Below are positions 1 to 64,000 of a stretch of DNA of 64,000 nucleotides, piece by piece. The notes under the pieces were generated by a model that saw nothing but the letters and a program-made list of their open reading frames with translations, ran no database searches and was not told the DNA's origin. The translations under genes and the position numbers were made by a program. Source of the stretch: Cellulomonas chitinilytica (GTDB taxonomy: Bacteria; Actinomycetota; Actinomycetes; Actinomycetales; Cellulomonadaceae); the NCBI RefSeq assembly GCF_016862675.1, contig NZ_BONK01000002.1, forward strand, positions 310,001 through 374,000, in the 5' to 3' direction. Each line of letters begins with the position of its first letter. Position 1 is the first letter of the stretch.

Positions 1-21
1 GACGACCACACGTGACCCGGC

Positions 22-2100
22 CTACCCGGCGAGCTCGAGCAGGTCCGTCAGACGGTCGAGCTCGAGGATGTTCGCCTCCAGGTCGGCCCGCGCTTTCGCC
101 TGGGCCGCTGCCGGCGCCCGCTCCAGGAACGTCGGGTTGTTCAGTCGCGCAGTCAGCCCGGCGACCAGCCCTCGGGCGTCCTGCTGCCTGCGCGCCAGAG
201 TGCGCCGCTGCCGGTCGTCGAGCGCCGGCGCCGCCGGGAGGGTCAACGTCGCACCCATCCGGCTGAGGCACGTGCCCGGTCCGGTGTCGGCGTCGACGAG
301 CCGCGCGATGCGGCACAGCTCCGCCCACAGGACGACGCCGTCCCCGGTCGCCGGCAGCATCGCCCCGGCCGCGAAGCCCTGCCGGCCCCGGTGGGCCCGC
401 GCGGCGTCGCGCAGCGCTCGCAGCTGGGCACCCGCCGCCTCGGCCTCCTCGTCAGGCGCCAGCGGTGCGGGGCACGAGGACCGGTCCATGATCCCGGACC
501 ACCCGAGGTCCTCGGCGAGCTCCTCGGTGGCGAACGGCAGCATCGGGTGCAGCGCCAGCAGCAGCGCGGTCCACGCGAACTCCAGCGCAGCACGGGCCTC
601 GGCATCACCCGCGTACAGCGCGTCCTTGCGGGCCTCCAGGTACAGGCCCGACAGGTCGTCCTCCGCGAAGCGCATCAGCGCACCCGACGCACGAGCCAGG
701 TCGCCGCCGTCGTACCCCGCGGCGGCCTCCGTGAGCGCGTCGTCGAGGCGGGTGAGCAGCCACCGGTCGAGCAGGTGCGCCGGCGCCGGCCGGGACGGCT
801 GCCACGCGCACCCGAACCGTCCGGCCAGCCCGGCGACGCTGCGCAGCTTGGTCAGGAAGCCGCGAGCGATCGTCAGGTCGTCGGCACCGAACGGGATGTC
901 CGCGCCCGGGCGAGCCTTGCGTGCCAGGGCGAGACGCAGCGTGTCGGGTCCGTGCTCGGCGATGAGGGGCAACGGGTCGATCGTGTTCCCGAAGCTCTTG
1001 GACATCTTCTTGCCGTGCTCGTCGCGGATCATGCCGTGGAACAGCATCCGACGGAACGGCGCCTGGCCCGTGAGATGAGTGCAGAGCAGGTTCATCCGCA
1101 GCGCCCAGAAGAAGATCAGGTCGTTGCCCGTGACGAGCAGGTCGTTCGGGTAGAACCGACGAAGGTCGGCGGTGTCGTGAGGCCATCCCAGGGTCGACAG
1201 GGGCCACAGCGCCGACGAGAACCAGGTGTCCAGGGTGTCCTCGTCCTGCGTCCACCCGGCAGGGACGTCCTCGTCGGACGCGCACGCGCGAGCCTGCCCG
1301 GCCGGGCCGTACCAGACGGGGATGCGGTGACCCCACCACAGCTGCCGCGACAGGCACCAGTCGCCCAGGTTCTCGGCCCATCGCAGGTAGTCCCGCCGGC
1401 CCTCGGCAGGCGAGATGGTCGTCGCTCCGCTCGTGATCGCGTCGGTCGCCGCGGCCGCCAGGTCGCTGGTCCGCAGGTACCACTGCGGGGTGCTGCGGGT
1501 CTCCAGTGCCGTGCCGCACCGCGAGCACGCCCACCCGTCCGGTGTCCCGTCGGCCTCGACGTCCGACAGGGTGGTCGCGCATCCGGGGCACCACAGGGTC
1601 TCCCGCTCGGCGCGGTAGACGAGGCCCTCGTCGAACAGCCGGGTGAACGCCGTCCGGGTCGCACGGCTCGGACCGTCGTCGAGGGTGAACGTCAGCCGGT
1701 CCCAGTCAGGGCTGGCACCGAGCTCGCGCATCTGGGTGGTGATGCCCGCGGAGCACTGCGCCTTCCAGTCCCAGGCGCGGCGTGCGAACTCCTCCCGCCC
1801 GATCTCGTCACGGCTCGTGCCTTCCGCCCGCAGCCGACGCTCCAGGAGCGCGTTCGTGGCGATGGCGGCGTGGTCCAGGCCGGGCAGCCACAGGGTCTCG
1901 GCGCCCTGCATCCGCCGCCACCGCGTCATGGCGTCGGACAGGGTGTGCTCGTAGGCGTGCCCCATGTGCAGGTCGCCGGTGATGTTCGGAGGGGGAAGGA
2001 TCATCGCCCAGCGGGGCGTGCCGGCAGCGTCGGGGGTGGTGAAGGCGCCGGAGTCCTCCCACCGCTGGTAGCGGTCGCTGGAGGTCGTGAGGGTGTGCAT
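22..2100 (-). CDS. valS: valyl-tRNA synthetase paralogue lacking the CP1 editing domain
   Basis: Class I aminoacyl-tRNA synthetase expected to charge tRNA-Val in the cytoplasm. The HIGH motif reads HMGH (residues 45-48, after LPPPNITGDL), KMSKS is intact at about 365-369, and the C-terminal arm contains NPTFLERAP, all typical of ValRS. At 692 residues it is well below the usual 860-900. The loss lies between the zinc-type cysteines (171, 174, 192, 195) and the conserved block LGDWCLSRQLWWGHR near 246-258: only about 45 residues stand where the CP1 editing domain, normally near 180 residues, should be. It should therefore be unable to clear Thr-tRNA-Val by the usual route. It is probably a second ValRS rather than the housekeeping copy; such paralogues are known as resistance or biosynthesis-linked enzymes, but nothing nearby shows which. 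The ATG at 2100 gives the family N-terminus. Confidence 0.87.
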   Translation of the reverse strand: MHTLTTSSDRYQRWEDSGAFTTPDAAGTPRWAMILPPPNITGDLHMGHAYEHTLSDAMTRWRRMQGAETLWLPGLDHAAIATNALLERRLRAEGTSRDEIGREEFARRAWDWKAQCSAGITTQMRELGASPDWDRLTFTLDDGPSRATRTAFTRLFDEGLVYRAERETLWCPGCATTLSDVEADGTPDGWACSRCGTALETRSTPQWYLRTSDLAAAATDAITSGATTISPAEGRRDYLRWAENLGDWCLSRQLWWGHRIPVWYGPAGQARACASDEDVPAGWTQDEDTLDTWFSSALWPLSTLGWPHDTADLRRFYPNDLLVTGNDLIFFWALRMNLLCTHLTGQAPFRRMLFHGMIRDEHGKKMSKSFGNTIDPLPLIAEHGPDTLRLALARKARPGADIPFGADDLTIARGFLTKLRSVAGLAGRFGCAWQPSRPAPAHLLDRWLLTRLDDALTEAAAGYDGGDLARASGALMRFAEDDLSGLYLEARKDALYAGDAEARAALEFAWTALLLALHPMLPFATEELAEDLGWSGIMDRSSCPAPLAPDEEAEAAGAQLRALRDAARAHRGRQGFAAGAMLPATGDGVVLWAELCRIARLVDADTGPGTCLSRMGATLTLPAAPALDDRQRRTLARRQQDARGLVAGLTARLNNPTFLERAPAAAQAKARADLEANILELDRLTDLLELAG

Positions 2101-2171
2101 GGTCGTCTGTCCGTTCGTACGGGTCCTGGAAGGTCGACGCTCGAGTCGAGATCTGCTCGACGAGCACAGGG

Positions 2172-2203
2172 GCCCCCGCCAGGTCCTGCGGACAGGCGGG
2201 GGC
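2172..2203 (-). promoter_or_regulatory. GC-rich hairpin in the leader of the ValRS-like gene
   Basis: On the minus strand GCCCCCGCC pairs with GGCGGGGGC (9 bp) and the interior GTCC pairs with GGAC around a TGC loop. It lies about 70 nt upstream of the ATG at 2100, so it would be in the transcript leader. It could be an attenuator or an mRNA stabiliser. I found no T-box consensus and no U-tract after it, so the regulatory role is a guess. The rest of 2101-2500 shows no gene; it is the divergent promoter region of this gene and the PAS-ANTAR gene. Confidence 0.35.
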
Positions 2204-2397
2204 TAACGTACGACGACAGCGCGCAGCGAACCCGTGAGGCGGGGTGCGCGTGCAGTGGCCATGCCCCAGTGTGCCCGACACGCCAGGGATGCGGCAGTCC
2301 CCCGGACACGACACGGGGTGCGGGACCGGTCACCCCGTCGGCGCGCGGGCCGCAGGCGGCCCCCGACCGGCGAGCGCCCGGCCCGAGTCAGGATTAA

Positions 2398-5763
<3,366 letters not shown>

Positions 5764-5809
5764 GTCGCCGTCGGTCGAGATCGAGGCACCACGTGCGGCG
5801 CAGCCGCCG

Positions 5810-7000
5810 CTAGACCAGGACCTTGCCGTCGCGGGTCACGATCCGGCCGCCCGAGACCACCAGGCTGCGCGGTGGGACGCGGACGAGGGCGTCGGGGGCG
5901 TTCTCGGCGTCGACGAGGACGACGTCCGCCGGGGCGCCCTCGACCAGGTCGTGCACGGCTCGCCCGACGAACCCTGCCGCGGACGACGTCGCGAGGCGGA
6001 CGGCGTCGGTGAGGTCGTCGTCGGTGCGCAGCCCGTGCAGCCGCGCGAAGCCGAGGGCGACCCGCAGCACGTCGCCGTCGCCGAACGGGGACCACAGGTC
6101 ACGGATGCCGTCGGTCCCGAGGCCCACGGGGATGCCGCGCGACCGCATCCCCCGCCACGGCAGCGGGGCGGTGCCGACGGGCGCGACGGTCGCCCAGGAG
6201 ACACCCGCGTCCCGCAGGTCGTCGAGCAGGTCGTCCTGCCGCGCGGGCGGGAGCTCGCCGAGCGCGAAGCCGTGCGCGATGGTGACGCGGCCCCCGAGCC
6301 CGGCACGGCGGGTGCGCTCGACGATGAGCTCGACCTGGAACGCCCCGAGCTCGCCGCGGTCGTGCAGGTGGATGTCGAGACCGACACCGCGCCGCTCGGC
6401 GATCGCGAACAGGCCGTCGAGCTGCGCCACGGGGTCGCGGTCGATGGACGCGGGGTCGATGCCGCCGACGTGCGTGGCACCCGCGGCGGCGGCCTGGTCG
6501 AGCAGGTCGAGCACGCCCGGGCGTCGGACGACGCCGTCCTGCGGGAAGGCCACGATGCTGACGTCGATCGCGCCGCCGAGCTCCTGCGCGGCCTCCCGCA
6601 CGTGCGCGACGCCCCGCAGGCCGACGCCCAGGTCGACGTCGACGTGCGTGCGCGTGGCGGTGGTGCCGTGCCGGACGAACTCGCGCAGCACGGCGACCGC
6701 GCCGGCGGTGCTGGGGATGCCGTACCGGTCGCGCTCCGCGCGCTCGTGCGCGATCCGCCCCTGCGTGGTGGCCTCGCCGCCGTAGGAGACCCACGGCTGG
6801 CCCCACCAGCTCTTGTCGACGTGGGCGTGCGCGTTCACGAAACCCGGCAGCGCGAGCAGCCCGGCGCCGTCGACGACCTCGGCACCGTCCGGCAGGCGAC
6901 CGCCCACGGGGGCCACGGAGGCGATCACCCCGTCACGCAGGACGAGGTCGGTCGAGGGGGCGCCCCACGGGCGCACACGGGTCAGGACGAGGGTGCTCAC
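5810..7000 (-). CDS. amidohydrolase, cytosine deaminase-like
   Basis: A 396-residue metal-dependent hydrolase of the cytosine deaminase/N-isopropylammelide branch of the amidohydrolase superfamily. Metal-ligand motifs are visible in order: NAHAHVDKSW, THVDVDLGV, DIHLHDRGE, TIAHGFALGEL and GTDGIRDLWSPFGDGD. The typical N-terminal and C-terminal composite beta-sandwich strands (LVLRDGVIASVAPVGGRLPD and LVVSGGRIVTRDGK) are present. The substrate cannot be read from sequence; a deaminated pyrimidine or similar ring is likely. The GTG at 7000 (VSTLVLTRVRPWG) was taken because the extra upstream codons are low-complexity and conserved residues begin there. It converges with ligA. Confidence 0.8.
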   Translation of the reverse strand: MSTLVLTRVRPWGAPSTDLVLRDGVIASVAPVGGRLPDGAEVVDGAGLLALPGFVNAHAHVDKSWWGQPWVSYGGEATTQGRIAHERAERDRYGIPSTAGAVAVLREFVRHGTTATRTHVDVDLGVGLRGVAHVREAAQELGGAIDVSIVAFPQDGVVRRPGVLDLLDQAAAAGATHVGGIDPASIDRDPVAQLDGLFAIAERRGVGLDIHLHDRGELGAFQVELIVERTRRAGLGGRVTIAHGFALGELPPARQDDLLDDLRDAGVSWATVAPVGTAPLPWRGMRSRGIPVGLGTDGIRDLWSPFGDGDVLRVALGFARLHGLRTDDDLTDAVRLATSSAAGFVGRAVHDLVEGAPADVVLVDAENAPDALVRVPPRSLVVSGGRIVTRDGKVLV

Positions 7001-7046
7001 GCCCGTCAGGACTACCAGAGGCGACGCCTTCGTCACAGCCTTTCGA

Positions 7047-7209
7047 GGCCAGCGACGAGGTGATCGTTCTGCTGACGGATGGCACATTCGCACTCGTACA
7101 TCCGACGTGGTCCCGGCGGCAGGAGTCGCCGCCGTTCCCGACGTCGAGGCTGCTGGGTGAGGCCGAGGCTGCATCTGTCGCAATCCTCGAGTGGGAGCAG
7201 GACTGGTAG
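7047..7209 (+). pseudogene. possible remnant of a small conserved protein
   Basis: The plus strand encodes a protein-like stretch with VIVLLTDGTFALVHPTW and ends at a TAG after LEWEQDW. It resembles the C-terminal half of small actinobacterial hypothetical proteins with a LxDGxxAxVHLTW motif. No upstream start and no N-terminal half are visible because the amidohydrolase start region abuts it, so I read it as a truncated gene. The assignment rests on one motif. Nothing else was seen in 7001-7245. Confidence 0.3.
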
Positions 7210-7245
7210 TGCGTCCCGTCCAGCCGCGACCCTCGCGCGTCGCAG

Positions 7246-7734
7246 TCAGCGGTGCGGTGACGGCTCCGGCCGCAAGCTGCGCACCATGGCGAGGAAGTCG
7301 GGTGCAAGCTTGCTGACGGTGCGGGTGGTGGTGGTGAAGGTCGCTACGTACAGGACACGCCCTTCCCCGTCAGCAGGTGCGGTGAGCGTGAGCAGGACCT
7401 GCTGCTGGGTGATCGCCACGTCGTGACCGTCGAGCGTGGTGGTGAAGGTCAGCTCTTGAGCCAGGCCGGGCGCGGGCTCGTGACCGAGCGGCTGCCGCCG
7501 TCGCACGACGACGTCGGTCTGGGTGGCCGTGAGCTGCGCGACGGCATCGTCGGCGAGTTGATCGAGCGACGCTTCGGCCGCGCGCGTGCCGACCGTGATG
7601 TTGGGGGTGAACCCGTCGTCGGTGCGCGCGTGAACGGCGATGAAGTCGGGCGCACCGCCCTGTGTTGGTGCAGGTTCTGCTCGCGTCCAGCCAGACGGCA
7701 GGCGAAAGGCCACCACTGGTGGTTCTGAAGCCAT
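7246..7734 (-). CDS. LpqN/DUF1795-like protein of the type VII module
   Basis: A 162-residue protein without a signal peptide. It has the pattern of the DUF1795/LpqN-like fold: an N-terminal FRLPSGWTRAEP segment, a central ITVGTRAAEASLDQLADDAV segment, and late beta strands ending with a helix LAPDFLAMVRSLRPE. Proteins of this kind often sit beside WXG100 substrates in Actinobacteria. The ATG at 7734 was chosen because AGGAG lies about 9 nt upstream. It follows the long effector gene after 46 bp on the same strand, so it may act as a partner or chaperone for that effector (inference). Confidence 0.6.
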   Translation of the reverse strand: MASEPPVVAFRLPSGWTRAEPAPTQGGAPDFIAVHARTDDGFTPNITVGTRAAEASLDQLADDAVAQLTATQTDVVVRRRQPLGHEPAPGLAQELTFTTTLDGHDVAITQQQVLLTLTAPADGEGRVLYVATFTTTTRTVSKLAPDFLAMVRSLRPEPSPHR

Positions 7735-7780
7735 GATGATGTCGCTCCTGGGTGTCGCTGCTGGATGGCGCGATGGCCGC

Positions 7781-9010
7781 TCAGTGGTAGGCCTCGTTGA
7801 GGAATTCAACGGCGTCGAGGATGGACTCGAGCACTTCCTTGGGGTCGACGCTGATTCCGCTCGACAGCGATCCACCGATGCCGACGGCCGCACCGGCGTG
7901 GCCCGTGGCCCTCCAGATGCCGTGCTCGTCGGGGCCGACGACGGCGCCGGCCTCGGCGCCGATGCCCGCCCAGCCTTCGGCCCCGACCTGGCCGCCCACG
8001 CCGCCGGCCTCGACGTCGAACTCACCAGCGACCTGAGCACCGGCGAAGCCGCCGGCGCGGGCTTCGACGCCCTGCTTTCCGATGCCGACCCCTGCTTCGG
8101 CGTACGCGCCGGCCAGTCCGGTGGCCTTCACGTTGGCGGAGGCGTGATCCGCGCTGACGCCGGCGGACGCCTCGCCCATGAGGCCCGCTCGGCCTGACGC
8201 GGACGCGTGCAGCTGACCGCTGCTGAGTCCAGCCTCGGCACTCCCTTGGGCGCCGATCTTGAAGCCGGCGCTCGCGTTGGCGTTGAGGCTCCCGTACGTG
8301 GAACTCGCCGAGGCACCCCAGCCGCCCAGGATCGCCTGCCCTTCCGCCTTGGCGAGTCCGAGGCTCGCCGCGCCGGTGGATGGGTCGATCTTGATCACGG
8401 ATCCGGAGACGTCTCCGGTCACGTTGCGGCCGTCCCGGTGCGTTTCGGTGCGCACGATGGGGACGTCACTGACCACGAGGTGGCGCAGGGTGTCGGTGGC
8501 GTCGTCGCCTGCGCGGCGAACGGCGTCGCGGGCGTCCTTGAGCACCTCGCGTGCCTCTCGGCGCAGGTGCTCGCCGGGGTCCGGGGCGGCGACCGGGCGG
8601 GTGGCAGGAAGTCCTCGGGACACGGTGTGGGTGTAGGTGTCCACCGCGATCGAGTGCGCGTAGGCGGCCGCTGCGCTCAGGTGCTCGGCACGCTGCCACA
8701 GAGCGATGGCGTGTGCGGCGTTGGTTTGCGCTGATGTCAGCACGTCGGCGTAGGTGCCCAGCGCCGTCGACGCCTGGGTCAGCGCGTCGGCCGTGATCCG
8801 CCAGCCTTTGGGGCGGGCGGCAAGCTTGTCCGAGAAGTGGTCGGCGGCGTCACCTTGCCAGCCTGGAACCCGGATGGCGGCAAGTGCGTCGGCGGCATCC
8901 TCGAGCTGGGCGGCACGCCGGCGCAGGGTGTCGGCTTCGGTGTGCACCGAGGCGGCCCGGCCCGGGACCAGGTCGAGCGGGTCAGTGGTGGTGCCGAGAT
9001 CGGCTGCCAT
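7781..9010 (-). CDS. putative type VII secretion effector, WXG-like N-terminus
   Basis: A 409-residue protein. The N-terminal 110 residues form a helical hairpin with a WXG-type turn (IRVPGWQGDAADHF), as in actinobacterial ESX/T7SS-secreted proteins. From about residue 190 the sequence becomes rich in Ala, Gly and Ser with loose repeats such as AGAYAEAGVGIGKQG and AGGFAGAQVAGEF, and it ends DAVEFLNEAYH. No catalytic motif is recognisable, so toxicity is unproven. The ATG overlaps the stop of the upstream WXG100 gene (ATGA), which implies translational coupling and is typical of a secreted pair. No ESX machinery genes are present in the window. Confidence 0.65.
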   Translation of the reverse strand: MAADLGTTTDPLDLVPGRAASVHTEADTLRRRAAQLEDAADALAAIRVPGWQGDAADHFSDKLAARPKGWRITADALTQASTALGTYADVLTSAQTNAAHAIALWQRAEHLSAAAAYAHSIAVDTYTHTVSRGLPATRPVAAPDPGEHLRREAREVLKDARDAVRRAGDDATDTLRHLVVSDVPIVRTETHRDGRNVTGDVSGSVIKIDPSTGAASLGLAKAEGQAILGGWGASASSTYGSLNANASAGFKIGAQGSAEAGLSSGQLHASASGRAGLMGEASAGVSADHASANVKATGLAGAYAEAGVGIGKQGVEARAGGFAGAQVAGEFDVEAGGVGGQVGAEGWAGIGAEAGAVVGPDEHGIWRATGHAGAAVGIGGSLSSGISVDPKEVLESILDAVEFLNEAYH

Positions 9011-9408
9011 CAGTGACCGGCCGTGTTCGCGTTCACCAGGAGGGGTGACGGACCGCCGTTCGGTCCGACGAACGGGGTCGGACGGGCCGACGGGTCGGCG
9101 GCGGGAGCCGACAGACGCGCGGCGAGCGCGTCGAAGCCGGTGCTGGTCGTCTCGTCGGAGGACCGGTACTGCTCGACCTGGTTGTCGAGGTCAGCGGCGA
9201 GCGCGTTTGTTCGGGCGGCGTGTCCCTCGACCGCGAGGTCGACGTCGGAGGCGAACAGTCGCATTGCTGCGGCCAGGGCGTCGTGCCCGTAGTTCATCCC
9301 CCAGGCGAAGCATGCGTCCTGGCGCGAGCCGGTCTCGGCGACCCGCTGGATCGACGTCCCCGCCGCATCCAGCTCCGCGAAGTCGACGTCGAACCCCGGC
9401 GCTGCCAT
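9010..9408 (-). CDS. WXG100-like small secretion partner
   Basis: A 132-residue protein predicted to be mostly helical with a loop near WGMNYGHDALAAAM. It resembles ESX/WXG100 family partners that pair with a larger substrate for export. The C-terminal 35 residues are Pro/Ala-rich (LSAPAADPSARPTPFVGPNG). The ATG at 9408 was chosen over the ORF start at 9486 because GGAGAGG lies about 9 nt upstream. Its TGA overlaps the next ATG by 4 nt. The canonical Trp-X-Gly is imperfect, so the family call rests partly on context. Confidence 0.55.
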   Translation of the reverse strand: MAAPGFDVDFAELDAAGTSIQRVAETGSRQDACFAWGMNYGHDALAAAMRLFASDVDLAVEGHAARTNALAADLDNQVEQYRSSDETTSTGFDALAARLSAPAADPSARPTPFVGPNGGPSPLLVNANTAGH

Positions 9409-9574
9409 GAGGTTGCCCCTCTCCTGGTGATCACGGTGCGGCGCAGACTCTAGGGGAATGTGTGTCTCCTCGTCCGGGTGATGCACAGGCGTGAAGAACC
9501 GGGCTCGGACGTGGGGAGGCGAAGCGCTCCGGCACCGCGCCGCTGCAGCGCGACACCGTGGGAACGGTCAGCGC

Positions 9575-10123
9575 TCAGAACTGACCGGTGACCGCGTAGT
9601 AGATCAGGAGCGCGCCTACAGCGACGGCGGTCAGGGCGCCGACGATCGCGAACGCGATCCCGATGCGCTGGTAGATTCCGGCCTTCTCCGACCATCCCAG
9701 CTCGGCCGCGGCCTCGCGGATCATCCGGTGCCCGTCGGCCGTCGTGAACTGCTGTTCAGCGGGCTCACCGGTGCGCGCATGGCCTCCCAGAGGCACCTCG
9801 TACTGCACCTCCCAGGTTCGCCCGAGGGTGCGCGTGGCCTCGATCCGGGCGGCCAGGTGTGGCGCGCGGGCGCCCGACTCGCCGGAGACCCACCGCACGT
9901 CGTAGTGCTCGTCGGTGATGCGCATGGTGCGCCGCTCGCAGTCCAGTACCACGTGGTTCTCGACGACCCCGCGGCGCCCGACCCTCTCGAGGAACCCATG
10001 CCAGCGCACGTCCTGCAGGTCGATGCGCAGGTCGAATCCGTGTTCCGTGGCATTCACCCGGTAGGGCGTCTCGGCGGCCGCCGCGCTCACCGCTTCGATG
10101 AGTTCCTCGGCCGGCGTGCTCAC
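9575..10123 (-). CDS. membrane protein with C-terminal single span
   Basis: A 182-residue protein with a polar soluble part of about 145 residues and one C-terminal membrane segment (IGIAFAIVGALTAVAVGALL). Trp/Asp-rich motifs such as DLQDVRWHGFLERVG and YDVRWVSGESGARAP occur in the soluble part. I do not recognise a characterised family. It starts at GTG 10123, overlapping the TGA of the DUF4333 lipoprotein by 4 nt, so the two are probably made and act together at the membrane. Confidence 0.6.
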   Translation of the reverse strand: MSTPAEELIEAVSAAAAETPYRVNATEHGFDLRIDLQDVRWHGFLERVGRRGVVENHVVLDCERRTMRITDEHYDVRWVSGESGARAPHLAARIEATRTLGRTWEVQYEVPLGGHARTGEPAEQQFTTADGHRMIREAAAELGWSEKAGIYQRIGIAFAIVGALTAVAVGALLIYYAVTGQF

Positions 10124-10452
10124 GAGCCCGCGTCCAGCGGGTCCTCGTCGACCGCGATGCTGAAGCCGTTCTTGCCGTTCCCGCGCTTCTCCGTGAGCGT
10201 GATGGTGAGTCCGTAGCGCTCGTCGCCGTCGGTCAGGACGCAGCGGACCTCGGCACCGACCCGCACGGGAAGCTCGTCGGGGCAGTCCATGGCGTCCGGC
10301 GCACGGCCGTACTCCTTCTCCAACGCTGCCGAAGCCTCGCTCTCGAGCTCGTCGGTCGGCACGAACCGGGTGTCGACGTGAGCTGAGCAACCCGCCACGA
10401 CGACCATGACGGCAGCGGAAAGGATCACGGAGGCAAAGCGCACGCGGCACAT
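10120..10452 (-). CDS. DUF4333 lipoprotein
   Basis: A 110-residue lipoprotein. The N-terminus is a lipoprotein signal peptide with lipobox VVAGC, and the mature part has the DUF4333 pattern (CPDELPVRVGAEVRCVLTDG) with two conserved cysteines. Function of the family is unknown; it is surface-anchored in mycobacteria and relatives. The start ATG at 10452 places the hydrophobic core correctly. The frame stays open upstream, but that part is a decayed excisionase in another phase. It is coupled to the downstream membrane protein by a 4-nt overlap. Confidence 0.72.
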   Translation of the reverse strand: MCRVRFASVILSAAVMVVVAGCSAHVDTRFVPTDELESEASAALEKEYGRAPDAMDCPDELPVRVGAEVRCVLTDGDERYGLTITLTEKRGNGKNGFSIAVDEDPLDAGS

Positions 10453-10539
10453 GATGGCACGGCCTGCCACGACCCCGGCTCTAGCGCTGTTCCAGTTCCT
10501 GTACCCCGAGACGCCAGGCAGGAGCATCGGGTGAACGCT

Positions 10540-10722
10540 CGCCGGCACACATCTGCGACCGCTCCGTCGACCCCGATCCAGCCGCGACATCCGCGACCTG
10601 GACGCACGCACCGCTGGACTGCGCAGGTCGTACGGAGCTTGGGGGCTGACCGACAGATGCGCGGCGAGCTCGGACAGGGTCATCGCCGGCTCGGTGGCCG
10701 ACGTCACGAGGTTGGTGTCCAT
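10540..10722 (-). pseudogene. frameshifted excisionase-like helix-turn-helix remnant
   Basis: From an ATG at 10722 the minus strand reads a typical AlpA/Xis-type winged helix start (MTLSELAAHLSVSPQAPYDL). After DLR the conserved continuation (consensus GRGPRGFRVG) is only found, degraded, in another frame as GRGCRGWIGVDGA. This looks like an excisionase gene broken by a frameshift and drift. It lies just outside the attL-like repeat at 10861, so it probably belongs to an older integration at the same tRNA. The stretch 10453-10539 shows nothing recognisable. Confidence 0.45.
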
Positions 10723-10824
10723 GCCACCAGGGGTGCGGCAGGTTCCCAGGACGCGACGAGGGGGTCCCAGAGGCGGGCGAGACCGGCCGAGTCGCGGTCG
10801 ATACGTGTCTATTTAATGACCAGC

Positions 10825-10864
10825 GGCCACGTCAGGCTCCTGTGTTCAGGATCCCGACGTGGCC
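10825..10864 (-). terminator. hairpin left of the attL-like repeat, likely ancestral tRNA terminator
   Basis: GGCCACGTC pairs with GACGTGGCC and the interior continues as an imperfect stem (GGGATCCTG with CAGGAGCCT) around a short loop. In the uninterrupted chromosome this hairpin would follow the 3' end of tRNA-Ala on the minus strand, so it is probably the tRNA's original terminator, displaced by the island. Confidence 0.5.
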
Positions 10865-10916
10865 TCTGACCTGCGACTTCGGTGGAGCTGAGGGGACTCG
10901 AACCCCTGACCCCCTG
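10861..10916. repeat. attL-like copy of the tRNA-Ala 3' end (56-bp direct repeat)
   Basis: These 56 bp match 20232-20287 with a single mismatch (position 15, G versus T). The match covers the T arm, variable region and acceptor 3' strand of tRNA-Ala(GGC) plus 22 bp beyond the gene end, then stops at the anticodon stem. It is not a second tRNA because the 5' half is missing. Together with the copy in the intact tRNA it brackets the Rhs island, as expected for site-specific integration at a tRNA 3' end. Confidence 0.85.
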
Positions 10917-11064
10917 AAGTACCGCGGTGTATCGGATGGTCATGCGGACCTCGGCGATTCTCCGAGAACTTCGGCATGACCTGGGCGAGCGCTGGGATCG
11001 GAGGGGCGTCGTGCACCCATCCTATGGGTGCGGTTCGGCCGCTTTCGGGGCCGTTCGATGCCGC

Positions 11065-11087
11065 AAAGTGTCCATTTTCTGTCCACC
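11065..11087. repeat. island-end direct repeat, left copy
   Basis: AAAGTGTCCATTTTCTGTCC followed by ACC recurs with one mismatch at 20174-20196 near the other end of the island. Such short repeats close to attachment sites may be arm-type recombinase sites or relics of an integrase 3' end (inference). The remaining parts of 10917-11285 contain only this site and one inter-cassette spacer repeat; I see no gene there. Confidence 0.5.
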
Positions 11088-11160
11088 GGCAGCGATCATC
11101 GATCACCGTACCGACCCGCCACCGGCTGGCCGACTTCGAAACCGAGGCGGGTGGGGCCCA

Positions 11161-11225
11161 GATGCGCGAGGCATCCACGCTCGCCGCCCGACGCCGGAGC
11201 ACACCTTTGTGATGCGAAGCGCCAT
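11161..11225. repeat. inter-cassette spacer repeat, copy A
   Basis: An imperfect copy of 13552-13616. Shared blocks include GCGAGGC, TCCACGC, CGCCGCCC, GCACAC and GATGCGAAGCGCCA. Each copy lies directly downstream (minus strand) of a toxin-immunity module: this one after the immunity gene of the orphan tip, the other after kptA. This suggests that toxin-immunity cassettes were added by duplication or recombination. Confidence 0.5.
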
Positions 11226-11285
11226 GGCCAAGCGCAGGCTGATCACCGGCGGCGCTGCCTCGCTCGGGGCCACCTGCCGGGGCGC

Positions 11286-11642
11286 TCACCGGAGCGCCTG
11301 AAGCTCCGACTCCACCGCGTCGACGACTGAAGGGTCCCCGTCGTAGTAGGCCTCCCAGAAACCCGGAGCAAGCCATGCTGTGGGCGCGATTTCCAGGACG
11401 CCACCCTCTCCGATCCGCACAGTCCACCGCTCAGGGACAGCGCCGTCGATCGTCATGAAGCTCGTCGAGTCGAACCAAGCCAGGCTGCGGCCGTCGTCGG
11501 TCACGATCTGTACCTGGACCTGACCGGCAGGCTCAGCGAGCACAGAGACCACCCAGTATTCGGTGTCAATCGTGACCCACGGGCCGGCAGCCAGCGCCTC
11601 GCCGGTCGGGGACGGTGGAACCTTCGTGCAGATGACCCTCAT
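11286..11642 (-). CDS. putative immunity protein for the orphan Rhs tip
   Basis: A 118-residue acidic soluble protein with segments EALAAGPWVTIDTEYWVVSV and WLAPGFWEAYYDGDPSVVDA. I cannot assign a named immunity family. Its ATG overlaps the stop of the orphan toxin tip by 4 nt (ATGA), the usual arrangement of a toxin tip and its cognate immunity gene. The open frame is intact although the toxin tip is broken, which fits selection to keep immunity against siblings or neighbours still carrying the active toxin (inference). Confidence 0.55.
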   Translation of the reverse strand: MRVICTKVPPSPTGEALAAGPWVTIDTEYWVVSVLAEPAGQVQVQIVTDDGRSLAWFDSTSFMTIDGAVPERWTVRIGEGGVLEIAPTAWLAPGFWEAYYDGDPSVVDAVESELQALR

Positions 11643-11855
11643 CGCGCTCCATTGAAGACGACCTTGTAGTCATAGCCGTAGTCGACCCTACCGCTACGGT
11701 TCATTTAGAAGCGGACCTGGAAGTCCCCCGACGGACTCCGATGAGTGCGGGTCGAGTACTTCCCCCAGTCAGCGATGTCGCTCCCGTCCGATGTTGGGCG
11801 CTGGACTAGGGCGTGTCTCCTAACCCCGACGGGCCTGTGATGCCAGGCTCGCCGG

Positions 11856-12756
11856 GTGTCGCGTGCAGGGGTGCTCTCGGATGCTGCGTGGGCTCGGGTT
11901 GAGCCCTTGATGCCCGTGATGTCGGCCAAGGGTGGTCGGCCGTTCGCGGATCATCGTCGGGTCGTCGAGGCGATCATTTGGCGGTACCGGACCGGGGTGC
12001 CCTGGCGGGACCTGCCGGTGGAGTTCGGTCCGTGGCAGACGATCTGGAAGCGGCACGCCCGCTTCTCCAAGGACGGGACGTGGGACAAGATCCTGGCAGC
12101 GCTGCTCGCGCAGGCAGACGCCAGAGGGCTGATCGACTGGGCAGTCAGCGTGGACTCCACGATCAACCGCGCCCATCAGCACGCGACGACCCTGCCCCGC
12201 GACACAGGGGGCGCGGTCGAATCACATGAATCTGCTTCTTGAGCCGGCTGATCACGGCGTCGGGCGCGGTCGCGGCGGACTGTCAACGAAGATCCACCAA
12301 CTCGTCGACGGACGCGGCCTGCCGCTCGTCGTCCTGGTCGGACCCGGACATGCCAACGACTCACCGGTCTTCGGCGCGCTGCTGGGCCACCTGCACGTGG
12401 CCCGCCTGGGACCGGGGCGCCCGCGGACGCGCCCGGACCGGCTTCGTGCGGACAAGGCGTACTCCTCGCGCGGCAACCGGGCGCTGCTGCGCTCACGGGG
12501 CATCGTCGCGGTCATCCCGCAGCCGTCCGATCAGATCGCCCATCGCAGGCGCCGCGGCTCACGCGGCGGTCGTCCGCCGGCCTTCGACCGCGACGACTAT
12601 CGCGGTCGAAACGTCATCGAGCGCGGCTTCAACGACACCAAGCAGTGGCGCGGCTTGGCCACCTGATACGACAAGCTCGCACTTGTCTACCGCGGGGCCG
12701 CCATCCTTCGGGCCATCGTCCTGTGGCTCAAGCGGTTCGGCGACACGCGGTCCTAG
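11856..12756 (+). pseudogene. IS5-family transposase, frameshifted and interrupted
   Basis: A DDE transposase in two frames. The first part (from 11856) has VEAIIWRYRTGVPWRDLPVE and the first catalytic Asp in AVSVDSTINRAHQH. After SHESAS the frame changes near 12240 and continues EPADHGVGRGRGGLSTKIHQ, with the second Asp in LRADKAYSSRGN and the Glu in NVIERGFNDTKQWRG. A TGA at 12664-12666 replaces an expected arginine codon before YDKLALVYRGA, and the last residues are WLKRFGDTRS. The first shift could be programmed, as in some IS5 subgroups, but with the additional stop the gene is most likely dead. Confidence 0.75.
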
Positions 12757-13088
12757 TACAGCTCGACCTCCCAGCTCTCCAGTGAGGGTTCTCCATCCGG
12801 CGCGCTGCCGGTGCAGTACTGGTAGAGCCACACCGCCGCCCGGTGCTCCGCGTACTTCTCGTTCACGGGCTCGCCTTCGTCATCGAGCTCGAGGACGTTG
12901 GCGAAGATCGCGAACAATGTCTCCATCTGGCTCGGCGAATCGCGCAGGTCGTCCCAGTAGTCGATGCCGTCGAGGAGTGGATGCCCGACCGACCCACGAG
13001 CGACCCAGCCGGCGAAGCGCCGCAGCGCGCCCGATGCCCCGTGCGATAACCCTGTGACCACGACGTGAACTGTAGGGGCCGCCGGCAT
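12753..13088 (-). CDS. IS passenger, putative immunity-like protein
   Basis: A 111-residue acidic protein (GSVGHPLLDGIDYWDDLRDS, METLFAIFANVLELDDEGEP, EHRAAVWLYQYCTG, ending SWEVELY). It resembles uncharacterised proteins I associate with DUF7677, a guess I cannot check here. The frame is open further upstream into the inverted repeat (GTG at 13115); the ATG at 13088 was taken because residues before it are encoded by the transposon end. It lies entirely between the terminal repeats and so travels with the IS. Its size and acidity fit an immunity protein collected from a toxin locus (inference). Confidence 0.5.
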   Translation of the reverse strand: MPAAPTVHVVVTGLSHGASGALRRFAGWVARGSVGHPLLDGIDYWDDLRDSPSQMETLFAIFANVLELDDEGEPVNEKYAEHRAAVWLYQYCTGSAPDGEPSLESWEVELY

Positions 13089-13378
13089 GACGAAGCGGCG
13101 CACGTTGGGAGACACGCCCTAGATCCTTGTTCCCCAACCGGCTGCCGGGGATGATCAGTCGAGATTCCGCAATCGCGCCAGAAGTCAACTCGCCAGAAGG
13201 CGTAAACACTGAGTCAGCCGACTCTCGGGCGAGCTGCTGCCCGAGACGCGCGCCATTGGCAGAATTGCTTGCTCCGTGCGCGACAGTCGCTGCGGCGTCA
13301 GCGGTGCACGCGCGGCTCAACGCCACCGCGAGTCCGATCCCCATGGCCTCACCTGCGACGTAGCCACCAAGAATCAAC

Positions 13379-13474
13379 GCGCCGCGCCCTAGCGGGCACT
13401 TGTTGTATCCCTGCTCGGGACTTGGTGCCCAGCATCCGCCTTGGTCTGAGCAGACCTGCATGTGCGTCTGCCGA
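13379..13474. repeat. Rhs tip homology arm, orphan copy
   Basis: Ninety-six bp with five mismatches to 15101-15196 in the main Rhs gene. It encodes the start of the variable tip (RQTHMQVCSDQGGCWAP to LGRGA). Such arms allow recombination that swaps the expressed toxin tip. Upstream of it, 13475-13730 holds a 7-bp hairpin (CCCCTCG/CGAGGGG, 13523-13540) and a spacer repeat but no gene. Confidence 0.75.
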
Positions 13475-13551
13475 CTTTCTGTCCAGCACGAGGCCCAACA
13501 GGGTTCCGGCTTGGGACGGCCTCCCCTCGTAGCCGAGGGGGATGGCGCCCC

Positions 13552-13616
13552 GACATGCGAGGCCTCCACGCGCGCCGCCCCTCGGCTGGGCACACATCGG
13601 CGATGCGAAGCGCCAC
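13552..13616. repeat. inter-cassette spacer repeat, copy B
   Basis: The counterpart of 11161-11225, lying between kptA and the orphan toxin tip. The strongest shared block is GATGCGAAGCGCCA. No open frame of its own was recognised. Confidence 0.5.
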
Positions 13617-13730
13617 AGCCCACACCGCGGCGGATCACCCGCCGAGGCAAGAGCCGCGCCGCCGGCGCGCCCGCGGGCCCAGGAGGGGCCGTGTTCAGCG
13701 CGCTGAGCGCTAGGTGGGTGCGCAATGCAA

Positions 13731-14279
13731 CTACCGGTCGACCTCGATGAACCGGGCCGGAACGCTGTCGGCTAACCAGACCTTCCGGTTGCCGGCATAG
13801 AACATCACCCCTGCCGTGGCGGCCTCGCGGGCGGCGACAGCCAAGATCACCGGCTCCAGTGCTTTGCGGGCGCCCACCTCTCGCGCCATGTCCCGATCCA
13901 CCGACAAGTGCACAAACTGTCGCCCCATCGGGTGCAACCCCTCGACCCGGATTGCTTCCGCCGCTGCAGGCGACGTCCCATGAAACATCTCATCCGGCGG
14001 CGACGCTGGAACCCGTTCGACCCTGCCCGGCAGCGAATGACCATAGAGAGCACGGATGCGACCAGCCCGAATCTCGTGACGCTGCTTGCTCGCGCCGACC
14101 ACCATCGCCTCCACGTCACCGACCGTCAATGACGACCAGTCGTGCCCCTGCCGCAACGCCTCGACCAGCGACCGCACCGACACCCAGCCCGCCTCGTCCA
14201 ACTCGAGCTCATACAGCCACGGCTCATGCCGCAAAGCATGCGAGACTGCGCGACTCAGATCGGCGTCGCTCGAGGTCAC
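13731..14279 (-). CDS. kptA: RNA 2'-phosphotransferase, KptA/Tpt1 family
   Basis: A 182-residue enzyme. Tpt1/KptA proteins remove a 2'-phosphate from RNA by transferring it to NAD+, releasing nicotinamide and ADP-ribose 1'',2''-cyclic phosphate. Diagnostic features are LSRAVSHALRHEPWLYELEL with the Arg-His pair near residue 17, DEAGWVSVRSLVEALR, KQRHEIRAGRIRALYGHSLP, the ART-like MFHGTSPAAAEAI, GLHPMGRQFVHLSVDRD and late VWLADSVPARFIEV. GTG 14279 overlaps the stop of the Rhs immunity gene (GTGA) and has GGAGGAG upstream. The coupling makes it the third gene of the rhs-immunity operon, an unusual place. It could repair RNA ends after toxin damage or modify a nucleotide-linked product (inference). 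Confidence 0.85.
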   Translation of the reverse strand: MTSSDADLSRAVSHALRHEPWLYELELDEAGWVSVRSLVEALRQGHDWSSLTVGDVEAMVVGASKQRHEIRAGRIRALYGHSLPGRVERVPASPPDEMFHGTSPAAAEAIRVEGLHPMGRQFVHLSVDRDMAREVGARKALEPVILAVAAREAATAGVMFYAGNRKVWLADSVPARFIEVDR

Positions 14280-14677
14280 GACACTCTCTCCTCCGGAAGC
14301 CACTCACAGTCCTCGGCAGCAATCTCGTAGGCGCCCGCGTCGTCGATATAGATCAGGAAGTGCCGAATCTTCCACTGACCCCACGCCTCGCTCGGCTCGG
14401 CGTCCACCAGCTCAATGACCCAATCCGACTGCTCAACCTCGACCAGCGTGTCGTAGGCGCCTTCGATATGCCAAGCGGTGCAGTGGCTGTCCGCACGGAA
14501 TCTAAAGGCACGCACTCGATGGAATCGAAGGCCACCCGCATACATTGAGCCGGTCCGCTCGTAGGTGCATCGCAGCTCGGCGTCCCCCCCGGAGTGGGTG
14601 AACACGGCATCCTCGGTGTAGGCCGACGGTGGCGGGGAGAGCGGTCCGATGACCCGCTTAGCGCCTGCGCCGTTCAC
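14276..14677 (-). CDS. putative immunity protein of the main Rhs toxin
   Basis: A 133-residue soluble protein (RCTYERTGSMYAGGLRFHRV, ADSHCTAWHIEGAYDTLVEV, WKIRHFLIYIDDAGAYEIAA). It has no signal peptide and I know no characterised family for it. It starts at GTG 14677, overlapping the Rhs stop by 4 nt, which is the classical toxin-immunity order and the main reason for the call. Its stop overlaps the kptA start in the same way. Base composition is visibly lower in GC than the flanking chromosome, consistent with acquisition. Confidence 0.65.
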   Translation of the reverse strand: MNGAGAKRVIGPLSPPPSAYTEDAVFTHSGGDAELRCTYERTGSMYAGGLRFHRVRAFRFRADSHCTAWHIEGAYDTLVEVEQSDWVIELVDAEPSEAWGQWKIRHFLIYIDDAGAYEIAAEDCEWLPEERVS

Positions 14678-17600
14678 GGAAGGTCCGTCCCGTAGCTCGT
14701 CAGCCCGTTTCTGCTCAGCTGGCCGTCGAGCCGGGCTTCGAATGCCGCTTGGCCCGTGCGATTGATCACGTTCCACGACGAGCGTGGAATCCCCGCTCGG
14801 ATGAGCGCCTGGGAGGAGCGGGTGTTGAGAATTAGAGTGTTCCCCTCACGCACGATGACATCGATCGGGACGTCCTTCGGAGACATGGCGCCCGAACGCA
14901 GTGATTCCGCGACCTCGTCGATCGTACGCCCCCAGAAGAGAGCGCCGTCACCGTTACTGAACGACTCACGAAAATCCTTCTGTGCGAACCTCGCCCCGGC
15001 AATGTCGACCCGAGCGGTGTTCGTGGCGCACGCTCGACTCAGCAACGATGCGAACACCATTCCGCCAAGCTGCTCACCGACGAAACCGACAAGCATGATC
15101 GCGCCGCGCCCCAGCTGGCACCTGTTGTACCCCTGCTCGGGACATGGTGCCCAGCATCCGCCTTGGTCTGAGCAGACCTGCATGTGCGTCTGCCGATTGA
15201 CGACCTCACGGTTGACGTAGGTCATCTCGTCGTAGCCGATCTCGTCCCTTTGCTCCTTCGACATGCCGTTGACGACGGCGATGTACCCGGCGTCGTCGTA
15301 CACCTTGGACATGTGATTGAGCAGGGGGAGCAAGTTGCGGCCGTTGCAGTCGCCGCTGTCCATCGGGCCGCACGAGACCAGCCCGGTGGGGTCGACGAAG
15401 GCAAGGGGGTTGTTGTTGCCGTACTGGTACGGCTTTCGGGTCTGGTCGACGAGCGGGTCGATCGACGTGAACTGCCCGGAGGACGCGAGGTAGTCACGGG
15501 CGCGCATGTCGTACATCCCGGTGCGGGCATCCAGGTACTGGCTGTGGAAGCCGGTGGGTTCGTCGGTGAAGAACCCGGTCGCCGGGACGGTGCCTGGGCC
15601 GTCGGCCTCACCGAAAGGGTCGAGGCGCTGGGAGCCGGTGAGCTCGTCCGCACCGACCGCGACGGCCCCGGTGACGCTCGAGAACGGGTCAGTGAGGGTC
15701 CAGGACAGGTCGGCGCCGTCTTCACCAGCCGCGATGGAGCCGACGACCGATGAGGTCGGGTCGGGGACCCACTGGTTGACGAACTGGCCCTCGGGTCCGT
15801 ACTCGTTGGTGCGGAACGGCAGGCCGATGACGTCGTCCCAGGTCCAGGACGCGTCGGTCGCTCCGTTCCACGTGCGGGTGATCCGGTTGCCGGAGGTGTC
15901 GACCTCGTAGCCGACCTTGTCACCGGTCTCGAGGGTGAGCTGCGTGAGCTCGCCTGCCAGGTCGTACGACATGGTCCGTGTGCCGTCGGGATCGGTCGAG
16001 CTGGCGAGCTGGCCGTCGACGGTCCAGGTGCTGGAGATCTCCGGTCCGGCGTCGGTCCTCTGCGAGGTGAGCTGGTCGGCGGCGTTGTACGTGTACTCGG
16101 TGGCGCTGGTGCTCGTCGCACCGTCGACGCTCGAGGTGGACGTCAGCGCGGTCCGGTTTCCGACGGCGTCGTAGGTGTACGCCTTCTGGGGGTCGCTGGA
16201 TGCGCAGGTCGTGCCGGTCGTCGGATAGCACTCCGTAGACAGACGACCGGCCTGGTCGTACCCGAAGACGCCGGTGTCGACCGCGGAATCCCCCCGTGTC
16301 GTGTGGACCTGGGTGGGCAGACGCCGGGCGTCACGGTCGATCGTGTAGGACAGCGCCGGCGCGCCGCCGATCGAGTGGGTCAGCGAGGTCAGCTGGCTGG
16401 CGGCGTCGTACGTAGAGGTCGTCGTGACCGGGGAGGAGCCCTGGCGCGTGACGGCGGTGACGTTACCGAGCGCGTCGTACCGGTAGTCGACGGCGTTCAG
16501 GCCGATGCCGTACGGCTGGGTGGACGCGAGAAGTCCGGCGTCGTTGTAGCCGTAGCGCAGCTCGGTCCCGTTCGGCCAGCGCACGCGCGAGAGCCGGCCG
16601 GCGAACGTGAATCCGTACGTCGTCTTCCCGGCGGCGTAGCCGGACCGGGTCGCCGTGGAGATGTGCCCGAGGTAGTCGTAGGTGTACGACTCCGCGAACG
16701 TCTCAGTCCCGGCGAGCGACCGTGCGGCGCGTAGGGTGCGACCGCCCGGGGAGTACACGTAGGTGTAGTCCGGTGTCGCGTCGCTGAACGACATCGTCGT
16801 GAGCCGGCCCGCGGCGTCGTAGGCGAGGTCGGTGGTGCCGTCGCCCGCCGTGTCGGTGGTGTTCCCCGACGGCTTCACGACCTGGACGACCCGGCCCGCC
16901 GGGTCGTAGACCGTCGTCGTGACGTGTCCGAGCGGGTCGCTCTGGCGAACCTCGCGCCCGGCGGCGTCGTACTCGTAGCTCGTGACGTGCCCGAGCGCGT
17001 CCGTGCGCCGGACCATGTCGCCGGCGGCGTCGTACGCATACCTGGTGATGGCGCCGGTGGGGTCCGTCACGGACCGCACCCGGCCGAGGATGTCGTACCT
17101 CGTCCTGGAGATCGCGCCGGACGGGTCGACGACCCTGGTCGGTCGAGACATCGCGTCGTAGCGGGTGGTGGTCGTGCGACCCAGGGCGTCGGTCGTCGCG
17201 ACCGGGCGCCCCTCGGTGTCGTACCGGGTCCGCGAGGTGAACGCCTCCGGCTCGGCCCCTGGGGCGTTGCCGCGGGGGTCGGTGGTGGCGGTCAGGTTGC
17301 CGTCGAGGTCGTAGGTGTAGGTCGTGCGCTCGGACAGGTAGTTCGGGTCGTAGTCGGGGTCGAAGTAGGAGGCGCCGCGGGGTGTGACGGTCGCGGTCAG
17401 CTGCCCGGCGGCGTCGTACTCGTACTGGGTGGCGACGTAGTCCTGGTCGACGTGCACGGTCGGACGCCCCATCGCGTCGTAGCCGAACCACTCGACGGCG
17501 CCTCCTTGTGGGCCGACCGTGGTGACGTCACCGCGGCGGTTGTAGGAGGTCTGGGTCGTGATGCCGTCCGGGTCGGTGACCTGCGTCTGCCGTCCGAGCA

Positions 17601-19854
17601 GGTCGTACTCGTACGAAGTGATCGCCCCGGCAGGGTTGGTCGAGGTCAGCAGGTTGCCTGCGGCGTCGTAGGCGAACGTCGTGACGGCGCCGGTGGCGTC
17701 GGTCTCGGTGCTGACCCTGCCGAGCTCGTCGTAGCTGTACTGCGTGGTGGCACCGGTGGGGTCGGTCGACCTGGTCATCCGGCCGGCGTCGTCGTAGGTC
17801 GCACTGGAGGTTCGTCCGGCCCTGGTCGTGCGCAGCAGCCGGTCGGCGCGGTCGTAGACGTACCGGGTGACATGGCCCGCCGGGTCGGTTGTCGCGACGA
17901 GCCGCCCGCCGTCGTCATAGGTGTTGGCCGACACCGCACCGCCCGGGTCGGTCGACGTCAGCACCCGCCCCGCCGCGTCATACGTCCAGGACGTGACCAG
18001 CCCACCGGGCGAGGTCGACGAGAGTCGCCGGTGCGCCTGGTCGTAGGTGGACGTCGTGGTCCGGCCCGAGGGCTGTCGCACCGCGACGAGATCGCCTGCT
18101 GCGTCGTAGGTGTAGGTCGTCGTGCGTCCGAGCGGGTCGGTGCTGGTGGCGAGCAGGCGTGCCGGCGTGCCGCCCGTGCCGTCCGTGTAGGTGAACCGCT
18201 GGGTCCCCCCGTCGGGATTGCTCTGCTCGACGAGCAGCCCGTCCTCGTCGTAGGTGTACCCCGGCACTCCCAGACCCGGGACCGACAGGTCGGAGAAGTG
18301 CTCCATCAGCGCACCGGTGGCGGTGTTGACCGGATCGGCCGCCAGCCTCTGGTTGCCCGTCGATCCACCGGCCCAGCATGCGCACCCGAAGGTCTGCCCC
18401 AAGCTCAACGGACGAGGGACCGGGTACCCGAGGTACTCCAGGTGCAGGTACGGCCGGTGCAGCCGTGCGCCGTAGTCGCCCTCCGGGATCGGCGTCGCAT
18501 CATCCAAGATGATCCCGTTGAACAGCTCGGGGCCCAGTGCGACGCCGATCCTCGTGCCCGAAGGCCCTCCCGGGCGGATGGCCGCCCGGACCTGGTCCAG
18601 GACGTCCACGCTCCACCCGTCGGACGTCCACCGGCGGCTCGCCAACCGATCGCCGCACCGGGCCGCGGCGAGGTCGGCACCCGTATTGCGTGGGCGCATC
18701 ACGGTGCACACCGCGTACGCCATCGGCAGGATGTTGTAGTCCTGCGTGCTGCCGATGGTGGCGCGCGTGACGAGCCGACCCCGAAGAGTCGCGACGTCGG
18801 CACCGACATAGGTCAGGTAGTGCGCATCGACACCTCCGTCGGACGCACCGAACGGCCCGATCTTCGTGACGCCGTCCACAGGCGCCGCAAGCCGACATGG
18901 CGAGCCGGAGCAGTCCGTCGCACCAGAGGGACCGAACGCGACCTGGAGCCCCTCGCCGTCGAACCACCTCTCGTCAGTCGGTTCCACCCACTCCACAGCG
19001 GGGTCGAGCACCACCGGGAATGCAGCGCCAGCCGACCAACGGGCATCGAGCGTGAGCTCGACGTCGTACCCCTGGCGCGTCCTCGTGACCTGCTGATGCG
19101 CGGTGCCATCGGTCGGAGCGCCTGCGTCCGTGGTCGACCAGGCGGCCGGCGCCGGAAGCTGGAGCAGGGTGTCGAACGCGATCGGCTCGTCGAACACCCA
19201 GGACTCGTCGTCGCGCTTCGTCGGCGTGCCGAGCAGGTGGCCAGGGTCGGCGATCGAGAAGGTGAAGGTCCGCGAGGCCGCGGCATCCGCAATGACGAGG
19301 TGCTTACCGACACGGCCACCATCGGTGCGGAACTCGAGGTCCACACCCGGGAACACGTTGGCGTAGGTCACCACCTGCTCGGCGAGCGTCGGTGGCTCGA
19401 CGTGCGCGCCCTTCAGGCCGATGCTGACCGGGCCGCGGGCCGTGTCGAGCACGACGAGTGCGTCCGCCGACGTCCCGAAGTGCACGGGGTTGATCAGCCC
19501 GAGCGCCTCGAACGGGTACCGGCCCCCACCGGCGGTGATGGTCTCGTCGACACTCGTCCACCCTGCGCTGTCCCGCTTGAACACCGGATCCGCGAAGATG
19601 TCGACCTTCGTCCGACCGTGCTCGGAGACCGTGTGCGTCGTCGGCGTCCACGACTCCGAACGATCCGAGCCCGAGCCGGTGGACTGCTGTGCCGGCGTGA
19701 AAGCGGCCGTCCCTGGAGCGGAGTCCACGCGTCCGACAGCAACGTCGCCTGGCGATACGTCGACGTCGGCGGTCGACCCGGACGCCTGCGAGCTCCCTGC
19801 CGGGACCACCGTGGCCGCGAAGGCGATGCACACCACGACCGCGACTCGTCGCAT
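14674..19854 (-). CDS. secreted Rhs/YD-repeat polymorphic toxin
   Basis: About 1726 residues. The start has a Sec signal (MRRVAVVVCIAFAATVVPAG). An extracellular beta-rich N-terminal part follows to about residue 500, then YD/RHS repeats from about 531 to 1400 (for example TYTYDAAGDLVAVRQPSG), then the conserved Rhs core FHSQYLDARTGMYDMRARDY and a DPTGL boundary near 1493. The variable tip starts near 1553. It contains RSGAMSPKDVPIDVIVREGN and NTRSSQALIRAGIPRSSWNV, a pattern that loosely recalls ParB/sulfiredoxin-like toxin domains; activity unproven. The segment LSVPGLGVP runs directly into GYTYDEDG, so most of a usual DUF6531-type block seems deleted in frame. The ATG at 19854 fits the signal peptide; a GTG slightly upstream (VPRLSLRGG) is possible. 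The gene is coupled to immunity and kptA. Upstream, 19855-20173 holds no recognisable gene. Confidence 0.85.
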   Translation of the reverse strand: MRRVAVVVCIAFAATVVPAGSSQASGSTADVDVSPGDVAVGRVDSAPGTAAFTPAQQSTGSGSDRSESWTPTTHTVSEHGRTKVDIFADPVFKRDSAGWTSVDETITAGGGRYPFEALGLINPVHFGTSADALVVLDTARGPVSIGLKGAHVEPPTLAEQVVTYANVFPGVDLEFRTDGGRVGKHLVIADAAASRTFTFSIADPGHLLGTPTKRDDESWVFDEPIAFDTLLQLPAPAAWSTTDAGAPTDGTAHQQVTRTRQGYDVELTLDARWSAGAAFPVVLDPAVEWVEPTDERWFDGEGLQVAFGPSGATDCSGSPCRLAAPVDGVTKIGPFGASDGGVDAHYLTYVGADVATLRGRLVTRATIGSTQDYNILPMAYAVCTVMRPRNTGADLAAARCGDRLASRRWTSDGWSVDVLDQVRAAIRPGGPSGTRIGVALGPELFNGIILDDATPIPEGDYGARLHRPYLHLEYLGYPVPRPLSLGQTFGCACWAGGSTGNQRLAADPVNTATGALMEHFSDLSVPGLGVPGYTYDEDGLLVEQSNPDGGTQRFTYTDGTGGTPARLLATSTDPLGRTTTYTYDAAGDLVAVRQPSGRTTTSTYDQAHRRLSSTSPGGLVTSWTYDAAGRVLTSTDPGGAVSANTYDDGGRLVATTDPAGHVTRYVYDRADRLLRTTRAGRTSSATYDDAGRMTRSTDPTGATTQYSYDELGRVSTETDATGAVTTFAYDAAGNLLTSTNPAGAITSYEYDLLGRQTQVTDPDGITTQTSYNRRGDVTTVGPQGGAVEWFGYDAMGRPTVHVDQDYVATQYEYDAAGQLTATVTPRGASYFDPDYDPNYLSERTTYTYDLDGNLTATTDPRGNAPGAEPEAFTSRTRYDTEGRPVATTDALGRTTTTRYDAMSRPTRVVDPSGAISRTRYDILGRVRSVTDPTGAITRYAYDAAGDMVRRTDALGHVTSYEYDAAGREVRQSDPLGHVTTTVYDPAGRVVQVVKPSGNTTDTAGDGTTDLAYDAAGRLTTMSFSDATPDYTYVYSPGGRTLRAARSLAGTETFAESYTYDYLGHISTATRSGYAAGKTTYGFTFAGRLSRVRWPNGTELRYGYNDAGLLASTQPYGIGLNAVDYRYDALGNVTAVTRQGSSPVTTTSTYDAASQLTSLTHSIGGAPALSYTIDRDARRLPTQVHTTRGDSAVDTGVFGYDQAGRLSTECYPTTGTTCASSDPQKAYTYDAVGNRTALTSTSSVDGATSTSATEYTYNAADQLTSQRTDAGPEISSTWTVDGQLASSTDPDGTRTMSYDLAGELTQLTLETGDKVGYEVDTSGNRITRTWNGATDASWTWDDVIGLPFRTNEYGPEGQFVNQWVPDPTSSVVGSIAAGEDGADLSWTLTDPFSSVTGAVAVGADELTGSQRLDPFGEADGPGTVPATGFFTDEPTGFHSQYLDARTGMYDMRARDYLASSGQFTSIDPLVDQTRKPYQYGNNNPLAFVDPTGLVSCGPMDSGDCNGRNLLPLLNHMSKVYDDAGYIAVVNGMSKEQRDEIGYDEMTYVNREVVNRQTHMQVCSDQGGCWAPCPEQGYNRCQLGRGAIMLVGFVGEQLGGMVFASLLSRACATNTARVDIAGARFAQKDFRESFSNGDGALFWGRTIDEVAESLRSGAMSPKDVPIDVIVREGNTLILNTRSSQALIRAGIPRSSWNVINRTGQAAFEARLDGQLSRNGLTSYGTDLP
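15101..15196. repeat. Rhs tip homology arm, expressed copy
   Basis: The segment of the main Rhs gene matching 13379-13474 with five mismatches in 96 bp. It marks the junction between the constant Rhs part and the variable C-terminal tip. Confidence 0.75.
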
Positions 19855-20173
19855 GTCGGCGCGACCGCCGCGGAGGGACAGGCGAGGCACTGGCTTCAAA
19901 GCAGACAGCGTCAAGGCGGCGTTCCTTCGGTCGTGCGCCCTCCCCCTCTGGGGTCGCGGCCGACCGCAGCGCGACAGACCCCTAGCACTCCTATGACCGG
20001 AACTGACGACGTTCACCCTGGTGGAGCAGCGACACGGGAGGTCACCTGAGTGGCGAACCTCGGGCGGGGCGGTCACATCTGGCGGCGAGACTCGACCCCC
20101 TGGCACCGCATGGCGGTTCGAGTCCCCAGATCTCGGACGTGACCAGCACCGATGCGCCTCTCGACCGCCGCCG

Positions 20174-20196
20174 AAAGTGTCCAATTTCTGTCCACC
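20174..20196. repeat. island-end direct repeat, right copy
   Basis: AAAGTGTCCAATTTCTGTCC followed by ACC, the partner of 11065-11087 with one mismatch. It lies 36 bp inside the attR-like repeat. Confidence 0.5.
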
Positions 20197-20204
20197 AACG
20201 GCGA

Positions 20205-20238
20205 AGAGGCCGTCTCTCCGTGAGGAGAAACGGCCTCT
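20205..20238 (-). terminator. hairpin after tRNA-Ala, supplied by the island
   Basis: AGAGGCCGT pairs with ACGGCCTCT and the stem continues with CTCTCC against GGAGA around a short loop. It lies 16 nt past the 3' end of tRNA-Ala on the minus strand. Because the island displaced the original downstream hairpin (10825-10864), this one appears to replace it. Confidence 0.6.
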
Positions 20239-20287
20239 GACCTGCTACTTCGGTGGAGCTGAGGGGACTCGAACCCCTGACCCCCTG
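20232..20287. repeat. attR-like copy within tRNA-Ala
   Basis: The right copy of the 56-bp direct repeat (partner 10861-10916). It restores an intact tRNA 3' part, as integrating elements do. Confidence 0.85.
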
Positions 20288-20326
20288 CATGCCATGCAGG
20301 TGCGCTACCAGCTGCGCCACAGCCCC
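20254..20326 (-). tRNA. tRNA-Ala (GGC anticodon)
   Basis: The minus strand reads GGGGCTGTGGCGCAGCTGGT, an anticodon arm CCTGC-ATGGCAT-GCAGG (anticodon GGC), a T arm GGGGTTCGAGTCCCC and the acceptor end CAGCTCCA. The acceptor pairing GGGGCTG/CAGCTCC and all arms fold. The 3' CCA is not encoded. Its 3' half is the attachment site of the Rhs island. A TAGACT box about 60 bp upstream (plus 20384-20389) could be its -10. Confidence 0.97.
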
Positions 20327-20410
20327 GTTGTCCTTGCTCGAGAACCCACCGGAGCGGATCCCCACGCCCGTGGGCGCTCGGAGAGTCTAGGACGACTGGC
20401 GGCCGAAACG

Positions 20411-21109
20411 CTAATCGGGGTCCCGGGTCTCGGCGTCCTGGTCGGACTCGTGCCGGATGTCCGGTCCGGCGTTCCAGTCGGACGACGCGTCGGTGGGGCC
20501 GAGGTTGTAGCCGAGGAGCCGCCAGGACGGGTCGCGCCCGGGCGCGGAGCGGACGAGCTCGGCCCAGTGCACGTTGTGCATGCCGGCGAACGCGTGCGAC
20601 CCGGGTTCGAGCCCGAGGAGGACGGCGACCATCGACGTGATGGCGGAACCGTGCGAGACGACCACGAGGGTTTCGTCGCGGGCCAGGTCGGCCGTGAGCT
20701 CGACCAGCGCGGAACCGGCCCGGGCAGAGACCTCGGACCGTGTCTCGGCGCCGACGCCCGCAGGTTCTCCCCCGCTGCGCCAGATCGCGAACTCGTCGGG
20801 CCACTGCGCGCTGATCTCGTCGCCCGTGAGGCCTTCCCAGATCCCGAAGCCGCGCTCGCGCATCCGGACGTCCGTCTCGACGTCGACGCCGGCGGCCCGC
20901 CCGAGGGTCTGCGCCGTCTCGAGCGCGCGGCTGAGGTCCGAGGCGACGATGCGCGTCGGGGTGTGCCGGGCGAGCAGGAGCGCGGAGGCGGTGCGGGCCT
21001 GCCAGCGCCCGACGTCGTCGAGCGGGATGTCGACCTGGCCCTGCAGGCGTGCGCCGGCGTTGTACGCGGTGCGGCCGTGCCGGACGAGCAGGAGCCGAGG
21101 GGCGGTCAC
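20411..21109 (-). CDS. histidine phosphatase family protein
   Basis: A 232-residue enzyme of the phosphoglycerate mutase-like superfamily. Catalytic motifs: LLVRHGRTAYN with the phospho-accepting His near residue 11, SDLSRALETAQTLG, ERGFGIWEGLTGDEI, and the second histidine in VVVSHGSAITSMVA. Substrate unknown; actinobacterial relatives include phosphatases of sugar phosphates and cofactors. The start GTG at 21109 overlaps the rsfS stop (GTGA), so it is the last gene of the nadD-rsfS operon. The C-terminal 30 residues are polar and variable. Confidence 0.85.
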   Translation of the reverse strand: MTAPRLLLVRHGRTAYNAGARLQGQVDIPLDDVGRWQARTASALLLARHTPTRIVASDLSRALETAQTLGRAAGVDVETDVRMRERGFGIWEGLTGDEISAQWPDEFAIWRSGGEPAGVGAETRSEVSARAGSALVELTADLARDETLVVVSHGSAITSMVAVLLGLEPGSHAFAGMHNVHWAELVRSAPGRDPSWRLLGYNLGPTDASSDWNAGPDIRHESDQDAETRDPD

Positions 21110-21495
21110 GCCTCCGGGCCCTGGTCGGCGCCGCGCGCGTCGGCGGGGAGCTCGATGAGCGGGCAGTCCTTCCAGAGCCGTTCGAGCGCGTAGTACACGC
21201 GGTCCTCCTGGTGCTGGACGTGCACCACGACGTCGCCGAAGTCGACGAGGACCCAGCGACCGGCGGCCTTGCCCTCCCGGCGGACCGGCTTGGCGCCGAG
21301 GTGGAACAGGGCCTCCTCGACGGCGTCGACGATCGCCCCGACCTGCCGCTCGTTCGTGCCCGACGCGATGAGGAACACGTCCGTGAGGACGAGCTGCTCG
21401 CTCACGTCGAGGGCGATGATCTCCTCGGCCTTGCGGTCGGCTGCGGCGCGGGCCGCGGCGATCGCCAGCTCGACGGCACGTTCTGTGGCGGGCAC
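21106..21495 (-). CDS. rsfS: ribosome silencing factor RsfS
   Basis: A 129-residue protein that binds L14 of the 50S subunit and blocks subunit joining when nutrients are short. Family signature segments: AEEIIALDVSEQLVLTDVFL, IASGTNERQVGAIVDAVEEA, GRWVLVDFGDVVVHVQ and YYALERLWKDCP. The start GTG at 21495 has GAGGAGA upstream. It follows nadD and the proline-rich membrane protein, the usual actinobacterial order. Confidence 0.95.
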   Translation of the reverse strand: MPATERAVELAIAAARAAADRKAEEIIALDVSEQLVLTDVFLIASGTNERQVGAIVDAVEEALFHLGAKPVRREGKAAGRWVLVDFGDVVVHVQHQEDRVYYALERLWKDCPLIELPADARGADQGPEA

Positions 21496-21517
21496 AGGTC
21501 TCCTCGGGTGGTGGGGG

Positions 21518-22867
21518 TCAGAGGGGCCCGGAGGCCGGACTGCTCGTGGTGGTGACGGGGGCGACCGCCGCGGCACCCTGGGAGCCGTCGGTCGGCTCCT
21601 CCTTGGTGAGCAGCAGCGTGATGAGGAACCCGAGCACGAACGCGACGAGTGCCAGCACGATGAGGTGCAGCCACGTGTACGGGTGCTTCGGACGGAGGTC
21701 GTCGTCGTCCTCGTCGTCCTCGTCGTCGAAGTCGTCGACGGGCCGCGCGGCGCCGGCAGCGGCGGGTTCGCCGAACGGTGCGGCGCCGAGGCCCGTGGCC
21801 GGTGCGGAGGACTCGCCCCAGCGGGGCGCGGGAACCGTGGGCTCGACGGACGGCGGGCTCGACGCGGCCGACGGCGTGGGCACCCACGCGGCCGGCGCGG
21901 CCTCCGCGGTGGACGCTGCCGAGGCCGCTGCGGGCGATGCCTGCCAGGGGGCCGACGTGGCAGCGGACGAGCCCGGCACGGACGGCGACCCGGTACCGGG
22001 CTGCCACGACCCCGGTCGGGCGTCCGGGGACGGCGCCCGGGTCGGCGTGGCCTGCCAGGACGGCGACGCCGGAGCGGACGTCGACGGGGCGGGCGCGGCG
22101 GACTGGGCCGCCGCCCACGGCTGCGGACCCTGCTGCGACGCCGGGTGCGACCCGGGCTGGGGCGCCGCGGGCTGGGACGTCCCCGGCCAGGTCGGCTCGC
22201 CCGGCCGGGACGTCGCCGGCGCTCCGGCCGGGCCGGACGACGAGGTCCGGCGAGGCGGGGCAGCCGGCGCCGCGGGTGCGGCACCGTTCGGCTGGTTCGT
22301 GGTCGCGGTACCACCCCACCCTGCGGGCGAGGACCCCGCGGGGGGCTGGCCCCACGGCACGGGAGCGGGTGCCTGGGGACGCTGCGAGGGGGGCGCCGAC
22401 GCGGCGCGCGGCTGCTGCGGGGGCATCCCCGTGGGCTGCGGCGGCGACGCGGGACGGGTCTGCTGCGGTGCCGCCGCGGGGCGCGCCGGCTGAGCCGTGG
22501 GAGCCGGTCGCGCCGGCGACGGTGCCGGGGCAGGACGCGACGCCGTCGGGGCAGGCTGGCTCGGCTGGGCCGACCAGGTGGGTGTGCCGGAGCCGCCGGG
22601 CACGGGCGGGATGCGCGACGTGCTGGTCGGGTCGAGGGCGGTGTCACGGATCGAGCGGCGTGACCGGGCGGGCGCCTCGGGCGCCTGCGGTGCGGACCAG
22701 GACGGCACCTGCGGGGCGTCGGTCGGGGCGCGCATGGCGCGACGGGAGACGGGGCCCGCGGGGTCGCCGGAGGCCCCCGCGCCGCCGTCGGCCCACGTGG
22801 GGTTGCCGCCCTCGTCGGCGGCGCGCTCGAGCTCGCGACGTCGGCGCCGCTCTCCGGGTTCACTCAT
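21518..22867 (-). CDS. proline-rich single-span membrane protein
   Basis: A 449-residue low-complexity protein. Residues 1-370 are Pro/Ala/Ser/Gln-rich and likely disordered (for example [16 protein letters not shown]). An acidic run [13 protein letters not shown] precedes a single membrane segment ([20 protein letters not shown]) and a short Thr/Ser tail. No enzymatic motif. Its ATG overlaps the nadD stop (ATGA). Proteins of this type between nadD and rsfS are common in Micrococcales; function unknown. The disordered cytoplasmic part may bind partners (inference). Confidence 0.8.
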
Positions 22868-23478
22868 GACTGACCTCGATACAACCTGTGTTTCGCGATG
22901 TACTGGACCACCCCGTCCGGCACCAGGTACCAGACGGGCTGCCCGGCTCGGGCACGCTCCCGGACGTCGGTCGACGAGATCGCCAGCGCGGGGATCTCGA
23001 GGACGTGCACCCGGTCACCGGGAAGACCGTCCACGGACAGCGCGTGCCCGGGGCGGGTGACCGCCACGAACTGCGCCATCGTGAACAGCTCCTCGGCATC
23101 TTTCCACGTGAGGATCTGCTCGATCGCGTCCGCTCCGGTGATGAAGAAGAGTTCGGCGTCGGGACGCTGCGCCTTGAGGTCGCGCAGGGTGTCCACCGTG
23201 AACGTCAGCCCTTCGCGGTCCACGTCGACGCGGCTCACGGTGAAACGCGGGTTCGACGCGGTCGCGATGACCGTCATCAGGTAGCGGTGCTCGGCGACCG
23301 TGACTTCCTGCTCCTGCTTGAAGGTCGGGTGACCCGTCGGCACGAACACGACCTCGTCGAGCTCGAAGCGGGCGGCCACCTCGCTCGCGGCCACGAGGTG
23401 GCCGTGGTGCACGGGGTCGAACGTGCCACCCATCACCCCGACGCGAGGTCGACCTGTCATCTCAGCGGTTGCCGACAC
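22864..23478 (-). CDS. nadD: nicotinate-nucleotide adenylyltransferase
   Basis: A 204-residue enzyme making nicotinate adenine dinucleotide from nicotinate mononucleotide and ATP in NAD synthesis. The nucleotidyltransferase motif [15 protein letters not shown], the segment [10 protein letters not shown] and the C-terminal [13 protein letters not shown] are all intact. The start is either GTG 23478 (used) or ATG 23460 ([12 protein letters not shown]); neither has a strong ribosome site. It is followed with 4-nt overlap by the proline-rich membrane protein. Confidence 0.95.
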
Positions 23479-23493
23479 CTGACCGAGCCCCGG

Positions 23494-23649
23494 TCAGTGA
23501 CGGGTCCCGACGCTCCGGAAGGCGTAGGTGACGAGCAGCATCGCGACGAGGCCGACGAACGCTCCGACGCCGAAGACGACCGGTGAGAACGGCAGCTCGC
23601 GCGTGTGCTCGGCGGCCTCTTCGGCGGCGGCGATCAGGGCAGCGTGCAC
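23494..23649 (-). CDS. 51-residue membrane protein
   Basis: A short protein, GTG start at 23649, with AGGAGG about 5 nt upstream. The N-terminal half is Ala/Glu-rich (ALIAAAEEAAEHTRELPF) and one membrane helix follows (VVFGVGAFVGLVAMLLVTYA), ending RSVGTRH. It lies between proA and nadD on the same strand. Small membrane proteins occupy this spot in related genomes as far as I recall; function unknown. Confidence 0.75.
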   Translation of the reverse strand: MHAALIAAAEEAAEHTRELPFSPVVFGVGAFVGLVAMLLVTYAFRSVGTRH

Positions 23650-23701
23650 GTCAATCCTCCTGGGGTCGGGAGCGACAAGTGTCGCACGGTGAGCTGGGCC
23701 G

Positions 23702-25018
23702 TCAGGGCCGGACGTGTCCGTCTCCGTGGACGATCCACTTGGTGGTGGTGAGCTCGGCGAGACCCATCGGGCCGCGCGCGTGCAGCTTCTGCGTGGAGAT
23801 GCCGATCTCGGCGCCCAGGCCGAGCTGTCCGCCGTCCGTGAACCGTGTCGACGCGTTCACCATGACGGCCGCGGAGTCCACCTCGGCGACGAACCGCTCG
23901 GACGCCGCGAGGTCGCGGGTGACGATCGCCTCGGTGTGCCCGCTGCTCCACGTGCGGATGTGCTCGAGGGCCTCGTCGAGGTCCTCGACGACGCGGACGG
24001 CGAGGTCGAGCGAGAGGTACTCGGTCGCCCAGTCCTCGTCGGTCGCCGGCACTGCGTCGGCCTCGTCGGGGGCGAGGGCCAGGGTCGTCTCGTCGCCGTG
24101 GATCGTCACGCCCTCGTCGGCGAGCGCGGCGATCGCGACGGGCAGGAACTCGTCGGCGACCGCCTGGTGCACGAGCAGCGTCTCGAGGGCGTTGCAGACG
24201 CCGACGCGCTGCGTCTTCGCGTTGAGCAGGATGGGCATGGCGACGGCCAGGTCGGCGCTCTCGTCCACGTACAGGTGCACGTTGCCGACGCCCGTCTCGA
24301 CGACCGGCACCGTGGACTCGCGCACGACGGTGCGGATGAGGTCCGCTCCCCCGCGCGGCACGAGCACGTCGACGAGCCCGCGGGCGTGCATGAGCGCGAC
24401 GGCCCCCTCGCGCCCGTACGCGTCGATCGACTGGACGAGGTCGCCGGGCAGGCGCTGCGCGACGAGGGCGCGGGACAGCACGTCGACGATCACCGCGTTC
24501 GACTCCGCGGCCGCGGTGCCGCCCCGCAGGATCACCGCGTTGCCGCTCTTGAGCGCGAGCCCGGCGGCGTCGACCGTGACGTTGGGGCGGGCCTCGTAGA
24601 TCATCCCGACGACGCCCATCGGCACCCGGACCTGACGCAGCCGCAGCCCGTTCGGCAGCGTCGAGCCGCGCACGACCTCACCGACCGGGTCGGGCAAGCC
24701 GGCGAGCTCCCGCAGCGCGTCCGCGATCCCCACGATGCGCTCCGGCGTGAGGGCCAGCCGGTCCAGCAGGCCGGCGGACGTGCCGTTCTCCCGGCCGCGC
24801 GCCAGGTCGAGCGCGTTCGCCGCGACGATCTCGTCGGTCGCCGCGACGAGCGCGTCCGCGAGCGCCTGCAGGGCCGCGTCCTTCGTCGCGCGCGTCGCCG
24901 TCGCCAGCGCCCGGGACGCGACCTTGGCGCGCTGCGCGACGGCACGGACCTCGGACGCGACGTCGACCTGTGCTGCTGCGGCCGTGTCCTGCACCTGGGT
25001 GTCGAGGGAGGCGGTCAT
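23702..25018 (-). CDS. proA: gamma-glutamyl phosphate reductase
   Basis: A 438-residue enzyme reducing glutamyl-5-phosphate to the semialdehyde with NADPH in proline synthesis. Family motifs: [45 protein letters not shown], the catalytic cysteine in [17 protein letters not shown], and [18 protein letters not shown]. The ATG at 25018 overlaps the stop of a flavin monooxygenase gene (ATGA). ProB, its pathway partner, lies 25.8 kb away, although the two genes are normally adjacent; proA here has become the tail of the organosulfur operon. Confidence 0.96.
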
Positions 25019-26169
25019 CCCGTCAGGGTAGTCCCGGCGCCCGACCTGCGGTGCGAGGTCTCCGAGCGTCGAGCCGCACCTTCCCGGACGAGGGGGATCA
25101 CCTGGTCGCCGAACTCCACCGCGTCGGCGACGAGGTCGTACCCGCGCAGGCCGAAGATCTCGAACCCGAGGTCGACGTAGTCGAGCAGCGCGTCGGCGAC
25201 GGTCCGGTACGAGCCGACGAGTGCCGTCGCGCTCGTCGGCAGGCCGCCCGCGCCCGCCACCGTGGGGGTCCACAGGGCGCGGTCGTGCCGCTCGCCCGAC
25301 GCCGCGAGCTCGGCCAGCCGGAGGTTCGCGGTGTTCTCCGGCAGCGCGCCGGGCGCCCGCCGGGCCCCGGCGGGCGCCACGGTCGCGACGGGTGCGGCCG
25401 CCGGCCCGGCGAGCTCGTCGATGCGCGCGCGCACGGCGTGCGCCCGGGCCCACGCCTCCTCGTCCGTCGGTGCGACGATCGGCCGGAACGCGATCTGCAG
25501 CCGCGGCGTCGGCCGGCCTGCCGCGGCGGCGAACGCCCTCAGGAGCTCGACCTGCGCCGCGGTCGCCGCGAGCGGCTCGCCGAAGAACGCGAACACGTCG
25601 GCGACCTGCGCCCCGACCCGCAGTGCCGGCAGAGACGCGCCACCGGCGGACAGGCCCGGCCGCGCCCGGTCCGGGGTCCGCGCCCGCAGCACGAACTCCT
25701 CGAGGTCGTAGTGGCGTCCGTGGTGCGTGAACGGCTCCGTCGACGTCCAGGCGCGCAGCAGGACGTCCGCGTACTCGGCCAGCCGGTCGTAGCGGGCGTC
25801 CTTGTCGAGGTCGTCGCCCTCGGCGCGCTGGTCGGACGTGAGGCCACCTGCGATGAGGTGCACCGTGACCCGTCCCCCGGACACCGCGTCCAGGGTCGCG
25901 AACGTCTTCGCCGCGAAGGTGGGCGCCGAGACGTTGGGCCGGTGCGCGACGCGCAGCCGGATCCGGTCGGTGTGCACGGCCGCCCACGCGGCCGCCTGGG
26001 CGGGGTCGGGCCCGTCCGACGCGTACGGGAACAGCACGTGGTCCCACCCGTGGTCCTCGTGCGCGCGGACGATCTCCCGCGTGTACCCGGGGTCGAAGAC
26101 GTTACCGGCGAGCGGCGTCGTCTCCGTCGACGGGTTGCCGTACCCGGCGCCCAGGAACTCGACGGTCAC
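25015..26169 (-). CDS. luciferase-like flavin monooxygenase
   Basis: A 384-residue member of the LLM class of flavin-dependent oxidoreductases, enzymes that use FMNH2 from a separate reductase and O2, often to cleave C-S bonds. Typical features: [37 protein letters not shown] and [18 protein letters not shown], as in alkanesulfonate monooxygenase SsuD relatives. Substrate unknown. GTG 26169 overlaps the upstream stop (GTGA) and its own stop overlaps the proA ATG. A third member of this type in one operon suggests different substrates. Confidence 0.85.
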
Positions 26170-27278
26170 AGGGTCACGGCCTCCGGCACCGCGAGCCCAC
26201 GGGCACGGCCCGGGTCGTCCGGCCCCCACAGGGTCGTCGACAGCTCGCGGCGCACCAGCGGCACGACCTCCTGCGCGAACCGGCGCAGCACGTCGTGCTG
26301 CTGCTCGTAGGGCAGCGCCGGGTTGAGGGAGACGGACTGCACGTCGTGCCCGTAGGAGGCGTGGTAGTCGAGGATCTTCTCCGCGACGCGCTCGGGCGAG
26401 CCGACCAGTGCCGGTCCGCGCTCGACGGCGTCCTCGATCGTCGCGAACGACGACACCTTCCCCGGGCGGCTGTCGCCGACGTGCCGGGCGGCGGCCCGGG
26501 CCGCGAAACCCTCGTAGACCGCGCGGTACTCGTCGGTGGCCCGCTCGGTGGTGTCGGCGAGGAACAGGCCGCCCGACCCGGAGCCGACGTAGCCGACCGA
26601 CGGGTCGTGCCCGTGGGCCACGAGCTGCTCGCGGTAGTGGTCGATGAGCACCTGGTAGTTCTCGCGCGGCTGCAGGGCGTTCGCGGTGAAGATCGGGTCG
26701 CCGTACCGGGCGGCGAGCTCGACGGCGAACCGGCTCGTCGCGGAGCCGTGCCACACCCGGAACGGCCCGTCGAACGGGCGCGGGAGCGTCGTGGCGTCGT
26801 GCAGCGGGGCGTGGAAGCGGCCCTCCCAGTCGACGTGCTCCTCGCGCAGGAGCCGGCGCAGCAGCCCGTAGTTCTCCTCGAGGTAGTCGTACTGGTGGGC
26901 GATGTCGAGGCCGAACAGCGGGAAGTGCTTGTCCTCGTTGCCCTTGCCGATGACGATCTCGAGCCGGCCGCGCGACAGGAGGTCGATCGTCGCGTAGTCC
27001 TCGGCGACGCGCACGGGGTCGAGCAGGGACAGCACGGTGACGCCGGTGCTCAGCAGGATCCGGTCGGTGGCCTGCGCGAGCGCACCCAGCAGGACGGTGG
27101 GTGCCGAGGAGAGGAAGTCGCCCGCGTGGCGCTCCCCCACCGCGAACGAGTCGAGCCCGAGCTCCTCGGCGAGCACGGCCGTCTCCACGACGCGCTCCAA
27201 CCGGGTCGACGGGTCGACCAGCTCGCCCGTCACGGGGTGCGGGGCGTGCGGGACGATGTCGAGGACCTGGAACCTCAC
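26166..27278 (-). CDS. luciferase-like flavin monooxygenase
   Basis: A 370-residue LLM-class oxidoreductase. It begins VRFQVLDIVPHAPHP and has GLDSFAVGERHAGDFLSSAP, the conserved DLLSRGRLEIVIGKGNED, and a C-terminal ERVAEKILDYHASYG. GTG 27278 has GGAG about 7 nt upstream and overlaps the acetyltransferase stop. Its position between an acetyltransferase and another LLM enzyme points to degradation of a sulfur compound; the substrate cannot be read from sequence. Confidence 0.85.
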   Translation of the reverse strand: MRFQVLDIVPHAPHPVTGELVDPSTRLERVVETAVLAEELGLDSFAVGERHAGDFLSSAPTVLLGALAQATDRILLSTGVTVLSLLDPVRVAEDYATIDLLSRGRLEIVIGKGNEDKHFPLFGLDIAHQYDYLEENYGLLRRLLREEHVDWEGRFHAPLHDATTLPRPFDGPFRVWHGSATSRFAVELAARYGDPIFTANALQPRENYQVLIDHYREQLVAHGHDPSVGYVGSGSGGLFLADTTERATDEYRAVYEGFAARAAARHVGDSRPGKVSSFATIEDAVERGPALVGSPERVAEKILDYHASYGHDVQSVSLNPALPYEQQHDVLRRFAQEVVPLVRRELSTTLWGPDDPGRARGLAVPEAVTL

Positions 27279-27829
27279 GGACGTGCTCCTTCTTCGAGGG
27301 GGACGGTGCGGGCCGGCTGGGCGACGTCGAGGCCGAAGGCGAGCAGCGTGCCGCCCTCGACGACGCGGGTCTCGCGGTCGGTCAGCCGGACGAACCCGAG
27401 CCGGTGGTACAGGCGGTGCGCGCCGGTCATGCGCGGGCCTGAGTTCATGACGACGCGGTGCAGGCCGCGCTGACGGGCGAGCTCGACGACGAACCGGGTC
27501 AGCAGCGCGCCGACGCCCTGGCCGCGGGCGTGCGGCGCGACCGCGAGGAGCCGGAAGTCGAGCTCGCCGTCGCGGCCGAGCAGCGAGATGTGCTCGCCCG
27601 GCCGCGGGGTCGCGACGGTGCCGAGCAGCGTCCCGGTCGCCAGGTCCTCGGCGACCCACACCTGGGCGTCGCGCGCCCGGGTCGCGACGTCCGCGAGGGA
27701 CGCCCGGTACTGGTCGCTGATGTCGTAGTCGTGCTCGTACGCGGTGACCGACAGCCGGGCGACGTCGTCGTGCTCGTGCGGGGCGACGAGCCGGACCCGC
27801 ACCCCGGCCGGTGGTGGCTGGCCCGTCAC
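27275..27829 (-). CDS. GNAT family N-acetyltransferase
   Basis: A 184-residue acetyl-CoA-dependent N-acetyltransferase. Motif A is LDFRLLAVAPHARGQGVGAL with the Q/RxxGxG/A loop binding acetyl-CoA; the motif B region reads RMTGAHRLYHRLGFVRL. The GTG start overlaps the rhodanese stop. In sulfur-salvage operons such enzymes acetylate S-alkylcysteines before oxygenation (known for SnaA-type pathways in Bacillus); that role here is inference. Confidence 0.8.
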   Translation of the reverse strand: MTGQPPPAGVRVRLVAPHEHDDVARLSVTAYEHDYDISDQYRASLADVATRARDAQVWVAEDLATGTLLGTVATPRPGEHISLLGRDGELDFRLLAVAPHARGQGVGALLTRFVVELARQRGLHRVVMNSGPRMTGAHRLYHRLGFVRLTDRETRVVEGGTLLAFGLDVAQPARTVPLEEGARP

Positions 27830-28242
27830 CGGTCGACCGGCTCGGCGGCCGGCTCCTCGATCGGCAGACCGGCCTCCTTCCACGCGGCGGCGCCGCCCTC
27901 GACGTGCACGACGTTCGTGAACCCCTTCTCGCGCAGGGCCGCGGCGACCGGGCCGGAGCCGCGGACCGAGCCGCACACCACGACGATCGGGGTGTCGAGC
28001 GAGACGACGGGCGTGAGCCGCAGCGACGACGTGAGGTCGAAGTCGGCGTCGACGTCGTAGCGGTCCACGACGGTCGCGCCCGGGATCGCCCCGGTGCGCG
28101 CACGGCCGGCCTCGCTGCGGACGTCGACGAGGAACGCGCCGTCGCTCACGCGGGCCGCGGCCTCCGCGGGCTCGACGAGCGGGGCCAGCGCACCGGCCTC
28201 CTCGAGCGTGAGGTCCTCGGCGGGAGCGGTCGAGACGGTCAT
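27826..28242 (-). CDS. rhodanese-domain protein
   Basis: A single-domain sulfurtransferase of 138 residues. The active-site cysteine lies in TPIVVVCGSVRGSGPVAAAL; other rhodanese signatures are FLVDVRSEAGRARTGAIPGA and GFTNVVHVEGGAAAWKEAGL. It would carry sulfane sulfur on the cysteine. The ATG at 28242 has AGGAG about 7 nt upstream. It sits among monooxygenase and acetyltransferase genes, supporting a sulfur-handling role for the operon. Confidence 0.88.
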   Translation of the reverse strand: MTVSTAPAEDLTLEEAGALAPLVEPAEAAARVSDGAFLVDVRSEAGRARTGAIPGATVVDRYDVDADFDLTSSLRLTPVVSLDTPIVVVCGSVRGSGPVAAALREKGFTNVVHVEGGAAAWKEAGLPIEEPAAEPVDR

Positions 28243-28267
28243 GGTGACTCCTTCGGGTGTGGGCGTG

Positions 28268-28741
28268 TCATGCGAGGTCCTTGGCGAAGCACAGGCTGTA
28301 CGGGTCGCCGACGTACTGCCCGAACGGCGGCACGGGCTGCCAGCCCTCCCGCGTGTAGAGGGCGACCGCCTCGGGCTGGCGCACCCCGGTCTGCAGCACG
28401 AGCGTCCGGACTTCCCGCGCCCGGGCGTGCGCCTCGAGCTCCGCGAGGAGCCGGGCGGCGAGACCCGTGCGGCGGTGGCTCGGCGCCACGTACACGCGCT
28501 TGACCTCGTGCAGCCCGTCGACGAGCCGCAGCGCTGCCGTGCCGACCGGGTCGGTGCCCGCGTACGCGACGAGGGTCACGACGACGGTCGCCGGGTCGGA
28601 CTCCGGGAACGGACCGCGGGTCCGCACCGCGTCCGCGTACCGGGGGCGCAGCTCGGCGGTCATCTGCTCGCGCAGCGCGGTCGCGTCGGCGTGCGTCCAC
28701 GGCACGGCCTCGACCCGCACGACCGTCGTCGTCGTGGTCAT
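28268..28741 (-). CDS. GNAT family N-acetyltransferase
   Basis: A 157-residue acetyltransferase. Motif A reads HEVKRVYVAPSHRRTGLAAR, with the RRTGLA pyrophosphate-binding loop, followed by LVLQTGVRQPEAVALYTREG. The ATG at 28741 overlaps the nitroreductase stop by 4 nt. It is the second acetyltransferase of this operon; the substrate is unknown, with S-alkylcysteine-type compounds plausible from context. Confidence 0.8.
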   Translation of the reverse strand: MTTTTTVVRVEAVPWTHADATALREQMTAELRPRYADAVRTRGPFPESDPATVVVTLVAYAGTDPVGTAALRLVDGLHEVKRVYVAPSHRRTGLAARLLAELEAHARAREVRTLVLQTGVRQPEAVALYTREGWQPVPPFGQYVGDPYSLCFAKDLA

Positions 28742-29592
28742 CGCAGCTCGAACCCCTGCGCCTCGAGCGCGTCGCGCAGCCGGTCGCGGCCGTTCAGGGC
28801 GCGCGGCCCCGACAGCCGGGCGAGGATCCGCTCCACCCACGAGTGCGCGAGCCCCTCGTGCGCGTAGAACTCGCCGATCGTCCGCTCGTAGTCGTCGACG
28901 GCGGCGTGGTGCACGCCGTCGTCGTACGTCTCGTGGTGCAGCACCGCCGACTGCGGGAGGCGCGGCTTGACCCGGGCCCCCTCCGCCGGGTCGGGCCGGC
29001 CGACCACGAGGCCGAACGCGGCGAACACGTGCTTCGGCAGGCCGAGCAGCGCCGCGACCTCCCCCGGCCGGTTGCGCAGGGCGCCGATGTAGACGGTGCC
29101 GAGGCCGAGCGACTCGGCGGCGAGCACCGCGTTCTGCGCGGCGAGCGCGGCGTCGACGAACCCGACGACGGCCGTCTCGAGGTAGCCCGCACCGGCGGTC
29201 GGGGCGTCGTGCCGGTCCGCGATCGCGTGCGCGCGGGCCAGGTCCACGAGCCAGACGAGCAGCAGCGGCGCCTGCGTGATGTGCGCCTGGTCCCCGGCGA
29301 GCGACGACAGGGCGGCGCGACGCTCGTCGTCCCGGACCGCGACGACGCTCCACAGCTGCAGGTTGGAGCTCGTCGCGGCGGACTGCGCGGCGGCGACGAT
29401 CGTCGCGATCTGCTCGTCGTCGACCGCGTCGGGCAGGTAGCGGCGCACGGACCGGTGCGCGAGCTGGAGCGCGACGACGTCGGTCGCGGCCAGGCCCGCG
29501 GGTGCGGAGTCCGCGCCGTAGCGCAGGTCGGCGAGCGCGGGGACGTCGGAGGCGGCGGCGGTGCGCTGCGCGTCGTCGAGGTCGACGGTCAT
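28738..29592 (-). CDS. NfsA-like nitroreductase/flavin reductase
   Basis: A 284-residue FMN-dependent oxidoreductase of the NfsA/Frp type. Signatures: LAHRSVRRYLPDAVDDEQIA at the N-terminus, AAQSAATSSNLQLWSVVAV, and GLGTVYIGALRNRPGEVAAL. Frp-type enzymes can supply reduced FMN, which the six LLM monooxygenases nearby would need (inference). It is the first gene of the minus-strand operon that ends with proA. ATG 29592; the promoter 29721-29769 reads toward it. Confidence 0.82.
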   Translation of the reverse strand: MTVDLDDAQRTAAASDVPALADLRYGADSAPAGLAATDVVALQLAHRSVRRYLPDAVDDEQIATIVAAAQSAATSSNLQLWSVVAVRDDERRAALSSLAGDQAHITQAPLLLVWLVDLARAHAIADRHDAPTAGAGYLETAVVGFVDAALAAQNAVLAAESLGLGTVYIGALRNRPGEVAALLGLPKHVFAAFGLVVGRPDPAEGARVKPRLPQSAVLHHETYDDGVHHAAVDDYERTIGEFYAHEGLAHSWVERILARLSGPRALNGRDRLRDALEAQGFELR

Positions 29593-29720
29593 GGTGGCTC
29601 CAGGTCGGCGTCGGAGCCGGGCGGCGGGGACCGTCCGGCTCGTCCCGGGGGCGTCCCCGCGACTCACGGGAGCGCCGGCCCGCCTGCCGGGTCAGACGGC
29701 GGTGCTCAGATGCGGGCCGC

Positions 29721-29769
29721 ACATTCGGTGGCGGACCCCGTCGTGTCAACGGTCCGGCGCCCACGTCTC
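29721..29769 (-). promoter_or_regulatory. promoter with GAGACG element, nitroreductase operon
   Basis: On the minus strand: GAGACG (29769-29764), 14 nt, TTGACA (29749-29744), 17 nt, GAATGT (29726-29721). It matches three other promoters of the region in motif and exact spacing. The GAGACG element probably binds an activator just upstream of the -35 box (inference). Confidence 0.7.
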
Positions 29770-29850
29770 ACATCGCGGGAAGTCCGGCCCGTGCGCTGGT
29801 CAGGGCGCCCGGGCGCTGCACACTCGCGCCTCTTCGAGAGGGGGCGGCAC

Positions 29851-31161
29851 ATGTCGGCACGGCAGATGAGGCTCGGTGCGTACCACACGGTCAGCGGCCA
29901 CCACGCGGCGGCATGGCGCGTGAGCACGCAGGTCAACGACACCGAGTCGCTCGCGCAGCACCAGGCGGCGGCCCGCGCCGCGCAGGACGGGCTGCTGCAC
30001 TTCCTGCTCGCCACCGACGTGCTCGGCGAGCAGGGCGACCCCGTCTCCCCCGGGTTCCAGCCCCGGCTCGAGCCCGCCGTGCTGCTCGCCGCGCTCGCCG
30101 CGTCGACCGAGCACATCGGCCTCGTCGGCTCCTTCTCGACCACGTTCAGCGGCCCGTTCCAGCTCGCCCGGCAGCTCTCGAGCCTCGACCACGTCTCGGG
30201 CGGACGGGCGGGCTGGAACGTCGTCACGTCGTTCCGGGCGGGCGCCGGTGACGGGTTCGGGTCCAGCGACCTGCCCGACCACGTCGAGCGGTACGCGAAG
30301 GCGCACGATGTCGTCGAGGCGGCGCTCGCGCTGTGGGACGCGTGGGAGCCCGACGCGGTGGTGCGGGACCGGCGGACCGCGACGTACGTGGACCCGGACC
30401 GCGTGCACCGCACCGAGCACACGTCCCGGTTCCACGAGGTCCGCGGCGTGCTGCCCGCCTCCCGGTCGCCGCAGGGGCGCCCGGTGCTGTTCCAGGGCGG
30501 CGGGTCGGACGCAGGCCTGGCGCTGGCCGCCCGCCACGCGGACGTCGTCCTCACCAGCCAGGACCACCTGCCCGACGCCCGCCGGCTGTACCGGGACGTC
30601 AAGGAGCGCGTCGCGCACGAGGGCCGTGACCCCGACGGCGTGCTCGTGCTGCCCGGCGTCATCACCGTGATCGGGTCCAGCCGGTCCCAGGCGCAGGACG
30701 TGCACGACCGCCTGCTGGAGCAGGTCGACGACGACCAGGCCCGGCGGCGCCTGTCGGGGATCCTCGGCTGGGACACGTCGGCGCTGCCGTACGACGCCCC
30801 CGTCGAGCCGGCTCCCGCGACGACCGAGGGCAACCGCGCCCGGGCCCGCCTGCTGCACGCCCGCGCGGTCCGGGACGGCCTGAGCATCGGGCAGCTCGCC
30901 CGGGTCACGGCCGCCACCCGAGGTCACCTGCTGCTCGTGGGCACCGCGCAGGACGTCGCCGACGAGCTCCTCGCGTGGCACGCCGACGAGGCCGCGGACG
31001 GCTTCCTCGTCGGGCCCGCCGTGATGCCGTCGGGCCTGCGCCGGTTCGTCCGTGACGTCGTCCCGCTGCTGCAGCGTGCGGGGGTGTTCCGGACGTCCCG
31101 CGAGGGCCGCACGCTGCGGGAGCAGCTCGCCCTGCCACCCCTGGGGACACCCCGGCCGTGA
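29851..31161 (+). CDS. NtaA/SnaA/DszA-type flavin monooxygenase
   Basis: A 436-residue LLM monooxygenase of the larger NtaA/SnaA/SoxA subgroup that attacks nitrilotriacetate, dibenzothiophene sulfone and similar compounds. Features: FSTTFSGPFQLARQLSSLDH, VSGGRAGWNVVTSF, a reversed-beta region SPQGRPVLFQGGGSDAG and the C-terminal DGFLVGPAVMPSGLRRFVRD. The ATG at 29851 has GAGAGGGGG upstream. It is divergent from the nitroreductase operon; I could not find its own promoter with the shared motif. Confidence 0.87.
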   Translation: MSARQMRLGAYHTVSGHHAAAWRVSTQVNDTESLAQHQAAARAAQDGLLHFLLATDVLGEQGDPVSPGFQPRLEPAVLLAALAASTEHIGLVGSFSTTFSGPFQLARQLSSLDHVSGGRAGWNVVTSFRAGAGDGFGSSDLPDHVERYAKAHDVVEAALALWDAWEPDAVVRDRRTATYVDPDRVHRTEHTSRFHEVRGVLPASRSPQGRPVLFQGGGSDAGLALAARHADVVLTSQDHLPDARRLYRDVKERVAHEGRDPDGVLVLPGVITVIGSSRSQAQDVHDRLLEQVDDDQARRRLSGILGWDTSALPYDAPVEPAPATTEGNRARARLLHARAVRDGLSIGQLARVTAATRGHLLLVGTAQDVADELLAWHADEAADGFLVGPAVMPSGLRRFVRDVVPLLQRAGVFRTSREGRTLREQLALPPLGTPRP

Positions 31162-31208
31162 GACGACCCGGACGATCCGTTGACTTGCCCCGGGACGCCA
31201 CCTACGGT
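31160..31208 (+). promoter_or_regulatory. promoter with GAGACG element, aminotransferase operon
   Basis: GAGACG (31160-31165), 14 nt, TTGACT (31180-31185), 17 nt, TACGGT (31203-31208). It overlaps the end of the preceding monooxygenase gene. The leader to the ATG at 31345 is about 130 nt and contains short GC hairpins (for example CCCGC-ACCT-GCGGG); a short GTG frame with one Cys codon overlaps the ATG. Confidence 0.7.
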
Positions 31209-31344
31209 CCGCGGCCGGTCGACGAGTCCCGCCGTCTGGCTCGGCAGGTGGGACGGCAGCCCGCACCTGCGGGGGCTCCCGGGCACGACCCGTGCGACCA
31301 CCGACCTCCGGCCGCACGTGCGCTCCCAGGAAGGCGTCCAGCCG

Positions 31345-32562
31345 ATGACCACCTCGCCCGAGCTCCTCGCACCGACCGCACTGCCCCTCACCGCGCTCGC
31401 CCGCGCGCTCAGCGAGCCGAAGGGCTTCGGCGACGCCAGCCTGCGACGTCGGCGCCCCGGCGACATCGAGCTGCTCGGTGGGATCCCCGACGACACCGCG
31501 CTGCCCGTCGACGCGCTGCGCGAGGCCGCGGGACGCGTCCTGACCGGCGAGCGGTCCGGCCCGGCCGCGTTCCAGTACTCGCAGTCGGCCGGGCTCGACG
31601 GCCTGCGCGAGTGGGTGGCGGCCCGTGAGGGCGTGGACCCGGCCCGGGTCATCATCACGAACGGCGGCTTCCACGGCCTGTCGCTCGCCGTGCTGGCACT
31701 GGTCGAGCGCGGTGCCACCGTGGCCGTCGACAACCCGATCTTCCCGCTGTTCCTGCGGGCGCTGGAGCTCTCCGACGGCCGGCCGCTGCCCATCGGCGTC
31801 GGCACCCAGGGGCTCGACGTCGACGAGCTCGAGCACCGGCTGCGCGGGGGCGCGCGGCCCGCCGCCGTCTACACCGTGCCGGACTTCCACAACCCGACGC
31901 AGGGCACGCTGCCCGCCGACCAGCGCACGCGGCTCGTCGAGCTCGCCGAGCGCCACGGCTTCCTCGTGCTGGCCGACAACCCGTACCGCGAGCTGCGCTT
32001 CCGCGGCACCGCCGTGGACTCCTCGGCGTTCAGCACGTCCGACCACGTCGTGCACGTGAACACGTTCTCCAAGACCCTCGGCCCGGGGCTGCGGCTCGGC
32101 TGGGTCGTCGCGTCGCCGCGCATCGCGTCGGCGCTGGTCAAGGTGCGCAACCGGCAGGACTCCCACACGTCGACGCTCGAGCAGGAGGTCGTCATCGACC
32201 TGCTCACGCACGACCCGACCTGGTTCGACGCGACGCTGACCCGCGCCAACGCGCTGTACCGCGAGCGCGCCGACGTGCTCGTGGACGCGCTGCACGAGCG
32301 TCTGCCCGGGCTCGTCGAGGCCGTGCGGCCCGAGGGCGGGTTCTTCCTGTGGCCGCGGCTCACCGACTCGGCGATCGACCCCGCCGCGCTGTACGCGGCG
32401 GCCGCCGAGCGTGGCGCGACCTACCAGCAGGGCGAGTTCTTCGCGTCGAGCGGCCGGCGCGAGTTCGCCGACCACCTGCGCCTCGCCTACGGCAACCACA
32501 CCCCCGAGACGCTGCGGACCTTCGTCGACCGGCTCGGGTCCGCGGTCGAGTCCCTCCGCTGA
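31345..32562 (+). CDS. PLP-dependent aminotransferase, class I/II
   Basis: A 405-residue fold type I aminotransferase similar to 2-aminoadipate/MocR-type enzymes without the DNA-binding domain. PLP-binding features: ITNGGFHGLSLAVLALVERG, YTVPDFHNPTQGTLPADQRT, VLADNPYRELRF, and the Schiff-base lysine in NTFSKTLGPGLRLGWV. The ATG at 31345 has GGAAGG about 11 nt upstream. It is the first gene after a GAGACG promoter, followed by two monooxygenases. It could act on an amino acid derived from the sulfur substrate (inference). Confidence 0.87.
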   Translation: MTTSPELLAPTALPLTALARALSEPKGFGDASLRRRRPGDIELLGGIPDDTALPVDALREAAGRVLTGERSGPAAFQYSQSAGLDGLREWVAAREGVDPARVIITNGGFHGLSLAVLALVERGATVAVDNPIFPLFLRALELSDGRPLPIGVGTQGLDVDELEHRLRGGARPAAVYTVPDFHNPTQGTLPADQRTRLVELAERHGFLVLADNPYRELRFRGTAVDSSAFSTSDHVVHVNTFSKTLGPGLRLGWVVASPRIASALVKVRNRQDSHTSTLEQEVVIDLLTHDPTWFDATLTRANALYRERADVLVDALHERLPGLVEAVRPEGGFFLWPRLTDSAIDPAALYAAAAERGATYQQGEFFASSGRREFADHLRLAYGNHTPETLRTFVDRLGSAVESLR

Positions 32563-32591
32563 CACCCCGACACCCCCTGGGAGCACCCTGC

Positions 32592-33719
32592 ATGAGCACC
32601 TCCTCCGTCCTGCACGTCGGCCTCGAGGTCGACGGTGCCGGAGCGCATCCCGCCGCGTGGCGCGCGGCCGCCCGGTCGTCGAGCGACGCGCTCGGCCCCG
32701 CGCGGCTGCGCGACGTGGTCGCGGCGGCCGAGAACGCGGGCGTCACGTTCGTGACGTTCGACGACTCGCTCGTCCCGCCCGCCGCGGGACCCGCCGGTCG
32801 GCTCGACGCCGTGACGCGGGCCGCGTACGTCGCGCCGCTCACGTCCCGGATCGGCCTGGTGCCGCTCGTGCACCCGGCCGTGACCGAGCCGTTCCACGTC
32901 GCGAGCCAGCTCGCGGCGCTCGACCACGCGAGCCTCGGGCGGGGCGGCTGGTTCGTCGGCGCGGGCGACGTCCCGGGTGCCCGGCGGGCGCTCGACCGGC
33001 CCGTCGCCGCCGGTGCGGACCTGCTCGACGAGACCGCGGACGTCGTCACGGTCGTGCGCGACCTGTGGGACTCGTGGGAGGACGACGCCGTCGTCCGGGA
33101 CAGCGCGACCGGGCGGTACGTCGACCGCGACCGGCTGCACTACGTGGACTTCGCGAGCGGTGGCGAGGGGCTGCCCGCCGGGCCGTCGTCGCGCGGCACC
33201 GCCGACGGCGTCCGTGCGCCGTTCACCGTCAAGGGGCCGTCGATCGTCCCCCGCAGCCCGCAGGGGCAGCTCGTCGTCGTGGGCCGCGCCGGGACCGTCC
33301 CGGGTGGGCTCCTCGACGTCGCGCTCGTGGCCACGACGGACGCCGCGGCCCGGGCGCGCGAGGACGGTGCCCCGCTCGTCGTCGTCGACCTCGCCGTGAC
33401 CCTCGACGCCGCCGGGCGCCTCGGCGCGGACCGCCGGGCGGAGCTCGACGGCCTCGCCGGCGTCCCGGTCCCCGCGACCTGGACCGGGTCGGCCGTCGAC
33501 CTCGTCGACGTGCTGCTCGGCCTGCGCGGCGTCGTCGACGGCGTCCGCCTCCTGCCGTCCGAGCTCGACGTGGACCTGCCCGTGCTGGTCCGCGACGTGC
33601 TCCCCGCCCTGCGCGTCGCGCGCGCCGTGCCCACGCCCCGCCCGGGCGCGACCCTGCGCGACACGCTCGGCCTGCCCCGCCCCACGAACCGCCACGTCGC
33701 CGCTGCGGCGACCGTCTGA
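32592..33719 (+). CDS. luciferase-like flavin monooxygenase, divergent
   Basis: A 375-residue LLM-class protein. It keeps SRIGLVPLVHPAVTEPFHVA, LAALDHASLGRGGWFVGAGD and the C-terminal TLRDTLGLPRPTNRHVA, but the middle is shorter and more divergent than in its neighbours. Its N-terminus lacks the usual GGW tail. The start ATG at 32592 has GGGAG upstream, 29 bp after the aminotransferase. It may be a partner or a specialised enzyme. Confidence 0.75.
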   Translation: MSTSSVLHVGLEVDGAGAHPAAWRAAARSSSDALGPARLRDVVAAAENAGVTFVTFDDSLVPPAAGPAGRLDAVTRAAYVAPLTSRIGLVPLVHPAVTEPFHVASQLAALDHASLGRGGWFVGAGDVPGARRALDRPVAAGADLLDETADVVTVVRDLWDSWEDDAVVRDSATGRYVDRDRLHYVDFASGGEGLPAGPSSRGTADGVRAPFTVKGPSIVPRSPQGQLVVVGRAGTVPGGLLDVALVATTDAAARAREDGAPLVVVDLAVTLDAAGRLGADRRAELDGLAGVPVPATWTGSAVDLVDVLLGLRGVVDGVRLLPSELDVDLPVLVRDVLPALRVARAVPTPRPGATLRDTLGLPRPTNRHVAAAATV

Positions 33720-33728
33720 GGAGCTCCC

Positions 33729-35069
33729 GTGCCCGACACCCCCGACGTGCCCCGCCCGCACGCGCACGTCCACCTCGGCGTCTTCTTCCAGGGCGTCAAC
33801 CACACGACCATCTGGTCGGACCCCGCGAGCGGGTCGCAGACCGACTTCGAGACGTTCCGCCGCGTCGCGCAGACCGCCGAGCGCGGCCTGTTCGACGCGT
33901 TCTTCCTCGGCGAGGGCCTGCGGCTGCGCGAGCAGAACGGCCGGCTGCACGACCTCGACGTCGTGGGCCGCCCGGACGCCATCACCCAGCTCGCGGCGCT
34001 CGCCGCGGTCACGACGCACATCGGTCTCGTCGCGACGCAGAACGTCACGTACAACGACCCGGCCGACCTGGCCCGCCGGCTCGCCAGCCTGGACGTGCTG
34101 TCCGGCGGCCGGGCCGCGTGGAACATCGTCACGACCGACAACGCGTGGACGGGTGAGAACTTCCGCCGCGGCGGGTGGCTCGACCACTCCCAGCGGTACA
34201 CGCGGGCCGCCGAGTTCGTGCGGGCGGTGCAGGCGATCTGGGACGGCTGGGACGCGCCGGAGCCGGTCCGCGCCACGGGTGGCACGCTCGACATCGAGGT
34301 CACCCCGACCGTCCCGCGCACCGCACAGGGCCATCCCGTGCTGTTCCAGGCGGGCGACTCCCCCGACGGCCGCGACTTCGCCGCCGGGCACGCCGAGGTG
34401 ATCTTCTCCGCGCACGGAACGGACTTCGACGACGCCCTCGCGTTCGCGACCGACGTCCGCGCGAGGACCGTGGCCGCCGGACGCCCGGAGGACGACCTCA
34501 AGATCCTCCCGGGCACGCAGTTCGTGCTCGCCGCCACGGACGCCGAGGCCCGCGACAAGGCCCGCTGGGTCAAGGAGCAGCAGGTCACGCCGGCCACCGC
34601 CCTGTCGCTGCTCGGGCAGGTCTGGGGCGAGGACCTGTCGCACTACGACCCGGACGGGCCGCTCCCGGCGCACGACCCCGTCATCGAGGTGATCGGCGAG
34701 ACCCGCGGCTCACCGCGCCGCGGCAAGCGGCCGCACGAGATCGCGCAGGCGTGGCGGGCGCGGGCCGAGGCGGAGCACCTGACGATCCGCCAGCTCGTCA
34801 TCGCCCAGGAGCGCGAGCGCGGGTTCGTCGGGTCGCCGTCGACCGTCGCCGACGAGCTCGTGCGGTGGGTGCGCCACGGCGCGTCCGACGGGTTCAACAT
34901 CACGCCGTGGCTCGTGCCGAGCGGGCTGGACGACGTCGTCGACCTGCTCGTCCCCGCGCTGCAGGAGCGCGGCGCGTACCGCACGGCGTACACCGGCACG
35001 ACCCTGCGGGAGCACCTGGGCCTGCGGGCGCCGCTGACCCACCGCGTGGCTGCCGCCGCGCAGGTCTGA
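33729..35069 (+). CDS. NtaA/SnaA/DszA-type flavin monooxygenase
   Basis: A 446-residue LLM monooxygenase of the large NtaA/SnaA type. Signatures: LGVFFQGVNHTTIWSDPASG, GLVATQNVTYNDPADLARRL, LDVLSGGRAAWNIVTTDNAW, TAQGHPVLFQAGDSPDGRDF and DGFNITPWLVPSGLDDVVDL. GTG 33729 follows the previous stop by 9 bp with GAGG nearby. It is the last gene of the plus-strand unit, followed by a strong terminator. Confidence 0.88.
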   Translation: MPDTPDVPRPHAHVHLGVFFQGVNHTTIWSDPASGSQTDFETFRRVAQTAERGLFDAFFLGEGLRLREQNGRLHDLDVVGRPDAITQLAALAAVTTHIGLVATQNVTYNDPADLARRLASLDVLSGGRAAWNIVTTDNAWTGENFRRGGWLDHSQRYTRAAEFVRAVQAIWDGWDAPEPVRATGGTLDIEVTPTVPRTAQGHPVLFQAGDSPDGRDFAAGHAEVIFSAHGTDFDDALAFATDVRARTVAAGRPEDDLKILPGTQFVLAATDAEARDKARWVKEQQVTPATALSLLGQVWGEDLSHYDPDGPLPAHDPVIEVIGETRGSPRRGKRPHEIAQAWRARAEAEHLTIRQLVIAQERERGFVGSPSTVADELVRWVRHGASDGFNITPWLVPSGLDDVVDLLVPALQERGAYRTAYTGTTLREHLGLRAPLTHRVAAAAQV

Positions 35070-35079
35070 CACCGCACGA

Positions 35080-35117
35080 CGAAGGGGCGGGGCCGTTCGA
35101 TCGGCCCCGCCCCTTCG
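35080..35117. terminator. bidirectional terminator between convergent operons
   Basis: CGAAGGGGCGGGGCC pairs perfectly with GGCCCCGCCCCTTCG (15 bp) around an 8-nt loop. It lies between convergent genes ending at 35069 and 35128 and can serve both. Confidence 0.9.
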
Positions 35118-35127
35118 CGCACACGGG

Positions 35128-35913
35128 TCAGGCGGGCACCCACCGCCCGACCCAGGCCGTCGCGAGCGCGGCGACCTCGTCCTGGTGCTCGACGAACGTG
35201 TGCTCGGCGCCGGCGACGACCTCGACCCGCGAACCTGCGGGCAGCAGGTGCGCACCGGCCGCGGTCGTCGCCGCCAGCCGGGTCTCGGAGCCCCGGTCGC
35301 CGTGCACGACGAGCACCGGCACGCGCAGCGCGCCGAGCAGCTCCTCCTGGGTGCCCGTCGCGCCGACCTTGGGCCGCAGCCGGGACACCGTGACGTGCGT
35401 CCGCGCCCCCGGGGTCGTGACGGGCAGGTGCACATCGTCCCCGCGGTGCCACGCCTCGACCTGCTCGGTGGTGAGGAACGGGTACGGGGTCACCCCCGAC
35501 CCGGCGCCCGTGAGCGCACCCGTGAGCACGAGCGTCGCGACCGCGGGCCGTTCGGGCGCGACGCGCAACGACACCGCCGACCCGAGGCTGTGCCCGTGCA
35601 GGACCTGCCGGGTGTAGCCGAGACCGTCGAGGTGGTCGAGCACGGACCGCAGGTCGTCGAGCAGGTGGTCGCCGACGACGACGTCGCCCTCCGACTCGCC
35701 GAAGCCGCTGAAGTCGTACCGCAGCACGGCGTGGCCGAGGGCGGCGTACTCGGCGGCGAGCCGGTCGAACCGGCCTCCCGCACGGCGGTCGGACAGGAAC
35801 CCGTGGGACAGTACGACGACGCTGTCCCCCGCGCCCGGGGTGAACGTCACCGCGAGCGCCGCGCCGCTGCGGGACCGCAGCCGCAGCTCGTCGTCGACGG
35901 TGGTCGCCGTCAT
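35128..35913 (-). CDS. alpha/beta hydrolase
   Basis: A 261-residue alpha/beta hydrolase. The nucleophile elbow is GHSLGSAVSLRVAP, the oxyanion region VVVLSHGFLSDRRAGGRFD, and a terminal catalytic His is in AGAEHTFVEHQ; the acid is likely in VVHGDRGSE. The ATG overlaps the previous stop by one base (TGATG). It is the last gene of the operon starting with the leader peptide near 42.7 kb. It may cleave an ester or amide formed during sulfur salvage (inference). Confidence 0.83.
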   Translation of the reverse strand: MTATTVDDELRLRSRSGAALAVTFTPGAGDSVVVLSHGFLSDRRAGGRFDRLAAEYAALGHAVLRYDFSGFGESEGDVVVGDHLLDDLRSVLDHLDGLGYTRQVLHGHSLGSAVSLRVAPERPAVATLVLTGALTGAGSGVTPYPFLTTEQVEAWHRGDDVHLPVTTPGARTHVTVSRLRPKVGATGTQEELLGALRVPVLVVHGDRGSETRLAATTAAGAHLLPAGSRVEVVAGAEHTFVEHQDEVAALATAWVGRWVPA

Positions 35914-37226
35914 CAGACCCCCAGGTTCCCGCGGAGCGTCGTGCCCGCGTACTCGGTCTTGTAGACGCCGAGCCGCTGCAGGTGCGGCACGACGGCCCGG
36001 CCGAACTCGTCGAACGAGCCCGGGAAGTGCGTCGGCGTGACGAGGAACCCGTCGGCCGCGCCGGACAGGAACAGCTCCGCGAGCTGGTCGGCGATCTCGG
36101 CACCCGTGCCGACGAGCTGCGGGGTGAGCTCGCTCGTCGAGAACTCGATCGCGGCCTCCGCGATCGTGGCGGTCCGCAGCCGCGACCCGAGCAGCTCGTT
36201 GAGCGCCACGACGGCCCGGCCCTCGGCCTGGCCCTGCGTGGCGCGCTCCTCGAGCACCTTCACGTAGGGCTCGTCGAGGGAGACGTCGCCGAGGTCGAGC
36301 CGGGAGAACTGGCTGAAGAACTCGACGCCGGCCTCCGGCGTGACGAGCGTGCGCAGGTGGTCGCGCCGCGCGCGGGCGATCTCCGTCGTCTCGCCGACGA
36401 TCGGCTGCACGGCGGCGAACAGCTTGATCTTCTCCGGGTCGCGGCCGACCGCCGTGGCCTTGGCCCGCAGGTCGTCCTTCTTCGCCTGCAGGTCCGCCTG
36501 GGTCCGCTCGATCGCGAAGATCACCTCGCCCCAGCGCGCGCCGAACGCACGACCACGAGGCGAGTCGCCGGCCTGGATGATGACCGGCCGGCCCTGCGGG
36601 GTGGGCGGCAGGTTGAGCGGGCCGCGCGTCGCGACGTAGGTGCCCTTGTAGTCGGGCACCGTGATGCGGGCCGGGTCGGCGAACAGGCCGGTCTGCTGGT
36701 CCGCGACCAGCGCGTCCTGACCCCACGAGTCCCACAGCACCGTGACGGCCTCGACGACCTCGTCGCCGCGGTCGTACAGCTGGTCCCGGTCGAGCTGCTC
36801 GACCTCCGGGAAGTTCGCGTAGTTCGCCGGGCCGTTGGACTGGATGACGTTCCACGCGACCCGGCCGCCCGACAGGTGGTCGAGGCTCGCGAGCGTCCGG
36901 GCCAGGTTGTACGGCGGGTTGAAGCTCGTCGACAGCGTCACGCCGATACCGAGGTGCGTGGTGACGGCGGCGATCTGCGCGGCGATCTGCGCGGGGTCGT
37001 GCTTGATCGCGTTGCTGAGGCCGTGCCGGGCGAACCCGGCCCGGAAGCTCACCGTCTCCGGGATGAACGCGAGGTCGAACTTCGCGGCCTCGAGCGTGCG
37101 GGCCAGGTCGTGGAACGTCTGCGGGCCGAGCCAGTCCCGCGTCGAGTAGGGGTGGCGCCACGCGCCGGCGAAGTGCCCGCCGGGGAACAGCACGTAGCCG
37201 CCGAGGAAGAGCTGCCGCTGGGTCAT
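35913..37226 (-). CDS. NtaA/SnaA/DszA-type flavin monooxygenase
   Basis: A 437-residue LLM monooxygenase of the NtaA/SnaA group. Signatures: FLGGYVLFPGGHFAGAWRHP, GIGVTLSTSFNPPYNLARTL, LDHLSGGRVAWNVIQS, TPQGRPVIIQAGDSPRGRAF and ADGFLVTPTHFPGSFDEFGR. It follows the importer's binding protein after 28 bp. Likely oxidises the compound imported by the adjacent ABC system. The ATG at 37226 begins the conserved N-terminus. Confidence 0.9.
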   Translation of the reverse strand: MTQRQLFLGGYVLFPGGHFAGAWRHPYSTRDWLGPQTFHDLARTLEAAKFDLAFIPETVSFRAGFARHGLSNAIKHDPAQIAAQIAAVTTHLGIGVTLSTSFNPPYNLARTLASLDHLSGGRVAWNVIQSNGPANYANFPEVEQLDRDQLYDRGDEVVEAVTVLWDSWGQDALVADQQTGLFADPARITVPDYKGTYVATRGPLNLPPTPQGRPVIIQAGDSPRGRAFGARWGEVIFAIERTQADLQAKKDDLRAKATAVGRDPEKIKLFAAVQPIVGETTEIARARRDHLRTLVTPEAGVEFFSQFSRLDLGDVSLDEPYVKVLEERATQGQAEGRAVVALNELLGSRLRTATIAEAAIEFSTSELTPQLVGTGAEIADQLAELFLSGAADGFLVTPTHFPGSFDEFGRAVVPHLQRLGVYKTEYAGTTLRGNLGV

Positions 37227-37254
37227 GTCTGTGCTCCGATCGATGGGTAGCGGG

Positions 37255-38841
37255 TCAGGCCCGGCCGACTTCCTGCGCGTAGAGGTAGCGGGACGGGCGC
37301 GGCTCCCACGTCACGGCGCGGGAGATGACGGCCGTGAACGGCGACGGGTACAGGAACACCGTGTGCGCCTCGTCGTAGTAGTTCTGCACGGCCTCGTCGA
37401 CGAGCTCGCGCTGCGCCTTCTCGTCCGTCGCGGCCTGGAGCCGGCGCACGAGGTCGTCGAACGTCGGGGCGACGACGTCGCTCTGGATGTGGTCGCTCGT
37501 GAACGGGTCGAACAGCTGGAACCCGTCGCGGTACTGGCCGCCCCACATGATGTAGACGAGGTCGGCGCCCTTCTGCACGTCGCCGTACTGCCGGTCGATC
37601 CACGCCGGGAACGGCGTCTGCGTGATCGTGAGCTTCACGCCGACCTCGGCCCACTGCGCGGCGATCGCCTGCGACGCCAGGTCCGCGGAGACGTACGTGC
37701 CGGACGGCACGTCGACCTCGAGGCTGAACCCGTCGGCGTAGCCCGCCTCCGTGAGCAGCTTCTTCGCCTTCTTCGGGTCGTACGGGTACGCCTTCACGTC
37801 CGGGTCCTCCTGCTGGTACGGCTCGAAGAGCACCTGCCCGGGCAGCGGCTCGACGGCGTCCTTGAAGAGGCCGTGGATGATCGTCTTCTTGTCCGTCGCG
37901 TAGTTCAGGGCCTGCCGCACGCGGACGTCGGCCAGCGGCGTGCCGGTCTTCTCCTCGTTGATCGCGAGGACGAGCGGCTGGGGCCCGACGCCGAGGATCG
38001 TGTCGTACGTCGTCGAGTCCTCGAACGCGTCGAGGCTGAGCGGCTCGACGTTGAGGACGATGTCCGCCTCACCGGCCTGGATCGCCGCGACGCGCTGCGC
38101 CTCGGACGCGAGCACCGTGTACTTCACGCTGCTGAACTGCGGCTTCGGGCCGGCGTAGTGCGGGTTGAGCGAGAGGGTCGCGCCGTTCTCGAGGTCGAGC
38201 TGGTCGATCTTGTACGGGCCGCTGCCGAGGGACTCGGTGTCGATGTTGTGGGACTGCGCGAACGTCGGGTCGACGATGTAGTCGTTCCACAGGCGGCCCG
38301 GCAGGTCGATCGCGGGGGCCGTGAGGTGGAACAGGATCGTCGTCGGGTCGGGCGAGGTCACGGACCCGACGAACTTGCGCAGCGGAGCGCCCGACGTCCC
38401 CTTGTAGTTCGGGTCGAGGAGCTGCTGGAAGTTCCAGACGATCGTGTCGGCGGTGAGCGGCGTCCCGTCCGAGAACACCGCGTCGGTCCGGATCGTGAAC
38501 GACCACTCCAGGTCGGAGAGCTGCTTCCACGAGGTCGCGAGCGACGGGACGACCTCGGTCTCCGGCGAGATCGCCGTCAGGGCCTCGTACACCGACCCGA
38601 CGACCGCGCCCTGGCTGTCGGGCGAGCCGCCCTTGTGCGGGTTGACGCTCGTGAGCTGCCGGGACAGCACCAGGCGGAGCTGGTCGCCGGCCGTCGGGCG
38701 CGGGCCGGTGGCCTCCTGCGAGGCGGACGGCGAGCCGGACGAGTCGGCGGCGCACGCCGCGAGGGTCGCGGCGAGGGCGACCGCGAGCGCGGCGGTGAGT
38801 GCTGCGGCGAGGGATCGTCGGCGGCGGAGGGGGTTGTTCAC
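37255..38841 (-). CDS. ABC importer substrate-binding lipoprotein, family 5
   Basis: A 528-residue lipoprotein of the peptide/nickel (SBP_bac_5) family. Lipobox LAATLAACAAD, then a Ser/Pro linker, then family motifs NPHKGGSPDSQGAVVGSVYE, FSDGTPLTADTIVWNFQQLL and VRQALNYATDKKTIIHGLF. GTG 38841 has AGGAA upstream. It is encoded after the ATPase and permeases of the same system and before a monooxygenase, so the ligand is probably an organosulfur compound or a short peptide. Confidence 0.9.
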   Translation of the reverse strand: MNNPLRRRRSLAAALTAALAVALAATLAACAADSSGSPSASQEATGPRPTAGDQLRLVLSRQLTSVNPHKGGSPDSQGAVVGSVYEALTAISPETEVVPSLATSWKQLSDLEWSFTIRTDAVFSDGTPLTADTIVWNFQQLLDPNYKGTSGAPLRKFVGSVTSPDPTTILFHLTAPAIDLPGRLWNDYIVDPTFAQSHNIDTESLGSGPYKIDQLDLENGATLSLNPHYAGPKPQFSSVKYTVLASEAQRVAAIQAGEADIVLNVEPLSLDAFEDSTTYDTILGVGPQPLVLAINEEKTGTPLADVRVRQALNYATDKKTIIHGLFKDAVEPLPGQVLFEPYQQEDPDVKAYPYDPKKAKKLLTEAGYADGFSLEVDVPSGTYVSADLASQAIAAQWAEVGVKLTITQTPFPAWIDRQYGDVQKGADLVYIMWGGQYRDGFQLFDPFTSDHIQSDVVAPTFDDLVRRLQAATDEKAQRELVDEAVQNYYDEAHTVFLYPSPFTAVISRAVTWEPRPSRYLYAQEVGRA

Positions 38842-38908
38842 GGGATTCCTGCTCTCGGGGTGCGGCGGGTCGCCGGTCGGCGACCCGGGTGACGGGGACG
38901 GGGACGGG

Positions 38909-40570
38909 TCAGGCGAAGGCGCGACCGGGGACGGCGTCCACGAGCGCACGCGTGTAGGGGTGCTGCGGGTCCTCCAGGACGGCCTCGGTGCGGCCCCGCT
39001 CGACGACGCGGCCGTGGCGCAGCACCACGACGTCGTCGCAGAGGAACCGCACGACGCCGAGGTCGTGGGAGATGAACAGGTAGGTCAGGCCGCGTTCGGC
39101 GCGCAGCCGCGCGAGCAGCGCGAGGATCCGGGCCTGCACGGACAGGTCGAGCGCCGAGACCGGCTCGTCCGCGACGACGAGCGTCGGCTCGCTGGCCAGG
39201 GCCCGGGCGATGCCGACGCGCTGCCGCTGGCCGCCGGACAGCTCGTCGGGCCGGCGGTGCCGGAACGCGCGGGGCAGCTCGACCTCGTCGAGCAGCTCGT
39301 CGACACGCCGGTCGACCCCGCCGCGCGGGAGGTCGACGTGGTTGAGCTCGAGCGGCTCGCGGAGGGTCTGCGCGACGGTCAGCCGGGGGTCCAGCGACGC
39401 GTAGGGGTCCTGGAACACGTACTGCACGTGCCGCCGCCAGTCGCGGCGCTGCCCCCGGTTCTGCGCCCGCAGGTCCGTGCCCTCGAACTCGACGGACCCG
39501 TGGTCGGCGGTCTCCAGGCCGGTGACGATGCGGGCGAGCGTCGTCTTCCCGGACCCGGACTCCCCCACGATGCCGAGCGCCTGGCCGCGTGCGACGGTGA
39601 GGTCGACGCCGTCGAGCGCGGCGTGCCGCACCCGTCCGCCCGGTCCCCGCACCGCGAACGACCGGCGCAGGTCGCGGACGACGAGCTGCGGGGACTCATC
39701 GGCCGCCACCGCGACCGGCGTCCGGGTCAGCCGGCTCGGCACCGCGGCGAGGAGCCGCCGCGTGTACTCGTGCTGCGGGTCCGCGAGCACGTCGTGCGTC
39801 GGGCCGGACTCGACGACGACGCCGCCCGACATCACGTGCACGTGCTCGGTCCGGTCGGCGATGACGCCGATGTCGTGGCTGACGAGCAGCACGCCGAGGC
39901 CGAGCCGCGCCCGCAGGTCGTCGATGAGGTCGAGCACCTGGGCCTGCACGGACACGTCGAGCGCGGTGGTCGGCTCGTCGGCGATCAGGAGCTGGGGCGA
40001 GCGGGCCAGCGCGATCGCGATGACGACCCGCTGGTTCAGGCCGCCCGAGAGCTCGTGCGGGAACGCGGCGAGCGTCTTGTCGACGTCGTCGATCCCGACG
40101 AGCCGCACCAGCTCGGCCGCACGGTCCGCTGCGTCGCGACGGGCCGTCCCGGCCGGCAGCGCGTCCCGGAGCTGCGTCCGGATGCGCAGCCGCGGGTTGA
40201 GCGACGGCGTCGGGTTCTGGAAGACGACGCCGAGGTGCCCGCTCAGGTGGGCGCGCGCCTCCCGTTCGGGCAGCCCGAGCACCTCACGCCCGGCGACGTC
40301 CACGGTGCCGCCCTGCACGTGCACGGCGGCCGGCAGGAGCCCGGCGACCGCGAGCGCCGTCAGGGTCTTGCCCGACCCGGACTCCCCGACGAGCCCGACG
40401 CTCTGCCCCGGTCGCACGGTGAGGTCGACGCCGCGCACGAGCGGCAGCGCGTCCGGCGGCTCGTGCCGCTGGGGACGCAGGCCGACGACGAGGTCGCGGA
40501 CGACGAGCGTCGGTGCTGCGGTCCCGGGAGCGGTCCGCTCGGTGAGGGCTGTGCTCGTGTCAGTGCTCAT
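38909..40570 (-). CDS. ABC importer ATP-binding protein, two fused NBDs
   Basis: A 553-residue fusion of DppD- and DppF-like ATPases. First domain: Walker A GLVGESGSGKTLTALAVAG, signature ELSGGLNQRVVIAIALA, Walker B LLIADEPTTALD. Second domain: GIVGESGSGKTTLARIVTG, ELSGGQRQRVGIARALA, LVVADEPVSALDLSVQ. Both carry the peptide-transporter C-terminal extension (HEYTRRLLAAVP and HPYTRALVDAVP). The ATG at 40570 overlaps the permease stop. Confidence 0.93.
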   Translation of the reverse strand: MSTDTSTALTERTAPGTAAPTLVVRDLVVGLRPQRHEPPDALPLVRGVDLTVRPGQSVGLVGESGSGKTLTALAVAGLLPAAVHVQGGTVDVAGREVLGLPEREARAHLSGHLGVVFQNPTPSLNPRLRIRTQLRDALPAGTARRDAADRAAELVRLVGIDDVDKTLAAFPHELSGGLNQRVVIAIALARSPQLLIADEPTTALDVSVQAQVLDLIDDLRARLGLGVLLVSHDIGVIADRTEHVHVMSGGVVVESGPTHDVLADPQHEYTRRLLAAVPSRLTRTPVAVAADESPQLVVRDLRRSFAVRGPGGRVRHAALDGVDLTVARGQALGIVGESGSGKTTLARIVTGLETADHGSVEFEGTDLRAQNRGQRRDWRRHVQYVFQDPYASLDPRLTVAQTLREPLELNHVDLPRGGVDRRVDELLDEVELPRAFRHRRPDELSGGQRQRVGIARALASEPTLVVADEPVSALDLSVQARILALLARLRAERGLTYLFISHDLGVVRFLCDDVVVLRHGRVVERGRTEAVLEDPQHPYTRALVDAVPGRAFA

Positions 40571-41481
40571 CGGGCGGCTCCGTGGTTGCCGGGGCGGCCC
40601 GTGCCGAACCGCTCCGCGAGTCCGTCGCCCAGCAGCTGCAGGCCGACGATGGTGACGATCAGTGCGAGGCCCGGGAACAGCGCGAGCCACGCGGCGGTGG
40701 ACAGCCGGGCCTGGCCGGCGGCGACCATCTGCCCCCAGTCCGGCTGCGGCGGCTGCACGCCGAGGCCGAGGAAGCCGAGGCTCGACTCGAGCAGCAGCAC
40801 CGCGGACGCACTGAGGGTCACGGCGACGAAGAACAGCGGCAGCACGCTGGGCAGCAGGTGCCGGCGCCCGACGTCCCACCGCCCGGCCCCGGCGACACGG
40901 GCGGCCTCCACGTACGGCTGCCGGACGACGGCCCGTGCGTGCCCGCGGATCACCCGGAACGTGAGCACCCACGCGCCGAGCACGAGCACCGCGACGAGCG
41001 GCACGAACGAGTTCCCGACGAACGAGAGGATGACGATCGCGAGCACGATGGTCGGGACGGCGAGCTGAACGTCCGCGAGGCGCCCGGCGACGGCGTCGAC
41101 GGCCCCGCCGAACAGCGCCCCGGCGACGGCGAGCCCGAGCCCGAGGACGGCGGCGACGAGGCTCGCGACGGCGGTGATCGCGAGCGCGGACCGCCCGCCG
41201 AACACGACGCGGGTGAGCAGGTCGCGGCCGAGCTCGTCGGTGCCGAACGGGTGCGCGGCCGACGGTGCCTGCAGGATCGCGGTGAAGTCCTGCGCGAGCG
41301 GGTCCCCGACGAGCACGGGAGCGGCGATGGTCACGAGCACGACGACGCCGAGCACGACCGCCCCGGCGACGCCCGCGGCCCCGAGTGTCCGCCGGCGGCG
41401 CGACAGGCCGACGTCGGAGGCGGCGGGGTGCGTCGCGGTGGGCGCGTCCTCGACGAGGATCGCGGCGATCTCGGTGGTCAT
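40567..41481 (-). CDS. ABC importer permease, DppC-like
   Basis: A 304-residue membrane protein of the peptide/nickel permease family. N-terminal span (LGAAGVAGAVVLGVVVLVTI), then the family block HPFGTDELGRDLLTRVVFGG, five more membrane segments and the ATPase-contact loop EAARVAGAGRWDVGRRHLLP. The ATG overlaps the stop of the DppB-like gene (ATGA). Confidence 0.92.
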   Translation of the reverse strand: MTTEIAAILVEDAPTATHPAASDVGLSRRRRTLGAAGVAGAVVLGVVVLVTIAAPVLVGDPLAQDFTAILQAPSAAHPFGTDELGRDLLTRVVFGGRSALAITAVASLVAAVLGLGLAVAGALFGGAVDAVAGRLADVQLAVPTIVLAIVILSFVGNSFVPLVAVLVLGAWVLTFRVIRGHARAVVRQPYVEAARVAGAGRWDVGRRHLLPSVLPLFFVAVTLSASAVLLLESSLGFLGLGVQPPQPDWGQMVAAGQARLSTAAWLALFPGLALIVTIVGLQLLGDGLAERFGTGRPGNHGAAR

Positions 41482-42476
41482 GAGCGCAACCTCGGTTCGA
41501 TGACGGCGGCGAGGACGTCGACGAGCAGGTTGATCAGCACGAAGCCGACGGCGATCACGAGCACGCAGACGATGACGAGCGGGTAGTCGCGGTTCTGCAC
41601 GGCGTTGATGGAGAGCTGGCCGATCCCGGGCCAGCCGAAGATCGACTCGGTGACGACGGCGCCGCCGAGCAGCACGCCGGCCTGGATGCCGACGACGTTG
41701 AGCGTGGTGCCGAGCGAGTTGCCGACCACGTGCCGGCGCAGCAGACGCCCCCGTCCGATCCCGGTGGCCCGCGCGGTGCGCACGTGGTCGGCGTGCAGCA
41801 CGTCGACCAGCGCGGTGCGGAACACGCGCGCCACGGCCGGCACGAACGCGACCGCCAGGGTGAGCCCGGGCAGGACCAGTCCGAGCGGACCGGTGGACCC
41901 CGTGGCCGGGAGCCAGCCGAGCCAGACGGCGAGCACGAGGGTGGCGAGGATGCCGAAGAAGAACGTGGGGATGCCGTCGAGCGCGACGGCGATGCTCAGC
42001 GGCACCCGTCGCGTCCACACGGACCGCCCGGTCGCGGACAGGTACCCGATCGTGCCTCCCACCAGCACGCCGAGCGTGAGACCGACCGCGCCGAGCTCCA
42101 GGCTGGCGCCGAGCCGCTCCAGGGCGATGGGCACCGGGTCGGCGCCGTACCGGATCGAGTCGGGGAAGTTCCCGCGCAGCACCTGGCCGAGGAACGTGAC
42201 GTACTGCTCCGGCACCGGGCGGTCGAAGCCCATGAGCCGGGTGAGCCGTTCGGCCTCCTCCGGCGGGGCGTCGGGCGCGACGAGCAGCAGGGCGGGGTTG
42301 CCCGTCGAGTAGAGGGCGAAGAACACCAGGGTGACGGCGCCCCACACGGCGACGAGGCCGGTGAGCAGCCGGCCGCCGAGGTAGCGCGGGCTGAGCGGGA
42401 GGCGCAGGCCGCGCAGCCACGCGACGAGCGCGGTGAGCGTCGGCGGAGCCGCGGGTCGGGCGTCGAGAAGTGCCAC
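41478..42476 (-). CDS. ABC importer permease, DppB-like
   Basis: A 332-residue membrane protein of the peptide/nickel permease family. Motifs: LLTGLVAVWGAVTLVFFALY in the first span, GFDRPVPEQYVTFLGQVLRG, and the EAA-type loop VRTARATGIGRGRLLRRHVV. GTG 42476 was chosen because AAGGA lies about 8 nt upstream; the longer frame runs into the attenuator region. It is the first large gene of the operon downstream of the cysteine leader peptide. Confidence 0.9.
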   Translation of the reverse strand: MALLDARPAAPPTLTALVAWLRGLRLPLSPRYLGGRLLTGLVAVWGAVTLVFFALYSTGNPALLLVAPDAPPEEAERLTRLMGFDRPVPEQYVTFLGQVLRGNFPDSIRYGADPVPIALERLGASLELGAVGLTLGVLVGGTIGYLSATGRSVWTRRVPLSIAVALDGIPTFFFGILATLVLAVWLGWLPATGSTGPLGLVLPGLTLAVAFVPAVARVFRTALVDVLHADHVRTARATGIGRGRLLRRHVVGNSLGTTLNVVGIQAGVLLGGAVVTESIFGWPGIGQLSINAVQNRDYPLVIVCVLVIAVGFVLINLLVDVLAAVIEPRLRS

Positions 42477-42531
42477 GGGAGGTCCTTGGAGGCAGGCCCG
42501 AGCGAGGTCGGGAGAGGGAGCGCGCACGGCT

Positions 42532-42605
42532 CCGCGGTCGTGCGGGAGCGGGCGGCGGCGCGGGACCGCGGGGACGAACGCTGCGGCCCTCGGTCAGCCG
42601 AGGGC
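42532..42605 (-). promoter_or_regulatory. attenuator-like hairpins after the leader peptide
   Basis: Two hairpins lie between the leader peptide stop and the DppB-like start: GCCCTCGG-CTGA-CCGAGGGC (42605-42586) and a larger one with CCGCGGTC/GACCGCGG arms (42571-42532). With the Cys codons of the leader just upstream they form a plausible attenuator in which ribosome stalling changes folding. No U-run is visible, so termination could be Rho-dependent or the control translational. Confidence 0.55.
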
Positions 42606-42625
42606 GGATGCGTCGCGACGAGGCG

Positions 42626-42709
42626 TCAGCGGCAACACGGCGCGCAGTGCGCGGGGTGCGCACGGCGTGCGCGGAGCAGCGGCAGGGCCGTGCGGGTGTG
42701 CGTCGACAT
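42626..42709 (-). CDS. cysteine-rich leader peptide
   Basis: A 27-codon frame with a perfect GGAGG 6 nt before its ATG. The peptide is Arg/His-rich (MSTHTRTALPLLRARRAH) and ends HCAPCCR just before the stop, giving three Cys codons in the last six. Cys-rich upstream peptides controlling sulfur genes through ribosome stalling are established in Actinobacteria. Here the peptide precedes an importer operon with monooxygenase genes and is followed by hairpins. Low cysteine would stall ribosomes and allow operon expression (inference). Confidence 0.75.
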   Translation of the reverse strand: MSTHTRTALPLLRARRAHPAHCAPCCR

Positions 42710-42829
42710 GGAACGCCTCCGGAGGGGCGGCTCAGCCTGCGGCGACGAGTGCCGCGGGTCTGGTGTGCCCGGGGGCACCCCGTGGGGTGCTGCGCCACCA
42801 GCCGAGCGCTGACGGTGACGCGGTGCCGG

Positions 42830-42878
42830 AAGTTAGGTGGGCCGGACGGGAAGGTCAACGGCCCCGAGAGGGCGTCTC
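42830..42878 (-). promoter_or_regulatory. promoter with GAGACG element, leader peptide/importer operon
   Basis: On the minus strand: GAGACG (42878-42873), 14 nt, TTGACC (42858-42853), 17 nt, TAACTT (42835-42830). Transcription would start near 42823 and reach the leader ATG after about 115 nt. Confidence 0.8.
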
Positions 42879-42940
42879 GCCATCCGGGATCCGGTGCCTG
42901 AGCCGACGGATTTCATGCGGCGCCACATGGCGAGACGCCC
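42870..42940. promoter_or_regulatory. perfect 14-bp inverted repeat between divergent promoters
   Basis: GGGCGTCTCGCCAT (42870-42883) and ATGGCGAGACGCCC (42927-42940) are exact reverse complements. Each arm lies 11 nt from the -35 box of its own divergent promoter. The arrangement suggests two activator sites in mirror image, one for each importer operon. The rest of 42710-43022 shows no gene. Confidence 0.7.
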
Positions 42941-42980
42941 GAGGCGATGCCTTGACCGGCCTGCACGTCCGCCCTACTTT
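42932..42980 (+). promoter_or_regulatory. promoter with GAGACG element, second importer operon
   Basis: GAGACG (42932-42937), 14 nt, TTGACC (42952-42957), 17 nt, TACTTT (42975-42980). The leader to the ATG at 43023 would be about 36 nt, so the in-frame ATG at 42915 lies upstream of the transcript start and is not used. Confidence 0.8.
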
Positions 42981-43022
42981 CCGGCGTCCCCGAGGAACCG
43001 CACCCCCGAACCCTGGAGCACC

Positions 43023-44018
43023 ATGACCCGCTACCTGGCCGTCCGCCTGGCCCAGGCGCTCGGCGTCCTGTGGGCGGCGTACACGGTCTCGTTCGTGGTC
43101 CTGTACGCCCTGCCCGGCGACCCCGTGTCCCTGCTGTACGGCGGCGACTCGAGCGACATCTCCCCCGAGCAGCTCGCCGCGGTGCGTGCGGAGTACGGGC
43201 TCGACCGGCCGCTGCCCGTGCAGTACCTGACCCAGCTCGGGCACGTCCTGCAGGGCGACCTGGGGACGTCCGTGGTGAACGGCCGGCCGGTCACGGACCT
43301 CGTCGCGGAGGCCGTCCCGCCCACGGCGCAGATCGCCGCGCTCGGACTGGTCCTCGCGCTCGTCCTCGGCGGCGGGCTCGCCATCGTCGCGACGTACGTA
43401 CGCAGCCGGGCGCTCTCGCACACGCTGCTGTCGCTGCCCCCGCTCGGGGTCGCGATCCCGTCGTTCTGGTTCGGCCTCACGCTCGTGCAGTGGTTCTCCT
43501 TCACGTTCCCGGTGTTCCCCGCGGTCGGGAACAAGGGGTTCGCGTCGCTCGTGCTCCCGGCGATCACGCTCGCGCTGCCCACCGGGGCGCTCGTCGCGCA
43601 GATGCTGTCGCGCAGCCTGCTCGGCACCCTGCACGAGCCCTGGGCGGACACCGCGCGGGCGAAGGGCGCCGGCCGGGTCCGCGTCCACCTGCGGCACGCG
43701 CTGCGCAACGCCGCCCTCCCCACGCTCACCGTCACGGGACTCGTGATCGGCGGTCTGCTGTCCGGCGCGGTCGTCACCGAGACCGTGTTCTCACGCGCGG
43801 GACTCGGCCGGCTCACCGCGACGTCGGTCGGAGCCCAGGACGTCCCGGTGGTGCAGGGCATCGTGCTCTTCGCCGCGACCGTGTACGTGCTGGTCAACCT
43901 CCTCGTGGACGTGCTGTACCCGCTGCTGGACCCGCGGATCGTGCGGGTGCGGCGGCCACGCGCGGCCGCCGCGCCGACTGGCCCAGCCGGTGAGCCGGCG
44001 CTGGTGGGTGCCGCATGA
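43023..44018 (+). CDS. ABC importer permease, DppB-like
   Basis: A 331-residue inner-membrane protein of the peptide/nickel permease family. Motifs: AYTVSFVVLYALPGDPVSLL, EYGLDRPLPVQYLTQLGHVL and the ATPase-contact loop DTARAKGAGRVRVHLRHALR. The ATG at 43023 has GGAG about 6 nt upstream. It is the first gene of a second complete importer, divergent from the one at 35-42 kb. Confidence 0.92.
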   Translation: MTRYLAVRLAQALGVLWAAYTVSFVVLYALPGDPVSLLYGGDSSDISPEQLAAVRAEYGLDRPLPVQYLTQLGHVLQGDLGTSVVNGRPVTDLVAEAVPPTAQIAALGLVLALVLGGGLAIVATYVRSRALSHTLLSLPPLGVAIPSFWFGLTLVQWFSFTFPVFPAVGNKGFASLVLPAITLALPTGALVAQMLSRSLLGTLHEPWADTARAKGAGRVRVHLRHALRNAALPTLTVTGLVIGGLLSGAVVTETVFSRAGLGRLTATSVGAQDVPVVQGIVLFAATVYVLVNLLVDVLYPLLDPRIVRVRRPRAAAAPTGPAGEPALVGAA

Positions 44019-44950
44019 CCGCCGTCGACGCGCTCACCCCGCTCGCCGACCCGACCGCGGACCGGAGCGCACCCGGCGACGCCGGGGTCCGTGGCCGGGA
44101 CGAGGACCTCGTCGCCCGCCACGTCTGGCGCGGCCGGCTCGCCGACGTCCTGCGGCGCCCCGGGCTCCTCGTCGCGCTCGTGTGGGCCGGGCTCGTGCTG
44201 GTCGCCGCGTTCGCGCCGCACGTCCTCGCGTCCGGCGACCCGCTCACGGGCGTCCCGGCCGACAAGCTGCAGGGCCCGTCGGGCTCGCACTGGTTCGGTA
44301 CCGACCAGCTCGGCCGCGACCTGTTCACGCGGGTCGTGCACGGCACGCACCTGACGCTCGAGGCGGCCCTGGTCGCCGTGGGCGTCGGGCTCGTGGTCGG
44401 CTCCTTGCTCGGGCTGCTCGCCGGCTTCGTCGGCGGCGTGCTCGACGACGTGGTCATGCGCACGGTCGACGTGCTGCTCTCCATCCCGTCGCTCCTGCTG
44501 TCCCTCGCGCTCATCACCGCGCTCGGGTTCGGCACGATCAACGTCGCGGTCGCCGTCGGCCTCGCGAGCGTCGCGTCCGTCGCCCGGATCATGCGCTCCG
44601 AGGTGCTCCGGGTCCGCACGTCCGTGTACGTCGAGGCCGCGCACGCCGGCGGCAGCCGGTGGTGGTCGGTGCTGTTCCAGCACGTGCTGCCGAACTCGGC
44701 CGGTCCCGTCGTCGTGCTCGCCGCGCTGGAGCTCGGCGCCGCGATCCTCGCCGTGTCCGCCCTGAGCTTCCTCGGGTACGGCGAGCCGCCGCCCGCCCCC
44801 GAGTGGGGCGCGCTGGTCTCCGGCGGGCGCGACTACCTGCGCACGTCCTGGTGGCTCACGACGCTGCCGGGCCTGACGATCGCCGCGAGCGTGCTCGCCG
44901 CCGGTCGCATCTCACGCGCCCTCGACGGCGACCGGGCAGGTGCCCGATGA
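44015..44950 (+). CDS. ABC importer permease, DppC-like
   Basis: A 311-residue permease. A long polar N-terminus (about 45 residues) precedes the first span (GLLVALVWAGLVLVAAFAPH). The family block HWFGTDQLGRDLFTRVVHGT and the EAA-type loop VEAAHAGGSRWWSVLFQHVL are present, plus YGEPPPAPEWGALVSGGRDY near the end. Its ATG overlaps the previous stop (ATGA). Confidence 0.92.
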   Translation: MTAVDALTPLADPTADRSAPGDAGVRGRDEDLVARHVWRGRLADVLRRPGLLVALVWAGLVLVAAFAPHVLASGDPLTGVPADKLQGPSGSHWFGTDQLGRDLFTRVVHGTHLTLEAALVAVGVGLVVGSLLGLLAGFVGGVLDDVVMRTVDVLLSIPSLLLSLALITALGFGTINVAVAVGLASVASVARIMRSEVLRVRTSVYVEAAHAGGSRWWSVLFQHVLPNSAGPVVVLAALELGAAILAVSALSFLGYGEPPPAPEWGALVSGGRDYLRTSWWLTTLPGLTIAASVLAAGRISRALDGDRAGAR

Positions 44951-46611
44951 GCGAACGCCTGCTCACCGTCGCGGACCTCGCGGTCACGTACCGCACGCGG
45001 CACGGCGACGTCCGCGCGGTCAAGGACGTGTCCCTGCACGTCGACGCCGGCGAGACCGTCGCGCTCGTCGGCGAGTCGGGCTCCGGCAAGTCCACGACGG
45101 CCGCGGCCGTCGTCCGGCTGCTCGCGGACGGCGCCCGCATCGAGCGCGGCACCGTCGACCTGCTCGGGCACGACGTCGCGCACGCCTCCCCCCGCACGCT
45201 GCAGGCCGTCCGTGGCCGGCTCGTCGGGCTCGTGCCGCAGGACCCGACCGTGTCGCTCAACCCGGTCCAGCGGATCGGCGACCAGGTCGCCGAGGTCCTG
45301 CGGATCCACGGGCTCGTGGGCCGTCGCGGCGCCGTGGTCGCCGCCGTCGAGGCGCTCCGGGCCGCCGGCCTGCCCGACCCGGAGGTCCGCGCACGGCAGT
45401 ACCCGCACGAGCTGTCCGGAGGCATGCGGCAGCGAGTCCTCATCGCGATCGCGCTCGTCGCGAAGCCGCGCCTGCTCGTGGCCGACGAACCGACCAGCGC
45501 GCTCGACGTCACCGTGCAGCGCCAGATCCTCGACCACCTCGAGACCCTCACGTCGGGGACCGGGACCGGCATCCTGCTCATCACGCACGACCTCGGGGTC
45601 GCCGCCGACCGGGCCGACCGCATCGTCGTGATGTCGCAGGGACGCGTCGTCGAGCACGGCACCCCGGACGCCGTCCTCGGGTCGCCGCAGGACGCGTACA
45701 CGCGGGCGCTGCTCGCCGCCGCGCCGAGCCTGCGCGGCGCACGGGTCCGGCCGCGGGTCGCCTCGGCGAGCAGCACGACCGGACCGCCCACGGTCGACCC
45801 CGCGGTCGGCCCCGTGCTCGAGGTCCGGCACCTCGTCAAGGACTTCGCGCTCCCCCGGTCGGCGGGTGGCGGCCGGCTGCGCGCCGTCGACGACGTGTCG
45901 TTCGCGCTGCCCCGAGGACGCACGCTCGCCCTCGTCGGCGAGTCCGGGTCCGGCAAGTCGACGACCGCGCGCCTCGCGCTGCGCCTCACCGACCCGACGT
46001 CCGGCACGGTCCTCGTCGACGGTCAGGACGTCACCGGCACGCACGGCGAGCACCTGCGTGCGCTGCGGCGGCGCATGCAGGTCGTGTACCAGAACCCGTA
46101 CGCGTCGCTCGACCCGCGCTGGTCCGTCGAGCGCATCGTCACCGAGCCGCTGCGAGCCTTCCGCGTCGGCGACCGGCGCACCCGCGCCGCCCGTGCGGCC
46201 GAGCTCCTCGACGTCGTCGCGCTGCCCGCCACGGCGCTGCAGCGCCGGCCGGCCGAGCTGTCGGGCGGCCAGCGGCAGCGCGTCGCCATCGCCCGCGCGC
46301 TCGCGCTCCAGCCGGAGGTCGTCGTGCTCGACGAGCCGGTCTCCGCGCTCGACGTCTCGGTCCAGGCGCAGGTCCTGGACCTGCTCGCCGGCCTGCAGGA
46401 AGGGCTCGGGCTCAGCTACCTGTTCATCTCGCACGACCTCGCGGTGGTCCGTCAGGTGGCCCACGAGGTCGCGGTGCTGCAGCACGGCCGGGTCGTCGAG
46501 CAGGGGGCCGTCGAGGCCGTCTTCGCGGACCCCCGGGCGGAGTACACGGCCGAGCTGCTGTCCGCGATCCCCGGGGCCCGCGTCCGCGCCACCACCGGAG
46601 GTGCGCGATGA
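44947..46611 (+). CDS. ABC importer ATP-binding protein, two fused NBDs
   Basis: A 554-residue DppD-DppF-like fusion. First domain: ALVGESGSGKSTTAAAVV, signature ELSGGMRQRVLIAIALV, LLVADEPTSALDVTVQ. Second domain: ALVGESGSGKSTTARLAL, ELSGGQRQRVAIARALA, VVLDEPVSALDVSVQ. Both Walker A, Q-loop (VPQDPTVSLNP and VYQNPYASLDP) and H-loop elements look intact. Starts at ATG 44947, overlapping the permease stop. Confidence 0.93.
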   Translation: MSERLLTVADLAVTYRTRHGDVRAVKDVSLHVDAGETVALVGESGSGKSTTAAAVVRLLADGARIERGTVDLLGHDVAHASPRTLQAVRGRLVGLVPQDPTVSLNPVQRIGDQVAEVLRIHGLVGRRGAVVAAVEALRAAGLPDPEVRARQYPHELSGGMRQRVLIAIALVAKPRLLVADEPTSALDVTVQRQILDHLETLTSGTGTGILLITHDLGVAADRADRIVVMSQGRVVEHGTPDAVLGSPQDAYTRALLAAAPSLRGARVRPRVASASSTTGPPTVDPAVGPVLEVRHLVKDFALPRSAGGGRLRAVDDVSFALPRGRTLALVGESGSGKSTTARLALRLTDPTSGTVLVDGQDVTGTHGEHLRALRRRMQVVYQNPYASLDPRWSVERIVTEPLRAFRVGDRRTRAARAAELLDVVALPATALQRRPAELSGGQRQRVAIARALALQPEVVVLDEPVSALDVSVQAQVLDLLAGLQEGLGLSYLFISHDLAVVRQVAHEVAVLQHGRVVEQGAVEAVFADPRAEYTAELLSAIPGARVRATTGGAR

Positions 46612-46658
46612 GCACCTCGTGTCGTTGCGGCCTGCGTCGCACCCCGACGAACGCCTGA
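46608..46658 (+). CDS. 16-codon Cys-containing ORF before the binding protein gene
   Basis: MSTSCRCGLRRTPTNA, with an ATG overlapping the ATPase stop by 4 nt, so ribosomes could restart there. Two Cys codons are spaced by one residue. A GC-rich hairpin-forming region follows before the binding protein ATG at 46732. It may be an intercistronic leader adjusting binding protein synthesis to cysteine; equally it could be a chance ORF. Confidence 0.35.
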   Translation: MSTSCRCGLRRTPTNA

Positions 46659-46731
46659 CCCCGGGCGCGCGTCGGCCCACGCCGGCCGGCCCCGCACGTC
46701 CCGCCTGCCCCCGTCACACCCAGGAGCACCC

Positions 46732-48357
46732 ATGTCCTACGCCCGCCCCTTGCGCGCGCTCGCCCTCCTCACCGCCGCCGGCCTCGCGCTCGCCGCCTGC
46801 TCCGCAGGCTCCGACTCCGCCGGCACCGACCCGTCCGCCTCGGCGTCGGCCGACGCCCCCGTCGACGGCGGCGACCTCACGTTCGCCATCGGCAACGACC
46901 CGATCTCCGTCAACCCGAGCGGCATCGGCTCCGGCAACGACACGCTGTACGTGACCCGCCAGGTCGTCGACTCCCTGATCTGGCAGGACCCCGAGGACGG
47001 CAGCCTCAAGCCGTGGCTCGCCACCGACTGGACCGTGAACGACGACTCGACCGAGTTCACGTTCACGCTGCGCGACGGCGTGACGTTCTCCGACGGCACC
47101 CCGTTCGACGCGGCGTCCGTCAAGGCGACGTTCGACGACATCGTCGCCGCCGGCGCCAAGAGCAGCGCCGCCCCGTCGTTCATCGGCTACACCGGCACGA
47201 CGGTCGTCGACGACCACACGGTCACCGTCGCCTTCTCCACCCCGAACGCCCCGTTCCCGCAGGCCACGTCCGCCGCCGCTCTCGGCATCGTCGCAGCCTC
47301 CACGCTCGCGATCCCGTACGACCAGCGCTCGACGGGCGTCGGCGTCGTCGGCACCGGCCCGTTCACGATCGACCACTACACCAAGGACGTCGAGACCGTC
47401 CTCAAGGCCCGCGACGACTACGCGTGGGGCCCGGACGGCGCGTCCGACGCCCCGCACCTCGACTCCGTGACGTTCCAGGTCATCCCCGAGGCCGGCGTCC
47501 GCACCGGCGCCCTCACCTCGGAGCAGGTCGACGTCATCGGCGGCGTGCAGCCCACCGACATCGCCACGCTCGACCAGGCCGGCTTCCCCGTCGTCAGCCG
47601 CGCCAACCCGGGCATCGTGTTCGGCGTGACGTTCAACGAGTCCAGCCCGGTCGGCAGCGACCCGGCGGTGCGCGAGGCCATCTCGCTCGCCGTCAACCCG
47701 ACCGAGATCCGCGACACCGCCCTCGTCGACGGGTTCGCCGTCGCGGAGAGCCCCCTCGCCAGCACCACCCCGGACGTCGTCGACCTCAGCAAGGACCTCG
47801 TCACCGACCCGAAGAAGGCCGCGTCGGTGCTGGAGGCCGACGGATGGGCGAAGGGCTCCGACGGCATCTACGCCAAGGACGGCCAGCGCCTCGCACCGAC
47901 CCTCGTCTGGATCACCAACTTCAGCCCCAACGAGACGTCCGTGCAGCTCATCCAGCAGGAGCTCAAGGCCGTCGGCATCGACGTCACCCTCTGGAGCGGC
48001 ACCGTCCCCGAGTTCCAGGACAAGCTGAAGACCGGCGCGTTCGACCTCGTCTGGGGCAACCTGTCGCGCGCCGACGGCGACGTCCTGCGCACCCAGTACT
48101 CGACGACCGCGACGAACTTCTACCGGATCGCCGACCCCGAGCTCGAGTCCCTCCTCCAGGCACAGCTCGCCGAGGGCGACCCCGCGAAGCGCTCGACGAT
48201 CCTCGCCGACGCCCAGGAACGGCTCGTCACCGAGCACCACGTCGTGCCCGTCCACGAGCTCACCACGTTCCTCGGGCTCTCCACCGACGTGCACGGCGTG
48301 GTCCTCGGCGCCGACTCCCGCCTGGGCCAGCTCACGGGGGCGTGGCTCACGAAGTGA
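46732..48357 (+). CDS. ABC importer substrate-binding lipoprotein, family 5
   Basis: A 541-residue lipoprotein of the peptide/nickel binding family. Signal peptide and lipobox (LTAAGLALAACSAG), a Ser/Ala/Asp linker, then LTFAIGNDPISVNPSGIGSG, TLRDGVTFSDGTPFDAASVK and VREAISLAVNPTEIRDTALV. The ATG at 46732 has AGGAG about 7 nt upstream. It completes the second importer and is followed by a terminator. Ligand unknown. Confidence 0.92.
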   Translation: MSYARPLRALALLTAAGLALAACSAGSDSAGTDPSASASADAPVDGGDLTFAIGNDPISVNPSGIGSGNDTLYVTRQVVDSLIWQDPEDGSLKPWLATDWTVNDDSTEFTFTLRDGVTFSDGTPFDAASVKATFDDIVAAGAKSSAAPSFIGYTGTTVVDDHTVTVAFSTPNAPFPQATSAAALGIVAASTLAIPYDQRSTGVGVVGTGPFTIDHYTKDVETVLKARDDYAWGPDGASDAPHLDSVTFQVIPEAGVRTGALTSEQVDVIGGVQPTDIATLDQAGFPVVSRANPGIVFGVTFNESSPVGSDPAVREAISLAVNPTEIRDTALVDGFAVAESPLASTTPDVVDLSKDLVTDPKKAASVLEADGWAKGSDGIYAKDGQRLAPTLVWITNFSPNETSVQLIQQELKAVGIDVTLWSGTVPEFQDKLKTGAFDLVWGNLSRADGDVLRTQYSTTATNFYRIADPELESLLQAQLAEGDPAKRSTILADAQERLVTEHHVVPVHELTTFLGLSTDVHGVVLGADSRLGQLTGAWLTK

Positions 48358-48362
48358 CCGCC

Positions 48363-48400
48363 CGACGGGGCGTCCGGCAGGCATGCCGGGCGCCCCGTCG
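48363..48400 (+). terminator. terminator of the second importer operon
   Basis: CGACGGGGCG pairs with CGCCCCGTCG and the stem continues CCGGC/GCCGG around an AGGCAT loop. It starts 6 nt after the binding protein stop. Confidence 0.85.
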
Positions 48401-48498
48401 CCGTCTGCGCGGACGGTCCCACCCTCACCCGTGCCCGGACGGGCACACCTGTGGACGACCCGCCCGGCCCGATGTCCGCATTGGATAGGTTCGCCCGC

Positions 48499-49119
48499 AT
48501 GCTGCGCATCGTGACGGCCATTCGTCTCCCGAGGACGAGTGCTGCACTGGTTGTCGGGTTTCTGCTCGCCGGCTGCACGAACGCCCCTGCGTCCGATCCA
48601 TCTATCGCGCCGACTGGGGCCGCGTCGTCCACGCCGACGTCAGTCCCGACGCCCACCGCGAGTGCCGATGCCGATGCCGACGCGGCAATCCCACCTGACC
48701 GACCGACCGCGCTCGACGGGCCTGCCACCGTCGAGAACGCCGAAACCGTAGCGGTGTACTTCCAGCGCCTCTACCCGTACGTGTACGCGACCGGCGATAT
48801 CTCCGAGTGGAAGACCCTCACCGACCCAGATTGCATCTTCTGCCACAGCGTCCTGTCAGAGGTCGCCCAGCTCGAGCAGGTCGGGCAGCGGATGCGTGGT
48901 GGGCTCATCACCGCGTCCGATGTGACAGCGCTGGAGCCGGACCCCGGCCATGTCTTCCACGTGACATTCCACGTCGAGGTCGAGCCGACTGAACTTCTCG
49001 ACACGACAGGTGCCGTGATCCAGAGCAATCCCGCGTCCGTAGGCACGATCGACACGATCGTGATCTGGGAGGACGGCACGTGGGTAGTCCGCGGCGTGAC
49101 GCCGACGCAGGCGTCGTGA
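48499..49119 (+). CDS. DUF6318-type lipoprotein
   Basis: A 206-residue lipoprotein with lipobox FLLAGC, a Thr/Pro/Ser/Ala linker of about 45 residues, and a C-terminal domain with VAVYFQRLYPYVYATGDISE and DPDCIFCHSVLSEVAQ, a pattern I associate with DUF6318. The paired cysteines (CIFC) are characteristic. Function unknown. Its stop overlaps the start of the next gene. GC content is lower here than in the importer operon. Confidence 0.7.
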   Translation: MLRIVTAIRLPRTSAALVVGFLLAGCTNAPASDPSIAPTGAASSTPTSVPTPTASADADADAAIPPDRPTALDGPATVENAETVAVYFQRLYPYVYATGDISEWKTLTDPDCIFCHSVLSEVAQLEQVGQRMRGGLITASDVTALEPDPGHVFHVTFHVEVEPTELLDTTGAVIQSNPASVGTIDTIVIWEDGTWVVRGVTPTQAS

Positions 49120-50033
49120 GAGCAAGGCTGCTCGTCATCGCCATGCTCGCGGGCATCCTGTCTGTCGGTGGTGCGCAGACCGCGGCCCATGGCGAGACTG
49201 CAAAACCCGTGCCGGTCGGCCCGACCGGCGCCATGTGGTCGAACCTGAAGGACAACGCGGCATACCTGGACGCCTTCGCGGGCGAGCAGAACAGACGGCA
49301 TGTCGAGGCCGAGTCCGCCTCCATCCCACCGGAGCTGAAGGTCGTGCAGGTTCAGCGGGCGCTGATGTGTGACACGAACTCCGCCATTCCGACCACGCCG
49401 CTGAACGGCCCGTGCCCGGAGGCATCCGGGACGGTCGGGCTGAACTACTGCGACGGCGCCGAACCGGTCCTCCCGCTGTGGCGACGTACTCGTGCGACCC
49501 CCGCCGACCCGTGGAACCCGTGGGTCCTGGCCGCCTACGGCGGGTGCCCCGCAGACCTGCTGCCGACCATGTCGGTCGAGGACTTCCGACGCCTCCCGCT
49601 GCCGGCACCGGCTTGGCACATGCAGCCGAACAAGGACTGGGTCCTGGTCAACATGGAGACGATCGTCTACTCGACCGACACACCCCAACAGCTACGCACC
49701 GACCTGCTCGGGTACGGCGTCGACGTGATCGCGACCCCCGAGCGCTACGTCTGGGACTTCGGCGACGACAGCAAGCCCCTGTCCACCCACCGCCAGGGTC
49801 ACCCGTGGCCGGGCTTCGACCTGTTCCACGTCTACGAGCAGGCCGGCACGGGCACGATCACGGCCACGACGATCTGGTCGGGCCGGTACCGGGTCGACGG
49901 CGACACCCAGTGGCACGACATCCTCGGCACGGCCGAGACCACCGCGACGTCGGCCCCGTTCGACATCGTCGAGCGCCGGGCCCACCTGGTCGCCACCGAC
50001 TGCCTCACCGACCCGACGCAGGCCGACTGCTGA
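49116..50033 (+). CDS. secreted protein with PKD-like C-terminal region
   Basis: A 305-residue protein with an N-terminal Sec signal (LLVIAMLAGILSVGGAQTAA). A Cys-containing middle (RALMCDTNSAIP, GLNYCDGAEPVLPLWRR) leads to a PKD-like domain (ERYVWDFGDDSKPLSTH, FDLFHVYEQAGTGTITATTI). It starts at GTG 49116, overlapping the lipoprotein stop (GTGA), so the two are a unit. Such proteins are commonly found beside DUF6318 lipoproteins; role unknown. Confidence 0.7.
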   Translation: MRARLLVIAMLAGILSVGGAQTAAHGETAKPVPVGPTGAMWSNLKDNAAYLDAFAGEQNRRHVEAESASIPPELKVVQVQRALMCDTNSAIPTTPLNGPCPEASGTVGLNYCDGAEPVLPLWRRTRATPADPWNPWVLAAYGGCPADLLPTMSVEDFRRLPLPAPAWHMQPNKDWVLVNMETIVYSTDTPQQLRTDLLGYGVDVIATPERYVWDFGDDSKPLSTHRQGHPWPGFDLFHVYEQAGTGTITATTIWSGRYRVDGDTQWHDILGTAETTATSAPFDIVERRAHLVATDCLTDPTQADC

Positions 50034-50153
50034 CCTCACGGACGACGGCGTGCGACTGCAGCGCCGACCTGCTGAAACGTGACTTCTCGGACACCCTGTG
50101 AGATGCCATGATGCGGCGACCGACCGTGCACCACGGACTCTTGGAGCTCGCCC

Positions 50154-50654
50154 GTGATCTATGTCGTCCTCGTCGTGAGCTTTCTCGTCAGCATCTGGCG
50201 GGCGCTGTCGCCCATGCTCGTGACGGTCGCGGCGATCCTCAGCATCGTCGCCTTGATCACGGGCAACGGCGGCCTCATGACGACCGTCTGGTGGCTGTGG
50301 GGCATCGGTGTCGCGGGGCTGGTCGTGCGCTGGATGGGCAACCGGGGCAAGTACCGGAACCTCGAGGAGCTCGACGCCGCGTCGCGGGCCGGTGTCCCGC
50401 GGGCGATGCGCGCGCGGGCGTCGCTGCACAAGCTCAACGGCGAGGTCGACGAGGCGGAGCGGCTGCTGCGCGCCGCGGTCGACGCGGGCGACCGCGAGTC
50501 GATGTGGGACATGGGCCGACTCGTCGAGGAGCGTGACGGTCTCGCGGCGTCCGAGCCGTGGTTCCGGATGGCCGCCGAACGGGGGCACCTCGCCGCCAAG
50601 CGGTTCTTCGCCCAGGGGCACGCCTTGAACCTCGACGGCTCGAACCCCCTCTAG
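50154..50654 (+). CDS. membrane protein with Sel1/TPR-like tail
   Basis: A 166-residue protein with two N-terminal membrane segments (MIYVVLVVSFLVSIW and VAAILSIVALITGNGG, with a further hydrophobic part MTTVWWLWGIGVAGLVV) and a helical C-terminal repeat region (GEVDEAERLLRAAVDAGDRE, SEPWFRMAAERGHLAAKRFF) typical of Sel1-like repeats. GTG 50154 has GGAG upstream. No characterised relative recognised. Confidence 0.6.
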   Translation: MIYVVLVVSFLVSIWRALSPMLVTVAAILSIVALITGNGGLMTTVWWLWGIGVAGLVVRWMGNRGKYRNLEELDAASRAGVPRAMRARASLHKLNGEVDEAERLLRAAVDAGDRESMWDMGRLVEERDGLAASEPWFRMAAERGHLAAKRFFAQGHALNLDGSNPL

Positions 50655-50811
50655 GGGGAACAGAGAGATCGCCTGTGCCCACGCTCACGGGAAGCCGGTC
50701 TCCAACACCGATCCCGCTGATCACGACACGCTTGGTGGTGTGCGCGGCCGTGGGCTTTGCAGGGAGAGCTGCTGAGCACGGGGAGTCGGACCGATCACCG
50801 GGCCGGGGTGT

Positions 50812-51975
50812 TCACGCGCGGACGGCGGCCTTCCGTCGACGCACCAGCACCAGGTCGTCACGGTGGACGAGCTCGCGGTCGTAGCCGGGGCCGAGGTCGG
50901 CACGCAGGTCGGACGTGGTCCGGCCCAGCAGCCCGGGCACCTCGTCGGACGCGTACGCGACGAGACCACGCGCGACGACGACACCGTCCGGCCCGACGAG
51001 CTCGACCGGGTCGCCCGCCTCGAACGACCCTTCGGAGGCCGTGACCCCGGCGGGGAGCAAGGAGGTGCGCCGGTCGACCACGGCTCTGACGGCACCTTCG
51101 TCGAGCACCAGGCGCCCGTGCGCCTTCGCGGCGTGCGCGAGCCACAGCAGCCGGATGGAGGTGCGCCGACCGGTCGCCGCGAACCACGTGCCGACGTCGT
51201 CGCCGTCGAGGGCGGCGGCGGCCTGCGCGGCGGACGTCAGCACCACCGGCACACCGGAGTGGGTGGCGATCGCGACGGACTCCAGCTTGGTGACCATGCC
51301 GCCGGTCCCGACGGCGCTCCCCCGGGACGACACGTCGATGCCGTCGAGGTCCCGCGGCCCGTCGACCCGCGTGATGCGCTGGGAACCTGGGCGGGACGGC
51401 GGGCCGGTGTAGAGGGCGTCGACGTCGGTGAGGAGCACGAGCGCGTCGGCGTGCACCAGGTGCGAGACGAGCGCGGCGAGCCGGTCGTTGTCGCCGAACC
51501 GGATCTCGTCGGTGGCGACGGCGTCGTTCTCGTTGATGATCGGCACCACACCGAGATCGAGCAGCCGTGTCAGGGCCCGGTGCGCGTTGCGGTAGTGGCC
51601 GCGGCGGACGGTGTCCTCGGCGGTGAGGAGCACCTGACCGACCCGCAGGCCGTGGTCGGCGAACGCCTTCGTGTAGTGCGCGACGAGCAGGCCCTGCCCG
51701 ACGGACGCGGCGGCCTGCTGCGTCGCGAGGTCGCGGGGCCGGGTGGCGAGACCGAGCGGGCCGATCGCGGCGGCGATCGCTCCGGACGAGACGAGCACGA
51801 CCTGCCCGCCTGCGGCTCGACGTGCGGCGAGCACGTCGACGAGCGCGCGCAGACGGTCCGGGTCGAGCCGCCCGTCGGCGCTGGTGAGCGACGACGACCC
51901 GACCTTCACCACCACGCGGGCAGCCGACGGGAGCTGCTCACGCGAGTGCAGGGCGGCGGCGGTCACGACCGGCAT
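50812..51975 (-). CDS. proB: glutamate 5-kinase
   Basis: A 387-residue enzyme phosphorylating glutamate in the first step of proline synthesis. The kinase domain has RVVVKVGSSSLTSADGRLD, VLVSSGAIAAAIGPLGL, PIINENDAVATDEIRFGDND and SAVGTGGMVTKLESVAIATH. The C-terminal PUA domain begins near residue 285 (GRLVLDEGAVRAVVDRRTSL). The ATG at 51975 is used; a GTG at 51966 is a minor alternative. The next gene should be proA but is 25.8 kb away. A hairpin between obg and proB suggests a separate transcript. Confidence 0.96.
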   Translation of the reverse strand: MPVVTAAALHSREQLPSAARVVVKVGSSSLTSADGRLDPDRLRALVDVLAARRAAGGQVVLVSSGAIAAAIGPLGLATRPRDLATQQAAASVGQGLLVAHYTKAFADHGLRVGQVLLTAEDTVRRGHYRNAHRALTRLLDLGVVPIINENDAVATDEIRFGDNDRLAALVSHLVHADALVLLTDVDALYTGPPSRPGSQRITRVDGPRDLDGIDVSSRGSAVGTGGMVTKLESVAIATHSGVPVVLTSAAQAAAALDGDDVGTWFAATGRRTSIRLLWLAHAAKAHGRLVLDEGAVRAVVDRRTSLLPAGVTASEGSFEAGDPVELVGPDGVVVARGLVAYASDEVPGLLGRTTSDLRADLGPGYDRELVHRDDLVLVRRRKAAVRA

Positions 51976-52096
51976 TCTGCCCCGCGTGAGCCCCGAACCA
52001 CGGCACCATCCGTTGCGCGGACGTCCATGCCGTCGCCGCGGAGCCCCGGCATCGATCTCAGCGGTGAGGGTCCGCGGGACGTCGTCCGGAGACGAC

Positions 52097-52130
52097 GACG
52101 CCGCGCCGGTCCTCGAACCGGCGCGGCGTC
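52097..52130 (-). terminator. terminator after obg
   Basis: GACGCCGCGCCGGT and ACCGGCGCGGCGTC are perfect complements (14 bp) around a 6-nt loop, 10 nt downstream of the obg stop on the minus strand. Confidence 0.85.
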
Positions 52131-52139
52131 GGGTGGTGC

Positions 52140-53663
52140 TCAGTCGCGGTCGGGGTCCGTCCAGACGCCCGACTCGCGCTCGGTCCACAGCTCGTCGCGG
52201 GCCGCAGCCTTCGCGTCCATGCGCTCCTTGTGCTCGTGCCGCTTCTCGCCACGCGTCGGGCGGCGGTCGTGGTTCTCGAGGCGCACGTCGGTGCCGCGCG
52301 GGCCGCCGAGGAGCTCGGACCCGGTGATCAGCGTCGGCTCCCAGTCGAAGACGACCGCGTTGTGGTCGGGCCCGATCCGGACCTCGTCGCCCGCGACCGC
52401 ACCGGTCGCGAACAGCCGCTCCTCGACCCCGAGCCGCGCGAGCCGGTCGGCGAGGTACCCGACGGCCTCGTCGTTGGAGAAGTCGGTCTGCCGCACCCAG
52501 CGCTCGGGCTTCTCGCCGCGCACCGAGTAGTACACCTGGCCGCCGGACTCCCGCTTGGTGACGGTGAACCCGGCGTCGTCGACCGCCTTCGGCCGCAGGA
52601 TCACCCGGGTGTTCTCCGGCTGCGGTGCGTCACGACGGGCCTGCGCGACGATCTCGGCGAGCGCGAACGTGAGCGGCCGCAGCCCCTCGTGGCTCGCGGT
52701 CGAGACCTCGAACACCCGCAGCCCGCGGGCCTCGAGCTCCGGCCGGACGAGCTCGGCGAGGTCACGCGCCTCGGGCACGTCGATCTTGTTGAGGACGACG
52801 ATCCGGGGCCGCTCGGCGAGCGGCGTACGGCCGCCCTCGATGCCGATGTCGCCCGCGTACTGCGCGAGCTCGGCCTCGATGACGTCGAGGTCGGACAGCG
52901 GGTCGCGGTCCGGCTCCAGGGTCGCGCAGTCGAGCACGTGCACGAGCACCGCGCACCGCTCGACGTGCCGCAGGAACTCCAGCCCGAGCCCGCGACCTTC
53001 GGACGCGCCGGGGATGAGGCCGGGGACGTCCGCGACGGTGTACCGGGCGGACCCTGCCTGCACGACACCGAGGTTCGGCACGAGGGTCGTGAACGGGTAG
53101 TCGGCGATCTTGGGGCGTGCCGCGGAGATCGCGGCGACGAGGCTGGACTTGCCGGCGCTGGGGAAGCCGACGAGCGCCACGTCGGCGATCGTCTTGAGCT
53201 CGAGGATCACGTCGTGCGACTCGCCGGGCTCGCCGAGCAGCGCGAACCCGGGGGCCTTGCGCCGCGGCGACGCGAGGGCGGCGTTGCCGAGCCCACCACG
53301 TCCGCCGGGGGCCGCCACGTACTGCGCGCCGACGCCCACCAGGTCGGCGAGCACCTCGCCGTCGGGAGCCTTGACGACCGTGCCGTCAGGCACGCCCAGG
53401 ACCAGGTCGGCGCCGGTGGAGCCGGAGCGGTGGTCGCCCATGCCCTGCGAGCCCGACGGGGCGTGCCGGTGCGGCAGGTGGTGGAAGTCGAGCAGCGTCG
53501 TGACCTGCGGGTCGACCTGGATGATCACCGACCCGCCGTTGCCGCCGTTGCCGCCGTCCGGCCCGGCGAGGGGCTTGAACTTCTCGCGGTGGATGGACGC
53601 ACACCCGTGCCCACCGTCACCACCGGTCGCGTGCAGCACGACCCGGTCGACGAACGTCGCCAC
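52140..53663 (-). CDS. obg: GTPase ObgE/CgtA
   Basis: A 507-residue GTPase in ribosome assembly and stress control. The N-terminal Obg fold is glycine-rich ([11 protein letters not shown]-like segment, [19 protein letters not shown]). The G domain has G1 [16 protein letters not shown]3 [19 protein letters not shown] and G4 [11 protein letters not shown]. The OCT domain ([20 protein letters not shown]) and a basic C-terminal tail follow. GTG 53663 has AGGAGG about 9 nt upstream. It lies after rplU-rpmA, separated by a terminator. Confidence 0.97.
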
Positions 53664-53721
53664 GGCATAGCCTCCTGAAAGATCGGTCGATCGTCCGTGA
53701 GCTCACGGCCGATCGTCACAC

Positions 53722-53758
53722 GACGAAGGGGCGCACCGCACCGGTGCGCCCCTTCGTC
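53722..53758 (-). terminator. terminator of the rplU-rpmA operon
   Basis: A 17-bp perfect stem (GACGAAGGGGCGCACCG with CGGTGCGCCCCTTCGTC) around a CAC loop, 19 nt after the rpmA stop on the minus strand. Confidence 0.92.
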
Positions 53759-53777
53759 TACTGCTGGTCTGTGGTCG

Positions 53778-54035
53778 TCAGCCCTCGACTGCGACGATGT
53801 CGATGACCTTGCGGCCACGACGGGTGCCGAACTCGACGGCACCGGCGGTCAGCGCGAACAGCGTGTCGTCCCCACCGCGGCCGACGTTGTTGCCGGGGTG
53901 GAAGTGGGTGCCGCGCTGGCGGACGATGATCTCGCCGGCCTTGACGACCTGGCCACCGAAGCGCTTGACGCCCAGGCGCTGGGCGTTCGAGTCGCGGCCG
54001 TTGCGCGAGGAGCTCGCGCCCTTCTTGTGTGCCAT
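53778..54035 (-). CDS. rpmA: 50S ribosomal protein L27
   Basis: An 85-residue protein of the large subunit peptidyl-transferase area. The N-terminus [20 protein letters not shown] and VIVRQRGT-type segment ([19 protein letters not shown]) are standard for L27. It follows rplU by about 60 bp. Confidence 0.98.
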
Positions 54036-54094
54036 GACGAACCTGCTCTCTAGCTGTACGTGGGGTGCAACCGCGGGTGGCCCGCGGAGCGAGT

Positions 54095-54415
54095 TCAGTT
54101 GATGCCGGTGACCTTGAGGCGGGTCAGCTTCTGGCGGTGACCCTGGCGCTTGCGGTAACCGGTCTTGTTCTTGTACTTGAGGATGTCGATCTTCGGGCCC
54201 TTCTCGTCCCGCACGACCTCCGCCGTCACCTTCACCTTGGCCAGGGCCGCGGCGTCGGTGGTGACCTTCTCACCGTCGACGAGCAGCAGGGCCGAGAGCT
54301 CGACGGTCGAGCCGGCCTGCGCGGCGAGGCGGTCGACGACGACGACGTCGCCCACCGCGACCTTCTCCTGGCGGCCGCCAGCCTTCACGATCGCGTACAC
54401 CACGTTGCTGCTCAT
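54095..54415 (-). CDS. rplU: 50S ribosomal protein L21
   Basis: A 106-residue ribosomal protein. Family segments: [25 protein letters not shown]-like [13 protein letters not shown], and the C-terminal signature [20 protein letters not shown]. The region upstream (54416-54675, 260 bp) should hold the promoter and an L21 leader; I saw no gene there. Confidence 0.98.
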
Positions 54416-54675
54416 CTCTGCTCGTCGAACTTCTCAGGTCGAAAATCTCGTCTGGTGCCCTGCCCGTACCCGCGCACATCCCTCTTCAGCCGGCTCTCGC
54501 CGGTTCCTTCGGGAGTTCGCGTCGGCACCGAAAGCGGCGGCACGCACGATCAGCGCGCACACGACGCGCCGACGTTCTAGGGTACGGACCCCGTGGCGCA
54601 CGGTCAAACCTGGCGGCCCGCTCCCGGTGCGACGTGACGGAACGCACGTCCAGGAGGGAGCCGGTCGCCGGCGCA

Positions 54676-54707
54676 GGCGCGTGCCGGCCGGTCGACCGGC
54701 ACGCGCC
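54676..54707 (-). terminator. terminator after rne/rng
   Basis: GGCGCGTGCCGG pairs with CCGGCACGCGCC around an 8-nt loop, 8 nt past the RNase E/G stop on the minus strand; the flanking GC/GC bases can extend the stem. Confidence 0.85.
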
Positions 54708-54714
54708 TACGCCG

Positions 54715-57700
54715 TCAGCCCTGCTCGGGGTCCTGCTCGTCGCCGCCGGTCGAGTGCCCCTCGGCCGGGTCGGCGTCAGGCCCGGCGTCGGCCTCGTCGT
54801 CGGCCGCTGCCTCGAAGACGTCGGCCGGGACCGGCGTCAGCTCGAGCTCCTCGACCGGCCCGTCGGCCTCGTCCGTGACGTGGAAGCCGGCGAACGCGGC
54901 GAGCACGTCGAGCTTGGGCGCTGCCGGAGCGCTCTCCTCGACGACCGCCGGCGCGGCGACGTCCGGCGCCGTCACGAGCACGGGAGCCTCGGCCTCGACC
55001 GGCGTGGCGTCCTCGACGGCAGCCGGAGCGGCCGTCGCGTGGTGCTCGTGCTCGTGCGCGTGTGCTGCGGCCGCCGCGATCGTCGCGAGCGTGGCCTTGA
55101 CGGCCTCGCGCGCCTCGGGCAGGACCGGCACGCCGGCGTGCGGCACCAGCGCCACGGGCTCCTTGGCCCCGCCGCGCTTGCGACGCGACCGCTTGGCCTC
55201 GCCGTCGGCGACGGGCGCCGGCTGCTGCGCGGCCCCCGCGTCGGGACGGTTCTTCTCGATGGGCTCCTCGTGCACGATGAAGCCGCGCCCGTGGCAGTGC
55301 TCGCACGTCTCGCTGAACGCCTCCACGAGGCCCTGGCCGACCCGCTTGCGGGTCATCTGCACGAGGCCCAGCGACGTCACCTCGGCGACCTGGTGCTTGG
55401 TCCGGTCGCGGCCCAGGCACTCCACGAGCCGGCGCAGCACGAGGTCACGGTTGGACTCGAGCACCATGTCGATGAAGTCGATGACGATGATCCCGCCGAT
55501 GTCCCGCAGCCGGAGCTGGCGGACGATCTCCTCGGCGGCCTCGAGGTTGTTCCGGGTCACGGTCTCCTCGAGCGTGCCGCCCGAGCCCGTGAACTTGCCG
55601 GTGTTGACGTCGACGACCGTCATGGCCTCGGTGCGGTCGATGACCAGCGAGCCGCCGGACGGCAGCCAGACCTTGCGGTCCATGCCCTTGGCGAGCTGCT
55701 CGTCGATGCGGTGCACGGAGAACACGTCCGTCTCCGACGTCCACTTCGAGACCTTCTGCGCGAGGTCCGGCGCGAGCTCGTCGATGTACGACGAGATCGT
55801 CGACCAGGCGTCCTGCCCCTGCACGACGAGCGAGCTGAAGTCGTCGTTGAAGATGTCGCGGACCACCCGGATCGCCATGTCCGGCTCGCCCTGCAGCAGG
55901 GCCGGCGACGACGCGGTCTTCGACTTCTTCTCGATCGCCTCCCACTGGCCCTGCAGGCGGGCGATGTCGGCGCGCAGCTCGTCCTCGCTCGCGCCCTCGG
56001 CGGCGGTCCGGACGATGACGCCGGCCGACTCGGGGACGACCTCGCGCAGGATCTTCTTCAGGCGGTTGCGCTCGGTGTCGGGGAGCTTGCGGCTGATGCC
56101 CGTCATGCCGCCGCCCGGCACGTACACGAGGTACCGCCCGGCGAGCGTGACCTGCGACGTCAGGCGGGCGCCCTTGTGGCCGATCGGGTCCTTCGTGACC
56201 TGCACGAGCACGGAGTCGCCGGACTTCAGCGCCTGCTCGATGCGACGCGGCTGACCGCCGTCGAGGCCCGCCGCGTCCCAGTTGACCTCACCGGCGTACA
56301 GCACCGCGTTGCGGCCCTTGCCGACGTCGACGAACGCGGCCTCCATGCTGGGCAGCACGTTCTGCACCCGGCCGAGGTAGACGTTGCCGACCATCGACGA
56401 CTGCGCCTGGTTCGACACGTAGTGCTCGACGAGCACCCCGTCCTCCAGCACGGCGATCTGCATGCGGCCGTTCTTCTCGCGGACCACCATCGACCGCTCG
56501 ACCGACTCGCGGCGGGCCAGGAACTCGGCCTCGCTGATGATCTGACGGCGGCGGCCCGCGTCGCGGCCCTCACGGCGGCGCTGACGCTTGGCCTCGAGAC
56601 GGGTCGAGCCGCGCAGCGCGGTGACCTCGTCGCTCGCCGAGCGGGTGCGCGGCCGGTCGCCGCCGCCCTCGCCCGAGTCCGCGCGCGTCCCCCGACGACG
56701 GCGGCGACGGCGACGGCTCGAACCCGTGCCCTCTGCGGCGTCACCGTCGGTGTCGCCCTCGGCGCCCTCGTCGTCCGGCTCGTCCTCGGCGTCCTCGTCG
56801 GACTCCTCGGCCTCGGCGGTCTCGTCGCCCGCCTGGTCCGCGCGGGTCCGACGGCCACGGCCGCCACGACGACGACGGCGACGCGGCGCTCCCTGGCCCT
56901 CGGCCGTCTCCTCGCCCTCGCCCTCGTCGATGGCCGCGAGGTCGACGTCGTCCGCCTCCTCGTCGTCCGACGTCGGCGCGACGAGCTCGTCGGCCACCGC
57001 CTCGTCGACCGGGGCGCTGTCCGCGCCGCGACCACGACGGCCCCGGCGACGCGACGGGCGCTGCGCCGGCTGGGCGGCCTCGTCCTGCTCGGGCTCGGCG
57101 GGCTGCTCCTGCTCGCGGGCCGCGGCCTCCTGCTGCTCGCGCTCGATCCGGCGCGCCTCCTCGGAGATCGCCTCCGGGGAGCCGGCGCTGGCCTGCGCAC
57201 GACGGCGCCGCGGACGGGCTGCCGCCGGGTCCGGCGCCTGGAACAGCAGCGCGGTCGTGGCGAGTCGGGGCATCCCGGTGCCCGAGGGGGCGTCGGTGGT
57301 GGTCGACGGCGTGGTGGTCGCGAGGGCCGCGCGCACGTCGAGCGTGGTCGCCGTGCCGGCGTCCTCGGTCGTCTCGTCCTCGACCGTCTCCTCGTCCGTG
57401 GCCTCGTCGGCGGCAAGCTCGACGACCGGCTCCACGACGGGCTCGACCGGGGCCGCGGCGGCGCGCGTGCCGGCGCGGCGACGCCGCGGGGCCTTGGCGG
57501 GCTCGGCCGCCTCGGGCTCGGCCGCCTCAGGCTCGGTGACCGGCTCGGCAGGCGCGGCCTGCGCCGCGGCCTCGGGGGCGGGCTCGACCACCACGGTGCG
57601 GGTCACGCGGCGGGACTTGCGCGCCCGGGGCGCCTCGGGGGCGGTCTCCTGCTGCGGGGCAGCAGCCTCTGGCGCGGCCGTCTGGGTCGCGACGGGCTCG

Positions 57701-57900
57701 CTCACGACGGGCGGGCTCACGACGGGCTCGGGGGCCGCGTCGGGCACGGCCGGAGCGGCCTCGGTGGCCGTCTCGGTGACGACGGGCGCGGGAGCGGCGG
57801 CGCTCCGCGAGGCCCGGCGGCGCCGTGCGGGTGCCGGCGCAGCCTCACCCCCGACCGTCGTCGTCGTTGCAGCGGTCTCAGGGGTGTTCTCGTGGGTCAC
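54715..57900 (-). CDS. rne: ribonuclease E/G
   Basis: A 1061-residue endoribonuclease for mRNA decay and rRNA processing. The long N-terminal extension (about 420 residues) is Ala/Pro/Glu-rich with Arg clusters (RRRRRRGGRGRR) and is probably disordered. The catalytic core follows: S1 domain (VGNVYLGRVQNVLPSMEAAF, FVDVGKGRNAVLYAGEV), RNase H-like and DNase I-like parts with VDVNTGKFTGSGGTLEETV and GGIIVIDFIDMVLESNRD, and a zinc-link CEHCHGRGF. The C-terminal tail is acidic and His-rich (HAHEHEHHATA). GTG 57900 has AGGAG about 9 nt upstream. The order rne, rplU, rpmA, obg is typical. Confidence 0.95.
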   Translation of the reverse strand: MTHENTPETAATTTTVGGEAAPAPARRRRASRSAAAPAPVVTETATEAAPAVPDAAPEPVVSPPVVSEPVATQTAAPEAAAPQQETAPEAPRARKSRRVTRTVVVEPAPEAAAQAAPAEPVTEPEAAEPEAAEPAKAPRRRRAGTRAAAAPVEPVVEPVVELAADEATDEETVEDETTEDAGTATTLDVRAALATTTPSTTTDAPSGTGMPRLATTALLFQAPDPAAARPRRRRAQASAGSPEAISEEARRIEREQQEAAAREQEQPAEPEQDEAAQPAQRPSRRRGRRGRGADSAPVDEAVADELVAPTSDDEEADDVDLAAIDEGEGEETAEGQGAPRRRRRRGGRGRRTRADQAGDETAEAEESDEDAEDEPDDEGAEGDTDGDAAEGTGSSRRRRRRRRGTRADSGEGGGDRPRTRSASDEVTALRGSTRLEAKRQRRREGRDAGRRRQIISEAEFLARRESVERSMVVREKNGRMQIAVLEDGVLVEHYVSNQAQSSMVGNVYLGRVQNVLPSMEAAFVDVGKGRNAVLYAGEVNWDAAGLDGGQPRRIEQALKSGDSVLVQVTKDPIGHKGARLTSQVTLAGRYLVYVPGGGMTGISRKLPDTERNRLKKILREVVPESAGVIVRTAAEGASEDELRADIARLQGQWEAIEKKSKTASSPALLQGEPDMAIRVVRDIFNDDFSSLVVQGQDAWSTISSYIDELAPDLAQKVSKWTSETDVFSVHRIDEQLAKGMDRKVWLPSGGSLVIDRTEAMTVVDVNTGKFTGSGGTLEETVTRNNLEAAEEIVRQLRLRDIGGIIVIDFIDMVLESNRDLVLRRLVECLGRDRTKHQVAEVTSLGLVQMTRKRVGQGLVEAFSETCEHCHGRGFIVHEEPIEKNRPDAGAAQQPAPVADGEAKRSRRKRGGAKEPVALVPHAGVPVLPEAREAVKATLATIAAAAAHAHEHEHHATAAPAAVEDATPVEAEAPVLVTAPDVAAPAVVEESAPAAPKLDVLAAFAGFHVTDEADGPVEELELTPVPADVFEAAADDEADAGPDADPAEGHSTGGDEQDPEQG

Positions 57901-58046
57901 GCGGGGTGCTCCTGGGTACCGGGGAGCCCCGCCCACACGCGGTGGTCCTCGGTCGGTCGGTCGTCACTCGCGCCCTCGGCGCGGTGACGGAAGTCGTCGG
58001 TCGTGGCTGCTGCACCCGGGTCGGCGCCATCGCCTGCCGAGTCTGC

Positions 58047-58077
58047 TCCGAGGCGGGTTCTGGAGGAACCCCTCGGA
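58047..58077 (-). promoter_or_regulatory. hairpin in the rne leader
   Basis: TCCGAGG pairs with CCTCGGA, then a small bulge, then GGTTC/GAACC around a TGGAG loop. It lies about 150 nt upstream of the rne GTG on the minus strand. Leader hairpins are known to mediate RNase E autoregulation in Enterobacteria; here it is only a structural possibility. The rest of 57901-58400 (divergent promoters of rne and cydA) shows no gene. Confidence 0.35.
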
Positions 58078-58400
58078 CGACCGGGCGGCGGTCTGGCGCG
58101 CACGACGCGTTGATGCTGCGAGCTCAAGGGTCTCCGGGGCGGTGTGGGGCGCTCCGATGACCGCAGTCAGTATCGCACAGGGCCTCGCCGCCGGGGTGCG
58201 ACGCGCACACCGGCGTGCCGTCACGGGGGTCGTCGGGCGGGTGTGACGAACGTCGTGGGATGACGACGCCCCGTCAGTACGCGGGACCTTGGTCCCAGGA
58301 GCAGACTGGTCTCGGTCCTAGCGTTCCCCCAGGTCCGCGACCGACCCGACCGATCGCGGCACCCTGACCGAACCGCTCGCACGACCCACGGGAGACGCAC

Positions 58401-59912
58401 GTGGACGCCCTCGCTCTGGCCCGCTGGCAGTTCGGCATCACGACCGTCTACCACTTCATCTTCGTGCCGCTGACGATCGGGCTCGCCCCCCTCGTCGCGA
58501 TCATGCAGACCGCCTGGGTCCGCACGGGCAACGAGCGATGGCTCCGCCTGACGAAGTTCTTCGGGAAGCTCCTGCTGATCAACTTCGCGATCGGCGTCGC
58601 CACCGGCATCGTGCAGGAGTTCCAGTTCGGCATGGCGTGGTCCGAGTACTCGCGCTTCGTCGGGGACGTGTTCGGTGCCCCGCTCGCGATGGAGGCGCTG
58701 GCCGCCTTCTTCGTCGAGTCGACGTTCCTCGGCCTGTGGATCTTCGGCTGGGACAAGCTGCCGAAGAAGATCCACCTCGCGTGCATCTGGGCGGTCGCGA
58801 TCGCGACGAACCTGTCCGCGTTCTTCATCCTCGCCGCGAACTCCTGGATGCAGCACCCGGTCGGCACGATCCTCAACGAGGAGCGCGGCCGGGCCGAGAT
58901 GGCCGACATCGGCGCCGTGCTGACCAACTCCACGCTCTGGGCGGCGTTCCCGCACACCATCTCGGCGGCGTTCCTCACGGCCGGCACCTTCGTCGCGGCG
59001 ATCGCCGCCTGGTGGATGGTCAAGCTCGCCCGGCGGGGTGAGGGCGAGAAGGCCCGCGACGTGTACCGGCCGGCGATCACCCTCGGCGTGATCGTCATGC
59101 TCGTCTCGGGTGTCGGCGTCGCACTGTCGGGCGACCAGCAGGCCAAGCTGATGTTCGACCAGCAGCCGATGAAGATGTCGGCCGCCGAGGCGCTGTGCGA
59201 GACGACCGACGGCGGCGCGCCGTTCTCGATCCTCGCGATCGGCGACCTGACGGACTCGTGCGAGGGCGTCAGCCACGTCATCCAGATCCCGGGCCTCACG
59301 TCGTTCCTCGCGACCGGCGACTTCACCTCCCCGCTGCCCGGCGTCGAGGACCTGCAGCGGCAGTACGAGGAGAAGTACGGCTTCACGGACGCGAACGGCG
59401 AGCCGATCTCGTACCAGCCGAACCTCGCCGTCACGTACTGGTCGTTCCGGCTCATGATCGGGTTCGGCGTCGGCTCGGCCGCGCTCGCGCTCGTCGCCCT
59501 GTGGGTGACCCGCAAGGGCCGCGTCAGCAGCAGCGTGTGGGTCAGCCGCCTCGCGATCGTGGCGCTGGCGACGCCGTTCCTCGCGTCCTCGTTCGGCTGG
59601 ATCTTCACCGAGATGGGCCGCCAGCCGTGGGTCGTCGCCCCGAACCCGAACCCGTCGGGCGTCGACGGGGTGTGGCTCCTGACCGCTCGCGGCGTCTCGA
59701 CGGTCGCCGGCCCCGGCACGATCCTCACGTCGCTGATCGCGTTCACCGCCCTGTACGCGGCGCTGGCCGTCGTCTGGTACCGGCTCATGCACCGCTACAC
59801 CGTCGAGGGCGTCGCGGACACCGAGAAGGACCCGAGCCCCGACAACCCCGCCAACCGGCCGGACCCGGACGACCCCACGTCGGCCGACCGCCCCCTGTCC
59901 TTCGCGTACTGA
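58401..59912 (+). CDS. cydA: cytochrome bd ubiquinol/menaquinol oxidase subunit I
   Basis: A 503-residue membrane protein of the high-affinity terminal oxidase. Heme-ligand regions include ARWQFGITTVYHFIFVPLTI (His near residue 19) and the typical motif GRQPWVV late in the protein. Further blocks are NEERGRAEMADIGAVLTNST and FVESTFLGLWIFGWD. The Q-loop is of the short type. GTG 58401 has GGGAGA upstream. The C-terminal 35 residues are acidic/Pro-rich (NPANRPDPDDPTSADRP). Confidence 0.97.
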   Translation: MDALALARWQFGITTVYHFIFVPLTIGLAPLVAIMQTAWVRTGNERWLRLTKFFGKLLLINFAIGVATGIVQEFQFGMAWSEYSRFVGDVFGAPLAMEALAAFFVESTFLGLWIFGWDKLPKKIHLACIWAVAIATNLSAFFILAANSWMQHPVGTILNEERGRAEMADIGAVLTNSTLWAAFPHTISAAFLTAGTFVAAIAAWWMVKLARRGEGEKARDVYRPAITLGVIVMLVSGVGVALSGDQQAKLMFDQQPMKMSAAEALCETTDGGAPFSILAIGDLTDSCEGVSHVIQIPGLTSFLATGDFTSPLPGVEDLQRQYEEKYGFTDANGEPISYQPNLAVTYWSFRLMIGFGVGSAALALVALWVTRKGRVSSSVWVSRLAIVALATPFLASSFGWIFTEMGRQPWVVAPNPNPSGVDGVWLLTARGVSTVAGPGTILTSLIAFTALYAALAVVWYRLMHRYTVEGVADTEKDPSPDNPANRPDPDDPTSADRPLSFAY

Positions 59913-59929
59913 GAACGGAGGCGACGACC

Positions 59930-60973
59930 ATGGAGCTCACGACCGTCTGGTTCGTGCTGATCGCCGTGCTGTGGACCGGGTACCTGGTCCTCGAGGGGTT
60001 CGACTTCGGGGTCGGGATGCTGCTCGGCATCTTCGGGCGGGGTCCGGACCGCGACAAGGAACGCCGCGTCATGATCAACACCATCGGGCCCGTCTGGGAC
60101 GGCAACGAGGTGTGGCTGCTGACCGCCGGCGGCGCGACGTTCGCGGCGTTCCCCGAGTGGTACGCCACCATGTTCTCCGGCTTCTACCTGCCCCTGCTGC
60201 TCATCCTGCTGGCCCTCATCGTGCGGGTCGTGTCGTTCGAGTGGCGCGGCAAGATCGACGACCCGAGGTGGCGCGGCTGGGCGGACCGCGGGCTCATCGT
60301 CGGCTCGTGGGTGCCCGCGGTGCTGTGGGGGGTCGCGTTCGGCAACCTCGTGCGCGGCGTCGAGCTGGACGCGTCGCACCAGTACGTCGGCGGGTTCTGG
60401 GCGCTGCTCAACCCGTTCGCCCTGCTCGGCGGCGCGACGACGGCGCTGCTGTTCCTCACGCACGGTGCGGTGTTCCTCGCGCTCAAGTCCGGCGGCGAGG
60501 TCCGGGAGAAGGCCGGGCGGTTCGCAGCCCGCTGGTCGGTCGTCACGCTCGTCGTGGCGGGGGCGTGGGCCGTGTGGGCGCAGGTCGCGTACTCCGTCGC
60601 GTGGACCTGGGCGGCCGTCGTCGTCGCCGCCGGCGCGCTCGTCGTGCTGGTCGTGGCCACCCGTGCACGCCGCGAGGGCCTCGCGTTCGTCGCGTCGGCC
60701 GTCACCATCGTCGCCGCCGTGGTGCTGATCTTCGGGTCGATGTGGCCCGACGTGATGCCCGCGCTCGACCCCGCGAACTCGCTGACGGTCGACAACGCCT
60801 CGTCCACGCACTACACGCTCACCGTGATGACGTGGGTCGCCGTGGTCCTCACACCGCTCGTGCTGCTCTACCAGGGCTGGACGTACTGGGTGTTCCGCAA
60901 GCGCATCTCCGCGGAGCACATCCCCGACAGCGTCGGGCTGACGTTCGCCCGGTCGGGCACCGACGCGCGATGA
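59930..60973 (+). CDS. cydB: cytochrome bd oxidase subunit II
   Basis: A 347-residue membrane subunit. Family motifs: VLWTGYLVLEGFDFGVGMLL, NTIGPVWDGNEVWLLTAGGA, FPEWYATMFSGFYLPLLLIL and a C-terminal LVLLYQGWTYWVFRKRI. Its ATG follows cydA after 17 bp with GGAGG about 8 nt upstream. It is followed by the assembly transporter genes. Confidence 0.97.
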   Translation: MELTTVWFVLIAVLWTGYLVLEGFDFGVGMLLGIFGRGPDRDKERRVMINTIGPVWDGNEVWLLTAGGATFAAFPEWYATMFSGFYLPLLLILLALIVRVVSFEWRGKIDDPRWRGWADRGLIVGSWVPAVLWGVAFGNLVRGVELDASHQYVGGFWALLNPFALLGGATTALLFLTHGAVFLALKSGGEVREKAGRFAARWSVVTLVVAGAWAVWAQVAYSVAWTWAAVVVAAGALVVLVVATRARREGLAFVASAVTIVAAVVLIFGSMWPDVMPALDPANSLTVDNASSTHYTLTVMTWVAVVLTPLVLLYQGWTYWVFRKRISAEHIPDSVGLTFARSGTDAR

Positions 60974-60986
60974 CGGGCGCCGCCGC

Positions 60987-62642
60987 GTGAGGCCGCTCGA
61001 CCCGCGCCTGCTGCGGCACGCCCGCTCGGCGCGCGGGTACGTCGGCCTCACCGCGGCGCTCGGCATCCTCACGGCCGCGCTCGTCGTCGCGCAGGCGCTG
61101 CTCCTCGCGCGGGCGCTCGGCCGGGCCGTGCACGACGGCGCGACGCTCGACACGCTCGCTCCGCTCGTCGGCTGGCTCGCCGTCGTCGTGCTGGCACGCG
61201 CGGTCGTGACGTCGGCGCAGGAGCGCTGGGCGCACCGGTCCGCCACCCGCGCCGTGGGCGAGCTGCGGGAGGCCGTGGTGGCCCGCACGGTGGCGCTGGG
61301 CCCCCGCCGGCTCGCCGCGACCGGCGGCGCCGCGACCGTCACGCTCGCGACGCGCGGACTCGACGCGCTCGAGCCGTACTTCGTCCGCTACCTGCCGCAG
61401 CTGCTCCTGGCGGCGACGGTCACGCCGGGGACGCTCCTCGTGGTGCTCGGGCTCGACTGGGTGTCCGCCGCGATCCTGGTCGGCACCCTGCCGCTCGTCC
61501 CCCTGTTCATGGTGCTCGTCGGCCGCCTCACGGAGGGGCGCTCCGAGGCGGGCCTCGCGACCATGCAGCGGCTCGGCGCGCAGGTCCTGGACCTGCTCGC
61601 GGGCCTGCCCACCTTGCGGGCGTTCGGCCGCGAGCGCGGTCCCGCCGCCCGTGTGCACGCGCTCGGCGACGCGCACCGGCGCGCCACGATGGGCACGCTG
61701 CGGATCGCGTTCCTGTCGGGGATGGTGCTCGAGCTCCTCACCACGCTGGCCGTCGCGCTCGTCGCCGTCGCGATCGGGCTGCGGCTCGTGGACGGCGACC
61801 TCGACCTGGTCACCGGGCTCGCGGTCCTCGTGCTCGCACCCGAGGTCTTCTGGCCGCTGCGGCAGGTCGGTGCGCAGTTCCACGCCGCGGCGGACGGGGT
61901 CGCCGCCGCCGAGCAGGCCTTCGCGGTGCTCGACGCGCCCGCTCCCCCGACCGGGTCGCTGCCCGCTCCCGACCTGGCGACGACGACGGTGCACCTGCGC
62001 GAGGTCGGGGTGCGCACCGGCGACGCCCTGACGCCCGCCGGGCTCGACGTGACGCTCGCACCCGGGTCCGTCGTCGCGCTCGTCGGTCCGAGCGGTGCCG
62101 GGAAGAGCACCGCCGTCGAGCTGGTCCTCGGCCTGCTGCGGCCCGACGCGGGCACCGTCGTGCTCGACTCCCCCGGCGCGCCACCGGTCCCCCTCGGCGA
62201 CGTCGACCTGCCGTCGTACTGGCGCCAGGTCACGTGGTTGCCGCAACGCCCGGTCCTCGAGCCGGGCACGATCGCGGACGTCGTGGGCGGTGCGTCCGAC
62301 CAGGACCGGGACGCGGCGGCCACGCTCACCGGGCTCGACGCCGTCGTCGCAGCCGCACCCGACGGGTGGCGGACGGAGCTCGGTCGGGGCGGCGCGGGCC
62401 TGAGCCTCGGGCAGCGGCAGCGCGTGGCCCTCACCCGCGCCCTGCTGTCGGACGCACCGCTCGTGGTGCTCGACGAGCCGACCGCCCACCTCGACGCCGC
62501 CGGCGAGCAGGTCGTGCTCGATGCGGTGCGGCGGCTGCGGGAGGACGGCCGCACCGTGCTGCTCGTCGCGCACCGGGCGTCGCTCGCGGCCTGCGCGGAC
62601 ACCGTCGTCACGGTCCGGACCGGTGCGGCGGTGCCCGCATGA
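60987..62642 (+). CDS. cydD: thiol reductant ABC exporter subunit CydD
   Basis: A 551-residue ABC exporter half with six membrane helices (first GLTAALGILTAALVVAQALL) and an ATPase domain: Walker A LVGPSGAGKSTAVELV, signature LSLGQRQRVALTRALL (LSLGQ in place of LSGGQ, common in CydD), Walker B PLVVLDEPTAHLD. CydDC exports glutathione or cysteine needed for cytochrome bd assembly. A 6-codon micro-ORF (ATG 60970) bridges the cydB stop and the GTG here. Confidence 0.95.
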   Translation: MRPLDPRLLRHARSARGYVGLTAALGILTAALVVAQALLLARALGRAVHDGATLDTLAPLVGWLAVVVLARAVVTSAQERWAHRSATRAVGELREAVVARTVALGPRRLAATGGAATVTLATRGLDALEPYFVRYLPQLLLAATVTPGTLLVVLGLDWVSAAILVGTLPLVPLFMVLVGRLTEGRSEAGLATMQRLGAQVLDLLAGLPTLRAFGRERGPAARVHALGDAHRRATMGTLRIAFLSGMVLELLTTLAVALVAVAIGLRLVDGDLDLVTGLAVLVLAPEVFWPLRQVGAQFHAAADGVAAAEQAFAVLDAPAPPTGSLPAPDLATTTVHLREVGVRTGDALTPAGLDVTLAPGSVVALVGPSGAGKSTAVELVLGLLRPDAGTVVLDSPGAPPVPLGDVDLPSYWRQVTWLPQRPVLEPGTIADVVGGASDQDRDAAATLTGLDAVVAAAPDGWRTELGRGGAGLSLGQRQRVALTRALLSDAPLVVLDEPTAHLDAAGEQVVLDAVRRLREDGRTVLLVAHRASLAACADTVVTVRTGAAVPA

Positions 62643-64000
62643 GCTCGCCCGGCGTGGCCCCGGCGGGCGCGACGGGCGCACCCCGCGGCACCCTGCTCCG
62701 CGCGGTGCGCCTGCTCGACGTCGACCGGCGCCGCCTGGCGCTGGCCGTGCTGCTCGGCACGCTCGCCCTCGGCTGCGCCGTCGCCCTCGCCGGCACGGCG
62801 GCCTGGCTCATCGCGCGCGCCTCCCAGATGCCGCCCGTGATGTACCTGACGGTCGCGACGGTCGCCGTGCGGGCGTTCGGCATCGGTCGCGGCGTGCTGC
62901 GGTACTGCGAGCGGCTCGTGTCGCACGACCTCGCGCTGCGCGGCATGACGACGCTGCGCACCACGCTGTACGAGCGGCTCGCGGCCGGCCGGCCCGACGC
63001 GCTCGTCCGCCTGCGCCACGGCGACCTGCTCGCCCGGGTCGGGGCCGACGTGGACGCCGTCGGCGACGTGGTCGTCCGGGGCCTCCTGCCCGCCGCCGTG
63101 GCCGCCGTGCTGGGCGTCGGCACGGTCGCCGCGATGTGCGCGTTCTGGGTCCCCGCCGGGCTCGCGCTCGCCGGCTGCCTCCTCCTCGCCGGCGTCGCTG
63201 CTCCGGCGCTCGCCGCCCGCGGTGCACGCACCGCCGAGCGGAGGGCGGTGCAGGCCAGGGCCGACATGACCGCCACGGCACTCGGGCTGCTCGACGACGC
63301 CGGTCCGCTGTCCGTCGCCGGGCGGGTCGGCACCGAGCTCACGGCGCTGCGGGACGCCGACGCACGGATCGCCGCCGCCACCGACGCCGGCGCACGACCC
63401 GCGGCGCTCGCGGCCGGGCTCGGGCAGGTCGCCGTCGGCGTGGCGGTGCTCGCCGCGCTCGTCACGGGTATCCCCGCGGTCGCCCGGGGTGCGCTCGCGC
63501 CCGTCGAGCTCGCCGTGATCGTCCTGACGCCGCTCGCCGCGTTCGAGGCCACCGGGATGCTCCCGGCCGCGGCGCTCCAGGTGCAGCGGTCCCGCGCCGC
63601 GGCCGCCCGCATCCTCGCGCTCCTCGACGCCTCCGGCGACCCGGCGCCCGAGCTGCCCCGCCGCCCCGCACCGGGAGCCGGTCTGGTCGCCCGGGACCTC
63701 GCCTGCGGGTGGCCCGGTCGCCCACCCGTCGTCACCGGCCTGGACCTCGACCTGCGACCCGGGCGCGCCGTCGCGCTCGTCGGGTCGAGCGGCGCGGGCA
63801 AGACGACGACCCTGCTGACGCTCGCCGGGCTGCTGCCGGCGGTGTCCGGCACGGTGGGACGCGACGACGACGAGGGCCCGCCGTCCCCCGACGTCGTCGT
63901 CGCGGCGCTCGAGGACGGTCACGTGTTCGGCACGACCGTCCTGGAGAACCTGCGCGTGGCACGCGGCGACGTCACGCCGACCGAGGCGCGCGCGACGCTG
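62639..64000 (+). CDS. cydC: thiol reductant ABC exporter subunit CydC, truncated by window edge
   Basis: The frame starts at ATG 62639, overlapping the cydD stop (ATGA), and is open to the end of the window (454 codons). Membrane helices (LALAVLLGTLALGCAVALAG, VAAVLGVGTVAAMCAFWVPA) are followed by an ATPase domain beginning with Walker A ALVGSSGAGKTTTLLTLAG. The signature and Walker B lie past the edge. It is the partner of CydD in the heterodimeric exporter. Confidence 0.93.
   Translation, partial: MSSPGVAPAGATGAPRGTLLRAVRLLDVDRRRLALAVLLGTLALGCAVALAGTAAWLIARASQMPPVMYLTVATVAVRAFGIGRGVLRYCERLVSHDLALRGMTTLRTTLYERLAAGRPDALVRLRHGDLLARVGADVDAVGDVVVRGLLPAAVAAVLGVGTVAAMCAFWVPAGLALAGCLLLAGVAAPALAARGARTAERRAVQARADMTATALGLLDDAGPLSVAGRVGTELTALRDADARIAAATDAGARPAALAAGLGQVAVGVAVLAALVTGIPAVARGALAPVELAVIVLTPLAAFEATGMLPAAALQVQRSRAAAARILALLDASGDPAPELPRRPAPGAGLVARDLACGWPGRPPVVTGLDLDLRPGRAVALVGSSGAGKTTTLLTLAGLLPAVSGTVGRDDDEGPPSPDVVVAALEDGHVFGTTVLENLRVARGDVTPTEARATL

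Follow-up and report, generated by a model that had tools for sequence, protein, structure and literature searches.

Genes and features at the locus

The window analysed here, meaning the whole 64-kb stretch of DNA, carries on its minus strand an operon for an importer and a monooxygenase. Upstream of the operon lie a short cysteine-bearing open reading frame (ORF) and an RNA element that appears to derive from a SAM-IV riboswitch. In the order of transcription, the features are:

42853..42858, minus strand: predicted -35 element, TTGACC, from the sequence; TTGACC also lies upstream in G029, G032 and G450
42830..42835, minus strand: predicted -10 element, TAACTT, after a 17-nt spacer, from the sequence; TACGTT holds the equivalent position in each of these relatives
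42762..42830, minus strand: putative SAM-IV-derived RNA element, by model R1
42792..42821, minus strand: P2 hairpin, GCGTCACC / GGTGGCGC with loop GTCAGCGCTCGGCT, by pair conservation
42767..42807, minus strand: pseudoknot PK1, GCTCGG (42807-42802) with CCGGGC (42772-42767), by covariation
42716..42720, minus strand: Shine-Dalgarno sequence of the leader, GGAGG, 6 bases 5' of the ATG
42626..42709, minus strand: cysteine leader ORF, MSTHTRTALPLLRARRAHPAHCAPCCR-stop, by sequence and related leaders
42477..42625, minus strand: C-rich spacer from leader to first gene (C 0.50, G 0.29), a possible Rho loading region
41478..42476, minus strand: ABC permease of the Dpp/Opp/Nik type, first gene of the operon
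40567..41487, minus strand: second ABC permease
38909..40567, minus strand: ABC ATPase, in two matched stretches
37255..38865, minus strand: family-5 solute-binding protein
35913..37226, minus strand: NtaA/DmoA-family FMN-dependent monooxygenase (TIGR03860, 418 bits, cut-off 279.7)
35128..35907, minus strand: alpha/beta hydrolase

The first permease gene starts with a GTG at 42476, preceded by AAGGA at 42487-42483 (minus strand), and is separated from the leader ORF by 149 nt. From the predicted promoter at 42858-42830, transcription would start near 42825, about 115 nt 5' of the leader ORF; a strict consensus promoter scan did not call the TTGACC-17-TAACTT arrangement. Judging from the monooxygenase family and the neighbouring genes, the substrate of the operon would contain sulfur, and the operon would serve to take up an organosulfur compound and cleave it oxidatively.

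Luciferase-like monooxygenase genes occur at 25015-26169 (minus), 29743-31161 (plus), 32592-33719 (plus), 33729-35069 (plus) and 35913-37226 (minus), with a nitroreductase-family gene at 28738-29592 (minus) among them. The region from 25015 to 37226 is an island of probable organosulfur genes.

The leader ORF and its relatives

The leader ORF runs from an ATG at 42709 to a stop at 42626 on the minus strand, comprises 27 codons and ends in HCAPCCR, its Cys codons being, in order, TGC, TGT and TGC. The earlier note had described such a short ORF with a good ribosome site and this C-terminus, naming no strand, and that description holds. In a scan of both strands of the window, this ORF was the sole match to a rule that asks for an ATG start, a length of 10-55 codons, a Shine-Dalgarno-like site and two or more Cys among the last 10 codons. 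Among 2000 shuffled copies of the 546-nt gap, 0.15% contained an ORF of this kind with at least two Cys, and none contained one with at least three. A search for an NCBIfam match to the leader peptide found none. Clustered Cys codons near the stop, 5' of an operon, are characteristic of Cys leader-peptide attenuators, as is conservation of those codons in an otherwise variable peptide, and both are found here.

The second of these traits emerges from the relatives of the operon. A permease matching at E below 1e-150 is present in 4 of 81 genus genomes (the window's own, G450, G029 and G032); the matches in two further genus genomes, with E of 1e-63 to 1e-65, were not counted as the same gene. 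The permeases of the three relatives are 79-83% identical to that of the window. All four operons are preceded by a Shine-Dalgarno-led short ORF with a Cys-bearing end (CAPCCR, VACCRA, CCPAVACCR and VCRACRR), and in the three relatives' leaders, MTTPITAQVALGRTTPVLVACCRA, MSKHHHLTAMRCCPAVACCR and MTTSSRWTTAPTPAPRVCRACRR, the Cys near the stop are kept and the remainder is not. That the peptide outside the Cys codons is not conserved is what one would expect of a chance ORF in GC-rich spacer DNA, but this explanation is hardly credible given the uniqueness of the ORF in 64 kb, its complete absence from the shuffles at three or more Cys, and the retention of Cys near the stop in every one of the four genus genomes with the permease. 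Among the 396 genomes of a phylum sample, a permease at E of 1e-90 or below was found in the window's own genome only.

A putative SAM-IV-derived RNA element upstream of the leader

Between the predicted promoter and the leader lies an RNA element that the earlier note missed, as it did the intact SAM-IV riboswitches paired with Cys leaders in relatives (below). Its P2 stem keeps 8 of 8 pairs in all four sequences, with 4 pairs changed on both sides. PK1, a pseudoknot of 5-6 bp between the P2 loop and a downstream strand, has 95.8% of cells paired and one pair with a double change. For P2 and PK1 together, 98.2% of cells are paired across the four sequences, against 30-50% when the strands are slid. 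Three of 500 shuffles reach this on four measures and 128 of 500 on a fifth (further pair types); these statistics are modest, as they involve four sequences and a structure read from the same sequences.

A P2 stem with a PK1 pseudoknot is typical of SAM-IV, and the window element resembles SAM-IV (RF00634) further in the similar loop of P2 and in a similar promoter-to-aptamer layout. It differs from SAM-IV in lacking the GCAACC/GGGGTGC core, a clear P1 and an Rfam SAM match. In 42400-43100, no Rfam SAM match was found at E of 10 or below (the SAM-IV gathering score is 38 bits), the only matches being three weak and unrelated ones, and a SAM-IV search of the window's own genome at the same threshold did not list the element. 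Neither the SAM-IV core GCAACC / GGUGC nor the GAG of J1/2 is present in the element, which reads GCACCCC / GGGGTGC and has no GAG before P2. In SAM-IV, the core bases and the GAG before P2 contact SAM.

Model R1, built from the window element and its three relatives with only the P2 stem as structure, also matches, with E-values per genome of 4e-7 to 3e-5, sites that Rfam calls as SAM-IV; these E-values are rough, and most weaker R1 matches look like chance. The recovery of Rfam SAM-IV sites by R1 supports a common origin, and we read the window element as a SAM-IV that lost or changed its ligand. In G464 (L384), the element is kept (63.1 bits with R1) together with a leader, MSKHHPLAAPRCCPAAHACCR; this was not counted as an intact operon because the permease match downstream of the leader spans only 65 residues. 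The permease remnant there adjoins a nitroreductase-type stretch, apparently after a deletion. A second site in G032 has a weaker element match (35.4 bits, E 3.8e-4), a leader MIQALAPLAHRPARRTPCPPACPSARCR and then an NtaA/DmoA monooxygenase.

The window also contains a second SAM-IV-like element, at 31217-31326 on the plus strand (19.3 bits, gathering score 38), with an altered core GGCAGCCC/GGGGGCTCC, which precedes a class I/II aminotransferase gene at 31345. What is apparently the same aminotransferase gene is preceded by a full SAM-IV in G032 (68.9 bits), G002 and G466, and by an element with an altered core and no Rfam match in G450 (C305:5930).

Tandems of SAM-IV riboswitches and cysteine leaders

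Both modules were looked for in the five top-ranking named relatives of the permease (L005-L009). In Nakamurella (L008; permease 69% identical), an intact SAM-IV of 95.3 bits is followed by a Cys leader, MTHEPRGLLTSRRRVVDLLQTASSLCCQHRW. The listing of short ORFs of L009 contains no Cys-rich one. In L005-L007, no short ORF could confidently be called a leader, and no SAM-IV was found at the gathering score. By eye, possible single-Cys leaders with the Cys near the end of the ORF can be seen in Pseudonocardia (L006, SLTQRRFIDHGTVHSASCRLH; L007, TLTQRRFIDHGTVNSASCRTR). Pseudonocardia kujensis (L006) has SAM (S-box, RF00162) matches at 1429-1522 and 5098-5187 (minus); they score 53.0 and 44.7 bits, and the permease lies on the other strand.

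SAM-IV (RF00634) was matched in 76 of the 81 genus genomes. The pairing of SAM-IV with Cys leaders was surveyed in 161 loci: 101 genus sites picked from among the matches listed and not at random (30, plus 60 lower-scoring, plus 11), 59 sites from a phylum sample (all non-own sites among the matches listed) and L008. A leader was called where an ATG-started ORF, 10-55 codons long, had a Shine-Dalgarno-like site, carried two or more Cys in its last 10 codons and began between -10 and +130 nt from the aptamer end. For L319, L325 and L248, in which the GCAACC anchor failed, the listed position was used, and the aptamers of L316 and L317 are longer.

By this rule, 31 of the 161 loci have a leader (28 of the 101 genus loci, L008, L272 and L312), although the tandem leaders are related to one another and the counts are thus not independent. 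Shuffled downstream regions of the 161 loci gave a mean of 0.14 leaders and a maximum of 1 over 50 runs. Applied to other residues, the rule was satisfied in 32 (Arg), 16 (Ala), 13 (Pro) and 11 (Ser) of the 161 loci, and in 23 of the 32 loci found for Arg the ORF is one already counted as a Cys leader.

An N-terminal motif belonging to a single luciferase-like monooxygenase group occurs downstream of all 26 genus leaders with a readable gene, 22 called by a strict motif and four (L231, L235, L237 and L250) by a looser one; for the two others, the sequence stops short, 234 nt (L229) and 372 nt (L241) past the aptamer. The strict motif is found in 22 of the 161 loci, all with a leader. The tandem monooxygenase of the window's own genome, the only copy tested with HMMs, scores above the cut-off for PF00296 and below it for TIGR03860. 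Counting against the tandem reading, SAM-IV precedes related-motif monooxygenase-type genes with no leader at a minimum of three loci, L233, L333 and L335, and L368 looks like a fourth.

The median distance from the aptamer to the leader ATG is +31.5 nt (2 to 47, n=28 genus loci). In leaderless genus loci, it is the gene start that is found at about this distance, with a median of +34.5 nt (start called in 66 of 73 loci), a figure that retains several plainly wrong far-downstream start calls. The leader ATG thus occupies the usual position of the riboswitch's output start, a placement that suggests the leader as the target of the riboswitch.

SAM-IV also precedes Cys-bearing short ORFs and genes of other kinds. 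At L185 (G025:C2:150471-150586), a SAM-IV is followed by a GTG-started Cys ORF, MRCANEHRLRRCSCAAF, and then by a gene of the sodium:dicarboxylate symporter family; the ORF, which falls outside the rule and was not counted, is a possible Cys leader before another importer. At L272 and L285, from another family of the class, a SAM-IV precedes short Cys ORFs, MCARFAHSLLIVCRC and MCIHQAHSRRFVCRR, and a downstream gene resembling that of an O-acetylhomoserine sulfhydrylase. At L311 (G236:C23:2278-2391), a SAM-IV is followed by an ORF ending in ARRRHIDLKRSTSSFCRA and then by a lipoprotein-like gene; this single-Cys end is leader-like and similar to that of the L008 leader.

Codon use and constraint in the leaders

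Codon use sets the Cys codons of the leaders apart from those of genes. TGT accounts for 80 of the 103 Cys codons in 33 genus leaders (28 tandem and five of the window type, G464 among the latter) and for 5 of 53 in genes, a sample made up of 24 window ORFs taken as genes by composition and the monooxygenase genes (Fisher 6.7e-17, a value that overstates the evidence because the leaders are related). Other NNT two-fold codons do not occur in the leaders at all (0 of 44), so the TGT excess is not a matter of loose codon use. It is the tandem leaders that carry the effect, with a TGT share of 72 of 88 compared with 8 of 15 in the five window-type leaders. This rare-TGT signature offers a simple way to find further such leaders in GC-rich bacteria.

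Seven aligned tandem leaders have lengths of 34, 30 and 24 codons, multiples of three apart, with frame and stop kept. Among leaders of equal length, changes at the three codon positions number 55, 34 and 57 (summed over 19 overlapping pairs). No third-position excess is seen in these, which implies that the peptide is weakly constrained apart from its Cys codons.

The output step

The earlier note had read the locus as cysteine-responsive attenuation by ribosome stalling, with two hairpins before the first permease gene. Both hairpins are indeed present in the minimum-energy fold, with arms at 42613-42578 and 42581-42522, as they would be in a trp-type attenuator, where alternative hairpins form and one of them is an intrinsic terminator released by ribosome stalling. 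However, the 164-nt hairpin region folds no better than shuffled sequence does (z = -0.92, with 31 of 200 shuffles equally or more stable), no terminator-like site was found, and the longest T run is 2 in the window's leader-to-gene spacer and 3 across 27 spacers, those of this leader and its relatives. The stable hairpin and U-tract of a classical intrinsic attenuator are thus missing from this region, an intrinsic terminator is not supported, and the trp-type reading appears very unlikely. Of the original proposal, the sensing half is supported, as Cys codons are kept in relatives and TGT-rich leaders recur before monooxygenase genes in the genus; the attenuator half, as drawn, is not.

It may be instead that control is translational, the ribosome site of the first gene being masked except while a ribosome is stalled on the leader. 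Translation attenuation has been described for the polycysteine sORFs of M. smegmatis, according to the account in PMC13236596, which cites Canestrari et al. 2020. Against this, the gene start region is predicted to be about equally accessible in all the leader states modelled (means 0.509, 0.530, 0.533 and 0.522 at 22 loci), so that folding lends a structural switch, and direct masking of the first gene's ribosome site in particular, no support; the spacers, at 121-347 nt, are also long for direct masking. Translational attenuation is possible and somewhat doubtful.

The composition of the spacers points in a third direction, namely that a finished round of leader translation exposes a C-rich spacer to Rho, and that stalling prevents this. 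All 27 spacers are C-rich and G-poor, as the transcribed spacer of a Rho-dependent attenuator should be, with a C over G skew of 0.16 to 0.36 (mean 0.284, n=27; the spacers of the 22 tandem loci were measured to a conserved motif inside the gene and so include its first codons), against a mean of 0.055 in 50 upstream gaps from the window and five neighbour loci. The four window-type operons fall within the top six of these 50 gaps, but two other gaps, those of the window gene at 46732 (plus) and of a divergent gene in G029, score as high. Rho-type control has been weakly predicted for mycobacterial cys leaders, in the part of Seliverstov et al. 2005 (PMC1262725) that bears on them. The argument for Rho is one of composition, however, and a stalled ribosome would shield only the first bases of the spacer. 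Rho-dependent termination, with something just short of an even chance, is ranked first, translational control second and an intrinsic terminator as less likely, all with uncertainty.

Proposed mechanism

From its sequence and that of its relatives, 42532-42709 is probably a cysteine-sensing leader behind a SAM-IV-derived RNA, controlling an operon for organosulfur import and oxidation. The leader itself is very probably a real cysteine sensor, of a known kind. With charged Cys-tRNA in short supply, the leading ribosome would pause just short of the stop, on the Cys codons (TGC..TGT TGC), and this would allow expression of the operon; with cysteine plentiful, the ribosome would finish the leader and expression would fall. 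The output step would lie in Rho-dependent termination within the C-rich spacer, or in translation control, sooner than in an intrinsic terminator.

The leader is probably the second of two modules, the first being a SAM-IV riboswitch that is intact in relatives. Their geometry suggests that the start codon on which SAM-IV acts has become that of the Cys leader, and that SAM would gate the reading of the leader. In the window, the first module would have kept P2 and the pseudoknot and lost its SAM-contacting core, which would probably leave the Cys leader as the main sensor. A fuller version, in which SAM-IV controls translation of the Cys leader, stalling in the leader controls the gene, and the window SAM-IV is re-specialised for another ligand, is speculative and, on balance, unlikely. 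If such a serial gate were true, organosulfur genes would be expressed only under a joint shortage of SAM and cysteine. If the main, two-module reading is right, two unlike sensors of one pathway, an RNA that binds a metabolite and a ribosome that reads codons, would be joined on a single mRNA leader into a two-input RNA gate, with the start codon of the second lying at the usual site of action of the first. The leader could also mark those monooxygenase-transporter operons that serve sulfur supply.

Comparison with known systems

Canestrari et al. 2020 reportedly call the mycobacterial polycysteine sORFs leaderless in their title. The window ORF is unlike such sORFs and does not seem to have a leaderless start: it has a Shine-Dalgarno sequence, and the promoter predicted some 120 nt upstream would give it about 115 nt of leader RNA. 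It resembles the actinobacterial Cys leaders that, in the relevant part of Seliverstov et al. 2005 (PMC1262725), precede cys operons and cbs and have no obvious intrinsic terminator: here too, a short ORF with Cys near its stop lies before sulfur genes and such a terminator is not obvious. It differs from those cys-operon and cbs leaders in preceding an importer-monooxygenase operon and in lying behind a SAM-IV-derived element.

The earlier note had stressed a leader on an importer instead of a biosynthesis gene. This is right for the window operon and not new in itself, for the leader annotated before metNIQ in S. lividans ends in CMCRRMCAF; it is listed as methionine-dependent in Table 4 of PMC8079986 and may be a cysteine leader.

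The nearest published mechanism found is the B12 riboswitch of M. tuberculosis, which controls an upstream ORF, PPE2 being translated mainly by termination-reinitiation (Kipkorir et al. 2024, PMC11260477, in the portion consulted). There, as proposed here, upstream ORF translation within a riboswitch leader controls the gene; no codon-specific sensing is described in that portion, whereas the upstream ORF of the window would carry a cysteine input. A SAM-I riboswitch that also senses uncharged initiator tRNA (PMC7270179, as excerpted) similarly brings SAM together with a signal tied to translation within one leader, but does so as a single tRNA-responsive RNA with no leader peptide.

No description of a Cys leader placed behind a SAM-IV riboswitch was found in the portions consulted of the riboswitch and leader-peptide literature, which includes PMC1262725, PMC9094748, PMC13236596, PMC8079986, PMC12452182, PMC3890552, PMC11260477, PMC3774663, PMC3766115, PMC9373788 and PMC12121999; Canestrari et al. 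2020 may mention one. The SAM-IV and Cys leader tandem and the SAM-IV-derived RNA of the window are thus put forward as new and worth testing, the Cys leader itself being known.

The divergent operon and its upstream region

A second Dpp/Nik-type importer is encoded divergently at 43023-48357 (plus). The corresponding divergent operon of G450 has a full SAM-IV of 92.6 bits; in the window, there is no SAM match in 42400-43100. An operator-like 12-mer, GGCGAGACGCCC, was tried as a genome-wide regulon marker and dropped, with 4 matches against 4 for the reversed control and hence no enrichment. A perfectly matched inverted pair of 14 bp, GGGCGTCTCGCCAT/ATGGCGAGACGCCC, at 42870-42883 and 42927-42940, lies upstream of the two divergent promoters and looks like an operator; a similar sequence, GCGAGACGC, is present at the corresponding place in G450.
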